Of a stretch of 59,768 bases of DNA, positions 1 to 59,768 are shown in pieces; position 1 is the first letter of the stretch, and each line of letters opens with the position of its first letter. This stretch comes from Phycisphaerae bacterium. GTDB lineage: Bacteria > Planctomycetota > Phycisphaerae > UBA1845 > Fen-1342. A program made the translations under genes and the position numbers. The notes beneath the pieces were generated by a model that saw only the letters and a program-made list of their open reading frames with translations, was not told the DNA's origin and searched no databases. The DNA lies in the NCBI GenBank assembly GCA_028279405.1, contig JANQNU010000089.1:1-59768 (forward strand), in the 5' to 3' direction.

Positions 1-1
1 G

Positions 2-691
2 AGTCAGCACTTGGTTTTTGTGAGCGTTACAACGTTAGCGCTCGCGCTGGCCTCGACCACGCAAGCCGCGAGTGTTCGCATGTTCCTTTCGGAAACGGGT
101 ACGGACAACGGTCGAATCGATGGGGGCGCCGGCACGCCGAGGCAAGTTGGGGATCCGGATGTTGCCGTGGGAACCGCGCGCTTCTGGGTGTGGGTCGAGC
201 TGATTGGAGACGCAACAGTCAACGGACTGCACTTCGACTTGCGCGCCAGGCACGCCAACATCAACGGCTATCACTTCTGGAACCATAGTCTGCTGGTGTC
301 CGATCGGTGGGAAGTGGGCGGCTATCCGGGGCAGGCAAGCGATCAGGACACGCTCGCTGAAGACCTGATCTTCGTCGCAGTCACAACCCCCGGCGTCACC
401 AACGGTCCACTCGTGATTTTTGACGCGCAACACGACCTCAATACAAACTCGACCGTAATCGGCTACGTCGACATGCGGATGGATGGCGGCGCCACGCTCG
501 ACATCGTGTTCCGCGAGGGCTCTATCGCAGCTCCGAACACCTGGGATCGAACCTATCTGGGACTCGATGACACAGTTGGCAACCCCGGATCGGGATTTTA
601 CGACAACAGGAGTTCAGAAGCGTTCCAAACGCCTGAACCAACGTGCCTCGTGCTCTTTGCGCTGGCCGGACTGGCGCTGCGACGACGCTAA
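2..691 (+). CDS. Exported PEP-CTERM protein, 5' end cut by window edge
   Basis: The reading frame is open to the left edge, so the true start is probably outside the window; a TTG at 11 is the first in-window start candidate. The visible N-terminus is a hydrophobic signal-peptide core ending near TTQAAS. The C-terminus reads PEPTCLVLFALAGLALRRR, a short PEP-CTERM-type sorting signal: PEP motif, one hydrophobic segment, Arg cluster. Such tails are normally processed by an exosortase, and none is encoded here. The middle (FLSETGT, FWVWVELIGD, TWDRTYLGLDDTVGN) is strongly similar to the next gene, so the two are tandem paralogues. The molecular function is not recognised; by family it should be an envelope or extracellular-matrix protein. 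Confidence 0.75.
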   Translation, partial: SQHLVFVSVTTLALALASTTQAASVRMFLSETGTDNGRIDGGAGTPRQVGDPDVAVGTARFWVWVELIGDATVNGLHFDLRARHANINGYHFWNHSLLVSDRWEVGGYPGQASDQDTLAEDLIFVAVTTPGVTNGPLVIFDAQHDLNTNSTVIGYVDMRMDGGATLDIVFREGSIAAPNTWDRTYLGLDDTVGNPGSGFYDNRSSEAFQTPEPTCLVLFALAGLALRRR

Positions 692-735
692 GTGAACGAA
701 ACGTGCAAGGAAGTGATTTGTAGGGAGGAACAACC

Positions 736-1500
736 ATGCATCGATACCGGATTCACACGATCGTAGTAACGCTGGCGCTCGCGACGGCGACCGCGCCGGG
801 CGCAACAGTCCGCATCTTTCTTTCGGAAACAGGTACCGTCGACGGGACGATTACCGGCGACGCGCTTTCGCCGGCGCTGGACGCCGACCCGCCCCTCAAG
901 CCCGGCACCCAGCGTTTCTGGGTCTGGGTGCAGATCACCGGCGAAGACACGAGGGTCAATGGGCTGGACTTCTCGATTCGAGCATCCGAAGGCACCAACA
1001 TCGATAGCTACAACTTCTGGAACCACAGCTTTCTCAACGGCGCCTTCTTCCGCTGGAACCCGGGCGAGGTTCCCGGCAAAGCCGGCGATCATGGGCAACA
1101 GACCGGAGATCTCCTGTTCGTTGCCATACAGAGACCCGGGGTCACGAACGATGCCTTTTCCCCATTCGACACACAGCATGACGTGGCCACGACTTCAACG
1201 CTCATCGGATTGGTTAACGTCACCGCAGACGGCAAATCGGAGCCGCGACTCGACATCGTCTTCAACCGTGGCTCGATGGCGGTCCCCAGCACGTGGGACC
1301 GCACGTTCCTCGGACTCGACGATACCGTCGGCAACGCCGGCTTCGGGCCCTATGACAACCCAAGTCCGGAAGCCGGCAGCGCTGAGTCCATGAGCCTGAC
1401 ATCGCTGCTGGCAGCGATGACGTCGGCGCTGCGCGATGCAGAGTACGACACGGAGCTGCTCTTCAACCTATTCAGGTGGTTGAGAGGAAGCGATGAATGA
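736..1500 (+). CDS. Exported paralogue of the preceding protein, without PEP-CTERM
   Basis: The start ATG at 736 is preceded by GGGAGGA, a good ribosome binding site. The 254-residue product has a short signal peptide (hydrophobic to about residue 24, TAPGAT). Its body aligns with the preceding gene through the blocks FLSETGT, RFWVWVQITG, TWDRTFLGLDDTVGN and YDNPSPEA. The paralogues then diverge abruptly: instead of a PEP-CTERM anchor this copy ends in about 40 unrelated residues (SLLAAMTSALRD...LFRWLRGSDE). It may therefore be released or soluble while its partner is anchored. The genes are 44 bp apart, consistent with co-transcription. No enzymatic motif was recognised. Confidence 0.75.
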   Translation: MHRYRIHTIVVTLALATATAPGATVRIFLSETGTVDGTITGDALSPALDADPPLKPGTQRFWVWVQITGEDTRVNGLDFSIRASEGTNIDSYNFWNHSFLNGAFFRWNPGEVPGKAGDHGQQTGDLLFVAIQRPGVTNDAFSPFDTQHDVATTSTLIGLVNVTADGKSEPRLDIVFNRGSMAVPSTWDRTFLGLDDTVGNAGFGPYDNPSPEAGSAESMSLTSLLAAMTSALRDAEYDTELLFNLFRWLRGSDE

Positions 1501-1502
1501 AT

Positions 1503-1521
1503 GGCGGGCGAGACGCCCGCC
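1503..1521. repeat. REP-like palindrome, copy 1
   Basis: A perfect 8-bp stem GGCGGGCG/CGCCCGCC with an AGA loop lies immediately after the stop codon of the preceding gene and is followed by CTACCCT. The same stem with a TCC loop recurs at 35926-35944 in the opposite orientation with the same CYACCCT flank, so this looks like a dispersed intergenic element. It lacks a T-tract, so it is not a classical intrinsic terminator. Confidence 0.6.
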
Positions 1522-1536
1522 CTACCCTAGTGTCGG

Positions 1537-1655
1537 TGGACGTCGCTTGACGGGGCGGGCGGCGTAGACGGCCCGCTGGTGTGTTGATGGACGTTGCTTG
1601 ACGGGACGGGCGGCGTAGACGGCCCGCTGGTGTGTTGATGGAAGTTGCTTGATGG
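1537..1655. repeat. 51-bp tandem repeat, about 2.3 copies
   Basis: Two nearly identical 51-bp units (1537-1587 and 1588-1638) are followed by a partial third (1639-1655). Each begins TGGACGT and contains GGCGGCGTAGACGGCCCGCT. The period is a multiple of three, so reverse-strand frames stay open and would encode a 17-residue repeat. No start, ribosome binding site or non-repetitive coding sequence supports a gene. The array lies in the convergent gap between the exported paralogues and the cytochrome operon. Confidence 0.65.
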
Positions 1656-1739
1656 GCGTACGACGTTCGGGTTGACCGCGACGCTTTGCCCCAAGGGAAA
1701 CACTCGACGGCGCATATGCCACAAGCGTGTGCCTACTAG

Positions 1740-1798
1740 GGGAGCTTGCTCCCTGCCCGCCTCATCCTGACAGCTTGCCGCCTCTCCCCATGCTGGGG
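1740..1798. terminator. Paired hairpins at 3' end of cytochrome operon
   Basis: Two short perfect hairpins lie just beyond the stop of the minus-strand 20-haem gene: GGGAGC/GCTCCC (1740-1753) and CCCCA/TGGGG (1786-1798). Neither has a T-tract, so factor-independent termination is uncertain. They could stabilise the mRNA 3' end. Nothing else is seen between the tandem repeat and 1809. Confidence 0.25.
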
Positions 1799-1809
1799 TG
1801 GGGCACCAC

Positions 1810-4800
1810 TCAGCCCCCGACCGGCAGACCCGCCGTGCGCTTGTCGGGGTGGTGGAAGTACAGGAACCGCTGCAACGCCGACGTGCTATGGCAGGTCGTG
1901 CACGCGTTGGGCACGCCGAACGGCCGCAGATGAAGCTGCTGCGCCGGCGCATTCTTCACGTCTTCCCGAGCCGCTCGTTCACCGTGTACATCGACGCGGC
2001 CGTGCGGCAGGTGACATGTGCGGCACGCGATCTGGCCGACGTCGCTGACCATGCCACTCGAACTGTACAACGGTAACGCCGACGGCACGGACCCGACCGC
2101 TGGGAACGCCATCGGAACCAGCGGGTGGGTTGCGACGCGTGATCGCTCCGTGAATGTCGTCGACGAATGACAGGAGGAACACGTCGGATCCCAGACCTGA
2201 TCCGCATCGGCGGGCGCCGACGCGTGCATCGTCCGCGGGAAGAGCCGTTCGGCGAGTTGCGCTTGCGGTGCGTGCATCCGATGACACGGTGCGCACGCTT
2301 CCGCCTCATGACCGGCGGCGGCGAGGCGCGCCGCCGCGTGTCCGGTCCATTCGATGGCGCGTTGCTCCCGGTGGCACGTCAGACACAGCTCCTGGGAGCG
2401 CCCACGCGGCGCCCGTAGCAGGTGAGCCGCGGCGGTCGACCCGCCGTGCGGATCGTGGCACGTACGACACTGAACCCGCGGCGCGCCCGCATCGTCCCTG
2501 CCCAACGGCAGGTTCCCCACGAACGCGGCGAGGTCGCCTGTTTGGGGATGCGCCGCCGACTGTTTGCCGGTGGCGTGCCAGCGTGCGTCGGCGTGACACG
2601 CGAGGCAGACTTCGTCTTCCCCGGTTCGCGCGTCGGTCGGGCGCACCCGCCAACGCCCGGCATGCGTGTCGGCGTGCGGTGCATGGCACTGCATGCAACG
2701 ACTCTCCGCTCCACAGGAAAACCCCGACCACGCGCCGGGAAACTGCAGCGCGTCGTGAGCGCCGCCGACGAGGCCCAGATGATCGACGTGACACGTGCTG
2801 CACACCTCATCGATGGGCCCGCGGAGAAAGTGCGCCGTCGCGGTCTCGTGCGGATTGTGGCAGTCCGTGCAGCTCTCGCCCGGATGAGAAAACCGTCCGG
2901 CGGTCGCCGACGCGGCGCACCCTTCGGGCTGGTGACACGTCGCGCACTGCCCGGACGCATCGAACTGCGTCGCCAGCGGCTCGCGGGCGACTCGATGAAA
3001 CAGATGGCACGCGCTGCACGGGCCACCCTCCGCGGACGTGAAGCCGTGTCGGTTGCGCTCGTGCGGAAAGTTCGTCCGCAGATCGTGAGCACTGCCGACC
3101 AGCATCCCGTACTCACGGTGGCATTGCAGACACATCTCACTGTTACGTAACGGCCTCTCGAGCAGAAACCGCTCGGCAGCGCCATGCATCCGATGGCACG
3201 AGAGACACAGCAACGTCTCATCCGGCGCGACGCGCGTCCCCAGGGCACGGATCGCGTCCAGTTGCGCGTCCGAGAGCCGTACGTCGAACGGATGAACGCC
3301 ATCGTGAGCCCGCGAAACGTTCGGCTGCATCCCGTCGTGACAGCGCAAACACTGCGCGTTGCTGTCCGGATCAAACGCCAACAGATGGTCCGCTGCGCCG
3401 TGCGGCGTATGACACTCCGCGCACGTCAACGCGCCCGAGTGACCCGGTTGAAGTGCGTCGTGGAACTCGACAGCGACCGGGCCGACCGGATGGTGTCCGA
3501 ACGTCGCGGCATCAGGCCCCATGTCGCTGTGGCAGCGATGACATAGGTCCGCCGTCGGAAACCGCGCCATCACCGCTTTCTCCATGCTGAACGCCTGGGG
3601 ATCGCGATGCGCCGTGTGACAGGTGCGACAGGCCATTCGCCCATCCTGCAACGGCAACTCCTCCGGGACGATCATGCCCGTCGGTGGCGCCACCCCGGTC
3701 CGGTGACCATGCTCAAGCCAGACACGTCGACGGGCGTCGTCGATCGCGCCATCGTGACACGCGAGACACATCGGCTCGGTCGACGCGAACGGCGCTGCGC
3801 TGTCACTGCGCGGCTGTGGGACCAGCCACTCGGTACGCGGCACCCGCTCGAAATCCGGGTGCCAGTCGAGATGACAAAGGGTACAACCGCGAGATTGCTG
3901 CCCGCTACCGATCGACGGACGGATGGGGGCGGTGAGCGGCGGTGCTGCTGACCGTTCGATCGCGTACTCAACGACGCGATCTCGACGCATCTCGACCACC
4001 AGCAGGTTGCCGTCGCGATTGAACGCAAGCCCGATCGGCGATTCCAGCCGAACCGGTGCCCCGTCCGCGTCGCGCAGCACGTCAATGAACGACCCGCGCG
4101 GCGCGAACGCCTGGATCACCCCAGTGACACTGTCGCTGACCCAGACAGTCCCACGCGGTCCGTACGCCACGCCCTTCGGATAGTAGAAGGTTCCCTTTCG
4201 AATCCCATAGCTGCCGAGTGCACCGGCCGGTCGTCCGTCGCCGGTCAAGGTCTGGACGCGCCCGTTGAGGACATCCGTGACCAGCACGTCTGTGCTGTCG
4301 GTCGCCGCAATCAGGAACGGGTACTCGAACTGCCCGAGCGAAGCGCCGCGCGCTCCGACGCGCGAGAACACGCGTTGTTGCAGGTCGAGTTGCAACAGAC
4401 GGTGATGATCGTTGTCGACGATCCAGAGCTGCTCGCCATCCGGCGACAAAGCGATGTCGGTGATGTCCACGGCAGTATCGTCGCCAAGCGCAATCGGGAT
4501 CGTCTCGAGAATACGACCGTCGCGAGCCGCAACCACGACGCGCTGGTTTCCCGTGTCGGCGATGAACAATCGATCGGACCGGTCCACGAACACGCCAATG
4601 CATGCCCGTAGCGGAACACCGGCCGCGCGGGCGACCACGGTCGCGGGTTCCGCGTCGACGGCGAAAATCAGGACGCGATCATGAACGCCGTCCGCGACCG
4701 CAACGGCGCCGTCGTTGAACGTCGCGACGTCGGTCGGCAGCCGCATGGGTGGATCGGACGCGACATACTCGCGCACGAACGTTCCCTGTAGTGGCGGCGC

Positions 4801-4926
4801 CGCACTGCTCACTACAACCAACCACAAGAGAACGCCGCCACGACAAATCACAGCCCCGATACCGCCCCTACCGGTTCCCGTTGTAACAGGCACGCTGCCG
4901 CTGGCTTGACGATTCGAATTGATCAT
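1810..4926 (-). CDS. NHL-propeller / 20-haem cytochrome c fusion
   Basis: The ATG at 4926 overlaps the upstream stop as ATGA, giving 1038 residues; the frame continues further upstream without support. After a hydrophobic export segment (about residues 29-43), residues about 50-325 form an NHL-like beta-propeller with repeated blocks such as VDRSDRLFIADTGNQRV, LWIVDNDHHRLLQLD and PKGVAYGPRGTVWVSDS. From residue 347 to about 1009 there are 20 CXXCH haem sites, many in decahaem/doubled-CXXCH spacing (CRTCH, CAECHTPHG, CTDCHNPHE). The haem chain is long enough to act as an electron wire, and the propeller could dock a partner or substrate. It is last in a three-gene operon with a quinone-type cytochrome b protein, so a periplasmic or extracellular electron carrier is likely. 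The substrate is unknown. Confidence 0.88.
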   Translation of the reverse strand: MINSNRQASGSVPVTTGTGRGGIGAVICRGGVLLWLVVVSSAAPPLQGTFVREYVASDPPMRLPTDVATFNDGAVAVADGVHDRVLIFAVDAEPATVVARAAGVPLRACIGVFVDRSDRLFIADTGNQRVVVAARDGRILETIPIALGDDTAVDITDIALSPDGEQLWIVDNDHHRLLQLDLQQRVFSRVGARGASLGQFEYPFLIAATDSTDVLVTDVLNGRVQTLTGDGRPAGALGSYGIRKGTFYYPKGVAYGPRGTVWVSDSVTGVIQAFAPRGSFIDVLRDADGAPVRLESPIGLAFNRDGNLLVVEMRRDRVVEYAIERSAAPPLTAPIRPSIGSGQQSRGCTLCHLDWHPDFERVPRTEWLVPQPRSDSAAPFASTEPMCLACHDGAIDDARRRVWLEHGHRTGVAPPTGMIVPEELPLQDGRMACRTCHTAHRDPQAFSMEKAVMARFPTADLCHRCHSDMGPDAATFGHHPVGPVAVEFHDALQPGHSGALTCAECHTPHGAADHLLAFDPDSNAQCLRCHDGMQPNVSRAHDGVHPFDVRLSDAQLDAIRALGTRVAPDETLLCLSCHRMHGAAERFLLERPLRNSEMCLQCHREYGMLVGSAHDLRTNFPHERNRHGFTSAEGGPCSACHLFHRVAREPLATQFDASGQCATCHQPEGCAASATAGRFSHPGESCTDCHNPHETATAHFLRGPIDEVCSTCHVDHLGLVGGAHDALQFPGAWSGFSCGAESRCMQCHAPHADTHAGRWRVRPTDARTGEDEVCLACHADARWHATGKQSAAHPQTGDLAAFVGNLPLGRDDAGAPRVQCRTCHDPHGGSTAAAHLLRAPRGRSQELCLTCHREQRAIEWTGHAAARLAAAGHEAEACAPCHRMHAPQAQLAERLFPRTMHASAPADADQVWDPTCSSCHSSTTFTERSRVATHPLVPMAFPAVGSVPSALPLYSSSGMVSDVGQIACRTCHLPHGRVDVHGERAAREDVKNAPAQQLHLRPFGVPNACTTCHSTSALQRFLYFHHPDKRTAGLPVGG

Positions 4927-6020
4927 TGCGGCGCCGGCTGTCCGAGTTGGGGAAACACGAACGGCCGACCGTCGCGAATGTGCTCGATCATTTGAAACAA
5001 CAGCGGCCCCTGCAACTCCGAAATCCGCGATCGTGAATACCCAAGTGCCTCCCAATCGATGCGCCGCGCGTCCGGCGCGTGACAGGCCGCGCACGCTAAC
5101 GGCGTTTCGCGCCGTCGCGTGTGAATCGCGGCGATCCGCTCCTCGCGCTCCGCGGCATCAAGATCGTCCACGCGAGACAGATATGCGGCCACGGCCTCTT
5201 CAGATGTCGGATGGCCGAGCAGCGCACGACCGTCGGTGCTTCGAACCGCGAGCTTGGTGCCGTAGGTTCCTCGAAACGCCCGCTGGACTCGCGCGCGAAG
5301 CGTACGCAGAAGCGTCAGCGGATCATCCGCGCGCGAAGCCGCGGCACGAAAGTGGCCGACCGCACGCGCCAGGCCCGGATCAGCGCCGCGCTCGGCTGCG
5401 GTTTCCAGCAGATCAGCAAGCTGGTCGCGCGCAGCGCGATCGAGCGGCTCGCGCTGCGCCAAGGCCGCCTCGATCTGCGCGTAGGCGATCAACAGCGCCG
5501 GCGGCTCGTCGGCGGCGCCGGTTTGCAGGTCGTACCACGTGAGGGGCATCGCGGCCGTGTCATCGGGAGGACCCGCTTCGAAATGGCAGACGCCGCAATG
5601 AAGCGCGGTTGCATGCATGTTCAGGAACGCCCGCGTCTCCTTGAACCGATCGTGCGGCGCAGGGCTGTGGCAGCCACTGCGCGTACAATCGTTGAACGCG
5701 TCCGACTGGAACCAGGTGTCGATCTGGTGGTAGTGCGCAAGCGGGGCGCGCGGCCGTTCGACAGCGGCGAGGCCCGCCCAGTCCTCGCGGCGCTCGAAGA
5801 GCGCTCGCTTATCGAGCTTGCGCGGCACGTCGCGGACCTGCGAAGGTGTCTCTGCCGGTATCAGCAGGCTGCCAACCAGATACGCGATCGCGCTATAGCT
5901 GGCCCACAGGATCACCGCAATCAGCACGAACGCGTAGACCCGCTGGATCACGCCCGACAGCACGCGGTACACCGCACGTGTGCGATTTGAGGACGAACGT
6001 AAGGCTCGCGGGTCAGCCAT
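4923..6020 (-). CDS. Membrane-anchored 3-haem cytochrome c family protein
   Basis: I chose the ATG at 6020, which overlaps the upstream stop by 8 bp; an earlier ATG at 6068 would overlap further. The 365-residue product has one N-terminal membrane segment (about 27-52) and then a soluble, mostly helical domain. Haem sites are an atypical CX4CH (CTRSGCH, about 112), CGVCH (about 142) and CAACH (about 314). The roughly 170 residues between the second and third sites contain no haem. It probably shuttles electrons between the cytochrome b protein encoded upstream and the 20-haem protein encoded downstream, staying tethered to the inner membrane with its haems in the periplasm. No specific family name was recognised. 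Confidence 0.8.
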   Translation of the reverse strand: MADPRALRSSSNRTRAVYRVLSGVIQRVYAFVLIAVILWASYSAIAYLVGSLLIPAETPSQVRDVPRKLDKRALFERREDWAGLAAVERPRAPLAHYHQIDTWFQSDAFNDCTRSGCHSPAPHDRFKETRAFLNMHATALHCGVCHFEAGPPDDTAAMPLTWYDLQTGAADEPPALLIAYAQIEAALAQREPLDRAARDQLADLLETAAERGADPGLARAVGHFRAAASRADDPLTLLRTLRARVQRAFRGTYGTKLAVRSTDGRALLGHPTSEEAVAAYLSRVDDLDAAEREERIAAIHTRRRETPLACAACHAPDARRIDWEALGYSRSRISELQGPLLFQMIEHIRDGRPFVFPQLGQPAPQ

Positions 6021-7866
6021 GGTTCGGCTCCGATGAAATCCCCAGTTCGGTCGCGACCTCCTCGACAAACAGCCCGTTCTCCTCTGCCAGCTTGGCCTTG
6101 GGGGTTGTGCCGCTGATGGTGGCCATCGACAACGGAAAGACGGCCGGCGAGAACACGGCGTTGTAAATGTGCAGGATGCCGACGTGGATCAGCGCCAGGA
6201 ACGCCTCGTACGTATGGATGATCGTCGCAAGCGTGAAGGCCCGGCCCCCGAAGAGGTGCGAGGCAAACTGCTCGCCCCAGAGCATCAACCCGGTCAAACC
6301 CAGCAGCACCGTACCCCAGATGACCCCGAAGTACTCGAATTTTTCGGTAATGGTGAAGCGGCCGAACGTCGGCCGCGGGACGCGCATGCCCAGCAGGTGC
6401 TTGACGAGTTGCAAGGCGCGGCGCGCATCCGAGGGCGTGATCACCATCGGCAGCGCGAAGATCGACTGTACCAAGCCGACGGGCTTTCCGTCCGGCCCCG
6501 GTCCCCACGCGCGCCGCACGGCGGCAACCGTCTCACGCAACAGGTGCCAGGCTACGCCAACGGTCAACGCGATGCCCGCCCAATGGTGTAAAAGCCGCAC
6601 GACGCGAATCCCGCCAAAGGCGCTGACCGTCCATGCAGCCCAAAGCTGGTCTGCGAACTTGAGCGGGAACCCGGTCAGCACCAGCAATGTGAACAGCCCG
6701 GCAAGCAGCCAATGCTCGATTCGTTGCGAGACGGTGAAGCGAACGAGCCGGCGCGGCCCGAGCGGATGCGCCCGGACCCGATCGACCAGTCGCTCGTGGT
6801 CCGCATCGCCGTGCCGACCGCGCGTCATCACGCGCCACAACTCGAGCACGACGATCACCATCGACGGCCCGAACGAAACCACCGTCAACAGGATGAACGC
6901 GACGGCCAGCGCGAACTCGAGGGTCCCACGCGTCACGGAAAGATCGAGGTGCGACGCTGACGTCGCCAGGTTGATGCCCGCGCCGGGGTGACACTCGGTG
7001 CTACGACAGGAGTCAGCGACGTTGTCGGGATGGACCGAAGACCGCGGATCGTCACTGGCCAGCATCCGATGGACGTTTTCGCCTGTGCGGACGTGACAGG
7101 ACAGGCAGTCGGCGGTGTCTTCGTCGCCTAACAGCGCCGCCTTCCCGTGAAAACTGCGTAAGTAGCTCGTGACGGTATTCGGCAGATTTGACGCATGCAT
7201 GGACCGCGCGTCACTGTGGCAAGTGGCGCAGTTCTGCGCGATCTCCAACGTTGAGCGGGCCGGTGCGAGACGCGCCGCAACGTGCCGAAAATAGTATTGG
7301 ACATCGGTCGGCAGCTGCGCGGAATGGCAGACGTCACAGCGATCGAAGGTGCGCTCGGCCAAAGCGCCGCCACGGAACTGCAACAACTCGAATGGGTCAC
7401 GGAAGACCGGTTCGTCGTGGCAGAGCAGGCAGGTCGATTGGTCGGCACCGATGAGCGGGTTCTCGCTATGCTCCAGGTCGCGGAGGATTTCGTGCGTGTG
7501 CACGCTCTGCTCGAGCAGCGTGGCGACGTTCTCGTGACTGAAGCGTCGCTCCAGCCCCGAAAGGTTGGTCAGGTGGCAGGTGCGAGCGCAATCGACCGGC
7601 GTAACGTCTTTATGGGGAATGACTTGCACTTCGTGGCCGACGTGGCAGTCGGTACACGAGAGCCGGGCATGCGCCCCGAGCGCATCGTGATAATATGACG
7701 GGTTGATCGAGTAGAGATGCACCCGGTCAGCCTGTGCATCGTAACGGCTCAGCCCCGGGAAACGGTGGCAGTAGAGACAATCATCCCGGTCGTCAGCAAC
7801 GGTCGGAAGCACGAGCGTCAGCCCGAGCAGACAAGTAACGATGGCGGATCGCAGCGACCGTTCCAT
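6013..7866 (-). CDS. Fused octahaem cytochrome c / membrane cytochrome b
   Basis: This 617-residue protein is first in the operon. A signal peptide (1-24) precedes a periplasmic domain with eight haem motifs: CLYCH, CTDCH, CX3CH (CARTCH), CLLCH, CDVCH, CATCH, CLSCH and CX4CH (CRSTECH). A membrane segment follows at about 310-340. The C-terminal 240 residues resemble the cytochrome b561/formate dehydrogenase gamma family, with RIEHWLLAGLFTLLVLTG, LLHHWAGIALTVGVAWHLL and IIHTYEAFLALIHVGILH supplying likely haem b histidines. The fusion would connect the menaquinone pool to periplasmic haems in one polypeptide. The direction of electron flow and the donor cannot be told from sequence. Confidence 0.87.
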   Translation of the reverse strand: MERSLRSAIVTCLLGLTLVLPTVADDRDDCLYCHRFPGLSRYDAQADRVHLYSINPSYYHDALGAHARLSCTDCHVGHEVQVIPHKDVTPVDCARTCHLTNLSGLERRFSHENVATLLEQSVHTHEILRDLEHSENPLIGADQSTCLLCHDEPVFRDPFELLQFRGGALAERTFDRCDVCHSAQLPTDVQYYFRHVAARLAPARSTLEIAQNCATCHSDARSMHASNLPNTVTSYLRSFHGKAALLGDEDTADCLSCHVRTGENVHRMLASDDPRSSVHPDNVADSCRSTECHPGAGINLATSASHLDLSVTRGTLEFALAVAFILLTVVSFGPSMVIVVLELWRVMTRGRHGDADHERLVDRVRAHPLGPRRLVRFTVSQRIEHWLLAGLFTLLVLTGFPLKFADQLWAAWTVSAFGGIRVVRLLHHWAGIALTVGVAWHLLRETVAAVRRAWGPGPDGKPVGLVQSIFALPMVITPSDARRALQLVKHLLGMRVPRPTFGRFTITEKFEYFGVIWGTVLLGLTGLMLWGEQFASHLFGGRAFTLATIIHTYEAFLALIHVGILHIYNAVFSPAVFPLSMATISGTTPKAKLAEENGLFVEEVATELGISSEPNHG

Positions 7867-7971
7867 GATGGCGACTCAATCTCCGGGTGTGCGTACCGAT
7901 CATCTGCGCCAATGCACGCTCCGTACCGCGCGACAATCGTTTGATCAAGTCACAAAAGCTGTCCGTGAATC

Positions 7972-8000
7972 TTGCGACATGGCATGTGGAATGATAGATT
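7972..8000 (+). promoter_or_regulatory. Possible sigma-70 promoter of the 9-haem lipoprotein gene
   Basis: TTGCGA (7972-7977) and TAGATT (7995-8000) are separated by 17 bp, each matching four of six consensus positions. They lie about 110 bp before the GTG start in the divergent intergenic space. Weak evidence. Confidence 0.25.
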
Positions 8001-8115
8001 GTTGGCGGAAGGTTCGGGCTGGTATCTGATCTGGTGTCACTTCATTAGTTCGGCGTACTCGACGCTCAGGCCGAGGCAGTTGAGTCGCACCTAACCAGGC
8101 TATGGAGGGCATCCC

Positions 8116-9573
8116 GTGTCCACCGCGCACCGTTTCGAACGCTCCACCCTCGCCGCAGCGATTGCGGTACCACTGGCTTTGTCTCTGCTGTTCACGACCG
8201 GCTGTCCCGGTCTGTTCCCGCTACCACCCGCCAACGGGAACGGTAACGATAATGGGAACGTGAACGACAACGACAACGCGAACGACAACCAGAACGCGAA
8301 CGATAACGGCACCGGCAACGACGGCGTGACCGGGCAGTTCGTCGGCTCGGAACGTTGCTCGCTGTGCCATGCCAACACACACGCGGACTGGTCGCAGACG
8401 CTGCACGCGCGTGCCCTCGAGTCGCTTGAAGCGATCGGGCAGGAGCAGAACGCGGTTTGCCTGCCGTGCCATACCGTCGGCTACGACGAGCCCGGCGGTT
8501 TCGTCGATCGGGCCACGACGAACGTCCTCGCAGGCGTCGGCTGCGAAAGCTGCCACGGCCCGTCCCGTCAGCATGCAGAGAACGTCAACGACGAGTCGCT
8601 GTACCCGCCCAAGGATATCAGTTCCGCGGTTTGCGGGACCTGCCACACCGGTTCCCGTCATCCGCAATTCGAAGATTGGGAGAGCTCCGGGCACGCGCTG
8701 GTGACGGAAGTCGTGGCCTCAGGCATCACCGGCGGGTCGCGTTTGAACAGTTGCGGGCAGTGCCACTCGGGCGACTTCTTCTTCCGAGCGATTCTGAACA
8801 CCGAGACTGTCGCGGACGATCTGCTGGAGGGTGTCGAGCGTGAGGATCAGCACGCGGTCACCTGTGCGATCTGCCACGATCCGCACGCCCAGACCGGCAA
8901 TGCACCGACGCCGGAGGATGGCCGCGACTTCCAGTTGCGGTATCCCGAGGTTGCCAGCCCGACGCCGGCAAACGACATCGCGGCGGCGACGAACCCCGCG
9001 CGGTTCAATCTCTGCGGGCAGTGCCACCACTCGCGCGGCCGAACGTGGCAGACGACCAGCCGGGCGCCGCACCACAGTGTTCAGGGCAACATGTACGTTG
9101 GCGAGATGCCGCTCCCCGAGGACGGCGAGGTGCTGGTCAACAGCCGGGTCTCGATCCACTCGTTCGCGACGGAGCAATGCGCGACGTGCCATATGTACCG
9201 CCAGGACTTCATGGACGAACTCGCTCCGGCTATCTCGGGACACACCTTCGAGGTGAACGAGAACAGCTGTGCGACTGCCGGTTGCCACCCGTCGATGGCG
9301 CAGGCGGCGGCCGCCGAGACCACGCTGACGACCGAAGTACAGGCCCGACTGGATGACATCGCGACGCGGCTCGGCGATCCGGCGACGTGGGAGTATATCG
9401 CCGGCGGCGGACCGGATTCCGATGGGCAGGCGATGCTCGACGACCGGATCAAGCAGGTCCGCTTCCTGTATCACTACATCCTCTCGGACGCGAGCCTGGG
9501 CATTCACAACCCGGCCTACACGCGCGACATCCTCGAGAAGGCCGAGGACCTGCTCGACGACCTGGGGCTCTAG
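8116..9573 (+). CDS. Nonahaem cytochrome c lipoprotein
   Basis: The GTG start at 8116 is preceded by GGAGGG with 7-nt spacing. A signal peptide ends in a lipobox-like TTGC (about residue 30). About 30 residues of Asn/Asp/Gly repeats (NDNGNVNDND...) form a flexible stalk. The body carries nine haem motifs: CSLCH, CLPCH, CESCH, CGTCH, CGQCH, CAICH, CGQCH, CATCH and a terminal CX4CH (CATAGCH). Spacing and surrounding blocks (WSQTLHARALESL, CESCHGPSRQH) resemble the cytochrome c554 group of multihaem proteins. A helical tail of about 90 residues lacks haems. It is divergent from the cytochrome b operon and is a good candidate for its membrane-attached redox partner. Confidence 0.88.
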   Translation: MSTAHRFERSTLAAAIAVPLALSLLFTTGCPGLFPLPPANGNGNDNGNVNDNDNANDNQNANDNGTGNDGVTGQFVGSERCSLCHANTHADWSQTLHARALESLEAIGQEQNAVCLPCHTVGYDEPGGFVDRATTNVLAGVGCESCHGPSRQHAENVNDESLYPPKDISSAVCGTCHTGSRHPQFEDWESSGHALVTEVVASGITGGSRLNSCGQCHSGDFFFRAILNTETVADDLLEGVEREDQHAVTCAICHDPHAQTGNAPTPEDGRDFQLRYPEVASPTPANDIAAATNPARFNLCGQCHHSRGRTWQTTSRAPHHSVQGNMYVGEMPLPEDGEVLVNSRVSIHSFATEQCATCHMYRQDFMDELAPAISGHTFEVNENSCATAGCHPSMAQAAAAETTLTTEVQARLDDIATRLGDPATWEYIAGGGPDSDGQAMLDDRIKQVRFLYHYILSDASLGIHNPAYTRDILEKAEDLLDDLGL

Positions 9574-9608
9574 TCCCCTTCGATACTCACGACACGGGAT
9601 TGTGGAGG

Positions 9609-9643
9609 CGCCGCGGACTACTGATCCGCGGCGTTTCCCTTTT
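9609..9643 (+). terminator. Intrinsic terminator after the 9-haem gene
   Basis: A perfect 9-bp stem CGCCGCGGA/TCCGCGGCG (7-nt loop) is followed by TTTCCCTTTT. It ends 35-70 nt after the cytochrome stop codon. This argues that the next gene starts downstream of about 9644. Confidence 0.75.
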
Positions 9644-9697
9644 GTCGAACACGTGGGTATCCTCTTTCAGTCGGTCGAATGGCTGAAGGAGTGGCCC

Positions 9698-10348
9698 TTG
9701 GTTGAAGCAACGCTGATCGCCGCGACCGTCGGCTGCATCGCCGGCGGATCGCATGTCGTGAGCGGCCCCGATCACCTGGCGGCCATCGCGCCGCTTACAT
9801 CCACCGGTCGACCGGGCAGTCGCTGGGTCGGGGTTTGCTGGGGCCTGGGACACAGTGTCGGCGTGTGGCTGCTGGCGCTGCTGGCACTGCAACTGCGTGA
9901 AACGACGACTGCCCACTTCCTTTCTGACGTCAGCGAACGACTGGTCGGCGTGATGCTGATCGTGATCGGACTCTGGGGCGTCTGGCGATTACGACAACAG
10001 CACGAGGCACACGAGCCCGAACGAAATGGGCATGACGAGCGCAGCTCGGTGCGCCATACGGACGCTGGAAAGGCGCTGACCATCGGACTCGTTCATGGTG
10101 TCGCCGGCGGCGCCCACCTGGTGGGAATTCTTCCGGCGCTCGCGTTGCCCCGTCCCGCGGCGTTCGCGTACACGCTGGGCTACGGCTTCGGGGGCATCCT
10201 CGCGATGGCACTGGCCAGCCTCGGGCTCTGGCTGCTGGCCCATCACACGCGTCACCGCAGCCGACTTGCCGGCCGGGTCCTGGGGGTGAGCCTGAGTTGC
10301 ATGTCGATCGGCGTCGGTTTCTTCTGGCTCGTTTTCGGACCCGTCTAG
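9698..10348 (+). CDS. NicO/UreH-like transition-metal transporter
   Basis: I propose the TTG at 9698, preceded by AAGGAG, because it places the first membrane helix at the N-terminus; a GTG at 9653 is the alternative. The 216-residue polytopic protein carries HVVSGPDHLAAIAPL in helix 1, WGLGHSVGVWLLALLAL, and GLVHGVAGGAHLVG. These match NicO-family nickel/cobalt permeases and UreH-like proteins. The helix-1 motif is HX5DH rather than the canonical HX4DH of NiCoT carriers. A His-rich cytoplasmic loop (HEAHEP...HDERSSVRH) fits metal handling. Metal identity is unknown. Linkage to the cytochromes is by position only; the terminator upstream suggests separate transcription. Confidence 0.7.
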   Translation: MVEATLIAATVGCIAGGSHVVSGPDHLAAIAPLTSTGRPGSRWVGVCWGLGHSVGVWLLALLALQLRETTTAHFLSDVSERLVGVMLIVIGLWGVWRLRQQHEAHEPERNGHDERSSVRHTDAGKALTIGLVHGVAGGAHLVGILPALALPRPAAFAYTLGYGFGGILAMALASLGLWLLAHHTRHRSRLAGRVLGVSLSCMSIGVGFFWLVFGPV

Positions 10349-10648
10349 CCGCCTTTCCGCACCCTACCCCGCTCAGCCCGCATCATTACCGCGGTCAAGC
10401 CGCCACGGTCGATACGGATTCGGCGCAGCGCGCCTACAATGAACGTGACCGCTATTGATATGACCGTAGCGAGGCGCGCCAGCGTCCGGATACGTCGGCA
10501 CGTGAAGAGAACTGAATCCAACGGCTCGTCCGCGACGTCGCGTTCGTGCTTTTTCGGCAATTCCGAGCGCGGCCTCGTGCCCATCGCTACGTTCGAACGC
10601 GTCCCAAGGGTTGGTCTGCCCTGCTTGATGAGGCGAGGAGGCCATGCA
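10349..10648. other. Intergenic, no gene recognised
   Basis: About 300 bp between the transporter and the dockerin protein. A frame reading into the next gene is open from 10439, but the strong GAGGAGG site just before 10649 marks the real start. No promoter match, hairpin or RNA was convincing. Confidence 0.5.
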
Positions 10649-11836
10649 ATGAGTGCATCCCGGAAACTCCGCGTCGCGAGCCACCTGCTGCGCGCGGCGT
10701 GCGTCGCGGTGACCTGCAGCATCGCAGCGGGCGCGGTGCCGACGTCGACGGAATCAGCCGGATCGGCCACTGTTGACGTGACGGGCGGAGGCCTGACCAA
10801 CGGACCGCCGCTGGTACAGTTCGAGGATTGTGGACGCCTGACGTTGGGCGCACTCGGCTGTCCGACCATAACGCTGGGCAACGGCGAGACGCTCGCGATC
10901 GAGAATGTCGGGGATTTTCGGATCGGTGACTTCGTTTTCGTGCGTGGCTTGTTCGATTTTCAATCGCCGATCTGCCCGCCGTTGATCGCACCTGCGATCG
11001 TTGACAATACGATCAACGAGTGCTTCCAGGGCTGCGGGACAGTCGTACCGGGCGTGCTTTGCCAGAACTTCGTCACCGACGACGGACGATCGTTCGCACT
11101 GGAAGACTTTGGCGGATTTGGCAACAACGACCGTGTCTGGGTCAAGGGCGCGGTCGATCCGGAATCCGACCTGTGCAACATGGGATTCGCGTTCCCGGGA
11201 ATCCGCAACAACACCATCGGTCCCTGCTTCGAAGGGTGCGGCGCGATCACCGCGGGGCCGCAGGGATGCTCGATCTTCATCACCGACAATGACTTCTACT
11301 TCATCGAGAACACGGCCAACCTCAATCCGGGGGGCGCGGTATGGGTCCAGGGATGCCTGAATCCGGAATCGAGGCAGTGCATTCCGTTCATCGGGCCGGG
11401 AATCGAGGACAACGTCATCGGCCGCTGCATCGAGGCGTGCGGTCGAATCATCGAAGGACCGGAGTGCATCCTCTTCCGCGCGGACGATAGCACGAACTAC
11501 TGGATTCAGAACACGGGGGATCTGGTGCCCGGCGACCGGGCGCGCGTCATCGGCGGTATCGACCCGCTCTGTCTGGCCCCCTGCTCCACCGGCGTGCCGC
11601 TCGAGTGCATTCGAAACAACCGCGTGATCGGACCGCTGGGCGATGCGAATTGTGACGGAATCGTCTCGGTCGGTGATATCAACTCGTTCGTTCTGGCATT
11701 GACCGATCCGGCAACGTTCCAGAGCGCGTTTCCGGACTGCGATCTCGCCAACGCCGACATGAACTGTGACGGGTTCGTCAGTGTCAGCGACATCAACCCG
11801 TTCGTTCGCGAGATCGCTGGGCGGAATGCACCGTGA
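10649..11836 (+). CDS. Exported repeat protein with C-terminal dockerin
   Basis: The ATG at 10649 follows GAGGAGG with 7-nt spacing. The 395-residue product has a signal peptide (about 1-30, AAGAVPT). Four copies of a roughly 65-residue Cys-containing repeat follow, each with the pattern GCG-x-C-x-(D/N)-x-N-x-GD-x-V-x-V-x-G-x-C-x-P-x-N-x-I (for example GCGAITAG...GAVWVQGCLNPES). The C-terminal 60 residues hold two calcium-binding dockerin-type segments, DANCDGIVSVGDINSFV and DMNCDGFVSVSDINPFV. Planctomycete proteins often end this way; known dockerins bind cohesin partners or act as calcium-stabilised termini. The small beta-rich repeats suggest OB-like units, but no function is recognised. 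Confidence 0.85.
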   Translation: MSASRKLRVASHLLRAACVAVTCSIAAGAVPTSTESAGSATVDVTGGGLTNGPPLVQFEDCGRLTLGALGCPTITLGNGETLAIENVGDFRIGDFVFVRGLFDFQSPICPPLIAPAIVDNTINECFQGCGTVVPGVLCQNFVTDDGRSFALEDFGGFGNNDRVWVKGAVDPESDLCNMGFAFPGIRNNTIGPCFEGCGAITAGPQGCSIFITDNDFYFIENTANLNPGGAVWVQGCLNPESRQCIPFIGPGIEDNVIGRCIEACGRIIEGPECILFRADDSTNYWIQNTGDLVPGDRARVIGGIDPLCLAPCSTGVPLECIRNNRVIGPLGDANCDGIVSVGDINSFVLALTDPATFQSAFPDCDLANADMNCDGFVSVSDINPFVREIAGRNAP

Positions 11837-11842
11837 CGGGCG

Positions 11843-12805
11843 CTACCGCCCGACGGCTATTCCCGGCGATTGAAAGCTGAGCACCAGTTCGCGAGCCGAT
11901 TGTTCCAGCGAACGCGTCGGCTCCCAGCTGCAACCCTCGCGAAGGCGATCGTTGCTGCCGATCTGGCACGTGACCGGATTGGGACCCGCTTCGCTGCGCT
12001 GCTCGGCGATCTCCAGCGAGAGACCCGCGCCGCGAATCATGTGGCCGATCAACTCCCGGCAGGTAACAGCCTTGCCTGAGCAAACGTTGTAGACCTCGTT
12101 CGGCTTGCCGTTGCGCAGGATACACTCGTAGGCCTCGACGACGTCCGCAACGTGCAGCACGTCGCGACGGCAGTCGAGATCCGGGAAGTGAATCGTATTG
12201 CCGTGCGCGGAGGGGTCCCACTCGGCGACCCGCTTCGCTGCCATTCCAAAGAACGAACTCTCCGGCTGGCCACTGCCAATGTACTGAAACGGACGCGCGA
12301 TCAGCACGTCGACGTGATAGTTGTGATGGAATGTGTGAGCGATCGATTCCGCCGCGACCTTCAGCGCACCGAGCGTGCCTGTCGGCTTCGGCAAGGAGCA
12401 CTCCTTCAGCGGCTGTCCGTCGTTGCCCGACTCGCCGTAGACTTCGGCGGCGCTCACCATGACGACGCGCGCCCGCGGGACCGTTCGCCGAACGGCATCC
12501 AGCACGTTGGCCCACGAGCTGACGCTGGACTGGTACGCGACGAGCGGCTCGACCTCGGCCGCGAACGCCCGCGAAGTCCCGGCCAGGTGGATGATTCCGT
12601 CGGGCTTGACGCTGGCGATGACGCGCGCGACGTTGATCGCGTCGCTGACATCGCAGACGAGGGCCTTGCCATACTGCTTCTCGAAAGCCAGCTTGCGGGC
12701 TCGGTTGCGAACGCCGCCGACGACAGTGAAGCCGCGTTGCTTGAGATGTCGCGTTAGATACGTCCCCGCGAAGCCTTCCGCTCCGGTCACAAAGATCGTC
12801 TGCAC
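11843..12805 (-). CDS. Extended SDR: GDP-mannose dehydratase/epimerase-like, altered active site
   Basis: The GTG at 12805 follows GGAGGA with good spacing; upstream extension is unsupported. The 320-residue Rossmann protein starts with TIFVTGAEGFAGTYL (NAD-binding TGxxGxxG) and keeps the SDR-like SAAEVYGES and RPFQYIG-GQP blocks of the GDP-mannose 4,6-dehydratase/UDP-sugar epimerase group. The usual catalytic YxxxK is LGALK here (CTC-GGT-GCG-CTG-AAG), so the Tyr is Leu while the Lys remains. The Ser/Thr position before EVYG is also Ala. It may be a non-canonical enzyme or a regulatory homologue. It is convergent with the dockerin gene, with only 6 bp between them. Confidence 0.8.
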   Translation of the reverse strand: MQTIFVTGAEGFAGTYLTRHLKQRGFTVVGGVRNRARKLAFEKQYGKALVCDVSDAINVARVIASVKPDGIIHLAGTSRAFAAEVEPLVAYQSSVSSWANVLDAVRRTVPRARVVMVSAAEVYGESGNDGQPLKECSLPKPTGTLGALKVAAESIAHTFHHNYHVDVLIARPFQYIGSGQPESSFFGMAAKRVAEWDPSAHGNTIHFPDLDCRRDVLHVADVVEAYECILRNGKPNEVYNVCSGKAVTCRELIGHMIRGAGLSLEIAEQRSEAGPNPVTCQIGSNDRLREGCSWEPTRSLEQSARELVLSFQSPGIAVGR

Positions 12806-13272
12806 GGCACGTTCCTCCAGTCGGGAAATCGACCGCCTCGCGTGCGGCGGCCACGATCGTCTCCAAACGATCGGTAATCGAGACCCCGGTTCCTTCAACG
12901 TCGTCGCGCATTGCGGTCGCGCTGAGTGCGCGGCGCACGCAACGATGTCGTCGAAACCGCTCTACTGCGGTATCGGCCCGACGCCGGAGGGGGTTTCGTA
13001 AGAGCAAGAGAACCGATGTTATTGGGCGGCGCGACAGCTGCGCCGCCCCCCCGATAAGGAGCGCTAACACGTGACGCATGCGACATCGCTCAAGGAAGTA
13101 CCGGCGATTGATTGCCGGTGCGTAGGTCGAGTCGGCCCGTCAAGCGCCCGTCAAAAGCGCCCGTTGCCTGTCAGGAACCCCCTGCTTGAGCGGACGGCCG
13201 ATCCGCCGCTACGACGTCAGCGTCCGAGAACCGCCCGGAGTCTCGCTGTGCGCGACCGAGACGTTGGGCGCG
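12806..13272. other. Intergenic with one strong hairpin, no gene recognised
   Basis: About 470 bp. A perfect 9-bp stem GGGCGGCGC/GCGCCGCCC with a 7-nt loop lies at 13024-13048; no T-tract follows in either direction. Open frames on the plus strand here are Arg/Pro-rich shadows without ribosome binding sites. Confidence 0.5.
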
Positions 13273-13839
13273 TCAGTCGAGATCGTACTTCTGGTAACGC
13301 CGGGATGCGGGCGTCTCACCGATGCCGTTTTCCGATTGCTCACGCACCCCCAAATTTTCGTTCGGCACGTCGGCGACCCCTACCTTGGTGGCGGGATTTC
13401 CGATCGCGCCGGCCGGGGCAACCGCCCCATAAATCGACCACGCCGACGTACCGTTCGGCCCGAGGTGAAGCGCACGCGCCGTACCCTCTCGGCGAATTCG
13501 ATAGGGCGCAGCCGGCCCGTAGACGAGGTCCGGATTCAGCGGCCGATAAAACTCGAGCAGGTCGACCGTCTCCGGCTCGTCGCCGAGGATCGCGCGTTCT
13601 TCGTCGGTGAGACGAAACTCGGGAATGACCACCAGTTGCTGGCGCGGCTGTTCGCCGTTGGTCTCGACGCCGATCTTTGCCGCGACGGTGTCCGAATCCA
13701 TCACGGCAGACGGCAATTCTTCGGTCGTCGGCGGCGCCGAGATCGCCGGGTTATCGCTGCGTACCCGCGCATCGGATTGCGAGCAAGCGGGGAGCGTGAC
13801 GACCGCAAGGCCGACGAATAACACCACGAACATCCGCAT
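13273..13839 (-). CDS. Small lipoprotein of unknown function
   Basis: A 188-residue product whose signal peptide ends in LPAC, a lipobox placing the lipid Cys near residue 19. The rest is soluble and partly disordered, with a central block VVIPEFRLTDEERAILGDEPETVDLLEFYRPL and a Gly/Ala-rich end. No family was recognised. It is the last gene of the long minus-strand train and lies 49 bp after the amidotransferase gene, so it may be co-transcribed with the pilus genes. An envelope-associated role is inferred only from the lipobox. Confidence 0.7.
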   Translation of the reverse strand: MRMFVVLFVGLAVVTLPACSQSDARVRSDNPAISAPPTTEELPSAVMDSDTVAAKIGVETNGEQPRQQLVVIPEFRLTDEERAILGDEPETVDLLEFYRPLNPDLVYGPAAPYRIRREGTARALHLGPNGTSAWSIYGAVAPAGAIGNPATKVGVADVPNENLGVREQSENGIGETPASRRYQKYDLD

Positions 13840-13888
13840 TCGGCTTCCTCGCGCGGCTTCGAACCAAAGTGGCGAACGGGCAACGATT

Positions 13889-14479
<591 letters not shown>

Positions 14480-14511
14480 GCGTGCATCGTAGCGTGCGGG
14501 CCGTGGGTGAA

Positions 14512-15777
14512 TCAATCAGACGGAAAAGCAACCTGCTCGAGCGATCCGCGGACGAACCGATAGTGCAGGTCGTAATAGCCCTCCGGCGGGTTGGCGTAGA
14601 GGGTCGCATCGTAATCGATCTGCGGGCTACCGTTGACCACAACACGGTCGCCGGCCAATACGATTCCCCGGAACGCCGCCGTGTTGTCGAGTGCCAGCGA
14701 GCCGGTTACGTGGACCAGGCCCTGAATCTCGTTCGGGTAGGCGTCCTTCTGATCGAGATCGGCCTCGGCCGAATACGGGGCACCGACCGGGTTGAAGTTG
14801 ACCGCCCACTCGGTTTCGTCAAGCTGTTTGGCGCCGGATAGGATCTCGATTTCGGCATCGCCGTTGACGATGAGTGCGGGGTAATCCGGCCGCGCCGGTG
14901 TGATCAGAACCGTATCGACGATCTGCAACGACCGACCGCTACGAAGATTGACGACAAGGGTGCCGACGATACGGACCCCGCGGAGCACGACGTCCGTCGT
15001 ACTGTCGATCGAGTAGACGCCGTCCGGACTGGGCGTGCCGTACGGGTTGTTGTTTGGAGAAAGGACGACCGCCTCGAGCAGGTTCGTTACCGGCAACGGC
15101 TGGGCGCGGGCGGCGTAGAGATCGTAGACCTCGGTCCCGGGCACGGTCTTCGCCGCTGCCGCAGTGTCAGTGCTTCCGGTCACAGTACCGCCCCCGCCGA
15201 CTGAATTGGCCTCGGCGCTGCCGAGAATCGCGCCGTTGTTGGCGATGGCGGTGTTGGCGGAGATCCCGTCTCCGCCGACGCGTAGTATGGTTCCGGCGCG
15301 GACGTTGGCGTTACTTGCCGTGTGAATCGCGAAGCGCAGCGCGTCGATCGGCTGGTAGTCGGGAGTGGCGTTGGCCCGGAGCGCATAGCGCGAACCGTCG
15401 ATGACGACGTACGCCGTCAGCCGCAACGAGTCGGTGTTGTTGTTGGTGAAGTCGCCGTCGACCGGGTCGACGAGGGTGACCGCGTACTTGCCGTCGTCAA
15501 TGTCGCGGTCCGAAACCCAGGTCCCTTGCGTCAGCGCCGTGCGCCAATCCGTACGCCTCTCCAATCGCTCGAGCCCCAGTTCCAGCACGGAAGACGCATA
15601 GAGCCGAGCGCGAACCAGGTTCACGTCGCCTTCGACGATGTGTCGCTGGGCGCGAACACTGAACATCGCAGACAGCCCGATGACGCTGACGAGTGCCGAA
15701 CAAAGCATCGTGACGAGATACATCGAGGCGCGTCGGCGTCGGGCAATGTGTCCGTTTCTAAGCAGCACGGACCTCAA
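14512..15777 (-). CDS. PilX-like pilus-associated protein, copy 2
   Basis: A 421-residue protein with a basic N-terminus (ARRRRAS), one hydrophobic helix (about 18-40) and a region like the N-terminus of PilX/Tfp assembly proteins (VRAQRHIVEGDVNLVRARLYA). The large C-terminal domain is rich in Gly/Asn turns and beta segments (GDGISANTAIANNGAILGSAEA, LVVNLRSGRSLQIVDTVLITP) that suggest a parallel beta fold. It is a clear paralogue of the gene upstream in the train, sharing PARPDYPALIV, QIDYDATLYANPPEGYYD and RGSLEQVAFPSD. The helix lacks the Glu5 of classical pilins. A minor pilus or tip component is the best inference. Confidence 0.75.
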   Translation of the reverse strand: MRSVLLRNGHIARRRRASMYLVTMLCSALVSVIGLSAMFSVRAQRHIVEGDVNLVRARLYASSVLELGLERLERRTDWRTALTQGTWVSDRDIDDGKYAVTLVDPVDGDFTNNNTDSLRLTAYVVIDGSRYALRANATPDYQPIDALRFAIHTASNANVRAGTILRVGGDGISANTAIANNGAILGSAEANSVGGGGTVTGSTDTAAAAKTVPGTEVYDLYAARAQPLPVTNLLEAVVLSPNNNPYGTPSPDGVYSIDSTTDVVLRGVRIVGTLVVNLRSGRSLQIVDTVLITPARPDYPALIVNGDAEIEILSGAKQLDETEWAVNFNPVGAPYSAEADLDQKDAYPNEIQGLVHVTGSLALDNTAAFRGIVLAGDRVVVNGSPQIDYDATLYANPPEGYYDLHYRFVRGSLEQVAFPSD

Positions 15778-15936
15778 AGAACACCTCCCATTCGCAAACG
15801 GGACGATGCCTTGTATGAAGAGGCCGAACTGCTCGCTCGTCAGACCTTCAAGGCGGTGCGCCGGGCGCGGTGAGGCGCTCGGGTCATCATCGTCGGACCG
15901 TCATCGTGATTAACGGCCCGGCCGTGGCGCATGAGG

Positions 15937-17232
15937 TCAATCGGTCGGAAACGCCACCTGCTTGAGCGACCCGCGCGTGTAGTGGAAGAACTGGTCGTAG
16001 AATCCCTCCGGCGGGTCGGCATAGAGCGTCGCGTCGTAATCGATTTCGTTGTCTCCACGGACCGTCAGAACGTTACCGACCAGCACGCTGCCACGAACCC
16101 GCGCCGTCTGCTCCAGCGTTAGCCCGCCGGTCACCAGCACCAGCCCCTGGATCTCGTTGGGAAACGCGTTGTTCGTGTTCAGATTCGCGACTCCCTGATA
16201 CGGTGCGGCCGGCGGATTGAAGTTGACCGACCAATCGTCCTCGTCAAGCTGCTTGGTGCGCGAATGGATGCCAATCGTCGCGTCACCGTCGACGATCAGC
16301 GCCGGGTAATCGGACCGCGCCGGGGTGATCAGGACCGAGTCGTCGATCGTCAGTCGCGCTCCGGATCGCAGTTTGACCAGCAGCGTCCCGTGGATGCGAA
16401 CACCCCGCAGCACCAGGTCGCTGTTGGTGCTGATCGCGTAGACGCCGTCGGCGCTCGGCAATCCAAACGGGTTGCGGTTCGGCGAGAGCACCGTCCGCTC
16501 CAGCAGGCTGGTAACCGGCAACGAGCGGGCTCGTGCGGCGTAAGTGTCATAGACGTCGCTGCCGGGCACATCCTTGGCAGCTGTGCCGTTGGTGCGATCA
16601 CCCGTGATCGTACCGGCGACATTGACGACCAGGCCGGCCTCGGCGTCACCCTGTATCGTTCCTCCGTTCGTGATCGCGATGTTCGATGACAGACCGCCGC
16701 CGTTTGCCCGTAGCGTTGCGCCGGCGGTGAGGACAGTGCTCGCCGCGTGTGCCGCGAAGCGTAGGGCCTCGATCGCTCGATTGTCCGGCGTGACGTTCGC
16801 CTGCAGCGCGTAACGTGAGTCATGGACCGAGACATAGGCGGTCAGACGTACCGGATCGTCGGCGTCGTTCGCGAGATCGCTGTCCGCAGGGTCGGCGATC
16901 GTGATCGAATACGTACCCTGGCCGATACTGCGATCGGAGACCCAGGTCCCGGGCGTGAGGGTCGTGCGCCAGTCGCTACGAGCCGTGAGCTGTTCGAGCC
17001 CCAGCTCAAGCGCCGAGACGGCGTAGGCCCGTGCCCGGACCAAATCTACGTCGGCGTTCACGATTCGCCGCTGGGCGCGGACGCCGAAGATCGCCGAGAG
17101 ACCAATCACGCTGATCAGCATCGTACAGATCAGTGTCATCAGGAAGATCGATGCACGCCGCGCCGACCGCAGCTGCCGATTTCGTCGCGGAATGAGGTGC
17201 GCGCGAGCGCCGACTGGCTGTCTAGTCTTCAA
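15937..17232 (-). CDS. PilX-like pilus-associated protein, copy 1
   Basis: A 431-residue paralogue of the preceding entry with the same layout: basic N-terminus (RSARRAS), single membrane helix, PilX-like VRAQRRIVNADVDLVRARAYA, then a long beta-rich domain ending PPEGFYDQFFHYTRGSLKQVAFPTD. The start at 17232 overlaps the end of the upstream pseudopilin gene by 11 bp, which supports translation coupled to the pilin genes. Most divergence between copies lies in the loops around residues 180-260 (IQGDAEAGLVVNVAGTITGDR), which might be surface-exposed. No adhesin motif was recognised. Confidence 0.75.
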   Translation of the reverse strand: MKTRQPVGARAHLIPRRNRQLRSARRASIFLMTLICTMLISVIGLSAIFGVRAQRRIVNADVDLVRARAYAVSALELGLEQLTARSDWRTTLTPGTWVSDRSIGQGTYSITIADPADSDLANDADDPVRLTAYVSVHDSRYALQANVTPDNRAIEALRFAAHAASTVLTAGATLRANGGGLSSNIAITNGGTIQGDAEAGLVVNVAGTITGDRTNGTAAKDVPGSDVYDTYAARARSLPVTSLLERTVLSPNRNPFGLPSADGVYAISTNSDLVLRGVRIHGTLLVKLRSGARLTIDDSVLITPARSDYPALIVDGDATIGIHSRTKQLDEDDWSVNFNPPAAPYQGVANLNTNNAFPNEIQGLVLVTGGLTLEQTARVRGSVLVGNVLTVRGDNEIDYDATLYADPPEGFYDQFFHYTRGSLKQVAFPTD

Positions 17233-17749
17233 CGTATGCCTCCCACCCGGCGCGGGTCCGGAATGCGGTGAGCTGCACGATCAGCTGTCCGTTGAACTCG
17301 ACCTCGACGTCGATGCGCTTGACACCGTTGTCTGCACCGGCATCCGTCACGAGATCGGCGGCGGTGACATAGGTAATCGTGGCGCTACGCTGCCAGCCGG
17401 CGAATTCATCGATGGTGGTTCCATTGGGCCACTGTGGTGGCTTGGCCGACCAGCCGTTGAAATCGTCGACGTCGTCGTAGCCTGAGCGATTGGCGCTTGC
17501 CGACTCGGCCCCGTTCGTTCCCAGCGTTGGCGAAGCAGTATCCGGGTCCTCGTACGCTCGACTGAGAATCTCCGCCACCAACTGCTCGGCGAGGAGACTG
17601 CCGCGGTTGACGAGATCAGTCTGCGTCGTGGTCAATCGCGCGGCGGAGACGGTTGTCAGTGCGGTCACCAACAGCCCGCTGATGATCGCGGCCGAGATGA
17701 CGACCTCGACCATCGAGATACCGCGCCGACGACGGAGTGTCGTGTACAT
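17222..17749 (-). CDS. PilV-like minor pilin/pseudopilin
   Basis: The ATG at 17749 shares its A with the upstream stop (TGATG). The 175-residue product has a short basic leader and the prepilin site RRRG-ISMVEVV, with Gly at -1 and Glu at +5, followed by a roughly 20-residue hydrophobic helix (VISAAIISGLLVTALTTV). The C-terminal globular domain (DVEVEFNGQLIVQLTAFRT) matches PilV/GspI-type minor pilins. A prepilin peptidase should cleave it at the membrane; none is encoded here. It lies between another pseudopilin and the PilX-like pair, the usual order of a minor-pilin cluster. Confidence 0.8.
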   Translation of the reverse strand: MYTTLRRRRGISMVEVVISAAIISGLLVTALTTVSAARLTTTQTDLVNRGSLLAEQLVAEILSRAYEDPDTASPTLGTNGAESASANRSGYDDVDDFNGWSAKPPQWPNGTTIDEFAGWQRSATITYVTAADLVTDAGADNGVKRIDVEVEFNGQLIVQLTAFRTRAGWEAYVED

Positions 17750-18255
17750 CACGGCACCTCCGGTGTCGACAGCAGCGCCGTGCCGGCGGCGACGCGCGTG
17801 GTCTTCGTCAGGTTGTGGCACAGCACCAGGATCGCATGCACGCGAGCCTTCCCGTCGTGGTCTTGCGTCAGTGGCTCGAGCTTGAATTCGCTCAAATTGT
17901 CGACGATCTTGACCGCGGCCCGCGAGTTATACTGGCGAATCAGCGGCTCGCCGGGAACGCCGGACCAGTGGTACCGGATCACCTCGGGGTTGCTGTCGTT
18001 GTCGCGATCGGGAACGGTGAAGGTGACCTCCGCAGTCGTCAGCGTCGTGAATCCGGTGGCGACACTCAGCTCGTTGACCAGTCGCTCGATCGCCTGGACT
18101 TCGCGCGTGTCGGCCATGCCCGCGTCGTGCGAGGCCGGCAGAGCGGTGGTGGTCAGCGCCACGCCGGCCAGTACGGCGCCGAGCAGCAGCGACATCGCCG
18201 CCATCGACAGCACCGTTTCGATCAGCGTGAATCCGCGATTGTGGTTTCGTCTCAT
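17749..18255 (-). CDS. Type II/IV pseudopilin (GspJ/PilW-like)
   Basis: I use the ATG at 18255 (MRRNHNRG), which leaves a short leader ending in Gly before FTLIETVLSMAAMSLLLGA; an earlier start at 18312 would give an unusually long leader. Glu5 is present. The 168-residue product has a soluble domain with EVIRYHWSGVPGEPLIRQ, typical of GspJ/PilW-like minor components that carry a 'Y-W/R' beta block. It probably belongs to the tip-initiation complex with the neighbouring GspH- and PilV-like proteins. Subtype assignment is tentative. Confidence 0.75.
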   Translation of the reverse strand: MRRNHNRGFTLIETVLSMAAMSLLLGAVLAGVALTTTALPASHDAGMADTREVQAIERLVNELSVATGFTTLTTAEVTFTVPDRDNDSNPEVIRYHWSGVPGEPLIRQYNSRAAVKIVDNLSEFKLEPLTQDHDGKARVHAILVLCHNLTKTTRVAAGTALLSTPEVP

Positions 18256-18318
18256 GACTGGCTCCAGACAAGCGCGCCGGACGAGCCGCTCGACCCGACG
18301 ACTGGCGATCACCGTGAA

Positions 18319-18783
18319 TCAGTTGGCACTCGCAATGCCGGTATCGGCGTTGACCGTCACGGTGCGTACGTGTCCCCGAACGCGAATCACGACTGTTCCG
18401 CCGCTGTCGGGATCGCCGAAGAGATCGAAGACCAGCGTCGAATCGCCGCCGAAGTTGGCCGAAACGATCTGCGCGTCGTACTCGGTGGACCCCAGCTGGA
18501 CGCGATAATCTCGACCGGGGTGGTTGATATCGGGCATCCCGACGACGTCGTAGCGACTGGCGCCCGGCGAGAAGGCCACCGAACGGCTGACGCCACGCGT
18601 GCGGGCATTCTCGCGAATCATGGTCAAGTCACTCACGATACGGTCAGCGGCGGCGGCAGCCCGGGCGCGATCGAACGTATCAGTAAAGCGCGGAATCGCC
18701 ACGAGCGCCAGCGTGGTGATGATCGACGCCACGATCAGCACTTCGACGACGGTAAACGCTGTTCGACTCCGCTGCACAGTCAT
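18319..18783 (-). CDS. GspH-like pseudopilin
   Basis: A 154-residue product with leader MTVQRSRTA and mature start FTVVEVLIVASIITTLALVAIPRF. The residue before the cleavage site is Ala rather than Gly. The body has the GspH/FimT arrangement: an alpha segment (AAAADRIVSDLTMIRENARTR) and a beta domain (VSRSVAFSPGASRYDV...FDLFGDPDSGGTVVIRV). GspH-type proteins are minor components that help start pilus or pseudopilus assembly. It is spaced 18 bp from the GspG-like gene upstream. Confidence 0.85.
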   Translation of the reverse strand: MTVQRSRTAFTVVEVLIVASIITTLALVAIPRFTDTFDRARAAAAADRIVSDLTMIRENARTRGVSRSVAFSPGASRYDVVGMPDINHPGRDYRVQLGSTEYDAQIVSANFGGDSTLVFDLFGDPDSGGTVVIRVRGHVRTVTVNADTGIASAN

Positions 18784-18801
18784 CTTTGCTCCCGGCGCTC
18801 G

Positions 18802-19413
18802 CTACTTGATACTCATCAGGTCAACGTCCTTGCCGGCAACCCGGCGCGTGACGACGCCCCGAATCGTGTCGGCTGCGAGCGAGTTGACCACGATGGAACT
18901 GTTGGCGGTGAACTCGCCGGTCGTGTCGTTGTATAGCCAGCCCGCAGTGGGTGCGGCCTGAAAGGTCAAGGCCGTGTTACCGGTGACGACATGTACGCCG
19001 GTCAGGCCGCGTTTGCGCCCGAAACGCAGCGGCGGAATTCCCTTCCGGAGATAGGGTCCGTACCGATAGTTCCCGGTCGGCGCGGACGACGCGCGTCCGG
19101 CAATGTCGGTGTATTGCAGCATCTGGCGGAGAAAGGCGGCTTCGGTATGCGCGGCGTTTCCCCCGTCGCTCACGGCGCCGGGATAGACGCCGGCGTGCTC
19201 GATCGCGTACATCTCGATCATCTTCTGGACGTTAAAGAGGTCGGCTTGCGTCGCGGCGGCAGCGGAACGTGAGGCGCCCTGGCTCAGACGCGGCGCGGCG
19301 ATCAGCGCAACGATCCCGATCAGAACGACCACGATCAACAGCTCGACGAGGGTGAACGCTCCCCGCTGTCCCCCGGTGCGTCGTTCGAGCGTGGTTCCGG
19401 TCTGCATCGTCAT
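18802..19413 (-). CDS. GspG/PilA-like pilin, copy 2
   Basis: A 203-residue product with leader MTMQTGTTLERRTGGQRGA and mature start FTLVELLIVVVLIGIVALIAAPRL, with Ala at -1 and Glu at +5. The helix continues into SAAAATQADLFNVQKMIEMYAIEHAGVYPG, the GspG hallmark alpha-1 and YP turn. The C-terminal beta domain (YGPYLRKGIPPLRFG, GWLYNDTTGEFTANS) is shared with the neighbouring copy but carries an extra 30-residue tail. Such proteins are major pseudopilins or type IVa-like pilins; two paralogues in the train suggest a heteropolymer or two alternative filaments. Confidence 0.85.
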   Translation of the reverse strand: MTMQTGTTLERRTGGQRGAFTLVELLIVVVLIGIVALIAAPRLSQGASRSAAAATQADLFNVQKMIEMYAIEHAGVYPGAVSDGGNAAHTEAAFLRQMLQYTDIAGRASSAPTGNYRYGPYLRKGIPPLRFGRKRGLTGVHVVTGNTALTFQAAPTAGWLYNDTTGEFTANSSIVVNSLAADTIRGVVTRRVAGKDVDLMSIK

Positions 19414-19500
19414 GCTGTTGCAACATCGAAGGCCCGTTTCGGTGCGCCCTCGGCTTCATTCGAACTCGCGTCAACACCACTCCCCCTGCCGGACGCAAAC

Positions 19501-19528
19501 GGCCCGGCAGTCGCAGGACTCCCGGGCC
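19501..19528 (-). terminator. Hairpin between the two GspG-like genes
   Basis: A 7-bp GGCCCGG/CCGGGCC stem with a 14-nt loop lies in the 188-bp gap after the first pilin. The following T-run on the minus strand is short (GTTTGC), so it may be a partial terminator or an RNA-stabilising hairpin that lets the first pilin be expressed above the downstream genes. Nothing else was seen in the gap. Confidence 0.35.
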
Positions 19529-19601
19529 CGAAGCATTCGTGATCAGATGTCGCAGCCCCGCTCTGGAACACGATCGTCAGGACGACCTCTGCCCCAAGGG
19601 A

Positions 19602-20126
19602 TCAGTAGGCGTCGTAGGACGTTCCTTCGGGGTCGGTCCCGTTGGAGTTGGCGACGATCTCGCCCGTCTGATAGTTGTAGACCCAGCCGGACGTTGTCGC
19701 GGCAGCCGTGTACGCAGGCGCGGTAGCGCCCGACACCATCTCGACGCCGGTCTCTCCGAGCCGCGGGCTGACCGGGCACGGCGGGATGCCGGTGCGGAGA
19801 TACGGACCGTAGATGTGCGTCGCGGTCTTGGTTGCCGAGACGGCGCCCTGATCGTTGCTGTATTGCGTCAACTGCGCGATCAACGCAGCTTCTGTTCCAG
19901 CGGCATTGGTGCCGTCGCCGTTCTCGCCGGGATACTCGCCGTGCTCATAGTAGTAGAGTTCGACGGCGTTTCGCAGCACGGACAGGTTGCCGCGCAAACT
20001 GGAATCGCCCGCACCGGCCGCACCACGGCTGAAACGTGGGATCGCGATAGCCGCGAGAATTCCAATGATCACGACGACAACGATCAACTCAACCAGACTG
20101 AATGCGTGGCGACGGCAGCGTGTCAT
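19602..20126 (-). CDS. GspG/PilA-like pilin, copy 1
   Basis: A 174-residue product starting at 20126 after GGAG. Short leader MTRCRRHA, then FSLVELIVVVVIIGILAAIAIPRF, a classical pilin helix with Glu5 and Ala at -1. The sequence NLSVLRNAVELYYYEHGEYPGENGDG and the C-terminal YGPYLRTGIPPCPVSPRLG and GWVYNYQTGEIVANS blocks match bacterial GspG/type IV pilins common in planctomycetes. It is the best candidate for the major filament subunit: shortest leader, first in the pilin block and separated from the assembly genes by its own leader region. Confidence 0.87.
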   Translation of the reverse strand: MTRCRRHAFSLVELIVVVVIIGILAAIAIPRFSRGAAGAGDSSLRGNLSVLRNAVELYYYEHGEYPGENGDGTNAAGTEAALIAQLTQYSNDQGAVSATKTATHIYGPYLRTGIPPCPVSPRLGETGVEMVSGATAPAYTAAATTSGWVYNYQTGEIVANSNGTDPEGTSYDAY

Positions 20127-20229
20127 GTCAACGACTCCATAGATTTCGACACTGAGAACCAGAGCTGTTCACTGGAGTATCGAAAAAAAAACACAGGGGG
20201 TTTGCTTGCGCTCCGGCAGATTTTGCGGA
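20127..20229 (-). promoter_or_regulatory. Leader region before the pilin block, with a T9 tract
   Basis: This 103-bp gap separates the PilP-like gene from the first pilin. Read on the minus strand it contains nine consecutive T (20191-20183), then a weak CCAG/CTGG hairpin and the GGAG site of the pilin. The T-run follows GC-rich sequence without a strong stem. It could end some transcripts of the assembly genes or act as a separate control region for the abundant pilin. No clear -35/-10 pair was found. Confidence 0.3.
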
Positions 20230-20736
20230 TTATTTGCGGGCCCCGCGAACCGGTACCGGTAACACGCGCCGGCGGCCGTGCTCGTCTTCCAGGATTACCC
20301 GTTTGCTGTCAATTGAGACAATATGGTGACCATGGATCGTGTCGCCGACGCGCGCCATATGGCCGTCGAGAATCGCCGCCGGGCGCGGTCCGAGTATGAT
20401 CCCCTGGACTCGGACCTCCTGTAGCAGCACTTCCGGCGAGTCCTTCGTCTTTGGTTGACCGGTAACCGAGTCGCCCTTCCCGAAACCGACGCGCTCCCAA
20501 GAGAAGATGTCGGGCACAGCGGTCTGCAAGACCGCGCGCTGGATGGGTTGAAAGCGATCCGGATCGAGCTTGACCAGCTTGAGGTCGGCATCCTCCGGCG
20601 AGGCAGCGCTCAGCACCGCCGCCGCCGCGTCCGCGACCTTGGGCGGTGGCAAGACCAGCCGGTCCACGGCCAGCGCGAGAACCGCGATCAGGATAATGCC
20701 GACGCCGGCGCGCTCACGTCGCGACAAGCGCTTCAT
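20230..20736 (-). CDS. PilP/GspC-like pilus assembly protein
   Basis: The ATG at 20736 overlaps the upstream stop as ATGA; an upstream frame extension is ignored. The 168-residue product has a basic start (MKRLSRRER), one membrane helix (about 11-28) and a periplasmic segment. The C-terminal 60 residues (VQGIILGPRPAAILDGHMARVGDTIHG...VILED) form the small beta HR-type domain shared by PilP and GspC, which contacts the secretin. The position directly after pilM-pilN-pilO supports a PilP role. No secretin gene follows, so its outer-membrane partner must be elsewhere. Confidence 0.75.
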   Translation of the reverse strand: MKRLSRRERAGVGIILIAVLALAVDRLVLPPPKVADAAAAVLSAASPEDADLKLVKLDPDRFQPIQRAVLQTAVPDIFSWERVGFGKGDSVTGQPKTKDSPEVLLQEVRVQGIILGPRPAAILDGHMARVGDTIHGHHIVSIDSKRVILEDEHGRRRVLPVPVRGARK

Positions 20737-21296
20737 CCGCTGCTCCTCTCCGGCGTTGGCGCATCGGCGAGCTGCTTCATCCGAATGGTCCAATTGCACT
20801 GGCACTGGTGCTCGCCCGGCTTGGCAGGCCCATTGATCGAGAGCGCGCGAATCTCCAGGTACGGCGAGGCCGCTTCCAGTCGCGAGATGGCGCGCGTGCA
20901 GTCGGCGAACGGGCCCGCCGTCTCGACGCGCAGATCCAGCCCATCTTCGGCCGCCCCGGCACCGGGCGCGATCGACAGGATCGTGAGGCCCTCGAGTGCA
21001 CTGAAACGCGACACGAGTGAGGTCAAGTCACTGTCGGAGAGCGGTTGGTCCTCGCGCTGCGATTTGAGCTTGCCCTCGACGGCGCGAATCCGCTGCTCGA
21101 GGTCGCGTAATACGAGCGTAAGCTGCTCATGGCTGTTCGTGATCTCGGTCACCTGGGCCCGCAGTTCCGGAATCTCGCGATGCCGGGTGGCGATCGGATT
21201 GAAGATCAACAGGTATGACGACACAACGATGCCGCACATCACGACGGCGCCGCCGAGGTCGATGAGATAACGGATGCGCGCCCGCCCGAGCGTCAT
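20733..21296 (-). CDS. pilO: PilO-like inner-membrane alignment protein
   Basis: A 187-residue bitopic protein: cytoplasmic start, membrane helix (about 14-32, GGAVVMCGIVVSSYLLIF), then a coiled-coil (EIPELRAQVTEITNSHEQLTLVLRDLEQRIRAVEGKL) and a ferredoxin-like C-terminal domain (ALEGLTILSIAPG, SPYLEIRALSING). This is the PilO architecture; PilO pairs with PilN and links the cytoplasmic PilM to PilP. It overlaps pilN and the PilP-like gene by 4 bp each (ATGA), so translation is coupled along the block. Confidence 0.85.
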   Translation of the reverse strand: MTLGRARIRYLIDLGGAVVMCGIVVSSYLLIFNPIATRHREIPELRAQVTEITNSHEQLTLVLRDLEQRIRAVEGKLKSQREDQPLSDSDLTSLVSRFSALEGLTILSIAPGAGAAEDGLDLRVETAGPFADCTRAISRLEAASPYLEIRALSINGPAKPGEHQCQCNWTIRMKQLADAPTPERSSG

Positions 21297-21928
21297 CGGA
21301 GCTCCCTCCGGCAGGAGACGGCGTACTCGAGCATATCGGTCTCGCCGTTACGCTGGCGCTCCGAGCGCACCAGCCGCACAGGGTCGTACACCTGCAACTC
21401 GCGGAGTCGCCGCGAGAACTCCGAGACGGAATCGTAACGCCGCGCCAAGCCCTCGATGCGCAACTCGAATCGCTCGACCGGTCGGGGCGGACGAGTCGGG
21501 CCGGCGTCCGCAGCGTCCGGCGCAACCGGCGCCACCTGCGGAACCGGTAGTGCCGAGAGCGTCAGCTTGTTCACCGTCATGTCCTCGGGCAATGCCCGAG
21601 CCAGTTCCGCAATCCGCTGCGACCAGCTCTCGCGCGCTTGCAGAGACAACAGGCGGTCCTGCGACGCAAGCAGCATTTCGGACTTGGCCGCAAGTCGTGC
21701 AAGCTGCTGTTGTGTTTCGACATAGGCCGTGCTCTCGTCTGAAACGAGACGCTGCAGGGTGCGCTGATCCTCGCCGATCTGGTAGACCAGTGCCCACGAA
21801 ACCAACACGACCGCCAGCAACAGGAGATTCCCGGAGATCCACTGCCGGATGCGCAAGGTACGCGAGGTCTGACGTTGCACGCGTGCCGGCAGCAGATTGA
21901 CCTGCGGGACGTCTTCGAGCCAGATCAT
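21293..21928 (-). CDS. pilN: PilN-like inner-membrane protein
   Basis: The start at 21928 (MIWLEDVPQVNLLPAR) overlaps the pilM stop by ATGA; the open frame further upstream is a shadow of pilM. The VNLLP motif at residues 10-14 is the conserved PilN peptide that inserts into PilM. A membrane helix (about 33-53) and a coiled-coil (DESTAYVETQQQLARLAAK) follow, then a ferredoxin-like domain that includes a Pro/Ala-rich insertion (QVAPVAPDAADAGPTRPP). 211 residues. Together with PilM, PilO and PilP it forms the alignment subcomplex of type IVa pili. Confidence 0.88.
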   Translation of the reverse strand: MIWLEDVPQVNLLPARVQRQTSRTLRIRQWISGNLLLLAVVLVSWALVYQIGEDQRTLQRLVSDESTAYVETQQQLARLAAKSEMLLASQDRLLSLQARESWSQRIAELARALPEDMTVNKLTLSALPVPQVAPVAPDAADAGPTRPPRPVERFELRIEGLARRYDSVSEFSRRLRELQVYDPVRLVRSERQRNGETDMLEYAVSCRRELR

Positions 21929-23001
21929 ACGCCGATCCCCCCCAACGCGAGCCCGACGCAGACCGCACTGAGCGTCTGCGGGACAGGCGTTACCGCCCCG
22001 GGCGCCACCTCGATGCACTCGAGCGCATTGAACGCTTCGACCTTCACGCCCAGCGCCTCGCTCAACCAATCGACGATCGGTGTGAGGCGGGCACCGCCGC
22101 CGCAAACGTAGATCGTGGTCGGCACGGCCTCCGGATATCCTTCCATCGCGTACTGAAAGGCGCGCTGAACCTCGGCGGCCATTCCCTGGACGGACTGCTG
22201 CACGATGCCGGCACCCAGCCCGAGCAGTTCGTCTTCCGTACTCTGCTCCCAGTCAGTCGCGATTCGCCGTTTCAGTGCTTCGGCACTACGGTAGTCGACA
22301 TCGAGCGATCGACTGATCTCGCTGGTGAACGTGCCACCGCTGACTGCCAGCGAGCGGACATACACGCAGTGTGCGCCGAGCACGACGGTCAGCAATGACG
22401 ACGTGCATCCGACGTTGAGAATCCCCCAGAGCGCGTTGTTGCGATCAGGGGTTGTCGCCCGCGGCAGGCCCATCCGCAACGCCGCCCGCAGCAGCGTGAG
22501 CGGCAGCACGTCGATTCGACGAAGCGTCAACCCACAGGCGGCGAAGTACGACTGCCAATTCTCGATCGTGTCGCGCTTGGCGGAGATCGTCATCACATTG
22601 TTGCCGGTTCGGTTCCCAGGCGGGAGCGGCCACCAGTCCACTTCCAGCATCTCCGGGTCACAGTCGAGGTTGCGCGCTGCGTCGTAGCGCAGCAGGCTTT
22701 GCCATTCGTCCTGTTTCGCCGGATCGTAGTCCACCGGAATGTTCGCCAGATGAAAGGCGACGTCCGGCGGTCGCAGCGCCAGGTCGGCCACTCGACCGCG
22801 AAAGGCCGTCTGCGTCACAAGTCGCGCGGCACGCGAGGCCGATCCCGGCAGCGCCGCATGCGGCGCCTCGTGCAACGGATCCTCGACCCGCCGGTGTTGA
22901 TACAGACGCACGTTCGACCCGCTGCGCAACAGCTGGCAGAGTGCGAGGCTCGTCGTGCCGGCATCAACGGCGATCGCTGAGTAATCGCGTCCGAACATCA
23001 T
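21925..23001 (-). CDS. pilM: PilM-like actin-fold ATPase
   Basis: A 358-residue cytoplasmic protein of the FtsA/actin superfamily. It starts with the phosphate-1 loop SAIAVDAGTTSLALCQL, has a phosphate-2-like loop GILNVGCTSSLLTVV, and an adenosine-binding segment TIYVCGGGARLTPIVDWL. PilM binds ATP and the N-terminal peptide of PilN, aligning the cytoplasmic ring of the pilus machine. It sits 7 bp after pilC and overlaps pilN. The C-terminal ALGGIGV and overall length are normal for the family. Confidence 0.9.
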   Translation of the reverse strand: MMFGRDYSAIAVDAGTTSLALCQLLRSGSNVRLYQHRRVEDPLHEAPHAALPGSASRAARLVTQTAFRGRVADLALRPPDVAFHLANIPVDYDPAKQDEWQSLLRYDAARNLDCDPEMLEVDWWPLPPGNRTGNNVMTISAKRDTIENWQSYFAACGLTLRRIDVLPLTLLRAALRMGLPRATTPDRNNALWGILNVGCTSSLLTVVLGAHCVYVRSLAVSGGTFTSEISRSLDVDYRSAEALKRRIATDWEQSTEDELLGLGAGIVQQSVQGMAAEVQRAFQYAMEGYPEAVPTTIYVCGGGARLTPIVDWLSEALGVKVEAFNALECIEVAPGAVTPVPQTLSAVCVGLALGGIGV

Positions 23002-23008
23002 CCAGTCC

Positions 23009-24223
23009 TTATGCCGCGGTGGCCAGATCGAACAAGGGCAGAAAGAGCGCCAGGCAGACGGAGCCGATCACGAGCCCCATACCGATCAGGATCATCGGTT
23101 CCAGGGTCTTGGTGACGCTGTGAATGCGGTCATTCGATTCCTCCTCCAGCCAGTTACCGACATACTCCATCGACTCACCCAGGCGGCCGCTTTCTTCGCC
23201 GGTGGAAATGCTGGCAATCACCGGGGCGGGAACGAACGCGTAGCGCCGAAACACGGACGAGATCGAACGTCCGTCCTGGACCGCTATGTCCACCTCATTC
23301 ACCAGCTGGTGGATCACCTCGTTTCGGCTCACGTCTCGCGCTTGACGAATCGTCGCCAGCAACGGTACGCGACTCTTGAGCAGTGCGCCCCACAGCTGCA
23401 GGATGCGCGTGAGCAGGACCGCACTCACCACGGGACCGATTCCGGGCGACCGCAACAACAGTCGGTCGATCGTGCATTTGCCCGCGGGGGTTCGGCTCCA
23501 CGTCACCAGCACAATCGCAAGCCCGATCGGCACCGCGAGCACCACGATCCAGTATTGTCGCAGCGCCATGGTCGTGTCGAGCAACAAGCGCGTCATTGCC
23601 GGCAAGGGCGCGTTCAATACTTCGAACAGGCTTGCAAAGCGCGGCAGGACGAACAGGGCCATCGTGCAAAAGACACTGACCGCAAGCACCAGCAGCATCG
23701 CGGGGTAGGCGACCGCGCCGACGATGCGCTTGCGGAGCCGGATACGGTTCTCGAGCAGCGTCGCGACGCGTTGGAAGGCCGCAGGTAGCTCGCTGGTCGA
23801 CTCGCCGCCGGAGACCATGCTTCGGATGTTCCCGGGGAAGTACTCCGGAAACCGGGCCATCGCCTCGTTCAGCGGCGCACCGCCCTCGACGCGTTCGATC
23901 AGATCACTCAACAGGTTATGCCAGGCGGGACGTCCGGGCTGCTCCAGCACGGCCTGCATCGCCGGTACGAGCGCGGCACCGGCATTGAGCATCATGGTCA
24001 TCTGGCGGGAAAACATGAGCAGCTCGGGGGCTGTCGCGTTGCGAGCCTTGCTGTTGCCGCGTCTGGACATGACAGCCTGCCCCAATTGGGAAGCCGCCGC
24101 GAGTTCCAGAACCAGCAGTCCCTTCCGCGAGAGCTGCCGACGCGCGTCGTCGAGGCTCTCGGTCTCGAGCGTCTCCTGGATCCGACGCCCTTCGCGATCC
24201 ACCGCCGTGTATTGAATCATCAT
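23009..24223 (-). CDS. pilC: PilC/GspF platform protein
   Basis: A 404-residue inner-membrane protein with the duplicated T2SF domain: a first copy around residues 65-190 (LLMFSRQMTMMLNAGAALVPAMQ, GGESTSELPAAFQRVA) and a second around 265-390 (RILQLWGALLKSRVPLLATI, TGEESGRLGESMEYVGNWLEEE). Three membrane helices are at about 170-195, 220-240 and 375-400. PilC transmits motor action from PilB to the growing filament. The start overlaps the pilB stop by 4 bp. Confidence 0.93.
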   Translation of the reverse strand: MMIQYTAVDREGRRIQETLETESLDDARRQLSRKGLLVLELAAASQLGQAVMSRRGNSKARNATAPELLMFSRQMTMMLNAGAALVPAMQAVLEQPGRPAWHNLLSDLIERVEGGAPLNEAMARFPEYFPGNIRSMVSGGESTSELPAAFQRVATLLENRIRLRKRIVGAVAYPAMLLVLAVSVFCTMALFVLPRFASLFEVLNAPLPAMTRLLLDTTMALRQYWIVVLAVPIGLAIVLVTWSRTPAGKCTIDRLLLRSPGIGPVVSAVLLTRILQLWGALLKSRVPLLATIRQARDVSRNEVIHQLVNEVDIAVQDGRSISSVFRRYAFVPAPVIASISTGEESGRLGESMEYVGNWLEEESNDRIHSVTKTLEPMILIGMGLVIGSVCLALFLPLFDLATAA

Positions 24224-26034
24224 GACGGTTCACTCCCTGTCGTCGGCGCTGCGCCCGACGCCTTGGCTCCCGGGGACGGCCCGTCGAGGGCAGGCTCCGA
24301 TTCGCCGGTGCGTTCGGCCCGCACGCGGGCAATGGTCTCGATGTGCGTAACCCGCAAGACTTCTTCCAGCGTCGAAAGTCCACGATCCGCCAGCTGCAAT
24401 CCATGCTCGCGGATCGTCTGCCAACCAGCCTGCTGCAGGTGCGTTCGGATCTGGTCCTCGCCCGCGCCGGCGTGGATCAGGTCGCGGACGTTGTCGTTAA
24501 CGGTCATGATCTCGAAAACTGCCACACGCCCCGAAAAGCCGGTTTGGTGGCATTTCGAGCAGCCCTCCCCCTTCCGATAGATCTGGCGGCTGCGTCCGCT
24601 GCGGTCGGCGTCGGCGAGCGCTGTCGGCGAGGGGTAGTACGATACGAGGCAGTGCGGGCAGTTTTTGCGCACCAGTCGCTGCGCAACCACGCTGTTGAGC
24701 GCCGAAGCAAGCAGATACGGTTCGATTCCCATATCCAGCAGACGTGCCACCGCACCGACCGCAGTGTTGGTGTGCAGCGTGGAGAGCACGACGTGTCCGG
24801 TCAAGGCGGCTTGGATGCCGACGCGCGCTGTCTCGCCGTCACGGATCTCACCGACCAGAATCACATCCGGATCCTGGCGCAGCACGGAGCGCAGCACGCG
24901 CGGGAAGGTGAGTCCGATCCCGTCCGTGATCTGGACCTGGTTAACCAGGTCCAGCTGATACTCGACCGGATCCTCGACCGTTACCACATTGCGCCCGTAC
25001 TCCTTGAGTTGATCGAGCGCGCAATAGAGCGTGGTCGTCTTGCCGCTACCGGTCGGACCGGTCACGAGCACGAGCCCGTGCGGCCGTCGCAACCCGGCGA
25101 GGAACCGCTCGAGCCCGGGCCCCTCGAACCCCAGCTGCTCGAGCGTCACGTTCAACCGTTCGCGGTCGAGAATTCGGATAACGACCTTCTCGCCGAGAAT
25201 CGTCGGCATCGTGGAGACACGCAGGTCGATGTCGCGCCCTTCCGCGACGACGTGCACACGTCCTTCCTGCGGCAGGCGCTTCTCCGAAATATCCATCTTG
25301 CCGATGACCTTGATGCGCGAAACGATCGCCGCGTGCATTCCGCTAGGCGGCTTCATCAGCTGCTGCAGCATCCCGTCGATGCGATATCGGATGCGCGTGC
25401 CGTTGCGATCGGGCTCGACGTGAATGTCACTGGCGTTGTGGCGAATCGCGGTGAGAATCGCGAGGTTGACCAGGTTGACGATCGGGCTGCCGTCGATCAT
25501 CCGGTCGATGTCGCGGCTGTTCTCCTCTTCTTCGGTCTCGCGCTCGACGACCTCCACGTCCGACTCGGTCAGGGAGGTCATGAACGACTCGACGCTCACA
25601 TGCGGCTTGGAATACTTCTCGAGATACTCCAGGATGTTCGGCTCGAGCGCCAACACCGGATTGATCCGGGTGTTGGTCATCTGTGCCAGACGGTCGATCG
25701 TCGGCAACGATTGTGGCTCGGCCATCGCGACGGTCAGCGTGCCTTCGACCAAGAACATCGGCAGCACCTTGAGGCGCTGGGCTTCGTCGTAATCGACCAG
25801 AGCGACGACCTTCGGATCGATCAGGCCGTGGCGTAGCACGCAGCCGTCGACGCCGATCTGGTTGGCGATCGCGTTGACCAGGGTCGGCGCGGTGACGATT
25901 CCCATGCCGACCAGGGTTTCGCCCAGACGCTTGTTGCCGCCCTTCTGGGCGTTGAGCGCGGACTCCAACTCGTCGGCCGTGATCAGGCCTTGCTCGACGA
26001 GCACGGATCCCAGTCGCTGCGTCCGCTTGAGCAC
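24220..26034 (-). CDS. pilB: PilB/GspE assembly ATPase
   Basis: A 604-residue cytoplasmic motor. The N-terminal region (about 1-150) has the MshEN-type layout (RLGSVLVEQGLITADELESAL, LKVLPMFLVEGTLTVAMAEP), a fold that binds cyclic di-GMP in several homologues. The ATPase core has Walker A GPTGSGKTTT, Asp box VEDPVEYQLDLVNQ, Walker B ILVGEIRD and the His box TGHVVLSTLHTN. A CPHC...CSKC zinc motif is typical of extension ATPases. It powers pilus extension or secretion. The nearby HD-GYP and GGDEF genes fit control by cyclic di-GMP through the MshEN region. Confidence 0.95.
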   Translation of the reverse strand: MLKRTQRLGSVLVEQGLITADELESALNAQKGGNKRLGETLVGMGIVTAPTLVNAIANQIGVDGCVLRHGLIDPKVVALVDYDEAQRLKVLPMFLVEGTLTVAMAEPQSLPTIDRLAQMTNTRINPVLALEPNILEYLEKYSKPHVSVESFMTSLTESDVEVVERETEEEENSRDIDRMIDGSPIVNLVNLAILTAIRHNASDIHVEPDRNGTRIRYRIDGMLQQLMKPPSGMHAAIVSRIKVIGKMDISEKRLPQEGRVHVVAEGRDIDLRVSTMPTILGEKVVIRILDRERLNVTLEQLGFEGPGLERFLAGLRRPHGLVLVTGPTGSGKTTTLYCALDQLKEYGRNVVTVEDPVEYQLDLVNQVQITDGIGLTFPRVLRSVLRQDPDVILVGEIRDGETARVGIQAALTGHVVLSTLHTNTAVGAVARLLDMGIEPYLLASALNSVVAQRLVRKNCPHCLVSYYPSPTALADADRSGRSRQIYRKGEGCSKCHQTGFSGRVAVFEIMTVNDNVRDLIHAGAGEDQIRTHLQQAGWQTIREHGLQLADRGLSTLEEVLRVTHIETIARVRAERTGESEPALDGPSPGAKASGAAPTTGSEPS

Positions 26035-26043
26035 GATTGCTCC

Positions 26044-26376
26044 CTACAGATAACTTCGCACGGCCGCTTCGACCGTGTCGTAGATCGAGAAGCGCCGGAT
26101 TGACTTCGTCAACGCCAGCGACTCACGCACCGTATCGGTCAGGGCAGCCAGCCGCGGCCGAAGCGGGCCGAGCGTCAAGTTGCCGCAGCGCTCCAGCAGG
26201 AATTCGATGCCAGCGCTGTCCAGAAACGTCACGTGCGACATGTCGATCACCATGCGAACCGCGGTCCCCCCGTGATCGACGAACGCAATGCGCGTTTCCG
26301 GGATCGTCCCCTCCGTCAGGGCGTCGCGCGGCACCATCACGGTCACCGTTCCCTGTTTCTCGACATCCACCCGCAT
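26044..26376 (-). CDS. STAS-domain anti-sigma factor antagonist-like protein
   Basis: A 110-residue single-domain protein. The STAS core is seen in VRMVIDMSHVTFLDSAGIEFLLE, where DSAG carries the Ser that is phosphorylated in SpoIIAA-like proteins. N-terminal strands TVTVMVP and the terminal helix VEAAVRSYL complete the fold. Such proteins are switched by Ser phosphorylation and bind a partner kinase or sensor. No SpoIIAB-type kinase or sigma factor is adjacent. It is instead between a GGDEF-type protein and PilB, so it may relay a signal within this pilus regulatory block. Confidence 0.85.
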   Translation of the reverse strand: MRVDVEKQGTVTVMVPRDALTEGTIPETRIAFVDHGGTAVRMVIDMSHVTFLDSAGIEFLLERCGNLTLGPLRPRLAALTDTVRESLALTKSIRRFSIYDTVEAAVRSYL

Positions 26377-26388
26377 GCGTACCCCTCG

Positions 26389-27855
26389 TCAGACGGACTC
26401 CTGCCGCAACAGATGCTCCGGGATGCCCGTGCTCTCGTCCGTCACGATCGGCTGGTCGACTGCACGTGCATGCTCCACCAGTCCGGCCGCGCGCGCCATC
26501 AGACGATCCGGATCGATTCGCGGGAGATTGCTTTCGCTCTCCGTAAATGTCGGAAACGGTCGGCGGCCGGCGAACAAGGCGATTCCGGTCGACGCCACGC
26601 CCGCACGAATCTCGAGCGGGGTCTCCGCCAGCACGTCTTCCATCGCCTGAAACACACGCTGCTCGACGCTGCTGATGAGCTGCTCGGCCATCCGTCGCCC
26701 GAGCCCGGACTCCATCCGTCGAAACACGACGATGAAGCGGTCGTCCGCGAAGCGCCCGATCAGGTCCCCGCGGCCGACACGACTGCGGAGTATGTCGCCG
26801 ATACTCTCGATCACACGATCGCGGGTCGCCCAGCGGCCGCGGTCATCCAGGCCGCGCAATCCCTCGATCGCGAGTGCCACCAGCACCAGCGGCTCGTGCT
26901 GCTCGTCCGACTGAAGGGCAACCCGATGCAACGCCGTCAGAAACTCCATGCGGTTGAGCACGCCGCTCTGACGATCGGTCTGCTCCGAAAGCTCGAGACG
27001 CCGAAGTCCGAGAACTGCCGTCCAAAGCAGCCGCAATTGGTCCCGTACGATCTCTGCCACCCAGAGCGGCGGAATCAGGCCGTGCTCGAAACCGCGCACG
27101 CGGATGATCGCCGGCAGTGCGGCAGGCGCCGACAGCGGCAACAGCCACGCGCTGGCATCCACGCTCTCGGGCGCCGTCATCGTGCGCGGCTGGCGTCCGC
27201 GGCTGATCCGGACATTGCCATCGGCCAGGCAGGCGGCGACGACCGGATCCCGCGCGGAGGGCAGTTCGCCCAACTGGTCGACCGCGGCCCCGCACGGCAG
27301 GAGTTTCTCGCCGTCCGCGGAGAGCGTGTACGTTCGAATGCCCAGTGCGCTGAAGCGACGGTGAAGCGCCTCGCGAACGAACTGATCGAAATCACCCGGC
27401 CCCGGCGACAGCGCCGCCTGCGTGAGCGTGTCCTGTTTCAGCAGGTTGCCGAGCTCGGCGGAAAAGGCCCGCAATCGGAGCGGCCAGTTGTCCGGCTGCG
27501 GCGTCGGAACCGGCAGCCCCGCCTCGCTGCGGGCCGCGACCAGTCCGAGCAGGCCAAGCACGGCGCCGGCAATGGCAGCGAACAACAGCGTGTTACCGGC
27601 CGGCGTTTGACTGTTGACGGCCAGGACGATCGCCCCGGTCAGCCCGGTCACCACGCCGACTCCCACGCCCGCGCGGCGCCCGACCGAGCGCGACAGCAGA
27701 ACCACGCCACCACTCAACAATCCGATCAACAGCAGAGAGATCGTCGAGGACATGTCCGTATAGCGCGGCAGCAGTGCGGCCCCACCCGCAACGCCGCCGA
27801 TCAGGCACGAGACACCCCAAAATACCGGGCGTTCATGTTCCTTCAGCGGTCTCAT
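26389..27855 (-). CDS. Membrane protein with degenerate GGDEF domain
   Basis: A 488-residue protein with four or five N-terminal hydrophobic segments (about 10-110), then a GAF-like sensory region (about 120-290), and a C-terminal GGDEF-family domain introduced by DRQSGVLNRMEFLTAL. The signature is RFADDRF instead of RxGGDEF. Two of the catalytic residues are therefore altered, so diguanylate cyclase activity is doubtful. It may bind nucleotide or act as a scaffold. It lies 2 bp from the HD-GYP gene and 12 bp from the STAS gene, clearly in one operon. A membrane signal receiver for the pilus system is the simplest reading. Confidence 0.82.
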   Translation of the reverse strand: MRPLKEHERPVFWGVSCLIGGVAGGAALLPRYTDMSSTISLLLIGLLSGGVVLLSRSVGRRAGVGVGVVTGLTGAIVLAVNSQTPAGNTLLFAAIAGAVLGLLGLVAARSEAGLPVPTPQPDNWPLRLRAFSAELGNLLKQDTLTQAALSPGPGDFDQFVREALHRRFSALGIRTYTLSADGEKLLPCGAAVDQLGELPSARDPVVAACLADGNVRISRGRQPRTMTAPESVDASAWLLPLSAPAALPAIIRVRGFEHGLIPPLWVAEIVRDQLRLLWTAVLGLRRLELSEQTDRQSGVLNRMEFLTALHRVALQSDEQHEPLVLVALAIEGLRGLDDRGRWATRDRVIESIGDILRSRVGRGDLIGRFADDRFIVVFRRMESGLGRRMAEQLISSVEQRVFQAMEDVLAETPLEIRAGVASTGIALFAGRRPFPTFTESESNLPRIDPDRLMARAAGLVEHARAVDQPIVTDESTGIPEHLLRQESV

Positions 27856-27857
27856 CG

Positions 27858-29075
27858 CTATGTTTCACCTCCGCTGCTCTCGTCAGCGAGGTGCGCGAAG
27901 CGCCACGCGAAGTCCGCCGGCTGTTCCTGACGGTAGCGGGCGAATGCTTCGATGAACGTATTGGCAATTACGGGGTCAGTTACCCGGCCGGCCTCCTCGT
28001 GCAGGATGGCGATCGCTTTCTGGATCGTGAATCCGCGTCGATAGGAGCGCGACGAGGTCAGCGCATCGAAGATGTCGACGACATGCGTGATTCGCGCCGG
28101 AAGCGGGATATCGTGCCCCTTCAGACCTCGCGGATAGCCACTGCCGTCATGGTTTTCGTGGTGATACAGGACGGCGTCCAGCACGCGTTCGAAGCGTTTG
28201 ACCGGCTTCAAGACTTCGTAGCCGATCTCAGGGTGCTTGCGGATCGCGGCAAACTCCCGCTCGGTCAAGCGACCCGGTTTGTTGAGGATCGCTTCCGGGA
28301 CACCGATCTTGCCTACGTCGTGCAGCAGCCCGCCCCACTCGAGCAATTCCAACTCTTCCTTGGGCAGGCCCAGCGCTTCGCCGGTCATGCGCGCCAGCCA
28401 CCCGACGCGCTCCGAATGGCCACTGGTGTAGTTGTCTTTGGCATCGATTGCGGTGACCAGGGCGCGGATGGTCTCGATCGCGGTCTGCTGGAGCCGTTGG
28501 CCCATCAGGATGTTGTTGAGGACATGCTCGCCGTAGCCGAGCACGGACTCGACCGCCAGCATGTCGCCGGACTCGAAGTGCGGTTGCGCGGGGCCGCGCA
28601 GCGCAACAATCAGCCAGCATTCATCGATCGAACGCAGCGGACCGATCAACACGTGCGCCTGCTGGAGTGCGGCGGCCGCATCCGCATCGAGCGTCGGCAC
28701 CACAGCCCGGTGCGTACGACGGACCTCAGCGGCGACGAATTTCAGGTGTTTCATGCTCGCGCTGGGATCGAGCGGCAAGGCGGCCGGTTCCCCCGCGCTC
28801 TCAGTGTGGGCACAACCGCCGTCGGGCCGGATGAGCCAGGTCGTCGCCGAGAGCATCGAGGCGCAACGCTTGAGCAACGCGGCGCGGATCGTGTCGGGCT
28901 CGGTCAGCGTCGAGATCTTCTCGGTGATTTCGAAGACGAGATTGAGCTGCTCGTAGCAGCGCAACAGCTCCTTGCCAAGCTCGCCGTTCTCCTGCTCGAG
29001 CGCGTCGAGTCGGCGCAGCATCTCTTCCGAGTGCTGCAGGGCCGCGTCCACGCTGGAGTACTTCTGGCTGCTCAT
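27858..29075 (-). CDS. GAF/HD-GYP phosphodiesterase
   Basis: I chose the ATG at 29075 (MSSQKYSSVDAAL), since the frame further upstream overlaps the response regulator. The 405-residue product has a coiled-coil start (EEMLRRLDALEQENGELGKELLRCYE), a GAF-like domain to about residue 200 and an intact HD-GYP domain: LLHDVGKIGVP, HPEIGYEVL, YHHENHDGSGYPRGL, DIFDALTSSRSYR. The metal-binding His/Asp and the HHE..DGSGYP signature are complete, so hydrolysis of cyclic di-GMP is expected. Between a response regulator and a GGDEF protein, it probably sets the local cyclic di-GMP level seen by the pilus motor. Confidence 0.9.
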   Translation of the reverse strand: MSSQKYSSVDAALQHSEEMLRRLDALEQENGELGKELLRCYEQLNLVFEITEKISTLTEPDTIRAALLKRCASMLSATTWLIRPDGGCAHTESAGEPAALPLDPSASMKHLKFVAAEVRRTHRAVVPTLDADAAAALQQAHVLIGPLRSIDECWLIVALRGPAQPHFESGDMLAVESVLGYGEHVLNNILMGQRLQQTAIETIRALVTAIDAKDNYTSGHSERVGWLARMTGEALGLPKEELELLEWGGLLHDVGKIGVPEAILNKPGRLTEREFAAIRKHPEIGYEVLKPVKRFERVLDAVLYHHENHDGSGYPRGLKGHDIPLPARITHVVDIFDALTSSRSYRRGFTIQKAIAILHEEAGRVTDPVIANTFIEAFARYRQEQPADFAWRFAHLADESSGGET

Positions 29076-29085
29076 GGGTACCTGC

Positions 29086-29487
29086 TTACTGAACCTCACG
29101 CTGCTCGGCGGACGCGACGGCCGATGGTGGGCCGACAGCCGCCTCGACCTCGCGCAACAATTGCGAGGGACTGAAGGGCTTGGCGAAGATCTTGACGCGC
29201 TCCTGATCGAACTGCGAAATGATGTCGTGCTGATCGCAGCGCGAAGTGACCACGAAGACCTGCTTGAGCGCCAGACACTCGTCAAACGCCCGGCGGGTAA
29301 GCTCAATCCCGTCCACTTCGGGCATGTTGACGTCCGTGATCAGCAGGTCGATGTTCTGCGTCCGCAGTTGCTCGAGCGCTTCCACGCCGTTGGCGGCCTC
29401 GATCACTTCGTAGCCCTGCCGCTTGATCCACATCGCCAGAATTCGGCGAATATGAGCCTGGTCTTCGACCACCATGATTCGAATCAT
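29086..29487 (-). CDS. Single-domain response regulator
   Basis: A 133-residue CheY-like receiver without an output domain. MIRIMVVEDQAHIRR supplies the acidic pair, LLITDVNMPEVDG the phospho-acceptor Asp (about 53), VVTSR the conserved Thr/Ser and IFAKPFSP the Lys. It overlaps the histidine kinase stop by 4 bp, so the kinase is its likely donor. With no DNA-binding part, it probably acts on the HD-GYP protein, the pilus motor or another protein target. Confidence 0.92.
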   Translation of the reverse strand: MIRIMVVEDQAHIRRILAMWIKRQGYEVIEAANGVEALEQLRTQNIDLLITDVNMPEVDGIELTRRAFDECLALKQVFVVTSRCDQHDIISQFDQERVKIFAKPFSPSQLLREVEAAVGPPSAVASAEQREVQ

Positions 29488-31295
29488 GAATCCACCCCCG
29501 CCTTGGCCTCTGCAGCACGCAGCACCGGCAGCTCGGTCGTGAACGTCGACCCGCTGCCGGACTGACTCTCTACGCGAATGTTGCCGCCGTGCATGCGAAT
29601 GATTTCCCGCGAGATCGAGAGCCCCAGCCCGGTACCTTCTTCAGACTCCTCTTCGCCCGTGTCGACGCGGAAGAACTTGTCGAAGATCCGCTGGTGATAC
29701 TCCTCGGAGATACCGATCCCGGTATCGCTGACGCGCACCTTGAGAATGTTGTCTTCGGTCTCGAGATCGACCCTCACGGTACCGTTCTGTGGCGTGTATT
29801 TGATTGCGTTGCCGATCAGGTTGGTCCACACCTGAATCAGACGATGACGATCGCCGGAAACGAGCGGCACCTTCGACGGAATCTTGAGCACCAGGTCGAT
29901 CGCCTTTTTGTCGGCGTTGGCCTGCATGTCCTGGATCACCTGCCGCAGCATCTCGTCGACCCGCGTCGCCGTCCGCGCCAGGCGCGCCGCACCGGCCTCG
30001 ATCTGCGAAACACTGAGGACGTCCTCGATCAGACGCGACAAACGCCGTGTTTCGCCCATGATCACGTTGTAGCACTCGCGGCGGGTCTGCTCGTCGTCGA
30101 AGAAGTCCTCGGTCAATGTCTCGGTGTATGCCCGGATATTGGTCAACGGCGTCCGCAGCTCGTGCGTGATGTGTGCGAGGAACTCGTCGCGTGAGCGCTC
30201 CGCTTGCTTGAGCTGCGAGACGTCCTGCACCATCACCGTCAAATCCTGTGCCACTGAACCGGTCACCACCGGCGTCAGGCGGACCACGGTGTCGTCGGGA
30301 CCGCCGGCCTGCACATCGATACCGGTGTCGTTGACGTGGTTGCGCAGATCGCCGAAGCACTGCACGACGGCCTTGTTCTCCAGAACAGCATCCAGCGGCT
30401 GGCGACCGGAAACCGGTTCGATGCCGAGGAAACGCTGCGCCGCCGGATTGCTGTACGTCAGGTGACCGGCATGATCGACACGAACCAGCCCGACCGGCAG
30501 CGCCTCGAGCACATCCTTGAACGGCGTCCCGCAAACGTCCGGACGAGTCGTGATCACCTCGCGACATCGGAATTCGTCGAGTTCGCGATGGATCTTGGTG
30601 ACCTCTTCGACCAGCTCGTTCCACGCTCCGGTGATCTCGCTGGCCGTCGCCGGCACCTGCAACGTCTCGATCGTCTGCTCGTCCCCGCTGTGATAGGCAA
30701 GCAGACTGTCACACACCAGTCCCAACGGACGGATCCGTTTGGACAACACGCGGTAGGTCCACAGTAGGACCAGCAACGCGACGATCGTTACCACACCGTA
30801 GGATGTCCAGAGCAACCCGCGCATGCCCCAGGCACTTGGCGGAGAGAAGGCGATCCGTAACGTTCCCGCATGGCCCGGCCCGGTCAGCGCCGCGCTCAGC
30901 TCAAGCAACTCAGCTTGCTCGGGACGCGCGCCGAACGTGTGATCGAAAGGGGTCCGCGTCGCCTCGTCGGCGTCGGTCGGATCGATCTTGATCTCGCACC
31001 AGGCGACGCTCGGCATTCGCAACAGCGTCGCCCCGACGGCCTGATAATCACGCGACTCCTTCATCTCCTCTTCCACCAGTCGGCGGGCGAGGTTCATCGT
31101 GATCGGGGCCGCGTCGGTGACGCTGCGCGCATCGGCGCGATGGAACGCGTGCAACGAGACCGCCTCGAGCACGACGAACATCGCCACGACGAGCCCGATG
31201 GCCATCAACGCGAACGCACTGACAACGTCCCCGCCGAGGAAATGTACGGCGGGTCCGCTGAGCTTTCGCGCAACATCTGCGAACGATCGGGACAT
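29484..31295 (-). CDS. Membrane-bound PAS histidine kinase
   Basis: A 603-residue sensor kinase. Two membrane helices (about 22-48 and 178-200) flank a periplasmic sensor domain, then a HAMP-like linker, a PAS domain (VLEALPVGLVRVDHAGHLTYSNP), the HisKA helix EFLAHITHELRTPLTNIRAYTETL with the phospho-His, and a complete HATPase (NLIGNAIKYTPQNG, DTGIGISEE, GTGLGLSISREI). It is the first gene of the minus-strand train and has its own GGAG ribosome site. The periplasmic ligand is unknown. The membrane location and operon context suggest it reads envelope or surface conditions to control pilus function. Confidence 0.93.
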   Translation of the reverse strand: MSRSFADVARKLSGPAVHFLGGDVVSAFALMAIGLVVAMFVVLEAVSLHAFHRADARSVTDAAPITMNLARRLVEEEMKESRDYQAVGATLLRMPSVAWCEIKIDPTDADEATRTPFDHTFGARPEQAELLELSAALTGPGHAGTLRIAFSPPSAWGMRGLLWTSYGVVTIVALLVLLWTYRVLSKRIRPLGLVCDSLLAYHSGDEQTIETLQVPATASEITGAWNELVEEVTKIHRELDEFRCREVITTRPDVCGTPFKDVLEALPVGLVRVDHAGHLTYSNPAAQRFLGIEPVSGRQPLDAVLENKAVVQCFGDLRNHVNDTGIDVQAGGPDDTVVRLTPVVTGSVAQDLTVMVQDVSQLKQAERSRDEFLAHITHELRTPLTNIRAYTETLTEDFFDDEQTRRECYNVIMGETRRLSRLIEDVLSVSQIEAGAARLARTATRVDEMLRQVIQDMQANADKKAIDLVLKIPSKVPLVSGDRHRLIQVWTNLIGNAIKYTPQNGTVRVDLETEDNILKVRVSDTGIGISEEYHQRIFDKFFRVDTGEEESEEGTGLGLSISREIIRMHGGNIRVESQSGSGSTFTTELPVLRAAEAKAGVDS

Positions 31296-31465
31296 AACGA
31301 CTCCATAGGAGCGATCAAAACTCGTCCGTCTCTATATCGATGAAGTGCGCACGGACCTTTGGAGGGCATTGCGCCCCGAAGGAAGATTCAGTCGGCAGTT
31401 ATCGATCCCTGCACGTTGGGGGGCGGTAATAACGTGCGGCCCGCGTGAACGGAGCCGCTCCCGGA

Positions 31466-32404
31466 TCAGTGAGCGGAGTCGACCGTGCGAAACCACGCAA
31501 CGGTTTTTTGCAAGCCGTCGCGCCGCGCAACCTGCGGCTGCCAGTCCAACTCGCGCCGGGCGCGCGCGATATCGGGCCGTCGGACATTCGGGTCGTCACC
31601 CGGACGCGGCACCAACTCTAGCGTGCTCGAACCCCCGACGATGGCAATCACTTCCTCGGCGAACTGCCGAATCGTCACTTCGTCGGGATTGCCGATATTG
31701 ACCGGCCCCTCGACGTCACTGGCCGCCAGGCGCACGAGACCGTCGATCAGGTCATCGACATAGCAGAAACTGCGCGTCTGAGAGCCGTCCCCGTGAATTG
31801 TGATCGGTTTTCCGGCCAGGGCTTGTGCAATAAATGTCGGCAGCGCGCGACCGTCGGCGAGCCGCATCCGTGGACCGTACGTGTTGAAGATCCGAACCAT
31901 CCGCACTGCTACGCCATGCTTGGCTCCGTAAGCGGTCACGAGCGCCTCAGCGAACCGCTTGCCCTCGTCATAGCAGGACCGCGGCCCGATCGGGTTTACG
32001 TTGCCCCAGTACGACTCCTTCTGCGGATGCTCAAGCGGGTTGCCGTAAACCTCGCTGGTACTCGTGTGCAAGAAGCGGGCCCCCTGCGACCGCGCGAAAT
32101 CCAGCAGGTTCCAGACGCCGCGCGAACAGACGGCGAGAATCTCGAGCCGCAGCGGATCGAAATCGATCGGCGACGCCGGACACGCAAGATTGCAGACTAG
32201 GTCGAACGGGCCTTCTATCGCGAGGGGTTGCGTGATGTCGTGGGAATGAAATGCAAACCGCTCCTCGGCCTCCAAATCACGCACGTTGCGATTGCTGCCG
32301 CTCGCGAGGTTGTCGACCCCGACAACCGCATGGCCGTCGTTCAGGTAGCGCCGTGTGAGGTGATATCCGATAAACCCGGCGCAGCCGGCAACCAAAACCC
32401 GCAC
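31466..32404 (-). CDS. UDP-glucuronate decarboxylase (UXS-type SDR)
   Basis: The GTG at 32404 is 7 nt after AAGGAG and gives 312 residues, the usual length of soluble UXS enzymes. The Rossmann start is VRVLVAGCAGFIGYHL (an AGCAGFIG variant of TGGAGFIG). Catalytic features are TSTSEVYG and YDEGK, and the UXS-typical PIGPRSCYDEGKRFAEAL and RIFNTYGPRM are intact. The enzyme converts UDP-glucuronate to UDP-xylose with NAD. The gene is divergent from UDP-glucose dehydrogenase, which makes its substrate, with 94 bp between the starts. Confidence 0.9.
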   Translation of the reverse strand: MRVLVAGCAGFIGYHLTRRYLNDGHAVVGVDNLASGSNRNVRDLEAEERFAFHSHDITQPLAIEGPFDLVCNLACPASPIDFDPLRLEILAVCSRGVWNLLDFARSQGARFLHTSTSEVYGNPLEHPQKESYWGNVNPIGPRSCYDEGKRFAEALVTAYGAKHGVAVRMVRIFNTYGPRMRLADGRALPTFIAQALAGKPITIHGDGSQTRSFCYVDDLIDGLVRLAASDVEGPVNIGNPDEVTIRQFAEEVIAIVGGSSTLELVPRPGDDPNVRRPDIARARRELDWQPQVARRDGLQKTVAWFRTVDSAH

Positions 32405-32498
32405 CACTCCGCTCCTTCCAGAAGGAACTGCCGCTTCGCTTGATCCGCGATCCGCGATTATAGTCGCAGGGAGAGAACGGACCCAGCGAGGGATTATC

Positions 32499-33848
32499 AT
32501 GCGTATTTGCGTCATCGGAACCGGCTACGTCGGACTCGTCACCGGGACCTGCCTGGCCGACAGCGGGAACCACGTCGCGTGCGTCGACAGCAACCCGGAC
32601 AAAGTCCGTACCCTGTGCGAGGGGATCAGCCCCCAGTACGAACCGGGCCTCGAAGAGCTGATGAAGGCCAATATGTCGGCGGAGCGCCTGCGGTTCACGA
32701 CCGATCTTGCCGGCGCGGTGCGCGACGTCGAAGTGGTGTTCTTCGCTGTCGGCACGCCCCCGGCCCCGGATGGGTCCGCGGACCTCTCGGTCATCGAGTT
32801 CGTCGCCGATCAGGTGGGCCGTCTGCTTTCGCAGGACGCGGTGGTCGTCGTCAAGAGCACGGTGCCGGTCGGCACCTGCGCCCGCGTGGCGGAGATCATC
32901 GCTGCCGAAACGCAGTACCGCTGCCCGGTGGTCAGTAACCCCGAGTTCCTCAAGGAAGGTGACGCGGTCAACGACTTCCTGCGTCCGGATCGAATCGTGA
33001 TCGGCGCCGACGAAGAGGACGCCGGCGATCTCGTCGAGGAGCTGTACCGGCCCTTCGTCCGCAACGCACGTCCGATCATCCGTATGAGCCGCGGCGCCGC
33101 GGAGCTGACCAAGTACGCGGCCAATGCCTACCTCGCGATGCGGATCAGCTTCATCAACGAGATCGCCGAGATTTGTGAGGAGTTCGCGGTCGACGTCAAC
33201 GAGGTCCGCGCCGGGATCGGCACGGACGCCCGCATCGGCCGACACTTCATGTATCCCGGAATCGGTTACGGCGGTAGCTGTTTCCCGAAGGACGTCCGGG
33301 CGTTGGCCGTGGCCGGTCGGGAAGCCGGTGCCTGCTGCGGCGTGATCGAGGCCGTGCACGAGCGCAACGAGATGCAGCGCCGACGATTGATCGAACGCAT
33401 CCACGGACGTCTCGGCGAGCGCCTGAAGGGACGCACAATCGCCGTGTGGGGCCTGGCATTCAAGCCGAAAACCGATGACGTACGCGACGCACCGGCGATC
33501 GCGATCATCGAGGATGTGGTCAACACAGGTGGCGCAGTCGCAGCGCACGATCCGCGGGCGCTCGACAGCGCCCGAAAACTGTTCGACGATCGCATCACCT
33601 ACCATGACAATGCGTACGCGGCGCTCGAGAACGCCGACGCCCTCGTCATCTGCACCGAATGGAACGGCTTTCGCAGCCCGGACTTCCGTCGGATGCACGA
33701 GCTCATGAACCAGCCGCTGGTGTTCGACGGTCGCAACCTCTACGAGCTGGGCGTGATGCGCCGTCACGACTTCGAGTATCACAGCGTCGGGCGGCCCACG
33801 ATCTATCGACAGCTCAATGACGCAACACAACTCAACCCCCGCGCGTGA
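32499..33848 (+). CDS. ugd: UDP-glucose 6-dehydrogenase
   Basis: A 449-residue cytoplasmic enzyme that oxidises UDP-glucose twice to UDP-glucuronate with NAD. The N-terminal Rossmann motif is ICVIGTGYVGLVTG; other family blocks are VVSNPEFLKEGDAVNDF, PDRIVIG, and GYGGSCFPKDVRAL with the catalytic Cys. The C-terminal UDP-binding part (AVWGLAFKPKTDDVRDAPA) is complete. It provides the substrate for the divergent decarboxylase and probably supplies capsule or envelope polysaccharide. The crotonase gene follows after 34 bp. Confidence 0.95.
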   Translation: MRICVIGTGYVGLVTGTCLADSGNHVACVDSNPDKVRTLCEGISPQYEPGLEELMKANMSAERLRFTTDLAGAVRDVEVVFFAVGTPPAPDGSADLSVIEFVADQVGRLLSQDAVVVVKSTVPVGTCARVAEIIAAETQYRCPVVSNPEFLKEGDAVNDFLRPDRIVIGADEEDAGDLVEELYRPFVRNARPIIRMSRGAAELTKYAANAYLAMRISFINEIAEICEEFAVDVNEVRAGIGTDARIGRHFMYPGIGYGGSCFPKDVRALAVAGREAGACCGVIEAVHERNEMQRRRLIERIHGRLGERLKGRTIAVWGLAFKPKTDDVRDAPAIAIIEDVVNTGGAVAAHDPRALDSARKLFDDRITYHDNAYAALENADALVICTEWNGFRSPDFRRMHELMNQPLVFDGRNLYELGVMRRHDFEYHSVGRPTIYRQLNDATQLNPRA

Positions 33849-33882
33849 TACGCGACACCGGCGAACAACAAAGGAGGGATCC

Positions 33883-34680
33883 ATGGCTGCACTACAGGTC
33901 GCCAGGCGCGACGGTCTGCTGACCCTCACGTTAAACCGACCCGAGAGCGGCAACGCGCTGTCAAACGCGCTGATCGTCGAACTGAGCGAGGCGCTGCACG
34001 CGGCCCGTGATGATCGCACGACGCACGCCGTTGTACTGACCGGGGCCGGCGAGATCTTCTGCGCAGGTCTGGACCTGCACGAACTCGCCACGGCCGCAGC
34101 ACGCGATCCCAGCGGTTGCGACGTCTCGGCCTTTGCCGGCTTGCTGCGAACGATCGACGAGTCGCCGAAGTTGACGATCGCAGCGGTCAACGGTCCGGCG
34201 CGCGCCGGCGGGGTTGCGCTGCTTTGCGTCTGCGATGTTTCACTCGCTGCACCCTCTGCGACGTTCGGACTGCCGGCGTTGCGGACCGGGATCGTGCCGC
34301 CGATCTTAGTACATTACCTGTTTCGCCGAATCGGAGAGACGCACGCACGGCATTTGCTCTTGGCCGACGAGGACATTGACGCCAGCCGGGCGTCCGCCAT
34401 CGGGCTTGTGACGCGCGTCAGTCAGCCCGACCATTGCCTGGCGGATGCGACCACGCTTGCGGGTTCGGTCGGCGCCCACGGACAGGAGATGCTCCGGGCC
34501 TTGAAAGCGACCTTTCCCCGCGGGCCGGTGATCGTCAGCGGCGATCTCAACCGGGTGGCGTTCGGCCCGAACGCGCCGGCGCAGCTGGAGCGCTTCTTGA
34601 ACGAGAAGCGCGGGTCGCGTAGTTTCTCTGGAATAGAATCCGCTGAAACCCCTTTCGCTCCCGGCGAGGATCCTGCATGA
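33883..34680 (+). CDS. Crotonase-fold protein lacking hydratase glutamates
   Basis: The ATG at 33883 follows AAAGGAGGG. The 265-residue product belongs to the enoyl-CoA hydratase/isomerase superfamily: NRPESGNALSNALIVEL, the first oxyanion-hole element IFCAGLDLHEL, and the second ARAGGVALLCVCDVSLAAPSATFG. The glutamates that act as acid/base in classical hydratases (in GGCEL and PEIL-like segments) are replaced, here GGVAL and PALRTG. A simple hydratase is unlikely; an isomerase, hydrolase or other CoA chemistry is possible. It is coupled to transaldolase by an ATGA overlap and follows ugd, an unusual context for fatty-acid oxidation. Confidence 0.82.
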   Translation: MAALQVARRDGLLTLTLNRPESGNALSNALIVELSEALHAARDDRTTHAVVLTGAGEIFCAGLDLHELATAAARDPSGCDVSAFAGLLRTIDESPKLTIAAVNGPARAGGVALLCVCDVSLAAPSATFGLPALRTGIVPPILVHYLFRRIGETHARHLLLADEDIDASRASAIGLVTRVSQPDHCLADATTLAGSVGAHGQEMLRALKATFPRGPVIVSGDLNRVAFGPNAPAQLERFLNEKRGSRSFSGIESAETPFAPGEDPA

Positions 34681-35795
34681 CCGGAAACGTCCAGCAAATC
34701 ACCGCACTTGGCCAGTCGCTTTGGATCGACTTCATCAGCCGCGACGTTCTGCAAAACGGGCAGTTTCGCGCCTGGCTGGACGCCGGTGTGCGCGGCGTAA
34801 CGTCGAACCCGACGATCTTCCACAAGGCGATCAGCGAAAGCCAGATCTACGACAACGATATTCGACCGCTCATCGGTCAGAACAAGTCGACCTACGAGAT
34901 CTACGAAGCGCTGGCCGTCGATGACATCGGTAAGGCGGCCGACGCTCTGCGCCCGATCTATGATCAGACCAGCCGCCTCGACGGATACGTCAGCATCGAG
35001 GTGAACCCGGGGCTGGCACACGACACCGAAGGTACGGTCGACGAAGCTCGGCGTCTGTTTGCTACGCTCGATCGGCCCAACGTCATGATCAAGGTGCCCG
35101 CGACCGAAGCCGGCCTGCCGGCGATCGAAACGCTGATCAGCGAGGGGATCAACGTCAACGTCACGCTGATCTTCTCGATCGAGATGTATCGGCGAGTGGC
35201 CCAAGCGTACATTGCCGGGCTGCGTCGCCGACACCAGCACAGTGCCGCGGTTGACGCGACAGCGTCGGTCGCGTCGTTCTTCGTTTCGCGGGTGGACACG
35301 CTCGTGGACCAATTGCTGCAGCAACGGATCGCCGACGGTCGCGAGGATCTCGAACCACTGCTGGGTCGCGCCGCCAACGCGAACGCAAAGCTGGCCTACG
35401 CCGCCTTTCGCGAGATCTTCGAGTCGGATGGTTTCGCCGACCTGCGCTCGGCCGGCGCCCGTGTGCAGCGACCGCTGTGGGCCAGCACGAGCACAAAAAA
35501 CCCGGACTACTCCCCCGTGCACTACGTCGACCCGCTGATCGGGCCGCACACGGTCAACACCGTGCCGCCGACGACATTCGACGACATCCGGCAACACGCC
35601 AATCCGGCCGTCTCGATCGAGCAGGAGGTCGACGGCGCCCGAACCCTGTTCGAGCAACTCGCAGCGGTCGGGATCGACATGGCCGCGGTGACGGATCAGT
35701 TGCTCAAAGAAGGCGTCGAGAAGTTCGCGCAGTCATTCAGCGCCTTGCTGAGTGATCTGGAAGCGAAGCGCGAACGCGTCCGTCAGTCGGCTTGA
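34677..35795 (+). CDS. tal: Transaldolase
   Basis: A 372-residue enzyme of the longer (TalB/TAL-PGI N-terminal) transaldolase group. SLWIDFISRDVL and GVTSNPTIFHKAIS are conserved N-terminal blocks; Lys139 in NVMIKVPATEAGL is the Schiff-base lysine; NVTLIFS and WASTSTKNPDY are also typical. It transfers dihydroxyacetone between sugar phosphates in the non-oxidative pentose phosphate pathway. It overlaps the crotonase gene by 4 bp. The downstream end is followed by REP-like hairpins rather than a T-tract terminator. Confidence 0.94.
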   Translation: MTGNVQQITALGQSLWIDFISRDVLQNGQFRAWLDAGVRGVTSNPTIFHKAISESQIYDNDIRPLIGQNKSTYEIYEALAVDDIGKAADALRPIYDQTSRLDGYVSIEVNPGLAHDTEGTVDEARRLFATLDRPNVMIKVPATEAGLPAIETLISEGINVNVTLIFSIEMYRRVAQAYIAGLRRRHQHSAAVDATASVASFFVSRVDTLVDQLLQQRIADGREDLEPLLGRAANANAKLAYAAFREIFESDGFADLRSAGARVQRPLWASTSTKNPDYSPVHYVDPLIGPHTVNTVPPTTFDDIRQHANPAVSIEQEVDGARTLFEQLAAVGIDMAAVTDQLLKEGVEKFAQSFSALLSDLEAKRERVRQSA

Positions 35796-35832
35796 GCCGA
35801 TCGGGTCGCTCCCCAAGAGCCCCCGGCAATTG

Positions 35833-35890
35833 GTGCGTTCCTTGAAAGGAACGCACTCTACGCGCCTGCTTGAAAAGAACGCACCCTACC
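35833..35890. repeat. Palindromic repeat GTGCGTTCCTT with partial second copy
   Basis: A perfect 11-bp stem (35833-35843 with 35846-35856) and a two-base GA centre are followed by CTCTACG. About 20 bp later half of the motif recurs (CTTGAAAAGAACGCACCCTACC). The shared CCCTACC tail links it to the other REP-like palindromes in the window. It lies between transaldolase and a convergent lipoprotein gene and may end both transcripts. Confidence 0.6.
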
Positions 35891-35925
35891 TCGCTCTTGG
35901 CGGTTGCGTGATTCTGACAGGGTGG

Positions 35926-35944
35926 GGCGGGCGTCCCGCCCGCC
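35926..35944. repeat. REP-like palindrome, copy 2
   Basis: GGCGGGCG/CGCCCGCC with a TCC loop. The reverse complement, with its CCACCCT flank, matches the element at 1503-1521. It lies 10 bp after the end of the convergent lipoprotein gene. Confidence 0.6.
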
Positions 35945-35954
35945 TTGGTCCACT

Positions 35955-37820
35955 TTACGATTCGCCGCGAGCGATGAAGATCGCGAACTCATCGTCGTCG
36001 TTACCCTGGATATCGTCGGCTCCGTCCGTGCGAACGAGGAACACGACTTCGTCGCGATCGTTGAAGGCACCGGATCGTCCAGGTCGGTCACGCTCGGGCG
36101 CGCTGACGGTCGTGACTTCGAATACGTCGTCCAGAACGGCAAAGGTCGCCGAGTCGATGACCAGCAGCGTCTGGGCACCAGTGAACATCACGAGTCCGGG
36201 TCGACCGCCGCTACGGGTGTAGTGCAGCAGCGCGCGTCCCGCGGAGTTGATCGCGCCGGTCGTCGCGGGCCAATCGATTGTGTTACCCGCCAGGGGCGCG
36301 GGCAGGCTGCCGTCGAGCACCCGCACGGTCTGGCCGTCGGTCAGGTTCGGTCGGTCGTTGGCGAGGAATATGAACTCGCCGGATTCGTTGACGCCGGAGA
36401 GCAGCGTGTCGGCATCGGTACCGCCGACGCCTACGATCTCGGTCCATTCTCCGGTCGCCCAGCTCCAGCGGAGGATCGTGTCGCGCGCCTGGCCGTTCAC
36501 GGTCAACTCGGTAACGACGACGATCGCGCCGTTGCTGGTGGAGATTGCCGGGTAGCGTGCATTGGTGCTGCCGACGATGGCGCCCGCGGGCAGTCCGGGG
36601 AAGCTGCTGTTGGGACGATTGTCGATGACGCGAAACACTTCGCTACCGCGCAACAGGAACACGCCACGCGATCCGCGACCGCCGGCGTAGACTGCTTGGA
36701 AGAGGCCATCTCCGGCGGGATTCTGCGCGGTGAGCGAATCGAAGCCGGCAAAGATCGCGTTGGAAGACTGGTCCGGCACGGACTCGCGACTGATTTGCGT
36801 ATCACGGATGGTCGTGACGCTGAGGCCGTTGCTGGTGAACACGCCTGAACCGCTCGAGATCGAGCCGTTCCCCGCGAGCGTATAACTGGACGCGAACAGC
36901 ACGATCCCGCCGTCGCTCACCGCTGGCTGCCGGAAGTTGTTGAACAAAGCCACGTTTCCGAGTTCATCGCGAAAGAGCTGCGTGAACTGCTCGAGGTCGG
37001 CGACGCGGACCAAGTCGCTATCCGACGCGCGCCAGCGATAGATTCCGGTCGAGTCGGTTTCGCCGTCGATCGGCGAAGCGAACAGCAGACGACCTTCCGA
37101 GCCCCAAACGAGCGCCAGGGCCAACGGATCGGGCAGGTTCGCGTCGGCCACGAACGTACCGAAGAAGTCGTCGGTATCTCGGCTGGGAACGATGCCTGCG
37201 GATTGGGGGTCGTCATCCACCACGCGATCCAGCTGGCTGCCGTCCCAGACGTAGAGACCGCCGTTGCCCAAACCGTTCTCGAACAATCCCCAAAACGCGA
37301 CGCGTCCCGCGGCGTCAACGACCGGAACGCCGAGACGGGTGAATCGTGCGCCGGACTGCTCCGGGACGGCATCACCCGTCATCGCGACCATTTCGAGCAC
37401 GACACCGGTGGGCGCCGGGCCGTCATTCCCGTTGTCGTTGCCGTTACCGTCACCGTTGTCGTTGCCGTTGCCGCCTCCGCTGCCACCGTTGTTGTTCGAG
37501 TTCGCGTTCTCGATACCGCCGCCGCCGTTATCGTTACCGCTGCCATTATCGTTACCGCTGCCATTATTGTTGTCGTTGGCGCCGCCGTTCTGGTTCGTGT
37601 TTCCGCCGCCGTTGGCGTTGCCGGCGCCGTTGTCGTTGGAACCGCCTGAGTTGGTGTTATCGGTCCCATTGTTGTTTCCGACGGCGTTGTCATTTCCGGA
37701 GCCGTTTCCGTTGTTGTTTTGGCCCGGTGGCGGACAGCCGGTGAGCACGGCAACGAGGGCACAGACCACGAGGCCGTGAAGGACGCGCATCGGGGTGCTA
37801 CGAAGATCAGCGATCGACAT
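35955..37820 (-). CDS. Large lipoprotein with Asn-rich stalk
   Basis: The start at 37820 is favoured by GTGGAG upstream; a second Met lies 11 codons later. The signal peptide ends in VLTGC, a lipobox. About 110 residues of Asn/Asp/Gly/Ser repeats (NNNGNGSGNDN..., NGNDNGDGNG...) form a disordered stalk, encoded by a simple GTT-rich tract (about 37390-37735). The remaining 450 residues consist of repeated beta segments such as VDAAGRVAFWGLFENGLGNGGLYVWDG, SDGGIVLFASSYTL and VNESGEFIFLAND, a pattern of propeller-like DUF repeats seen in planctomycete surface proteins. No catalytic motif was found. The stalk design resembles the 9-haem lipoprotein. Confidence 0.85.
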   Translation of the reverse strand: MSIADLRSTPMRVLHGLVVCALVAVLTGCPPPGQNNNGNGSGNDNAVGNNNGTDNTNSGGSNDNGAGNANGGGNTNQNGGANDNNNGSGNDNGSGNDNGGGGIENANSNNNGGSGGGNGNDNGDGNGNDNGNDGPAPTGVVLEMVAMTGDAVPEQSGARFTRLGVPVVDAAGRVAFWGLFENGLGNGGLYVWDGSQLDRVVDDDPQSAGIVPSRDTDDFFGTFVADANLPDPLALALVWGSEGRLLFASPIDGETDSTGIYRWRASDSDLVRVADLEQFTQLFRDELGNVALFNNFRQPAVSDGGIVLFASSYTLAGNGSISSGSGVFTSNGLSVTTIRDTQISRESVPDQSSNAIFAGFDSLTAQNPAGDGLFQAVYAGGRGSRGVFLLRGSEVFRVIDNRPNSSFPGLPAGAIVGSTNARYPAISTSNGAIVVVTELTVNGQARDTILRWSWATGEWTEIVGVGGTDADTLLSGVNESGEFIFLANDRPNLTDGQTVRVLDGSLPAPLAGNTIDWPATTGAINSAGRALLHYTRSGGRPGLVMFTGAQTLLVIDSATFAVLDDVFEVTTVSAPERDRPGRSGAFNDRDEVVFLVRTDGADDIQGNDDDEFAIFIARGES

Positions 37821-37924
37821 TATCGGGACTCCACGGGAGACAGCGCTGTGTTACCTCTAAAGTGTAGGTTCGTCGACAAGTGATGGCAAAGCCGCTGTCG
37901 CGAACGTGCTCAAGGCCGGCACGA

Positions 37925-39082
37925 CTATGTCGAATGCTGGCGGTTATAGGCGATCTCCAGCGATTTTCGGCGGCGCAGCCGGGCCAGCAGGAGAAACGGA
38001 ATCTGTTCCGGTCGACCGCGGAGTTGTACGGCGCCCAGTTGCTCCGCAACCCGCGGCATACCGTAGACGACGCACGATTCCCGGTCTTGTGCGAGTGTGA
38101 TCGCGCCGGCTTCGCGCATCGCGAGTAAGCCCTCGGCCCCGTCGCGCCCCATTCCGGTAAGCAGGATACCGATCGATCGCGGACCTGCTTTTTCCGCAAC
38201 GGAGTGAAACAGTTCATTGACCGCGGGGCAATGGAATCCGACCGGATCGCCGTGCGTGTAGCGTACGGTCCAATTGCCGACGGTACCGACGACGACCAAG
38301 TGACGGTCGCCGCGCGCGACCAGTGCGCGCCCGGGAACGAGCGACTCGCCGTCGGTTGCCTCGGCTACTTCCAGTCCGGTCAGCGCGTTCAACCGATCTG
38401 CGAAGCTGGCCGTAAACGAGACGGGCATGTGCTGCACGATGACGATCGGGGGACCGTCCTTCGGCAAAGCTGTGAGAAACGTCCGGATCGCCTCGGTACC
38501 TCCGGTCGACGCACCGATCGCAATCAGCCATCGACTGGGGTCGATTCCGGTCGACCGAAACGAGGGCCCAGCCCCGGTCGGCTCCGGTTCCGCGTGCACC
38601 ACCGGGCGTGCGCCGGAGGCTGCAACGCGAACCAGCCGCGCAAGTTCCTTGAGCAACGCTGCGGTCGCATCGCGCCCGCCGGCTTCGGGCTTGATCAGCA
38701 CTTCCATGGCGCCGAGTTCCAGCGCCCGCAGGGCCCGCGGCCCGCCGTGACGGGTGGTGCCACTACAGACAATGACCGGAACCGGGTAGTACTCCCGAAG
38801 TTCTTCCAGGAACGTCAATCCATCCGTGCCGGGCAACTCGAGATCAAGCACGATCACATCCGGCCGATGATGGATGATTTCCCGGCGGGCATGCGGCACA
38901 TCCGGGCTATCCGCGACGACCTCGATGCCCGGAGCCGCGATCAGCCCGCACACGAGCATCCGACGATATGACTCGGAATCCTCGATCACATGTACCCGGA
39001 CGACATCCGGTCGCAACAGCGGTGCGCGACGAGAATCGCTGTTGGCCGGCCGGCGTCCTGGCGGCACAGCCCGTTCACGCAT
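37925..39082 (-). CDS. cheB: CheB chemoreceptor methylesterase
   Basis: A 385-residue protein with an N-terminal receiver (about 28-150; HVIEDSESYRR, VIVLDLELPGTDG phospho-acceptor) and a C-terminal methylesterase domain. Catalytic residues are visible as Ser in GASTGGT, His in QHMP and Asp in GMGRDGA. It removes methyl groups from receptor glutamates and may deamidate glutamines. A basic extension of about 25 residues precedes the receiver and could indicate a later start. It is followed on the minus strand by the Asn-rich lipoprotein gene after about 105 bp. No receptor or CheA is encoded nearby. Confidence 0.92.
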   Translation of the reverse strand: MRERAVPPGRRPANSDSRRAPLLRPDVVRVHVIEDSESYRRMLVCGLIAAPGIEVVADSPDVPHARREIIHHRPDVIVLDLELPGTDGLTFLEELREYYPVPVIVCSGTTRHGGPRALRALELGAMEVLIKPEAGGRDATAALLKELARLVRVAASGARPVVHAEPEPTGAGPSFRSTGIDPSRWLIAIGASTGGTEAIRTFLTALPKDGPPIVIVQHMPVSFTASFADRLNALTGLEVAEATDGESLVPGRALVARGDRHLVVVGTVGNWTVRYTHGDPVGFHCPAVNELFHSVAEKAGPRSIGILLTGMGRDGAEGLLAMREAGAITLAQDRESCVVYGMPRVAEQLGAVQLRGRPEQIPFLLLARLRRRKSLEIAYNRQHST

Positions 39083-39171
39083 GACGTTCCCCGGAACTCG
39101 AATCCAGCGACTTCGCCCAAGCCAGGGGCACGATTCGATGACGGCACATGGTAAGAACCGCGGACGGCATT

Positions 39172-40020
39172 CTATCGCCGATAGATCGTCGGCTTCACGT
39201 ACTGGTACGGGTGCTGCAAACCGTTGAGACTCTCGGAGTGTCCGATCAACAGATAGCCGCCGGGGCGCAAATGCCGCGCAAAACGCCCTACCAGCCGCTC
39301 CTGCGTCGGCTTGTCGAAATAGATCATGACATTGCGACAGAAGATCACGTCGAACTGGTTCCGAAACGGGAACGTTTCCGTCATCAGATTGAAGTGCGAG
39401 AACTGAATCAGATTGCGGATCTCAGGCTTGAGCTCGAACAACGGCTCGTCGCCGTCCGGATTGCGAACCTTGTTGAAATAGTTCCGGCGATAGTCCGGCG
39501 GCACGGTCTCGAGCTTCTCCTCTTCATATTGACCAAGCTTGGCGCGCGCCAGAATGCGGGTCGAGATGTCCGTCGCAAGGATCTTGATCTGCAGGTTCTT
39601 GACGGATTTCAAGGTCGCGTGCGTGGTCATCGCGATCGAATACGGCTCCTCGCCGCTCGAGCACGCTGCGCTCCAGATCCGCAACGGGCCGTGGCCGCGC
39701 GCCCATTGAGGGTCCGCGACCCATTCGGTCAGCACCTTGGTCAAAAACTCGAAATGGCCCGCCTCGCGAAACAGATGCGTCGTGTTGGTGCTGATCTGGT
39801 CGATCAGGTCGGAGAGTTCGTCTCCGCTGGGATCGGCCTCGACCATGTCGAAGTACTCGCTGTACGAGTTCATCCCGCGCGTGCGAATGACCTTCCCAAG
39901 CCGCGAGCGCACGAGATGTTGCTTGGAGTCGCCAAGCTCGATCCCTGCAACCCGATAAACCAGCTTGCGCAGCCGCTCATACTCCTTCGGCTTGAGCTCG
40001 ATGTTGAGCGTCGTGCTCAT
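39172..40020 (-). CDS. cheR: CheR receptor methyltransferase
   Basis: A 282-residue SAM-dependent methyltransferase. An N-terminal helical domain (YERLRKLVYRVAGIELGDSKQHLVRSRL) precedes the SAM-binding fold with LRIWSAACSSGEEPYSIAM, ILATDISTRILARA and DVIFCRNVMIYFD, followed by GGYLLIGHSESL. It methylates receptor glutamates, opposing CheB. The start overlaps the CheX-like stop by 4 bp. CheB is 89 bp further on, and the three genes form a compact module. Confidence 0.95.
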   Translation of the reverse strand: MSTTLNIELKPKEYERLRKLVYRVAGIELGDSKQHLVRSRLGKVIRTRGMNSYSEYFDMVEADPSGDELSDLIDQISTNTTHLFREAGHFEFLTKVLTEWVADPQWARGHGPLRIWSAACSSGEEPYSIAMTTHATLKSVKNLQIKILATDISTRILARAKLGQYEEEKLETVPPDYRRNYFNKVRNPDGDEPLFELKPEIRNLIQFSHFNLMTETFPFRNQFDVIFCRNVMIYFDKPTQERLVGRFARHLRPGGYLLIGHSESLNGLQHPYQYVKPTIYRR

Positions 40021-40499
40021 GCGCTCGCCCCCGATTCACCGTCCTGCGGCGAATAGAGGAACAGGAGCGCCTCGCCGCTGACGCTGCAACTGTGCGTGTA
40101 GAGTTGATCGGCCGGATCCTTCGAGGGCGGGCTGCCGTCGCGCACGTTCGGTATCGAGAGGTTGAACACGGCCTTGGTACCATGCCAGCTCGTGATCACC
40201 TGCCCGCAAATGATGTTCATGAACTCGCGAATGGCGTCGCCGACATCGACGCCCTCATCTTCCGATGGATCGCAGCCCAGCAGGTTCATGCAAAGGCTGT
40301 TGGCAAACTCGCGCGTACACCAGCAAGTCAACGATCCACTTACCGGACCATGGTACGATACGCTGCACTCGATCCAATCCCCGTCCGGATCGATCACCGG
40401 GTCGTCGTCGTCGAGCACCATGAACGCCAATTCGCCCAATACATCGCTGATCAACGTGCTGAGCGCCTCTTTTCGTTCCTGCGTGGCTGCCGGCTTCAC
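40017..40499 (-). CDS. CheX/CheC-like chemotaxis phosphatase
   Basis: A 160-residue protein of the CheC/CheX/FliY group. The conserved segment DVGDAIREFMNIICGQVITS holds the Glu and Asn of the phosphatase motif (E..N) that removes phosphate from CheY-type regulators. N-terminal residues resemble a CheX alpha/beta fold (SVSYHGPVSGSLTCWC). The C-terminal end is short and Gly/Ser-rich. Its partner could be a CheY elsewhere, or the stand-alone response regulator at 29 kb. Motif-based assignment. Confidence 0.8.
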   Translation of the reverse strand: MKPAATQERKEALSTLISDVLGELAFMVLDDDDPVIDPDGDWIECSVSYHGPVSGSLTCWCTREFANSLCMNLLGCDPSEDEGVDVGDAIREFMNIICGQVITSWHGTKAVFNLSIPNVRDGSPPSKDPADQLYTHSCSVSGEALLFLYSPQDGESGASA

Positions 40500-40659
40500 C
40501 GCATCTTCTCCTTGTTCGAATCGTCCCCATCGTCCGCTTGTGTACGCAATCCTCCTTTTCTATCGGCGGATTTTGGTCCGCTCTGCGGCACGGGCGCGGG
40601 GATCCCGACCGCGCAAGAACGAGGTGGTCTGATAAAAGAGGGAGAGGATTCGGCGCCGA

Positions 40660-41649
40660 CTACAGGCCGGCGTTGACCAGATCGAACAAACGCAGCAAGC
40701 CAACCGGACGATTCCGTTCGTCGGCAACCACCAACGCCGTAATCTGTCCGTCGCGCATCAGCTTCATACAGTCGACCGCCAGCGTGCTCGGCGTGATCGT
40801 CGAGCCCGGTACACGGGGCGCATCCGGTGCCCGGCGACTCTTTTCGTATGCCTGCGCCGCCGTCAACGTTTGAGGATCGGTCACGCGCTCGAAGATTCGC
40901 CGAAGGTCACCGTCGGTGAAGGTGCCGATGAGATCGCCCCCGGCGTCGACCACCAACGCCAAGCCGAGTCGCTTGGCGTTCATTTCCAGCAACAGATCCG
41001 AAAAGCTTACCGTCTCCGGCACGACCGGCAGCTCATCCCCACTGTGCATCAGGTCCGCGGCGCGCAGCAGCAGTCGCTTGCCGAGCGTACCTTCCGGGTG
41101 ATAGAGCGCAAAATCCTCATGCTGAAAACCGCGCGCGTGCAACAAGGCCATCGCCAGCGCGTCGCCCGCAGCGAGCTGCAGGACGCAACTCGTGGTAGGC
41201 GCCAGGTTCAACGGGCCGGACTCCGGCAGGTCAGGCAACTCGATCAGGTGATCGCAGAGCTCCGCCAGGCGGGAATCGCGGACCTGCGTCAACGCAATTA
41301 CGGGGCCACCCAACCTTCGAAAATGAGCGACGAAACGTACGAGTTCGTCGGTGTTTCCGCTGCGCGAAAGCGCGATCAACGCGTGCCGGCGCGTCACGAC
41401 CCCGAGATCGCCGTGCAACGCCTCGACCGGATGCATGAAGTTCGCCGGCGTTCCGGTGCTCGTCAGCGAAGCCGCAATCTTTTGCGCAATGTTGCCACTC
41501 TTACCGAGCCCACTGACGATCACGCGATCCACGGAGCGCAGCAGCGTCTCGACGGCACCCGCGAAACGCTCATCCAGCCGCTCATGCAGTCGATGCAGCG
41601 CTTCCGACTCCTCGCGGACAACTTGTCGGGCAATGTCGAGCGGCTTCAT
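40660..41649 (-). CDS. kdsD: Arabinose-5-phosphate isomerase (KpsF/GutQ/KdsD family)
   Basis: A 329-residue cytoplasmic enzyme. The SIS sugar-phosphate domain occupies about residues 30-180 (VIVSGLGKSGNIAQKIAASLTSTG, MHPVEALHGDLG, ALSRSGNTDELV), followed by two CBS domains. It interconverts ribulose-5-phosphate and arabinose-5-phosphate, the first step to Kdo, so it implies Kdo-containing envelope glycans. It is the last gene of the infB operon block, 9 bp after the TPR gene. Gene symbol could equally be kpsF or gutQ. Confidence 0.93.
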   Translation of the reverse strand: MKPLDIARQVVREESEALHRLHERLDERFAGAVETLLRSVDRVIVSGLGKSGNIAQKIAASLTSTGTPANFMHPVEALHGDLGVVTRRHALIALSRSGNTDELVRFVAHFRRLGGPVIALTQVRDSRLAELCDHLIELPDLPESGPLNLAPTTSCVLQLAAGDALAMALLHARGFQHEDFALYHPEGTLGKRLLLRAADLMHSGDELPVVPETVSFSDLLLEMNAKRLGLALVVDAGGDLIGTFTDGDLRRIFERVTDPQTLTAAQAYEKSRRAPDAPRVPGSTITPSTLAVDCMKLMRDGQITALVVADERNRPVGLLRLFDLVNAGL

Positions 41650-41658
41650 TCAGCTTCC

Positions 41659-44600
41659 CTACTTCTTCGCGGCCAATGGCGCTAACGGCGGCATGCGTCC
41701 TTCCGCCGACGCGGCCAGCTTGCGTTCCAACCGGTCCGCGAGCGCCGCTTTCTCCTCCGCCACGCCGCGCGACGCCTCGTCACGCGCCAACGCCAGTGCC
41801 TGGTTCCACGCGCCCACCGCCGCGCTCGTCGCACCCCGGCGATACTCACTGTCACCGAGATGGTCGTATTGCACGCAGTCCTGCCCGTCCAACAACTGAA
41901 CCGCCCGGCGAAGATGGTGCGACGCTTCGTCAAAGTCGCCGCGCTTGTAGTACGCCCACGCCAGACTGTCGAGGTAGGCCGCGTTCAACGGCTCGGTAGC
42001 AACCGCCTCTCGGATCATTCGCAGCGCCCGGTCGAGATCGCCCAGCCCCTGATCAGCGAAAACGTACCCCAGGTCATTCTTGATCATCGCACTCTGCGGC
42101 CGAATCTGCAGCAGCTTCTCGCAGGCCGCGACGTATTCCTCATCGCGACCCGCGGCCTGGTGGATCAGACGCTGGTAGTCCAGACGCAGTGGGTCGTCGA
42201 GACGCCAGGTTCCGACGAAACCCAGTGCCTCGTCGTAACGACCGCCGACCACCAGCACGCGAACAAGCGTCTCACGCAACTGCTCGAGGTTGCCCACATT
42301 ACGACGTAGTGCGGCACGTACTACGGCAACCGCCTGCTCCACATCGCCCTCACCGGCCAACAACGGACCACGAAGCACCGCGTCCTCACCGACACTCAAC
42401 CGCGGCGTTGCATCGAGAAGCGCCAATCCGTCGGCGTACCGCTTCGCGCGATGACAACCTTCGAGAAGCACTGCGAGATACTGATTGCCGGCGCGCTGCT
42501 CGGTGTGCCACGCGATACCCTTCCCCAGAAGCTCGTCGAATGCGCGCGTCTCGAGACACAGGTGCAGGAACAACATCCGGGCCGTGATGTCTCCCGGTTG
42601 CCGGGCCAGCGCCGCGCGCGCAGCCGCAACGGCCTCATCGCTGCGACCGAGATGCACCAACGTCGAATAACGTGTCTGAAGAAACAAATCGCGCGTCTGC
42701 TCGTCCGCCCCATCGAGTGCCGCTAGAAGCCCCTCCCAGTCCTGGAAGATCCGATAGGTCTCGAACATCAACTGGTAGATCGCCGGCCTCAGCTCGAGCC
42801 CGGCAACGGTCTTCAGGTGCACCAGTACGCTGCGAGCTGCATCGGGCCGAAAAGCGTGCAAGTATGCCTGCTGCAAGCGCCGCTGCACGACGAGCCGATT
42901 CGGATAGCGCCGCCCCAGTGTTTCGAACGGCGCGACCGCATCGTCGAACCGTAACTCGCGGCTCGCGTGCTCTCCAAACAACCGCAACGATTCATCGTCG
43001 CGCGGTGCCACTTCCCGCAAGCGCGCAACCCATACTCCTACCTCGTCCCAACGCCCGGTTACAAGCAACGCGTCGATCAACCACTGGAGCGCGCGACCGT
43101 CACGCCGTGCGGTATTCACGTGCTCGATCAGATTCGCAATCGCCTCCGGCGCGCGCGGCGTCCGCGCAAACTGCATAACGTGCTCGATTCGGCCGAGATC
43201 TCGCCCCGGCAGATCGGTTTGCCGAACGCGCTCCATCACGCGTTGCGCGAGCTGGACGCGCGGGTTGTATCCGCCAAGCGCCAGCGCGACAATCCGCTCC
43301 GCAGCCACCGCGTCCAGCGGATCATGGCGGAATGCCTGGTCGTAGTAGTTCAGCGCCTCATCGGTGTGGTCGAGCCGCTCGTGCAAAGCCGCCTTCTGGT
43401 GGGCGACATACGCATCCGTGGGCGCTGCCCGTAACGCCGCCGCGGAGTCCCGAATGGCATCCGCATGATTATCCAACCCGTCGGACGCCAACGCCCGAAC
43501 GAACAAGGCCGTCGGGTCGTCGGCCGCGGCCTCCAACACCGTGTCGGCCTGGTTCCGGGCCTCCTCCCATCCGTAGCGCGCCAACGCCGAAATGCCCAGC
43601 GCGTGACGCATCGCAACCGATTCCGACCGCTCGAGCCCGAGACGAAACAGTGACTCGGCGCGCTCGACGCGTCCCCCAAGCAAAGCGGCCAACCCATGCG
43701 CCAACACGAGCGATGAAGAAGCGTCGTCAGGAACATTCGGCAACACGCCCACGTCTGCCGCCTGTACCGACACGCACCACGCGTGCAACGCGGACGGAAG
43801 CCGGAAAGCCGACCCGCGCGACGCGATCTGCCGTGACAACCACTCGACCGCCGCCGGCCCCTCACCCGCCCGGAGCATCGCCCGAAACCGACGAACAGCA
43901 AACCGGTCCGCGTGTTGCCGGTCATGAACGACTTCCCATACCCGCGCAGCAGCCGACCAGAACCCGAGCGATTCGCACCGCTGCGCCACATCGTGCAAAG
44001 CGAACCGCGCCGCCCCGTCCGGCGCAGCAGCCAATTCCGTGATCCAACCGTCAAGCTCATCCGCCCGCTGCAGCGCACGAACGAACGTCCGCAACAAAGG
44101 CGACGCCGTGCCCGGCGAATCGCCACGTGCTTCGATCCGCGCGCGACAGATCGACACCGCTTGTGCCGTGCGCCCCGCCTCCAGCAACCCGTCAACGTGC
44201 GTTCGCGCCAGTTGCAGGTCGTCCGGATGCTCGTCGGCTACCGACGCCAGCGCGGCGAGCGCCGCATCGATCCGGCCCAACTCACGCAACAATCGGTAGC
44301 GCAGCAGCGCTGCACCGTGCGGCGCCCCCGCCAGAATCGAAGCGACCGGCTCGACCAGCCGATGTTCCGGATTCGTCTGCCAGACCGCGCGGTCAAACCG
44401 CTCCAGCGCCTCGACCGCGGCAACGAGATACCCCTCGGCCGCCAGGCAGCTGCCCAATGCAAACCACGCCGCCGTCGCGGACGGATTGTTCGCCAGACTC
44501 TCGCCGGCTGCAGTCCGTAGGTGCGGAATGGCCTCGGCCCGGCGCCCCACCTCCACCAACAGCGCACCATACAAGTAATGCGCCTCCGGCACTCCCGACA

Positions 44601-44994
44601 ACGATCGAACCGCCTGTTCGGCGTACGGCAACGCCGACTCGAACGCGCCCTGCCGCTGATAACAACGCGCGAGCAGGTAGCGCAGCCGCGGCACCGGAAC
44701 GCCTCCCGCTTCGGTGATCGCACGATCGAGCCGGCTGATCGCGGCAGCGACGTTGCGCTCGAGATCGGCCGCGGCGCGGGCATACGTCTCGCGCGCGGCG
44801 GCACTGGGCGCCGCGGGATGGGATGTCGGCGACGAAAGCCCCTCAATGGCCGACAGCGGGCGGGTTCGACGCGCGCCCGCATCGGGCGTCGGTGGTGACT
44901 GCCACGCCATTGCCGATATGGAGAGAGCGAGCAGAGACGTGACCAACAACATGGGGACCGCAACGGCACGGTTTGCGAGTCGACGTGTCGTCAA
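41659..44994 (-). CDS. Giant exported TPR protein
   Basis: About 1110 residues. I favour a TTG at 44994, preceded by GGAG, which gives a basic n-region and a signal peptide (LLVTSLLALSISAMA); the ATG at 44952 is the alternative. From about residue 90 to the end the protein is made of tetratricopeptide repeats (for example YARAAADLERNVAAAISRLDRAI, QRQGAFESALPYAEQAVRSL, WAYYKRGDFDEASHHLRRAVQLL). TPR solenoids bind other proteins; a periplasmic scaffold is likely. It is positioned in the infB-rbfA operon, between the H1-tailed protein and KdsD, but a direct link with translation is not obvious. Confidence 0.83.
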   Translation of the reverse strand: MTTRRLANRAVAVPMLLVTSLLALSISAMAWQSPPTPDAGARRTRPLSAIEGLSSPTSHPAAPSAAARETYARAAADLERNVAAAISRLDRAITEAGGVPVPRLRYLLARCYQRQGAFESALPYAEQAVRSLSGVPEAHYLYGALLVEVGRRAEAIPHLRTAAGESLANNPSATAAWFALGSCLAAEGYLVAAVEALERFDRAVWQTNPEHRLVEPVASILAGAPHGAALLRYRLLRELGRIDAALAALASVADEHPDDLQLARTHVDGLLEAGRTAQAVSICRARIEARGDSPGTASPLLRTFVRALQRADELDGWITELAAAPDGAARFALHDVAQRCESLGFWSAAARVWEVVHDRQHADRFAVRRFRAMLRAGEGPAAVEWLSRQIASRGSAFRLPSALHAWCVSVQAADVGVLPNVPDDASSSLVLAHGLAALLGGRVERAESLFRLGLERSESVAMRHALGISALARYGWEEARNQADTVLEAAADDPTALFVRALASDGLDNHADAIRDSAAALRAAPTDAYVAHQKAALHERLDHTDEALNYYDQAFRHDPLDAVAAERIVALALGGYNPRVQLAQRVMERVRQTDLPGRDLGRIEHVMQFARTPRAPEAIANLIEHVNTARRDGRALQWLIDALLVTGRWDEVGVWVARLREVAPRDDESLRLFGEHASRELRFDDAVAPFETLGRRYPNRLVVQRRLQQAYLHAFRPDAARSVLVHLKTVAGLELRPAIYQLMFETYRIFQDWEGLLAALDGADEQTRDLFLQTRYSTLVHLGRSDEAVAAARAALARQPGDITARMLFLHLCLETRAFDELLGKGIAWHTEQRAGNQYLAVLLEGCHRAKRYADGLALLDATPRLSVGEDAVLRGPLLAGEGDVEQAVAVVRAALRRNVGNLEQLRETLVRVLVVGGRYDEALGFVGTWRLDDPLRLDYQRLIHQAAGRDEEYVAACEKLLQIRPQSAMIKNDLGYVFADQGLGDLDRALRMIREAVATEPLNAAYLDSLAWAYYKRGDFDEASHHLRRAVQLLDGQDCVQYDHLGDSEYRRGATSAAVGAWNQALALARDEASRGVAEEKAALADRLERKLAASAEGRMPPLAPLAAKK

Positions 44995-45019
44995 CCGATG
45001 ATCTCCGGGCAAAACCGCC

Positions 45020-46027
45020 CTACGCAGAGCGGCTGCGAGTCTTGCGCGACGTCTTGCGCGCCGTCTTCTTGGCGGTCGACTTCTTCCGCGCAGTCGAAGA
45101 AGCCTTCTTGGTCGTCGTCTTTTTGGTGGTCCGGGGGCGACCGGCCGATTTGGCGGCCGTCGTGGGCGGATTCGACGTTCGTTTGGCGGCACCGGTCGAC
45201 TTGGAGCGCTTGCGGCGCGTCGTCGCGGACGCATCGACCGGGTCGGCCGGCTCGATCTCAACCCGCTGGATCGGCTCGTGAACGACCTCCGTCTGCACCG
45301 CAGGAGAGGCCTGAACCATGCTGGTGACGCCGCCGCCGGCAACCTCCTGCAACATGTGCGACGTTGTCCGATCCGGGTCGGCACTCTCGATCCGCGGCGT
45401 GTCGCCTTTGCGAACCGCCGCCGAAAACTCGGACCAGGCCTCCTTCTTGAGCAACGAAACGAACTCCAATGCGTCCGCCTGACTCACCTGGCGCTCCAGG
45501 AAGCCCTGCGCCTCATCGAGTTCGCAACGGTCGTCCACGATCTCGTTCGAACGGGCGTAGGCCCACATCGCTTCGTCCAACGGAATGCCATGCTGCTCCA
45601 AACCCAACAAACGGATTCGCGCTCGAGTGTACGCGTCGATTCCGTCCACCTGGTCCAGATAGACCTTCGCATCCTTCTTCGACGCCTGCTTCAGATGGTC
45701 GAGCGAGACCACATGCTCGCGCGCGAAGATCATGTTCAACGCCCGACTCACATCCTCACACTTGCGCCGAACCTGCGGTAGCTCACCCAGCTCTTCCGCC
45801 AACTCAAGCGGCGGAATCACGCGCAACTCGTTGTAATCGACCACCATCGCCCGCATCCGATCAAGCACCTCGCGCGCCTTCGACTCCGGCATGTTGCGCG
45901 AGAACACACCAAGGATCAGCTGCGATATCGGGTCGGAAAGCGGAAGCGGGGATGCCTTCCCGTGCTGCGAGCGCAACTTGCTGAACAACTTCTTCAGCCG
46001 TTTGGCGGCCTGGGTGGCACCCCTCAT
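45020..46027 (-). CDS. Endonuclease III-like HhH protein with histone H1-like tail
   Basis: 335 residues, start overlapping the rbfA stop by ATGA. Residues about 25-210 follow the HhH-GPD (endonuclease III) order: DPISQLILGVFSRNMPESKAREVLDRM, a helix-hairpin-helix-like VDGIDAYTRARIRLLG, and PLDEAMWAYARSNEIVDD. The catalytic Lys position (LPGVGRKTA in Nth) is Tyr here and the 4Fe-4S cysteines are absent; an aspartate near IPLDE may match the Nth Asp. Residues about 275-335 are Lys/Arg/Ala/Thr-rich with KKTTTKKAS and RKKSTAKKTARKTSRKTR, like bacterial histone H1-like tails. A DNA- or RNA-binding, probably non-catalytic, protein is inferred. The fold assignment is from pattern only. Confidence 0.7.
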   Translation of the reverse strand: MRGATQAAKRLKKLFSKLRSQHGKASPLPLSDPISQLILGVFSRNMPESKAREVLDRMRAMVVDYNELRVIPPLELAEELGELPQVRRKCEDVSRALNMIFAREHVVSLDHLKQASKKDAKVYLDQVDGIDAYTRARIRLLGLEQHGIPLDEAMWAYARSNEIVDDRCELDEAQGFLERQVSQADALEFVSLLKKEAWSEFSAAVRKGDTPRIESADPDRTTSHMLQEVAGGGVTSMVQASPAVQTEVVHEPIQRVEIEPADPVDASATTRRKRSKSTGAAKRTSNPPTTAAKSAGRPRTTKKTTTKKASSTARKKSTAKKTARKTSRKTRSRSA

Positions 46028-46425
46028 TGATCAATTCCTTTCTCATCCTCGGGAGCGGTCGTCCCATCCGTGGGCGGCGCGTGCTCCTCCATCGTTTTCT
46101 CGATCAGCCGAACCGTCTCGAAAGTCCGCTGAATCGTCTCGTCCAACACGAAATCCAGCTGGGGAAGCGTCCGCGTCTGGAGGTTTGGGCCCAACAGCCG
46201 ACGCAGCCGCCCCGCCGCACGACGCAACGCGTGCAGGCAAAGCTGCTGACGCGCGGGCGGCGCAAAGATGCTGACGTGGATGCGGGCGTGTGCGAGATCC
46301 TGAGAAACATCGACGCGCGTGATCGACGTGAGCGGCTCGATCCGCGGGTCGTTGAGCTGCGTCTGGATCGCTTCCGCGATCACCTCGCGAATCAGACTCC
46401 CGACTCGTTCCGTTCTGCGCGACAC
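46024..46425 (-). CDS. rbfA: Ribosome-binding factor A
   Basis: A 133-residue KH-fold protein. TERVGSLIREVIAEAIQTQLNDPRI and the helix RRAAGRLRRLLG, with the strand LPQLDFVLDETIQRT, are family hallmarks. RbfA assists maturation of the 16S rRNA 5' region in the 30S subunit. The C-terminal 25 acidic/polar residues are extra. It follows the ylxP-like gene after 24 bp and overlaps the HhH gene, as part of the infB operon. Confidence 0.92.
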   Translation of the reverse strand: MSRRTERVGSLIREVIAEAIQTQLNDPRIEPLTSITRVDVSQDLAHARIHVSIFAPPARQQLCLHALRRAAGRLRRLLGPNLQTRTLPQLDFVLDETIQRTFETVRLIEKTMEEHAPPTDGTTAPEDEKGIDQ

Positions 46426-46449
46426 GCTCGATTACCACCTGCCGGTCAA

Positions 46450-46731
46450 TTACAAAAACTCAATATCATAATCCAATAGCGATGCGGTCGGGTGCCGGCG
46501 CACCTCGTCGACAATCCGACTCAAGGCACTCTCGACAAAGCGCGCGTCGTTGGAAACCATCGCAATCCCCAGCGTCGCAGCCTGATGACGGTCCAGGTCG
46601 TCCACCTCCGCGACCGAAATGTTGTGGCGATTCGACAACCGGTCCCGAATGCTCCGGACAACCCGACGCTTATCCTTCAACGACAGCGCCTCAAAGATCG
46701 CAAACCGCACACGCAATACACCGATCACCAT
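46450..46731 (-). CDS. YlxP/DUF503 family protein
   Basis: A 93-residue protein starting MVIGVLRVRFAIFEALSLKDKRRVVRSIRDRL, the conserved DUF503 N-terminus, with HNISVAEVDDLDRHQAATLG and the terminal VDEVRRHP. YlxP is regularly found between infB and rbfA, as here, and is thought to work in ribosome assembly or RNA handling; its biochemical role is not established. Spacing of 36 bp to infB. Confidence 0.9.
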   Translation of the reverse strand: MVIGVLRVRFAIFEALSLKDKRRVVRSIRDRLSNRHNISVAEVDDLDRHQAATLGIAMVSNDARFVESALSRIVDEVRRHPTASLLDYDIEFL

Positions 46732-46767
46732 GGGCCGGGCCGTCGGATATCCGAATCGGCGAGGGGG

Positions 46768-49575
46768 CTATAGTTCCTGGGCGACTTCGACGACCTCGAA
46801 CGTCTCGATAACGTCCCCTGGCTTGATGTCGTCGTAGCCCTTTAGCTTGATGCCACATTCCAATCCAGCACGCACCTCCCGAGCATCGTCCTTGAAGCGC
46901 TTCAACGAATCGAGCTCGGCACGTTCCACGATCAGCCGGCCGTCGCGAACCAGACGTCCCCGATGATTGCGACCAACCACCCCGTTCGTTACATAGCAAC
47001 CGGCAATCGTGCCGATTCGGGAGACGTTGAACACCTGTCGGACCTCGGCCGATCCGCGTACCTCAATCTGCTCCATCGGCGCCAATAGACCCGCCAGCGC
47101 CTTGTACATATCCTCGATGATCTCGTAAATCACACGGTAGGTGCGAATCTCCACACCCAGCCGCTCGGCATGCCGCCGCGCCCGATCATCCGGCACCACA
47201 TGAAAACCGATCACGATCGCACTCGACACCTGCGCCAGATCGATGTCCGCCTCCGTGATCGCCCCCACTCCAGACAACTTGATCACAAGCTTGGCCTTGT
47301 CCGTCGGGAACTTGCCGAGCTCCTGCTTGAGCGCATCCACCGAACCCTGAACATCGCCACGAACAATCACGTTCAGCGTCGGAACTTCACCACGCTCCGC
47401 CGCACCACGCAACAGATCCTCGAGCGTCGCCTTCGGCGACTGGACCGCCTGCATCTCCTCCTGCCGACGCGCCAGCTTCGTCTCCGCCGCCACTTCCTTG
47501 GCGCGGGCCAACGGAATCCCGGCATACAACGCGTCACCCGCCGACGGCAACCCATCCAGGCCGGAAACCGCCACCGGCGTCCCCGGCCCCGCCGAGTCCA
47601 CCCGCCGACCCTTGTCGTCGCGCATCAGCCGAACGCGGCCCGCACCCGGCCCACAGACGACCGTCTGCCCCACCTTCAACGTACCCTCACGCACGAGCAC
47701 CTGGGCGACCACACCCTGACCCTCGCGCATCTGTGACTCGATCACCGTGCCGTGCGCCGGAACGGTCGGATCCGCCCGCAACTCCATCAACTCGCTGAGG
47801 TCGCTCAGGTGCGCGATCAACTCCTGGATACCCTCGCCACTCGTGGCGCTGGTCTTGATCACGTCCGTCTTGCCGCCCCACTCGGAAGGCGTCAGCTCGT
47901 GCTCCGCTAGCTGACCATAGACCTTGTTGATGTCGACACCCGGCAGGTCGATCTTGTTCAACGCCACCACGATCTCGACACCCGCCGCCTTCGCGTGGTT
48001 CATCGCTTCGACCGTCTGTGGCATCACTCCGTCATCCGCCGCCACCACCAACACGACCACGTCCGTCATGTTGGCACCGCGCGCCCGCATCGCCGTAAAC
48101 GCCTCATGGCCCGGCGTATCGAGGAAGGTCACATGCCAATCGCCGCGGTCGATGCGATAGGCGCCGATATGCTGCGTAATGCCGCCCGCTTCTCCGGCGG
48201 CAACGTCCGCCTTGCGAATCGCGTCAAGCAGTGACGTCTTGCCATGGTCGACATGACCCAGCATCGCGACAATCGGCGGACGCAACTCAAGGCCGGTCCG
48301 ATCTCGCTCTTCGAAATCGCCAGCCAGCTTCTCCAACTCCGTCTTCGCTTGTCGAATCTTGATCTGAACGCCCAGCTCCATCGAAACCAGCCCCGCCGTC
48401 TCGGCATCCATCGACTCGGTGATCGTCCACGCGCGCCCCGTCTGCTCCATCAGACGCTTGAATACCTGGTTAAAGGGAACGCCCACCGCGGCACAATAGG
48501 ACTTCACCGAAAACGGTGCTTCCAACTCGATATCCGACTTCCGCGGCGCCGAAACCGTCGAGGTCACCGCTCGCCGACGACGCTCCGCCGCCCGCCGCTC
48601 GCGCAACCCCTGACCCGTCGCACTCGCGAGACGCTCCTTGCGCTCCAACAAATCCTGATCGCGCCATTCGCGCTCGCGCGAGTCGACGTCCGCGATCGTG
48701 CCCTGCTGACGACGCTGCCGAGCGTTCCGCTGCTCCTCGCGCTCCTCGTCCTTGCCCTTGACCCGCTTGCGCGGCCCTCGACTGAGCGGCGACGGCATCT
48801 CCACCTGAGCCGCATCGCGCGAGGCAGCCGCCGGGCGGGCACGCGGCCGCGGCGGCGCAACCGGATCCGGAGCCTCGATCCGCACAACCCGCGGACCCGA
48901 AAGCTCTGCAGGCTTCGGAACCAACTGCGGCCCAACCGGCGTTACCGGCTTCGTCGGTGTCGGTGGCACGTTCGGCATCCCGACCGGTACCACCCGCTTC
49001 TCTTCCGGCGACTCCGGCTGCGCCGTCTCCGTCGGTGGTTCCTCAGAAACCTCCGGCGGAAGCTGCTCCTCATCGTCAACCGCATCGTCCGCAACGACCG
49101 GGACCGGTTCCGGTTCCGCTACCGGTGGGGCCTCCGGCGCCTCGGCAACCGGCTCCAGTTCCGGCGTCGCCTCCGGCTCGGACACCACCTCCGGCAGCGC
49201 CGCCACCACCGGCGCCGGTTCTTCCACCTCAGGCAGCTCCGGTACCGCCTCGATCGGAGGCTCCAGGCTCGCTGGCTCAGGCTCCGCTACCGATACCGCA
49301 GCTTCCGGTTGTTGCAGGGATTCAGAAGAAATGTCACTTGGCTCTTCGGCCGGCTTGCGAACAACCTTCTGGAGGTCGACCCGCTCCGCGACTTCAATCG
49401 TCGTTACGTCGTCACCCGCACTGAACCATTCCCGAATCGACTCCGCCAGGCCCAGCGAAATCGCCGTCATGTGATTCTTGACGTCCACACCCTCCGCGCG
49501 ACACTTGGCGATGACGTCCTTGCTGGCGACGCCCAGTTCTTTTGCGAGCGTGTGTACTCGTAGAGTCTTGGCCAC
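46768..49575 (-). CDS. infB: Translation initiation factor IF-2
   Basis: A 935-residue GTPase that places initiator tRNA on the 30S subunit. An N-terminal IF2_N helix region ([21 protein letters not shown]) is followed by about 250 residues of Pro/Glu/Val-rich low-complexity sequence ([23 protein letters not shown] in part), a second IF2_N region, and the G domain with GHVDHGKTS (G1), DTPGHEAF (G3) and ALNKIDLPG (G4). The C-terminal domains are complete to [10 protein letters not shown]. The long disordered N-terminal segment is larger than in E. coli IF-2 and is probably a planctomycete trait. NusA is not directly upstream. Confidence 0.96.
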
Positions 49576-49965
49576 AAACTGCTCCGTACCGCTTGTCTTG
49601 TGCCGCCGCCATCATCGGCTTAGCCGTCTGCCCGATTCGCCATGATGATCGTCTCCCAGATCACGGCACGTAAAGACAGTTGATCCGCACGACCCCAACA
49701 AGATCGAACGAACCCGGGAATATACCATCGCGCCGACCGATATGCCAGCGATCTTCAATCATAAACCCCTGGGCCGCCGTGTCCACCCCTCCGTCGGCAC
49801 AGCCGCGATCTCACGCCGACAAGGGGGCATCGGCCATGGATCGGGACTAGGGAATGCGCCCGCGGTTTTCCGGCCCAGTCGATTCGAGTACGATCGCACC
49901 GGCCGATCCCGCGCCCCGAGCGCCGGCGCGCACGGGACGCTCGCTCGCAGGAATGGAGGTTCCTT
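49576..49965. other. Divergent intergenic region, no gene recognised
   Basis: About 390 bp between infB and the amidohydrolase pair. A TATATT (minus strand, near 49723) could be a -10 for infB but has no good -35. The infB leader here might hold a regulatory RNA, but no conserved structure was recognised. No tRNA. Confidence 0.4.
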
Positions 49966-51282
49966 TTGTTTCCACATCGTCTTGGGTTGGGCCTGGTGGC
50001 CGTTGCGCTGGGCGCCAGCCCGCTCGCCGCACAAACAACCCCGATTGCCTACGAGAAAGTACGTCTGATCCCGATCGTCGGCGACGAGATCGAGGACGGC
50101 GTGTTCGTCATTCAGGACGGCAAGATTACTGCCGTCGGTCCCCGCGGCAACACCGATGTCCCCGCGAACGCCGAGCGGATCGACGCCGGCGGCAAGGTCA
50201 TCATGCCCGGTCTGATTTGCACGCACAGCCATATCGGCGGCATCGGCGGCGCTGACGGCTCGAAACCGATACAGCCCGAGATTCGGATCTATGACTCGCT
50301 GAATGTCCGCGACCCGGGGTTCATTCGGGCGCGGGCCGGCGGCCTGACCACGCTCAACATCATGCCCGGTTCCGGACACCTGCTCAGTGGGCAGACGGTC
50401 TACGTCAAGCTCCGGAAGGCCGAGAAGATCGACGACATGATGATGTACGACGCGGACGGCAAGCCGCTCGGCGGGATCAAAATGGCCAACGGCACCAACT
50501 CGCAGAAAAAACCGCCGTTCCCGGGAACGCGCGGGAAGTCTGCTGCGTTGGTTCGCGAGAAGTACATCAAAGCCCGCGAATACCGTGAAAAGCTGCGAAA
50601 AGCCGCGAACGACCCGGACAAAATGCCAGCCCGCGACCTCGGGCTCGAGGCGCTCGTCGAGGTGCTCGACGGCAAGCGGGTCGTGCACCACCACACGCAC
50701 CGTCACGACGACATCATGACGGTCCTCCGGCTCGCAAAGGAGTTCAAATTCCGAGTCGTACTCCACCACATCAGCGAAGGGTGGATGGTCGCGGACGAGA
50801 TCGCCGCCGCTGGCGCCCCGTGCTCGATCATCCTGGTCGATAGCCCCGGCGGAAAGCTCGAAGCCTCCCGACTCTCGTTCGAGACCGGCGCGATCCTCGA
50901 ACGGGCCGGTGCCAAGGTCGCCTTCCACACTGACGACTGGATCACCGACTCGCGCCTCTTTTTCCGGAGCGCCGCGTTGGGCATGCGGGCGGGAATGTCG
51001 CGAGCCGGGGCCTTGCGTGCGTTGACACTGGCGGGCGCCGAGATGCTTGATCTCCAGGATCGCATCGGGTCGCTCGAGATCGGCAAGGACGCCGACTACA
51101 TCATCCTCGACGGCGACCCGTTCAGCGTCTACACGAAAGTGCTCGAGACATACATCGAGGGAAAGAAGGTCTTCGACCGTACGGACCCCAACGATCGGCT
51201 GATCGCCGTCGGTGGGCTCGGGGCGGGCGTGGAACAGCGCAGCTATCTCTGCTGCCAGGATGACGGGGAGCACGCCGAATGA
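49966..51282 (+). CDS. Exported metal-dependent amidohydrolase
   Basis: TTG start at 49966, 6 nt after GGAGG. A signal peptide (LGLVAVALGASPLAAQ) precedes a 410-residue amidohydrolase of the imidazolonepropionase-like group. The metal site is complete: HxH in CTHSHIG, HHHTHRHDD (about 245), LHHISEGW and the terminal Asp in FHTDDW. DADYIILDGDPF is the typical C-terminal beta-sandwich block. It should cleave a C-N bond in a small cyclic or peptide substrate in the periplasm; the substrate cannot be named. It is coupled to its paralogue by an ATGA overlap. Confidence 0.88.
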   Translation: MFPHRLGLGLVAVALGASPLAAQTTPIAYEKVRLIPIVGDEIEDGVFVIQDGKITAVGPRGNTDVPANAERIDAGGKVIMPGLICTHSHIGGIGGADGSKPIQPEIRIYDSLNVRDPGFIRARAGGLTTLNIMPGSGHLLSGQTVYVKLRKAEKIDDMMMYDADGKPLGGIKMANGTNSQKKPPFPGTRGKSAALVREKYIKAREYREKLRKAANDPDKMPARDLGLEALVEVLDGKRVVHHHTHRHDDIMTVLRLAKEFKFRVVLHHISEGWMVADEIAAAGAPCSIILVDSPGGKLEASRLSFETGAILERAGAKVAFHTDDWITDSRLFFRSAALGMRAGMSRAGALRALTLAGAEMLDLQDRIGSLEIGKDADYIILDGDPFSVYTKVLETYIEGKKVFDRTDPNDRLIAVGGLGAGVEQRSYLCCQDDGEHAE

Positions 51283-52517
51283 ATGTTTGGACAATGAGCC
51301 CTTTGTTTCTTCGGGCTGCAACCCTATTGACGCTGCTGACCGCCGCACGGACGACAGCCGCACAGAATCTGGTCGTTTATGCGGACAAGCTCTACACCAT
51401 GGCCGGCCCGCCGATCGACATGGGGGTGGTCGTCATCCATGACGGCAAGATCGTGGAAGTCGGCCCGGCGATCGAGATCCAGGTGCCGGAGACGTACGAG
51501 GTGCGACAGGCGCGGATCGTCACGCCGGGGTTGGTCGACGTCCGTGCGACCGTCGGCCTGACCGGCATCCTGAACTACGACCACGATCAGGACCAGCTCG
51601 AACGCTCCAGCCCGATCCAGCCGGAGTTGCGGGCCCTCGACGCTTACAACATCAAAGACGAGTTGGTCACCTGGGTGAGAAGCTTCGGGGTCACGACCGT
51701 TCACACCGGACACGCTCCCGGCGAGTTGATCAGCGGCCAGACCATCATTGTCAAGACGGCGGGCAACACCGTCGAGCAGTCGTTGCTGGTCTCGCCGGCG
51801 ACGATCGCTTGCACACTGTCGAGTAGTGCACGCAAATCCGGCGGCAAGTCACCGGGCACCCGTGGCAAGATGATCGCAATGTTGCGACAGGAGCTGATCA
51901 AGGCCCGTGAATACCTCGCGAAGCGGAAGAAATCAGATAACGACAAGAAACCGGCGCGCGACCTGAAGTTGGAGGCACTCGTTAAGGTGCTGCGCGGCGA
52001 CATCCCGTTAATGGTCACGGCGAACCGAACCCAGGACATCGCGAGTGCGCTGCGCGTCGCGAAAGAGTTCGATATCCGCATCTGGCTGGACAGCGCTGCC
52101 GAGGCGCATCTGATGCTGGACGAGATCAAGGCGGCGAAGATCCCGGTCCTCGTCCACCCGCTTATGTACCGCTCCTGGGGTGAGTACAAGAACATGAGCT
52201 GGGAAACGCCGATGATGCTCCGCGACGCCGAGGTACCGTTCGCGATGCAGAGCGGCTACGAGAGCTACGTGCCCAAGGTTCGCGTCATCCTGTTCGAGGC
52301 GGCGATCGCGGCGGCCAACGGACTGACGTTCGAACAGGCCCTGGCAAGCATCACGATCGATGCCGCCCGCATTCTGGGCGTCGACCAGCGGGTCGGCTCC
52401 CTGGAGCCGGGCAAGGACGGCGACGTTGCCCTATATGACGGCGACCCGTTCGAATATACGACACACTGTATCGGGACGGTCATCAACGGCATCGTGGTGA
52501 GCGAAGTGGAGCGATAG
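51279..52517 (+). CDS. Catalytically dead amidohydrolase paralogue
   Basis: A 412-residue paralogue of the preceding gene with a signal peptide (ATLLTLLTAARTTAAQ). The fold and end blocks are kept (VTPGLVDVRATVGL, SLEPGKDGDVALYDGDPFEY), but each metal-binding segment is changed: HxH is VRATV, HHHTHRH is MVTANRT, LHHISEGW is WLDSAAEA, and HTDDW is MQSGYES. Hydrolysis by this subunit is therefore not expected. Translational coupling with the intact copy suggests a heteromeric enzyme in which this subunit is structural or regulatory, as in some two-subunit amidohydrolases and peptidases. Confidence 0.85.
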   Translation: MNVWTMSPLFLRAATLLTLLTAARTTAAQNLVVYADKLYTMAGPPIDMGVVVIHDGKIVEVGPAIEIQVPETYEVRQARIVTPGLVDVRATVGLTGILNYDHDQDQLERSSPIQPELRALDAYNIKDELVTWVRSFGVTTVHTGHAPGELISGQTIIVKTAGNTVEQSLLVSPATIACTLSSSARKSGGKSPGTRGKMIAMLRQELIKAREYLAKRKKSDNDKKPARDLKLEALVKVLRGDIPLMVTANRTQDIASALRVAKEFDIRIWLDSAAEAHLMLDEIKAAKIPVLVHPLMYRSWGEYKNMSWETPMMLRDAEVPFAMQSGYESYVPKVRVILFEAAIAAANGLTFEQALASITIDAARILGVDQRVGSLEPGKDGDVALYDGDPFEYTTHCIGTVINGIVVSEVER

Positions 52518-52521
52518 GCCT

Positions 52522-52546
52522 CCCGCCCCCGACGCCGGGCTTTTTT
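52522..52546 (+). terminator. Probable terminator of the amidohydrolase pair
   Basis: CCCG (52522-52525) can pair with CGGG (52536-52539), followed by TTTTTT (52541-52546). The stem is short; the T-run and the position just after the stop codon support a terminator. Confidence 0.45.
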
Positions 52547-52696
52547 CAGACCCGTCGACCTCGGAAATGCCGGCGCGCCCTTTTTCCGCGACATGGGCTG
52601 GTTCGCGGCGCAAACGTAGCGCACCTTACATCAGCAATGGCCAGCGCAGACTCGGACGCCGGGTCGTTCGCGGACGGTTTTTCCGAAACCGGGCCC

Positions 52697-52725
52697 TTGG
52701 CAAGCGGGTTGAGGGGGCCTATACT
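52697..52725 (+). promoter_or_regulatory. Sigma-70 promoter of the rpsP operon
   Basis: TTGGCA (52697-52702) and TATACT (52720-52725) are spaced by 17 bp and are near consensus. Transcription would begin near 52732, about 75 nt before rpsP. The 290-bp gap from the amidohydrolase pair contains no gene. Confidence 0.65.
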
Positions 52726-52807
52726 ACTTGGCTCCCGTCGGATCGGCGGGGTCGCGGGTATCCCGTAACCCTTTATCCGGGCAGTGTTAACGGATTCGGA
52801 GAGTCGT

Positions 52808-53068
52808 ATGAGCGTTCGGTTGCGATTGAAGCGAATGGGTCGGACCCATCAGGCCTATTTCCGCTTGAGTGCGATGGAATCGCGTAACCCTCGCGACGGA
52901 CGCGTGCTCGAAGAGCTGGGTACGTACGACCCGACGAACAAGGATCAGGCTCAGCAACTCAAGCTGAACCCGGAACGGATCGAACACTGGTTGCGCGTGG
53001 GCGCTCGGCCCACGGAGACTGTTCGGAGCATCCTGAAGAAACAAGGTATTGGCAAAGGGAAGATCTAG
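52808..53068 (+). CDS. rpsP: 30S ribosomal protein S16
   Basis: An 86-residue basic protein of normal length. SVRLRLKRMGRTHQAYFRL and GRVLEELGTYDPT are S16 signatures, with the C-terminal PTETVRSILKKQGI. S16 binds 16S rRNA early in 30S assembly. The open frame begins at 52784, but the ATG at 52808 starts the conserved sequence. It is first in the rpsP-trmD-rplS operon; trmD follows after 33 bp. Confidence 0.96.
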   Translation: MSVRLRLKRMGRTHQAYFRLSAMESRNPRDGRVLEELGTYDPTNKDQAQQLKLNPERIEHWLRVGARPTETVRSILKKQGIGKGKI

Positions 53069-53101
53069 GCGTGCCGCAGCGGCGTTTGCGCGGAATCATC
53101 G

Positions 53102-53908
53102 ATGCGTATCGACCTCATCACATTGTTTCCGGAGGTGATGACGCCGTATCTGTCGGCGAGCATCCTGGGTCGCGCCCAGGCCGCGGACGTCGTTGAGATT
53201 CACACCCACCAGCTACGCGACTTTTCTTCGGACCCCCATCAAAAAGTAGACGATCGACCGTTCGGCGGCGGGCCTGGTATGGTCCTATCCTGTCAACCGA
53301 TTGTTGACGCCGTCGAAGCGATCGAGCGATTGGACGCGCGCCCTGCCCTGCGGATTCTGCCGAGCCCGCAGGGCTTTTCGTTTACCCAGCAGGTCGCCCA
53401 CGAGTGGACGGCCTGCGAGCGGCTGCTGATCATCTGCGGTCACTATGAGGGGATCGACGAGCGTGTTGTCGAGTTGCTTCAGCCTACCGAGGTGAGCCTG
53501 GGCGACTTCGTGATGACGTCCGGCGAGTTGCCGGCGTTGGCGATGGTCGACGCGGTGGTTCGGCTGCTGCCGGGGGCGTTGGGGAATGAGGCGTCCACGC
53601 TGAGCGAGTCGTTTCAGGGGGATCGATTGGAATACCCCCACTACACGCGCCCGCGGGAGTATCGCGGGCTTTCCGTGCCAGAGGTGTTGTTGTCGGGCAA
53701 CCACGCGGAGATCGAGGGTTGGCGTCGCGAAGCGTCCGAGTGCAGGACGCGCGAGCGCCGACCGGATCTGCTGCCGGATCATAAATCGTATGCTTCGTCC
53801 GCTTCCTGCCTGCCGAGCGCGTCAGCGGCAGCTGGACGGTGGACGTCGGCTTGCTCGTCGAACGTCGCAAGGTCGGCGTACGGACGGGCAGTACAGGCCA
53901 TTGGTTAG
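53102..53908 (+). CDS. trmD: tRNA (guanine-37-N1)-methyltransferase with C-terminal extension
   Basis: A 268-residue SPOUT methyltransferase that makes m1G37 in tRNAs, preventing frameshifts. Conserved parts: MRIDLITLFPEVM, DRPFGGGPGMVL, ICGHYEGIDERV, SLGDFVMTSGELPAL and LSGNHAEIEGWR. Typical TrmD ends near the ERRPDLL motif; here about 40 more low-complexity Ser/Ala residues follow (YASSASCLPSASAAAGRW...) to 53908. The extension could be real or reflect loss of a nearby stop. rplS begins 17 bp later, as normal for this operon. Confidence 0.92.
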   Translation: MRIDLITLFPEVMTPYLSASILGRAQAADVVEIHTHQLRDFSSDPHQKVDDRPFGGGPGMVLSCQPIVDAVEAIERLDARPALRILPSPQGFSFTQQVAHEWTACERLLIICGHYEGIDERVVELLQPTEVSLGDFVMTSGELPALAMVDAVVRLLPGALGNEASTLSESFQGDRLEYPHYTRPREYRGLSVPEVLLSGNHAEIEGWRREASECRTRERRPDLLPDHKSYASSASCLPSASAAAGRWTSACSSNVARSAYGRAVQAIG

Positions 53909-53925
53909 AAAGTGAGGCGCATGCC

Positions 53926-54402
53926 ATGAAACATCCACTGCTTACTGCTGTCGATGAACAGTACAAGCGCAAGGCTCCGATCGACTTCGAGATCGGCGAC
54001 ACGGTCGTTGTGACCATCCGCATCTCCGAAGGCGGCAAAGAGCGCCTCCAGGATTTCATTGGAACTGTGATTGCCCGTCGCGGAACCGGGTTGGACGAGA
54101 TGTTTACCGTTCGTCGACTGCTGGGCGACGAGGGCATCGAGCGAACCTTCCCGATTCACTCGCCGAAGATCGCGTCGATCAAGACGACGCGGAGCGGCAA
54201 GATCCGACGTGGCAAGCTGTACTACCTGCGCGATCGCGTCGGCAAGGCCCGCAAGCTGCGTGAGCGTCGTATCTCGCGCGAGCAGCGTGAGGCCGCGGCA
54301 GCTGCGAAGGCGGCCAAGGCCCGCGCGTTGCAGGAAGCGCAGGAGGCCGTCGAGGCGGCCAAGGCCGATCGGACGCAGGAGATGGCCGCCAGTCCGACCT
54401 AG
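53926..54402 (+). CDS. rplS: 50S ribosomal protein L19
   Basis: A 158-residue protein; the ATG at 53926 follows GAGG. FEIGDTVVVTIRISEGGKERLQ, DFIGTVIARRG, RRLLGDEGIERTFPIHSPKI and KLYYLRDRVGKARKLRE are canonical. A C-terminal extension of about 40 Ala/Lys/Glu residues (EQREAAAAAKAAKARAL...) exceeds the usual 115-120-residue length and probably forms a helix. L19 lies at the 30S-50S interface. The operon ends at a strong terminator. Confidence 0.95.
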   Translation: MKHPLLTAVDEQYKRKAPIDFEIGDTVVVTIRISEGGKERLQDFIGTVIARRGTGLDEMFTVRRLLGDEGIERTFPIHSPKIASIKTTRSGKIRRGKLYYLRDRVGKARKLRERRISREQREAAAAAKAAKARALQEAQEAVEAAKADRTQEMAASPT

Positions 54403-54433
54403 CCGGCGAATGACGTTAATCCGAAACTCTCGA

Positions 54434-54472
54434 GCGCCGGCCGTTGGATACCAGCGGCGGGCGCTTTTTTTT
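54434..54472 (+). terminator. Intrinsic terminator of the rpsP-trmD-rplS operon
   Basis: GCGCCGGCCG (54434-54443) pairs with CGGCGGGCGC (54455-54464) with one G-G mismatch, followed by eight T (54465-54472). A strong intrinsic terminator 32 nt after rplS. Confidence 0.85.
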
Positions 54473-54490
54473 GTTAACGGGGACGCTGAC

Positions 54491-54931
54491 ATGCGTTGGT
54501 TCCGCTGGCTGATGCTTGCGCTCGGTCGCGGTCCCGCCGGTACGAATCCGCCAGCAGGCGACCCGCGACACGAACTGGGCCGTGCGGGCGAGCGGACGGC
54601 GGCGCGCTACCTCAAACGCAAGAAATGGCGGATCCGGGCCACGCGGTATTCGACGCCGGTCGGCGAGTTGGACCTGATCGCAGAAGATGGCACAACGATC
54701 GTGTTCGTCGAGATCAAGACCCGCACGGACCGCGATTGGGCGGAACCGGAAGATTCAGTAACGCTGGAAAAGCAGCGGCGATTGACGCGAGCTGCCCGGT
54801 GGTACCTCCACCACGAGCGGCTTGACACTCGACCAGCACGGTTCGACGTGGTGAGCGTCGTTCAGCCCGCTGAGCGGGGCGTCCCGGCGTCAATCGAGCA
54901 TTTCGAGGAGGCGTTCCTTCCGACGCGGTAG
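54491..54931 (+). CDS. YraN/UPF0102 family putative nuclease
   Basis: A 146-residue protein starting after the terminator. The endonuclease-like core GELDLIAEDGTTIVFVEIKTR contains the D...ExK signature of the PD-(D/E)xK superfamily, and GERTAARYLKRKKW and VTLEKQRRLTRAARWYL are family blocks. YraN proteins are predicted nucleases near rplS/rnhB in many bacteria; the physiological role is not known. Start chosen from the conserved length. Confidence 0.88.
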   Translation: MRWFRWLMLALGRGPAGTNPPAGDPRHELGRAGERTAARYLKRKKWRIRATRYSTPVGELDLIAEDGTTIVFVEIKTRTDRDWAEPEDSVTLEKQRRLTRAARWYLHHERLDTRPARFDVVSVVQPAERGVPASIEHFEEAFLPTR

Positions 54932-55009
54932 TCGCACGGACGCGCGGGCCGAGACCGGTTTTTGCGGTTTCGGGCGTGAGCCCGTCGGCGTGATCATCGC
55001 TGATAGAGT

Positions 55010-56035
55010 ATGATCGCAACGTTGTCGATGACCGATCCGGAGTCGCAGCCCGCGGCTCCGGAAGCTTCGGACGACCGCCGAGGAGCCCCCGTGAACGCTT
55101 CCGAGCACGGCCTGATCGGCTCCAGCCGGGCCTGGCTGCGCGCCATTGACCTTTGCGGGCGTGTCGCGAACACCCGTGCGACCGTTTTGTTGACCGGCGA
55201 AACCGGGACGGGCAAGGACGCATTGGCCCGCTATATTCATCGCTTGAGCCCGCGACGCGAACGTCCGATGATCGTCTGCAACTGCTCGGCGTGCCCGGCG
55301 GAGTTGCTCGAAAGCGAGCTATTCGGGCACGAGCGGGGTGCGTTCACTGGCGCGATCCACTCACGGGCCGGGCTATTCGAGCGTGCCGACCAGAGCACGT
55401 TGCTGCTCGATGAGGTCGGTGACATTGCGCAGGTCGCGCAGGCCAAGCTGTTACGCGTCATCCAGGAGCGTCGATTCAGTCGGATTGGCGCGGCTTATAC
55501 GCAGGAATCCGACGTTCGCATCGTCGCGACCACGCACGCTGACTTGCGCAAGCTGATGGAACGCGGCCGATTTCGCGAAGATCTCTTCTATCGGCTCAAT
55601 GTCTTCCCGATTCATGTCCCGCCGTTGCGAGAACGGCGCGAGGACATTCCGAACCTAGCCACGCACCTGCTCGGCGTGATCGCACGCCGGAACCGGGCGC
55701 GCCAATCCGGCATGACCGAGGAAGCGTTGGCGCTGCTGGTCAGCTTTCACTGGCCGGGCAACGTCCGGCAATTGCAGTCCGTCCTCGAACGTGCGCTGCT
55801 GCTCTCGATGGGAGAGCCGATCGCGCGCGACCATCTGCCTTCGGAGATCACCGCCGGCTGGATCCCGCCTGAGGACGGTGAGACGATGACGTCGCTCACC
55901 TACGCGCACCGCTTGATGGTGGCGCGCTCGCTCTACGAAGCACGCTGGGACTACTCGAAGGCCGCCGGGCAGCTCGGCGTTTCGGTCCACATTCTTCGTC
56001 AGCTGGCGAACCGGTTTCAGCTCAAGCGCGATTGA
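55010..56035 (+). CDS. Sigma-54 activator AAA+ protein without receiver domain
   Basis: Up to 341 residues; a GTG at 55091 with GAGGAG before it is an alternative start giving about 314. The AAA+ domain contains [15 protein letters not shown] (Walker A), [15 protein letters not shown] with the GAFTGA loop that contacts sigma-54, LLLDEVGDI (Walker B) and [13 protein letters not shown] helix-turn-helix-like segment ends the protein ([22 protein letters not shown]). It lacks a receiver or GAF input domain, so it may be controlled by a partner protein or be constitutive, like PspF. It should activate transcription from a sigma-54 promoter; no target is identified here. Confidence 0.9.
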
Positions 56036-56129
56036 ACTCGTCCCGGCAAACAAAGACGCGCCCCCCTCCAGCAATCCTGGTGGGTGCCACGCCCAGCGAG
56101 CCGTGAGCCAAACGGTAACGAGTGCAGTT

Positions 56130-57269
56130 TCAGTCGCGCTGGATTCGGACGGGCAGGTCGGGGATGCTGATTTCGTGCGCGCGGTCTGCTTTGCTGCGCG
56201 GCTGCCACTCATGACCGTCGCGGACGTGGGTGATATCGCTGGTGAAGACGAGGAAGTCGACCCAACTCCCGGTTCCGACCCCGTCCATTGGTGCCTCACA
56301 CGCGCGAAACGCGGCTGTCTTGCGTTCGTCGAAGCCGCTCGTCAGCAACAGTTGCGTGTTTTTTGCGCCACAGTCGTCGAGTGCCTGACGAATGTTGAAC
56401 GCCGCTTCAATGGTGACGCCGGGGCCAAACCCGTAGTTGTCCAGTGCAGCCCGAGCCCGGTTCTGGTCGGGTGCACTTGCAAGTATCCGCTCGACGAGCG
56501 CCGGGACCGCCTTGGCGCTACCTCCTTGGTGCACACGGCCGCCGTGCGTGTCGAGCCGAACGGCGTGGAGCTTATCGCCGAAGGTCGCGTAGGCCTCGCG
56601 ACAGACGTCCTGCTCGCGTCCTTCGAAATCGATCAAAACGGTCAACGGGATGTCGGGGAACTTGGCGTGGTAGGCCTTTGCGGCTGCAACGCTGCTGCCT
56701 TCGTAGACGGCATTAAGGCAATGGGGAATGCTGCCATAGAGCTTGTACGCTGCGGGCGGGTGGTCGTTGACGCGAATTCGTTCTTCGCCAATGCCGAGCC
56801 AGCGATGAACGTAACGGTAACCGGCCCGCGTGCTGGTACCGGCCGCCCCGCCGACGGCGGCAGCGTAGGCCGTCTGCTCGATGATCTCGTAAGGGTAGTG
56901 CCGCGCGGCCATGTCGATCACGGGGACGCCACCCGCTGCCGAGACGATTCGCGCCATGTGGGTCGCTGCGCCGCTGAACGCGAGCATACCGAGGTAGGTT
57001 GTTTCGAGATTGACCAGTTCGCCGTAGAGCCCCTCGATGACCATGACCGCTTCGCGTGGGGCGAAGCGTTCGCCGTCGTGGCGCGCCCGCAGGTGCAGCG
57101 GCCCAAGGCACTGCTGATCGATCCAGTTGACGGCGCGATCGATCCCGCACACAACGCCGCCGTGTCGAGCGAACACGCAATAGCGCACCCGACGGTTGTA
57201 GAACGCGGTGTCGGCCACGACAGCCGCGGATCGGTTGAAGTATTCGTCACTGATGGGCAACTGCGGCAT
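56130..57269 (-). CDS. pncB: Nicotinate phosphoribosyltransferase
   Basis: A 379-residue enzyme converting nicotinate and PRPP to NaMN. LETTYLGMLAFSGAATHMARIV, DMAARHYPYEIIEQTAYAAAVGGAAGTST, LTVLIDFEGRE, AVRLDTHGG and LTSGFDERK are characteristic of the NAPRTase/quinolinate-type fold. The pncA-like gene upstream (about 100 bp) would supply nicotinate. A membrane location is not expected. No NadR or other regulatory gene is nearby. Confidence 0.92.
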   Translation of the reverse strand: MPQLPISDEYFNRSAAVVADTAFYNRRVRYCVFARHGGVVCGIDRAVNWIDQQCLGPLHLRARHDGERFAPREAVMVIEGLYGELVNLETTYLGMLAFSGAATHMARIVSAAGGVPVIDMAARHYPYEIIEQTAYAAAVGGAAGTSTRAGYRYVHRWLGIGEERIRVNDHPPAAYKLYGSIPHCLNAVYEGSSVAAAKAYHAKFPDIPLTVLIDFEGREQDVCREAYATFGDKLHAVRLDTHGGRVHQGGSAKAVPALVERILASAPDQNRARAALDNYGFGPGVTIEAAFNIRQALDDCGAKNTQLLLTSGFDERKTAAFRACEAPMDGVGTGSWVDFLVFTSDITHVRDGHEWQPRSKADRAHEISIPDLPVRIQRD

Positions 57270-57367
57270 GATCGACTCTCGGCCTGGTCGCGAACCCTAT
57301 CGTTTCTTATCGGCTGCCGGACGGCAACAGTCCACGCACAACGGGAACAATTCTGCGCGAACCTCGC

Positions 57368-57967
57368 TCACGACAGCTCGCGCCACGACGCGACCACACG
57401 GCATCCCCAGATCGCGGGCAGTCGTCGTTCGAACCAATGATCGTTGATCGCCTCGGCGTCGTGAACATGTGCCGGCGACAACCCGGCGCGCGACACCATC
57501 TCCGACGTGGTCAGCCACGTGTCCACGCAATCCCGGACGACGGTCACCGCGCAGCCGCGATAGACCAGTTCGGCCACGTTGGCCTCGACGCAACAGTCGG
57601 TCGCACACCCGATCACCACCCATGACCGCGCCGGTGCGCGGTCGACGATCTCCTCGAGGTTCGTGCGGAAGAAGGCACTGAAGGTGTGCTTCCGAACGAT
57701 CTCGATCTCCGCATTGGACTCGCGCACCGCTTCAAGCAGTTCGGCGCGAATCGCGGCCTCGGGAGTCCCTTTCAGGCAATGGGGTGGGAATCGCTGCAAC
57801 TCGAAATCGTCAGGTGAATGCTCGTCGCAGGCAAAGACGACCAGGCTGTTGTGCGGCAATGCCGAGAGAAAAGCGGCCTGTTGCGGTATGAGCGCGTCGA
57901 CCCGCGCGCTGGCCAGTGGGCCGAAGCGCGTGAACCCCTCGAGCATGTCGATCACCAGCACCTGCAT
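57368..57967 (-). CDS. Isochorismatase-family cysteine hydrolase, nicotinamidase-like
   Basis: A 199-residue enzyme with the Asp-Lys-Cys triad: Asp7 in QVLVIDMLEGF, Lys in VRKHTFSAFF, and Cys in GCATDCCVEANV. FPPHCLKGTPEAAI matches the PncA-type substrate-site block (PPHC-x-GTxGA). Nicotinamidase activity (nicotinamide to nicotinate) is likely because pncB follows on the same strand. The family also includes isochorismatases and ureidoacrylate hydrolases, so the substrate is inferred from context. It lacks a signal peptide. Confidence 0.85.
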   Translation of the reverse strand: MQVLVIDMLEGFTRFGPLASARVDALIPQQAAFLSALPHNSLVVFACDEHSPDDFELQRFPPHCLKGTPEAAIRAELLEAVRESNAEIEIVRKHTFSAFFRTNLEEIVDRAPARSWVVIGCATDCCVEANVAELVYRGCAVTVVRDCVDTWLTTSEMVSRAGLSPAHVHDAEAINDHWFERRLPAIWGCRVVASWRELS

Positions 57968-58003
57968 CTTACTGATTCTACGCGCGCTACCGGCTGCGCG
58001 AGG

Positions 58004-59041
58004 CTACGCGCCGACGTACTTCGCGTAGACGCCGCGCGCTACCGCGGCGTCATGCGTGCCCTTCACGATCGCACGGCCATCGGTAAACAGCGTAACGTCA
58101 TACGTGTCGACGTGAAACGAGAGCATGTACGCGTTGAACTGCGGCCGGGCCGCCGCGCCGATCCGGTCGGCGATCGCTCGGAAATCGACCCGATCGAGCC
58201 CCTCCGCCGGCAGAATCTGCACCGCGTTGCGACCGCAGAGCGCCGTCGTCGCCCCCGCCTTGTCGCCACTCAGAAACGCGTACTCCCCGTGCTTGCAGCA
58301 GCGGCAATCGCCGTGGTCGAACGCACCCTGCATATCCAACGCGCGAAACGTCCCTTGCCAGACATCGATCGATACCAGTCGACGGTTCAACGCCTCACGC
58401 TTTCCCATCAGAATCTTCAGCGCTTCCATGGCCTGAAGGCTGGCGACGAGGTTCACCAGCGGGCTGAGCACGCCAACGGTATCACACGTCGGCGACGTGC
58501 CCGGCGGTGGCGCCTGTTCCCAGATGCACCGCAGACAAGGCGTCTCACGCGGCAGGATCGGCATCACCAACCCCTCGACCGCCACGCACGCGCCATACAC
58601 CCACGGCTTGTCGTGCTTGACAGCGACGTCATTGATCAGGAAGCGGGTCTCGAAATTGTCGGTCCCGTCGAGAATCAAATCCGCGTCGTCGCAGTAGCCT
58701 TCGATGTTCCGATGGTTAACGTCGTCGACGACCCCCTCGACCTCCACGGTCGAGTTGATCCGGCGCAACTTGCGAGCAGCGGCCTCGGCCTTGGGCAGCC
58801 GATCGGCGAGGTCCGCCTCGTCGAACAGCACCTGTCGCTGCAAGTTGTCGAGTTCGAGATAGTCGCGATCGACCAATCGCAGGAAACCGACGCCGGCCCG
58901 AACCAGCGTGTTGGCCAGGACACTGCCGAGCGCACCGCAGCCGACCAGCGTTACCGACGCGATGCCCAGGCGCTTCTGGCCGGCCTCGCCGACCTGGTCG
59001 ACGAGCATCTGGCGGTTGTAGCGGGCATTCGAGTCTGTCAC
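58004..59041 (-). CDS. ThiF/MoeB-type E1-like adenylyltransferase
   Basis: A 345-residue protein: RYNRQMLVDQVGEAGQKRL, VTLVGCGALGSVLANTLVRAGVG (ATP-binding GxGxxG), RDYLELDNLQRQVLF and LDGTDNFETRFLIND. The zinc cysteines CLRC and CRCC are present. These enzymes adenylate the C-terminus of small sulfur carriers (ThiS, MoaD) for thiamine or molybdopterin. The C-terminal 80 residues (LSGDKAGATTALCGRNAVQIL...) resemble the extra ThiF/MoeB tail found in several planctomycetes rather than a rhodanese domain. The carrier protein is not encoded in the window. Confidence 0.88.
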   Translation of the reverse strand: MTDSNARYNRQMLVDQVGEAGQKRLGIASVTLVGCGALGSVLANTLVRAGVGFLRLVDRDYLELDNLQRQVLFDEADLADRLPKAEAAARKLRRINSTVEVEGVVDDVNHRNIEGYCDDADLILDGTDNFETRFLINDVAVKHDKPWVYGACVAVEGLVMPILPRETPCLRCIWEQAPPPGTSPTCDTVGVLSPLVNLVASLQAMEALKILMGKREALNRRLVSIDVWQGTFRALDMQGAFDHGDCRCCKHGEYAFLSGDKAGATTALCGRNAVQILPAEGLDRVDFRAIADRIGAAARPQFNAYMLSFHVDTYDVTLFTDGRAIVKGTHDAAVARGVYAKYVGA

Positions 59042-59057
59042 CGGCCGGCCTTCTCCA

Positions 59058-59528
59058 TCAGTTGCCAGCGATTCTAGGCCGCAAACGCCGCCAGGTCATG
59101 CTTGCTGACTGCGCTTCGATCAGGCCGACAATCGCCACCAGGTAGCCGAGCAGTGCACTATGCATGATCCAAATCACGCCAATCACCAGGCAGCCCGCCG
59201 TGACAATCACCGCCACCGCAAACTCGGCCCAGACGGCCTGCCGGATGCCGACGAACTTCAGCGCCACGAGGACCAACAGGATGATCCCCACGGCTTGTGC
59301 GCCGCGCGTGAAGATCGTGTTCGACCAGTCGAAGAGGCTACCGCTGCCGTCTCCGCTGATCCTCAGCCCGAAGCCGACAAACAAGGCGATGGCGGCGGAA
59401 ATCAGTAGGTTCATGTCGAAGCCCGGTTCGTCTACTGGCGACGCGTACCGCACCGGCGCCGGCTGTTCCGCGGGAACGGTCGGTCGGGCCGAATCCTCGG
59501 TCGGCGTGGTCTGCTGCTGATCGTCCAT
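59058..59528 (-). CDS. Small membrane protein of unknown function
   Basis: The ATG at 59528 follows GAGGAGG, which excludes the longer frame. The 156-residue product has a hydrophilic N-terminal region of about 40 residues (DDQQQTTPTEDSARP, acidic/Pro-rich) and then three or four hydrophobic segments (NLLISAAIALFVGFGLRI, AVGIILLVLVALKFVG, EFAVAVIVTAGCLVIGVIWI and a fourth LLGYLVAIVGLI). No family was recognised. It is 16 bp upstream of the ThiF gene on the same strand, so co-transcription is possible. Confidence 0.7.
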   Translation of the reverse strand: MDDQQQTTPTEDSARPTVPAEQPAPVRYASPVDEPGFDMNLLISAAIALFVGFGLRISGDGSGSLFDWSNTIFTRGAQAVGIILLVLVALKFVGIRQAVWAEFAVAVIVTAGCLVIGVIWIMHSALLGYLVAIVGLIEAQSASMTWRRLRPRIAGN

Positions 59529-59621
59529 CGCAACCTCCTCCCTCGATAACCCCGGTTGCCGCTCGCGCGACCTCAACAGTGTACTGGTTTGCGGCCAACT
59601 TGCCTGCGCCGCCACGCGCCG

Positions 59622-59768
59622 TCAGTGGCCGCGGGAGCCAGACGTGCCCGACTCCAACACGCGCACGCAAACGGCGCGCATTTCCCGCAGAAACCGCTCC
59701 GTCGAGAAACGCATCGCGTCGGCGAGCATCGCAGCCGAGTCGAACGATTGTGCCTCCAGCCGACCGAT
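59622..59768 (-). CDS. 3' end of a gene cut by the window, possible glycosyltransferase
   Basis: The last 48 codons of a minus-strand frame open to the right edge: SFDSAAMLADAMRFSTERFLREMRAVCVRVLESG then a short tail and TGA at 59624-59622. The FS-x-ER-F-x-R-E-M segment resembles the C-terminal helix of GT4 glycosyltransferases. The N-terminal domains and the catalytic residues are outside the window, so the assignment is weak. Confidence 0.35.
   Translation of the reverse strand: MGRLEAQSFDSAAMLADAMRFSTERFLREMRAVCVRVLESGTSGSRGH

Follow-up and report, generated by a model that had tools for sequence, protein, structure and literature searches.

A 31-haem cytochrome operon of Phycisphaerae with a probable role in extracellular electron transfer

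Introduction

CbcL, MtrH and MtoC, from Geobacter, Rhodoferax and Dechloromonas, are quinone oxidoreductases of extracellular electron transfer (PMC6295460, PMC9129911). CbcL has nine c-haems, and every one is bis-His ligated (PMC9129911). Porin-cytochrome conduits join a quinone-linked membrane module to the cell surface through a large beta-barrel (PMC5566968, PMC10553843, PMC5615132). OcwA of Thermincola is a nine-haem cell-surface reductase, and nitrite and hydroxylamine are reduced by OcwA itself (PMC6703420).

The window analysed here is a stretch of 59,768 nucleotides from a Phycisphaerae bacterium (assembly GCA_028279405.1, contig JANQNU010000089.1). Phycisphaerae inhabit sediments, groundwater and wastewater. 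A genomic survey of the class described no extracellular electron-transfer system (PMC11266412). We analysed an operon of three multihaem cytochrome genes, A, B and C, together with the divergent gene D.

Results

Genes A, B and C are all on the minus strand and overlap by 8 nt (A/B) and 4 nt (B/C). The starts of B and C were corrected from the sequence to 6020, where ATGGCTGA shares 8 nt with the A stop, and to 4926, where ATGA shares 4 nt with the B stop; the lengths in Table 1 follow from these corrections. A direct count gives 31 c-haem motifs for the operon (8 + 3 + 20). Composition shuffles contained chance CX2CH motifs at means of 0.04 (A), 0.002 (B) and 0.09 (C), with maxima of 2, 1 and 2. 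The original prediction, made from the window alone, described three overlapping genes with these haem numbers, and the motif count, the shuffle controls and conservation in relatives bear it out. Gene D, the fourth haem gene of the neighbourhood, had been overlooked, as had the system's second half.

Table 1. Coordinates of the genes and domains in the window
Feature	Position	Strand	Length or residues	Description
Gene A	6013..7866	-	617 aa	Signal peptide, 8 c-haem periplasmic domain and five-helix FdnI-like dihaem cytochrome b; CbcL/MtrH/MtoC-like putative quinone oxidoreductase
A eight-haem c domain	6937..7788	-	residues ~27-310	6 CX2CH, CX3CH at 93, CX4CH at 287; 8 further invariant His
A cytochrome b domain	6142..6741	-	residues ~376-575	His385, 427, 551 and 566 align with FdnI b-haem ligands
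Gene B	4923..6020	-	365 aa	Single N-terminal membrane helix; c-haem motifs CX4CH, CX2CH, CX2CH
Gene C	1810..4926	-	1038 aa	Signal peptide, NHL beta-propeller, 20-haem chain
C NHL beta-propeller	3937..4788	-	residues ~47-330	
C 20-haem chain	1813..3885	-	residues 348-1038	~34.5 aa/haem; haems 1-10 and 11-20 mutually similar
Gene D	8116..9573	+	485 aa	Divergent from A-B-C; putative lipoprotein with nine c-haem motifs, OcwA/c554/NrfA-HAO relative
Intergenic stretch	7867..8115	.	249 bp	Separates A-B-C from the oppositely oriented D; probable promoter region, from coordinates

The predicted cytochrome b module of A was recovered as a match to PF01292 (cytochrome b561, 1.7e-10); TIGR01583 scored below its cut-off. 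An AF2 model of A built from 8 sequences is usable in the cytochrome b part, which has five helices, and the c-haem part, at pLDDT ~30, is insufficient for haem distances. FdnI is the top structural match of the cytochrome b model (1kqf_C, Z 11.3, 202/216 residues), and the four His that ligate the b-haems are invariant in 37 sequences. The model shows the membrane domain of A to have a cytochrome b fold. All 8 c-haem motifs, as well as 8 further His of the haem domain, show complete or near-complete conservation in the 37 aligned relatives, and each of the eight c-haems has a candidate second His conserved to this degree. A had no match among the plasmids searched. An anti-phage role was rejected on the lack of a PADLOC match for A and C.

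The three haem motifs of B are invariant or nearly so in 40 relatives. Strong matches to the B family are confined to Phycisphaerae, and the gene occurs in 17 of 23 genomes sampled from the window's family. Across 294 genomes sampled from the phylum, motif-level matches alone were found beyond the window's genome. Assignment of B to the PpcA type was rejected: the protein has 365 residues and an N-terminal helix, and Cytochrome_C7 matched only at E 0.019, below the cut-off.

The propeller said to be joined to the longest haem chain is present in C, which has an NHL match of 4.9e-17 and twenty CX2CH motifs. In 16 relatives the His of all 20 motifs are kept, along with 20 others. C unites what other genomes encode as two genes, one for an NHL protein and one with 20-24 haems.

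The comparison of gene neighbourhoods suggested as a check by the original prediction was carried out in relatives. B directly follows A in 42/42 loci, and the two are fused into one gene in four (L098, L111, L118 and L119). The fusions fit the modelled topology, in which the five helices of A would end in the cytoplasm, where B starts. C lies at most 6 kb downstream of A-B in 22 of 33 eligible loci and is absent nearby in about a third. The invariable tandem, the fusions and the downstream position of C argue for A-B(-C) as one system.

A beta-barrel gene is encoded alongside multihaem cytochromes in eight relatives (L100, L107, L110, L113 and L115-L118). Five loci (L110, L113, L115, L116 and L117) have a full colinear set in the order barrel, NHL, 12-haem, (4-haem), NHL, 8-haem, A, B and C; L111 and L118 are cut at or near an end in this comparison. 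In the window's genome the barrel set, comprising beta-barrel, 12-haem, 4-haem, NHL and 8-haem proteins, sits on a separate contig (C13, ~248-257 kb), so the link between A-B-C and the barrel rests on relatives. Among 397 genomes of the class, the barrel is present in 46 of the 47 with B compared to 69 of the 350 without B, as counts uncorrected for phylogeny. The barrel has 24-30 amphipathic strands with z scores of 2.5-4.0; E. coli barrels gave 1.7-3.7 and eight E. coli non-barrels at most 0.7. It had no match in Pfam or PDB, and an AF2 model from two sequences reached a pLDDT of 27.7; we therefore infer its outer-membrane nature from the strand pattern. An MtrB/PioB identity was rejected, as PF11854 matched nothing in the window's genome, nor its barrel or that of L038. 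The 12-haem NapC/NrfH-like protein of relatives (E12) was not found in the window's genome by a search run without a positive control. Judged by sequence, the 12-haem protein and the lipoproteins are candidates for a barrel-inserted periplasmic cytochrome and a surface cytochrome.

Gene D encodes 8 CX2CH motifs and one CX4CH motif. Its profile matches OcwA (E 1.7e-22) over four stretches, and profile matches place it in the c554/NrfA/HAO/OTR superfamily.

Discussion

A-B-C, with D, is probably the inner-membrane and periplasmic half of a Phycisphaerae extracellular electron-transfer conduit that has its own barrel family. Extracellular electron transfer, one of the roles considered in the original prediction, is the most likely one because a beta-barrel is present in the clusters of relatives. 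We infer the following localizations, docking and extracellular function. The cytochrome b of A would exchange electrons with the quinone pool, and would pass them to, or receive them from, the eight bis-His c-haems of A on the periplasmic side. B, kept at A by its membrane helix, would act as a fixed outlet with three further haems. C, an exported propeller and 20-haem chain, would take electrons further through the periplasm, with its propeller probably docking partners. The barrel set on contig C13 would move them across the outer membrane, and D probably acts as a terminal cytochrome at the surface or outer membrane.

Electrons had been predicted to pass from the quinone pool through a tethered 3-haem shuttle to a long wire. 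The quinone-active cytochrome b, the membrane-anchored B and the long exported C stand, together with their coupling in relatives. Being tethered, B does not qualify as a shuttle of the PpcA kind, and flow from quinol outwards is an assumption. Gene-cluster content by itself is no proof of electron transfer to the outside. In D. ferrophilus, Fe(III) oxide reduction persisted after deletion of comparable NHL/cytochrome clusters (PMC9769857).

The conduit may instead run inward, a sub-case of the conduit reading that we consider rather unlikely. Fe(II), reduced minerals or partner cells would be the donors, and their electrons would pass through the barrel, C and B into A and reduce quinone, with oxygen or nitrogen oxides as the acceptor. 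FdnI, the nearest structural relative of the A membrane domain, is a quinone reductase, and FdnI-like cytochromes operate in either electron direction. The window's genome also has two haem-copper oxidase genes. CbcL/MtrH/MtoC homologues are found in Fe(III) reducers and Fe(II) oxidisers alike, and no sequence mark separates them (PMC6295460). However, no Fe(II)-oxidation marker gene was seen in the stretches read, and degradation of complex carbon, the lifestyle described for the class (PMC11266412), is in keeping with outward flow.

In a rival reading that we consider improbable, no electrons leave the cell: A-B(-C) would serve as the quinone-linked donor to an enzyme, periplasmic or at the surface, that acts on a soluble substrate, and D would be a multihaem reductase of the nitrite, hydroxylamine or tetrathionate type. 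The superfamily of D and its position near A in most close relatives favour this idea, as does the reduction of nitrite and hydroxylamine by OcwA. Phycisphaerae genomes are also reported to have Onr-like octahaem cytochromes, often without nitrite reductases (PMC11266412). However, the motif count in D includes no CX2CK catalytic haem, and at least nine further conserved His (10 in the alignment) match its nine haems, so full bis-His ligation is possible. In about half of the loci (19/36) no D was found close to A-B, whereas the genomes almost always have the barrel, and a soluble reductase needs fewer than 31 haems plus propellers. We regard it as very doubtful that C and the NHL-cytochromes form a polymer or surface layer like OmcS/OmcE-type cytochrome filaments, or an electron store, instead of wires between partners: the haem density of C, typical of wires, and its two-fold internal similarity are consistent with this, but C is one gene within the operon and linked to A-B, and its NHL and haem parts are separate genes in relatives.

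More tentatively than the conduit reading itself, the system could represent a trans-envelope conduit of a class peculiar to Phycisphaerae and not described before. Such a class would combine a barrel family of its own, three pairs of NHL propeller and cytochrome that act as structural couplers, and a quinone module to which a three-haem outlet is permanently tethered, giving one continuous quinone-to-surface protein wire without a soluble shuttle. If the conserved cluster is a true conduit, the electroactive bacteria would include one more lineage, and B and the barrel would serve as marker genes for finding them. The natural A-B fusions open a quinone oxidoreductase and its first outlet to study as a single protein.

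B resembles the PpcA-type three-haem periplasmic shuttles in its haem number and as the partner of a CbcL-like protein. It differs in being a membrane-anchored protein of 365 residues with two CX2CH motifs and one CX4CH, compared to a small soluble c7. D shares with OcwA (PDB 6i5b) nine haems, a c554-like front and NrfA/HAO-like C-terminal helices, and the profile match agrees with this likeness. D is a planctomycete putative lipoprotein known from its sequence, whereas OcwA is a Gram-positive surface protein with two haems whose distal site is open near His-His (PMC6703420). The DFE_0448-0451 and DFE_0461-0465 clusters of D. ferrophilus likewise place beta-propeller/NHL proteins among exported multihaem cytochromes proposed for extracellular electron transfer (PMC9769857, PMC8322314). 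There, propeller and cytochromes are separate proteins, a CbcL-like protein is not reported, and no porin conduit is apparent in the genome.

The Phycisphaerae set shares with the porin-cytochrome conduits (Mtr/Mto/Pio, OmbB-OmaB-OmcB, OetABI, PCC3/PCC4 and the Verrucomicrobia porin-MHC) a large beta-barrel gene, multihaem cytochromes that are periplasmic or lipoproteins, and a membrane module linked to quinone. Gene order and the controlled strand pattern give the general arrangement of these conduits, a barrel encoded with multihaem cytochromes. By profile the barrel falls outside the MtrB/PioB family of Mtr/Mto/Pio. The NHL propellers fused to or paired with cytochromes set the Phycisphaerae system apart, as does its new A-B module.

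A and CbcL/MtrH/MtoC are alike in domain layout. Both have an N-terminal multihaem c domain (3-23 motifs in that group, 8 after the signal peptide in A), a C-terminal FdnI/HydC-like dihaem cytochrome b, here recognised by PF01292, 1kqf_C and the four invariant His, as well as bis-His c-haems and c-type cytochromes as neighbours. By this likeness A is a putative quinol oxidase or quinone reductase. Its 8 haems include a CX3CH and a CX4CH motif, and it has five modelled helices compared to the usual six (four to six are reported, with five in some members). Unlike CbcL, A always has the tethered three-haem B behind it, sometimes fused, and we found no description of such a partner in the CbcL literature. 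The original prediction did not recognise the set as a described complex. A is not a novel architecture: its layout is that of CbcL/MtrH/MtoC. Machines of this kind are known, and the A-B-C version appears to be undescribed.

Gene arrangement

Genes A, B, and C are real minus-strand genes. Their motif counts, put at 8, 3, and 20 haems in the original prediction, were confirmed and lie far above composition shuffles. Unusual haem motifs, CX3CH and CX4CH in A and CX4CH in B, are kept in relatives. After start correction from the sequence, the A stop and B start overlap by 8 nt and the B stop and C start by 4 nt. Overlapping stops and starts are a classic sign of translational coupling. The window is the entire contig C14 (59,768 bases) of a 5.6 Mb genome in 92 contigs that is 95.5% complete. 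Compared by gene A, the closest named relatives are eight MAGs. Their labels read Phycisphaerae, Planctomycetota, or planctomycete, except that of locus L037, which reads Verrucomicrobiia and may be wrong; MAG contigs may also be mixed. Genes in the relatives' loci (L-numbers) were called with a simple custom script, and the absence of a gene near A-B may reflect a contig end. The window also starts with two similar secreted proteins in tandem, the first with a PEP-CTERM-like tail and the second with no match in Pfam, and it carries type IV pilus/type II secretion genes (pilin-like N_methyl proteins, PilM, T2SSF, T2SSE).

Locations of the genes and clusters discussed
Feature	Contig or locus	Position	Strand
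C, NHL propeller and 20 haems	window	1810-4926	-
B, three haems	window	4923-6020	-
A, eight haems and cytochrome b	window	6013-7866	-
D, nine haems	window	8116-9573	+
Tandem secreted proteins	window	2-1500	+
Pilus/secretion genes	window	18802-26034	-
Lipoprotein	window	35955-37820	-
Second multihaem cluster (L052)	C13	248096-257172	
12-haem protein	C13	248096-249850	
NHL lipoprotein	C13	249829-250947	
Barrel	C13	250944-253028	
4-haem protein	C13	253269-253883	
NHL-8-haem protein	C13	253868-255826	
8-haem protein	C13	255829-257172	
NapC/NrfH-type 12-haem protein	L031	8096-9877	
NapC/NrfH-type 12-haem protein	L035	8164-9927	
NapC/NrfH-type 12-haem protein	L036	7756-9588	
NapC/NrfH-type 12-haem protein	L083, L091, L110, L113		
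Seven-helix protein and 9-haem protein	L031	2977-6294	-
First A-B set	L037	1-6138	
Second A-B set	L037	9875-12905	

The probable quinone module and its partner

Gene A encodes a signal peptide followed by an eight-haem domain and then a cytochrome b, which matches PF01292, with a formate dehydrogenase gamma match below cut-off. For the cytochrome b part, the AF2 model is of fair quality (most blocks at 70-89 pLDDT, loops weaker). Its top structural match is FdnI of E. coli formate dehydrogenase N (Z 11.3, 202/216 residues), and hydrogenase-1 cytochrome b is a lower match (Z 8.6). Eight further histidines of the haem domain and His385, 427, 551, and 566 of the membrane domain are invariant in 37 homologues. 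The latter four align with the FdnI b-haem ligands (1KQF). Each c-haem of A could be bis-His, and because the further histidines suffice for such ligation of all c-haems, the sequence argues that A transfers electrons and does not act as an enzyme at any c-haem. In CbcL, the c-haems were measured as bis-His (PMC9129911). The suggestion that A has an unknown architecture is not right, because its layout, the feature compared, is that of CbcL/MtrH/MtoC. This layout spans 15 phyla and 3-23 haems (PMC6295460).

Gene B has a single N-terminal helix and three haems, and His98, 123, 136, and 300 are invariant in 40 homologues. It is claimed by no curated family in the profile search. B occurs in 47/397 genomes of the class and in 17/23 of the window's family; a 294-genome sample of the phylum gave, beyond the window's genome, short motif-level matches only. 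B lies directly 3' of A in 42/42 loci, and the two form a single open frame with 11 haems in L098, L111, L118, and L119, aligning over nearly the full length of both. A five-helix model of A makes the fusion topologically consistent, with A predicted to end and B to begin in the cytoplasm. The best evidence for A and B forming one unit is these natural fusions. The three haems of B stand as first described, and B is better called a tethered outlet than a shuttle. The L037 contig carries two A-B sets. One of these has separate genes for the haem and cytochrome b parts of A, and likewise for the NHL and 19-haem parts of C.

The propeller cytochrome and gene D

A profile match and the motif count bear out the reading of gene C as an NHL propeller fused to the longest haem chain. 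The exported protein has 34.5 residues per haem, and 20 further histidines of its haem part are conserved at ≥94%. Haems 1-10 and 11-20 are alike (hhalign probability 99.6%, inflated by common CXXCH motifs). C is a gene fusion, because the NHL protein and haem chain are separate adjoining genes in L111, L116, L117, L118, the second L037 cluster, and probably L109. C lies ≤6 kb downstream of B in 22/33 eligible loci and shares its strand in 21 of these.

Gene D, absent from the original prediction, encodes nine haems and has a lipobox-like residue, Cys30. Most close relatives have it near A, as a rule in divergent orientation (≤4 kb upstream in 19/36 eligible loci). Its profile matches are OcwA (1.7e-22), then c554 and NrfA/Onr helices. 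OcwA is the nine-haem surface reductase of Thermincola (PMC6703420), and D is a candidate terminal cytochrome. A window lipoprotein with no match in Pfam has a post-lipobox Asn/Gly/Asp-rich linker resembling that of D.

The predicted barrel cluster

A predicted large beta-barrel protein is encoded with multihaem cytochromes in relatives. The order barrel, NHL, 12-haem, usually 4- or 5-haem, NHL, 8-haem, A, B, C is colinear with small variations in L110, L113, L115, L116, and L117; it is cut at an end in L111 and L118, and L107 has barrel through B without C. The window's genome has the same upstream set at ~248-257 kb of C13, a separate contig from A-B-C, and this set is probably the outer-membrane half of the system.

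The barrel had no match in Pfam or PDB. Its strand-pattern count gave 24-30 strands (z 2.5-4.0). FhuA, BamA, LptD, and an usher of E. coli served as positive controls, and z reached 0.7 at most among eight E. coli proteins that are not barrels. Two further proteins of the system, the NHL lipoprotein and D, scored 1.3 and 0.9. The L115 and L116 barrel proteins have Phe as their last residue. The barrel is present in 46/47 B-bearing genomes versus 69/350 others (Fisher p 2.8e-27, a statistic that ignores genome relatedness), and the lone B-bearing genome without it is 72% complete.

The same clusters encode a 12-haem protein whose N-terminus is a quinol-dehydrogenase domain of NapC/NrfH type (PF03264, 7e-14 in L036). 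Its gene often lies between those of B and C, and a search of the window's genome did not find it. Beside D and A-B in L031, a seven-helix membrane protein adjoins a 9-haem protein that also has predicted helices; the pair may be another quinone-linked cytochrome complex.

Proposed electron path and comparison with known systems

Fold and ligand conservation suggest that electrons would pass between the quinone pool, the cytochrome b of A, and its eight haems. Adjacency and fusion point to exchange between these haems and the three of B, and operon conservation to a path from B through C and the barrel-associated cytochromes to the surface, where D may be terminal. FdnI reduces quinone and CbcL oxidises quinol. 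The CbcL family carries no sequence mark of electron direction (PMC6295460). Outward and inward flow are both possible from gene content, because the genome has a gene for cytochrome c assembly and two for haem-copper oxidases. We favour outward flow, given the description of the class as carbon degraders (PMC11266412).

In D. ferrophilus, NHL/propeller proteins occur together with surface cytochromes (PMC9769857, PMC8322314), and they stand beside cytochromes here also. Barrel-cytochrome clusters, the same kind of gene grouping as in the window's relatives, occur in many groups including Verrucomicrobia (PMC5615132, PMC5566968, PMC10553843), and Planctomycetota MAGs are reported in one study, in general terms, to have porin-cytochrome genes (PMC10732223). 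A search of open-licence literature found no description of this gene set in Planctomycetota; known elsewhere are the layout of A, the propeller-cytochrome pairing, and the barrel-cytochrome clusters.
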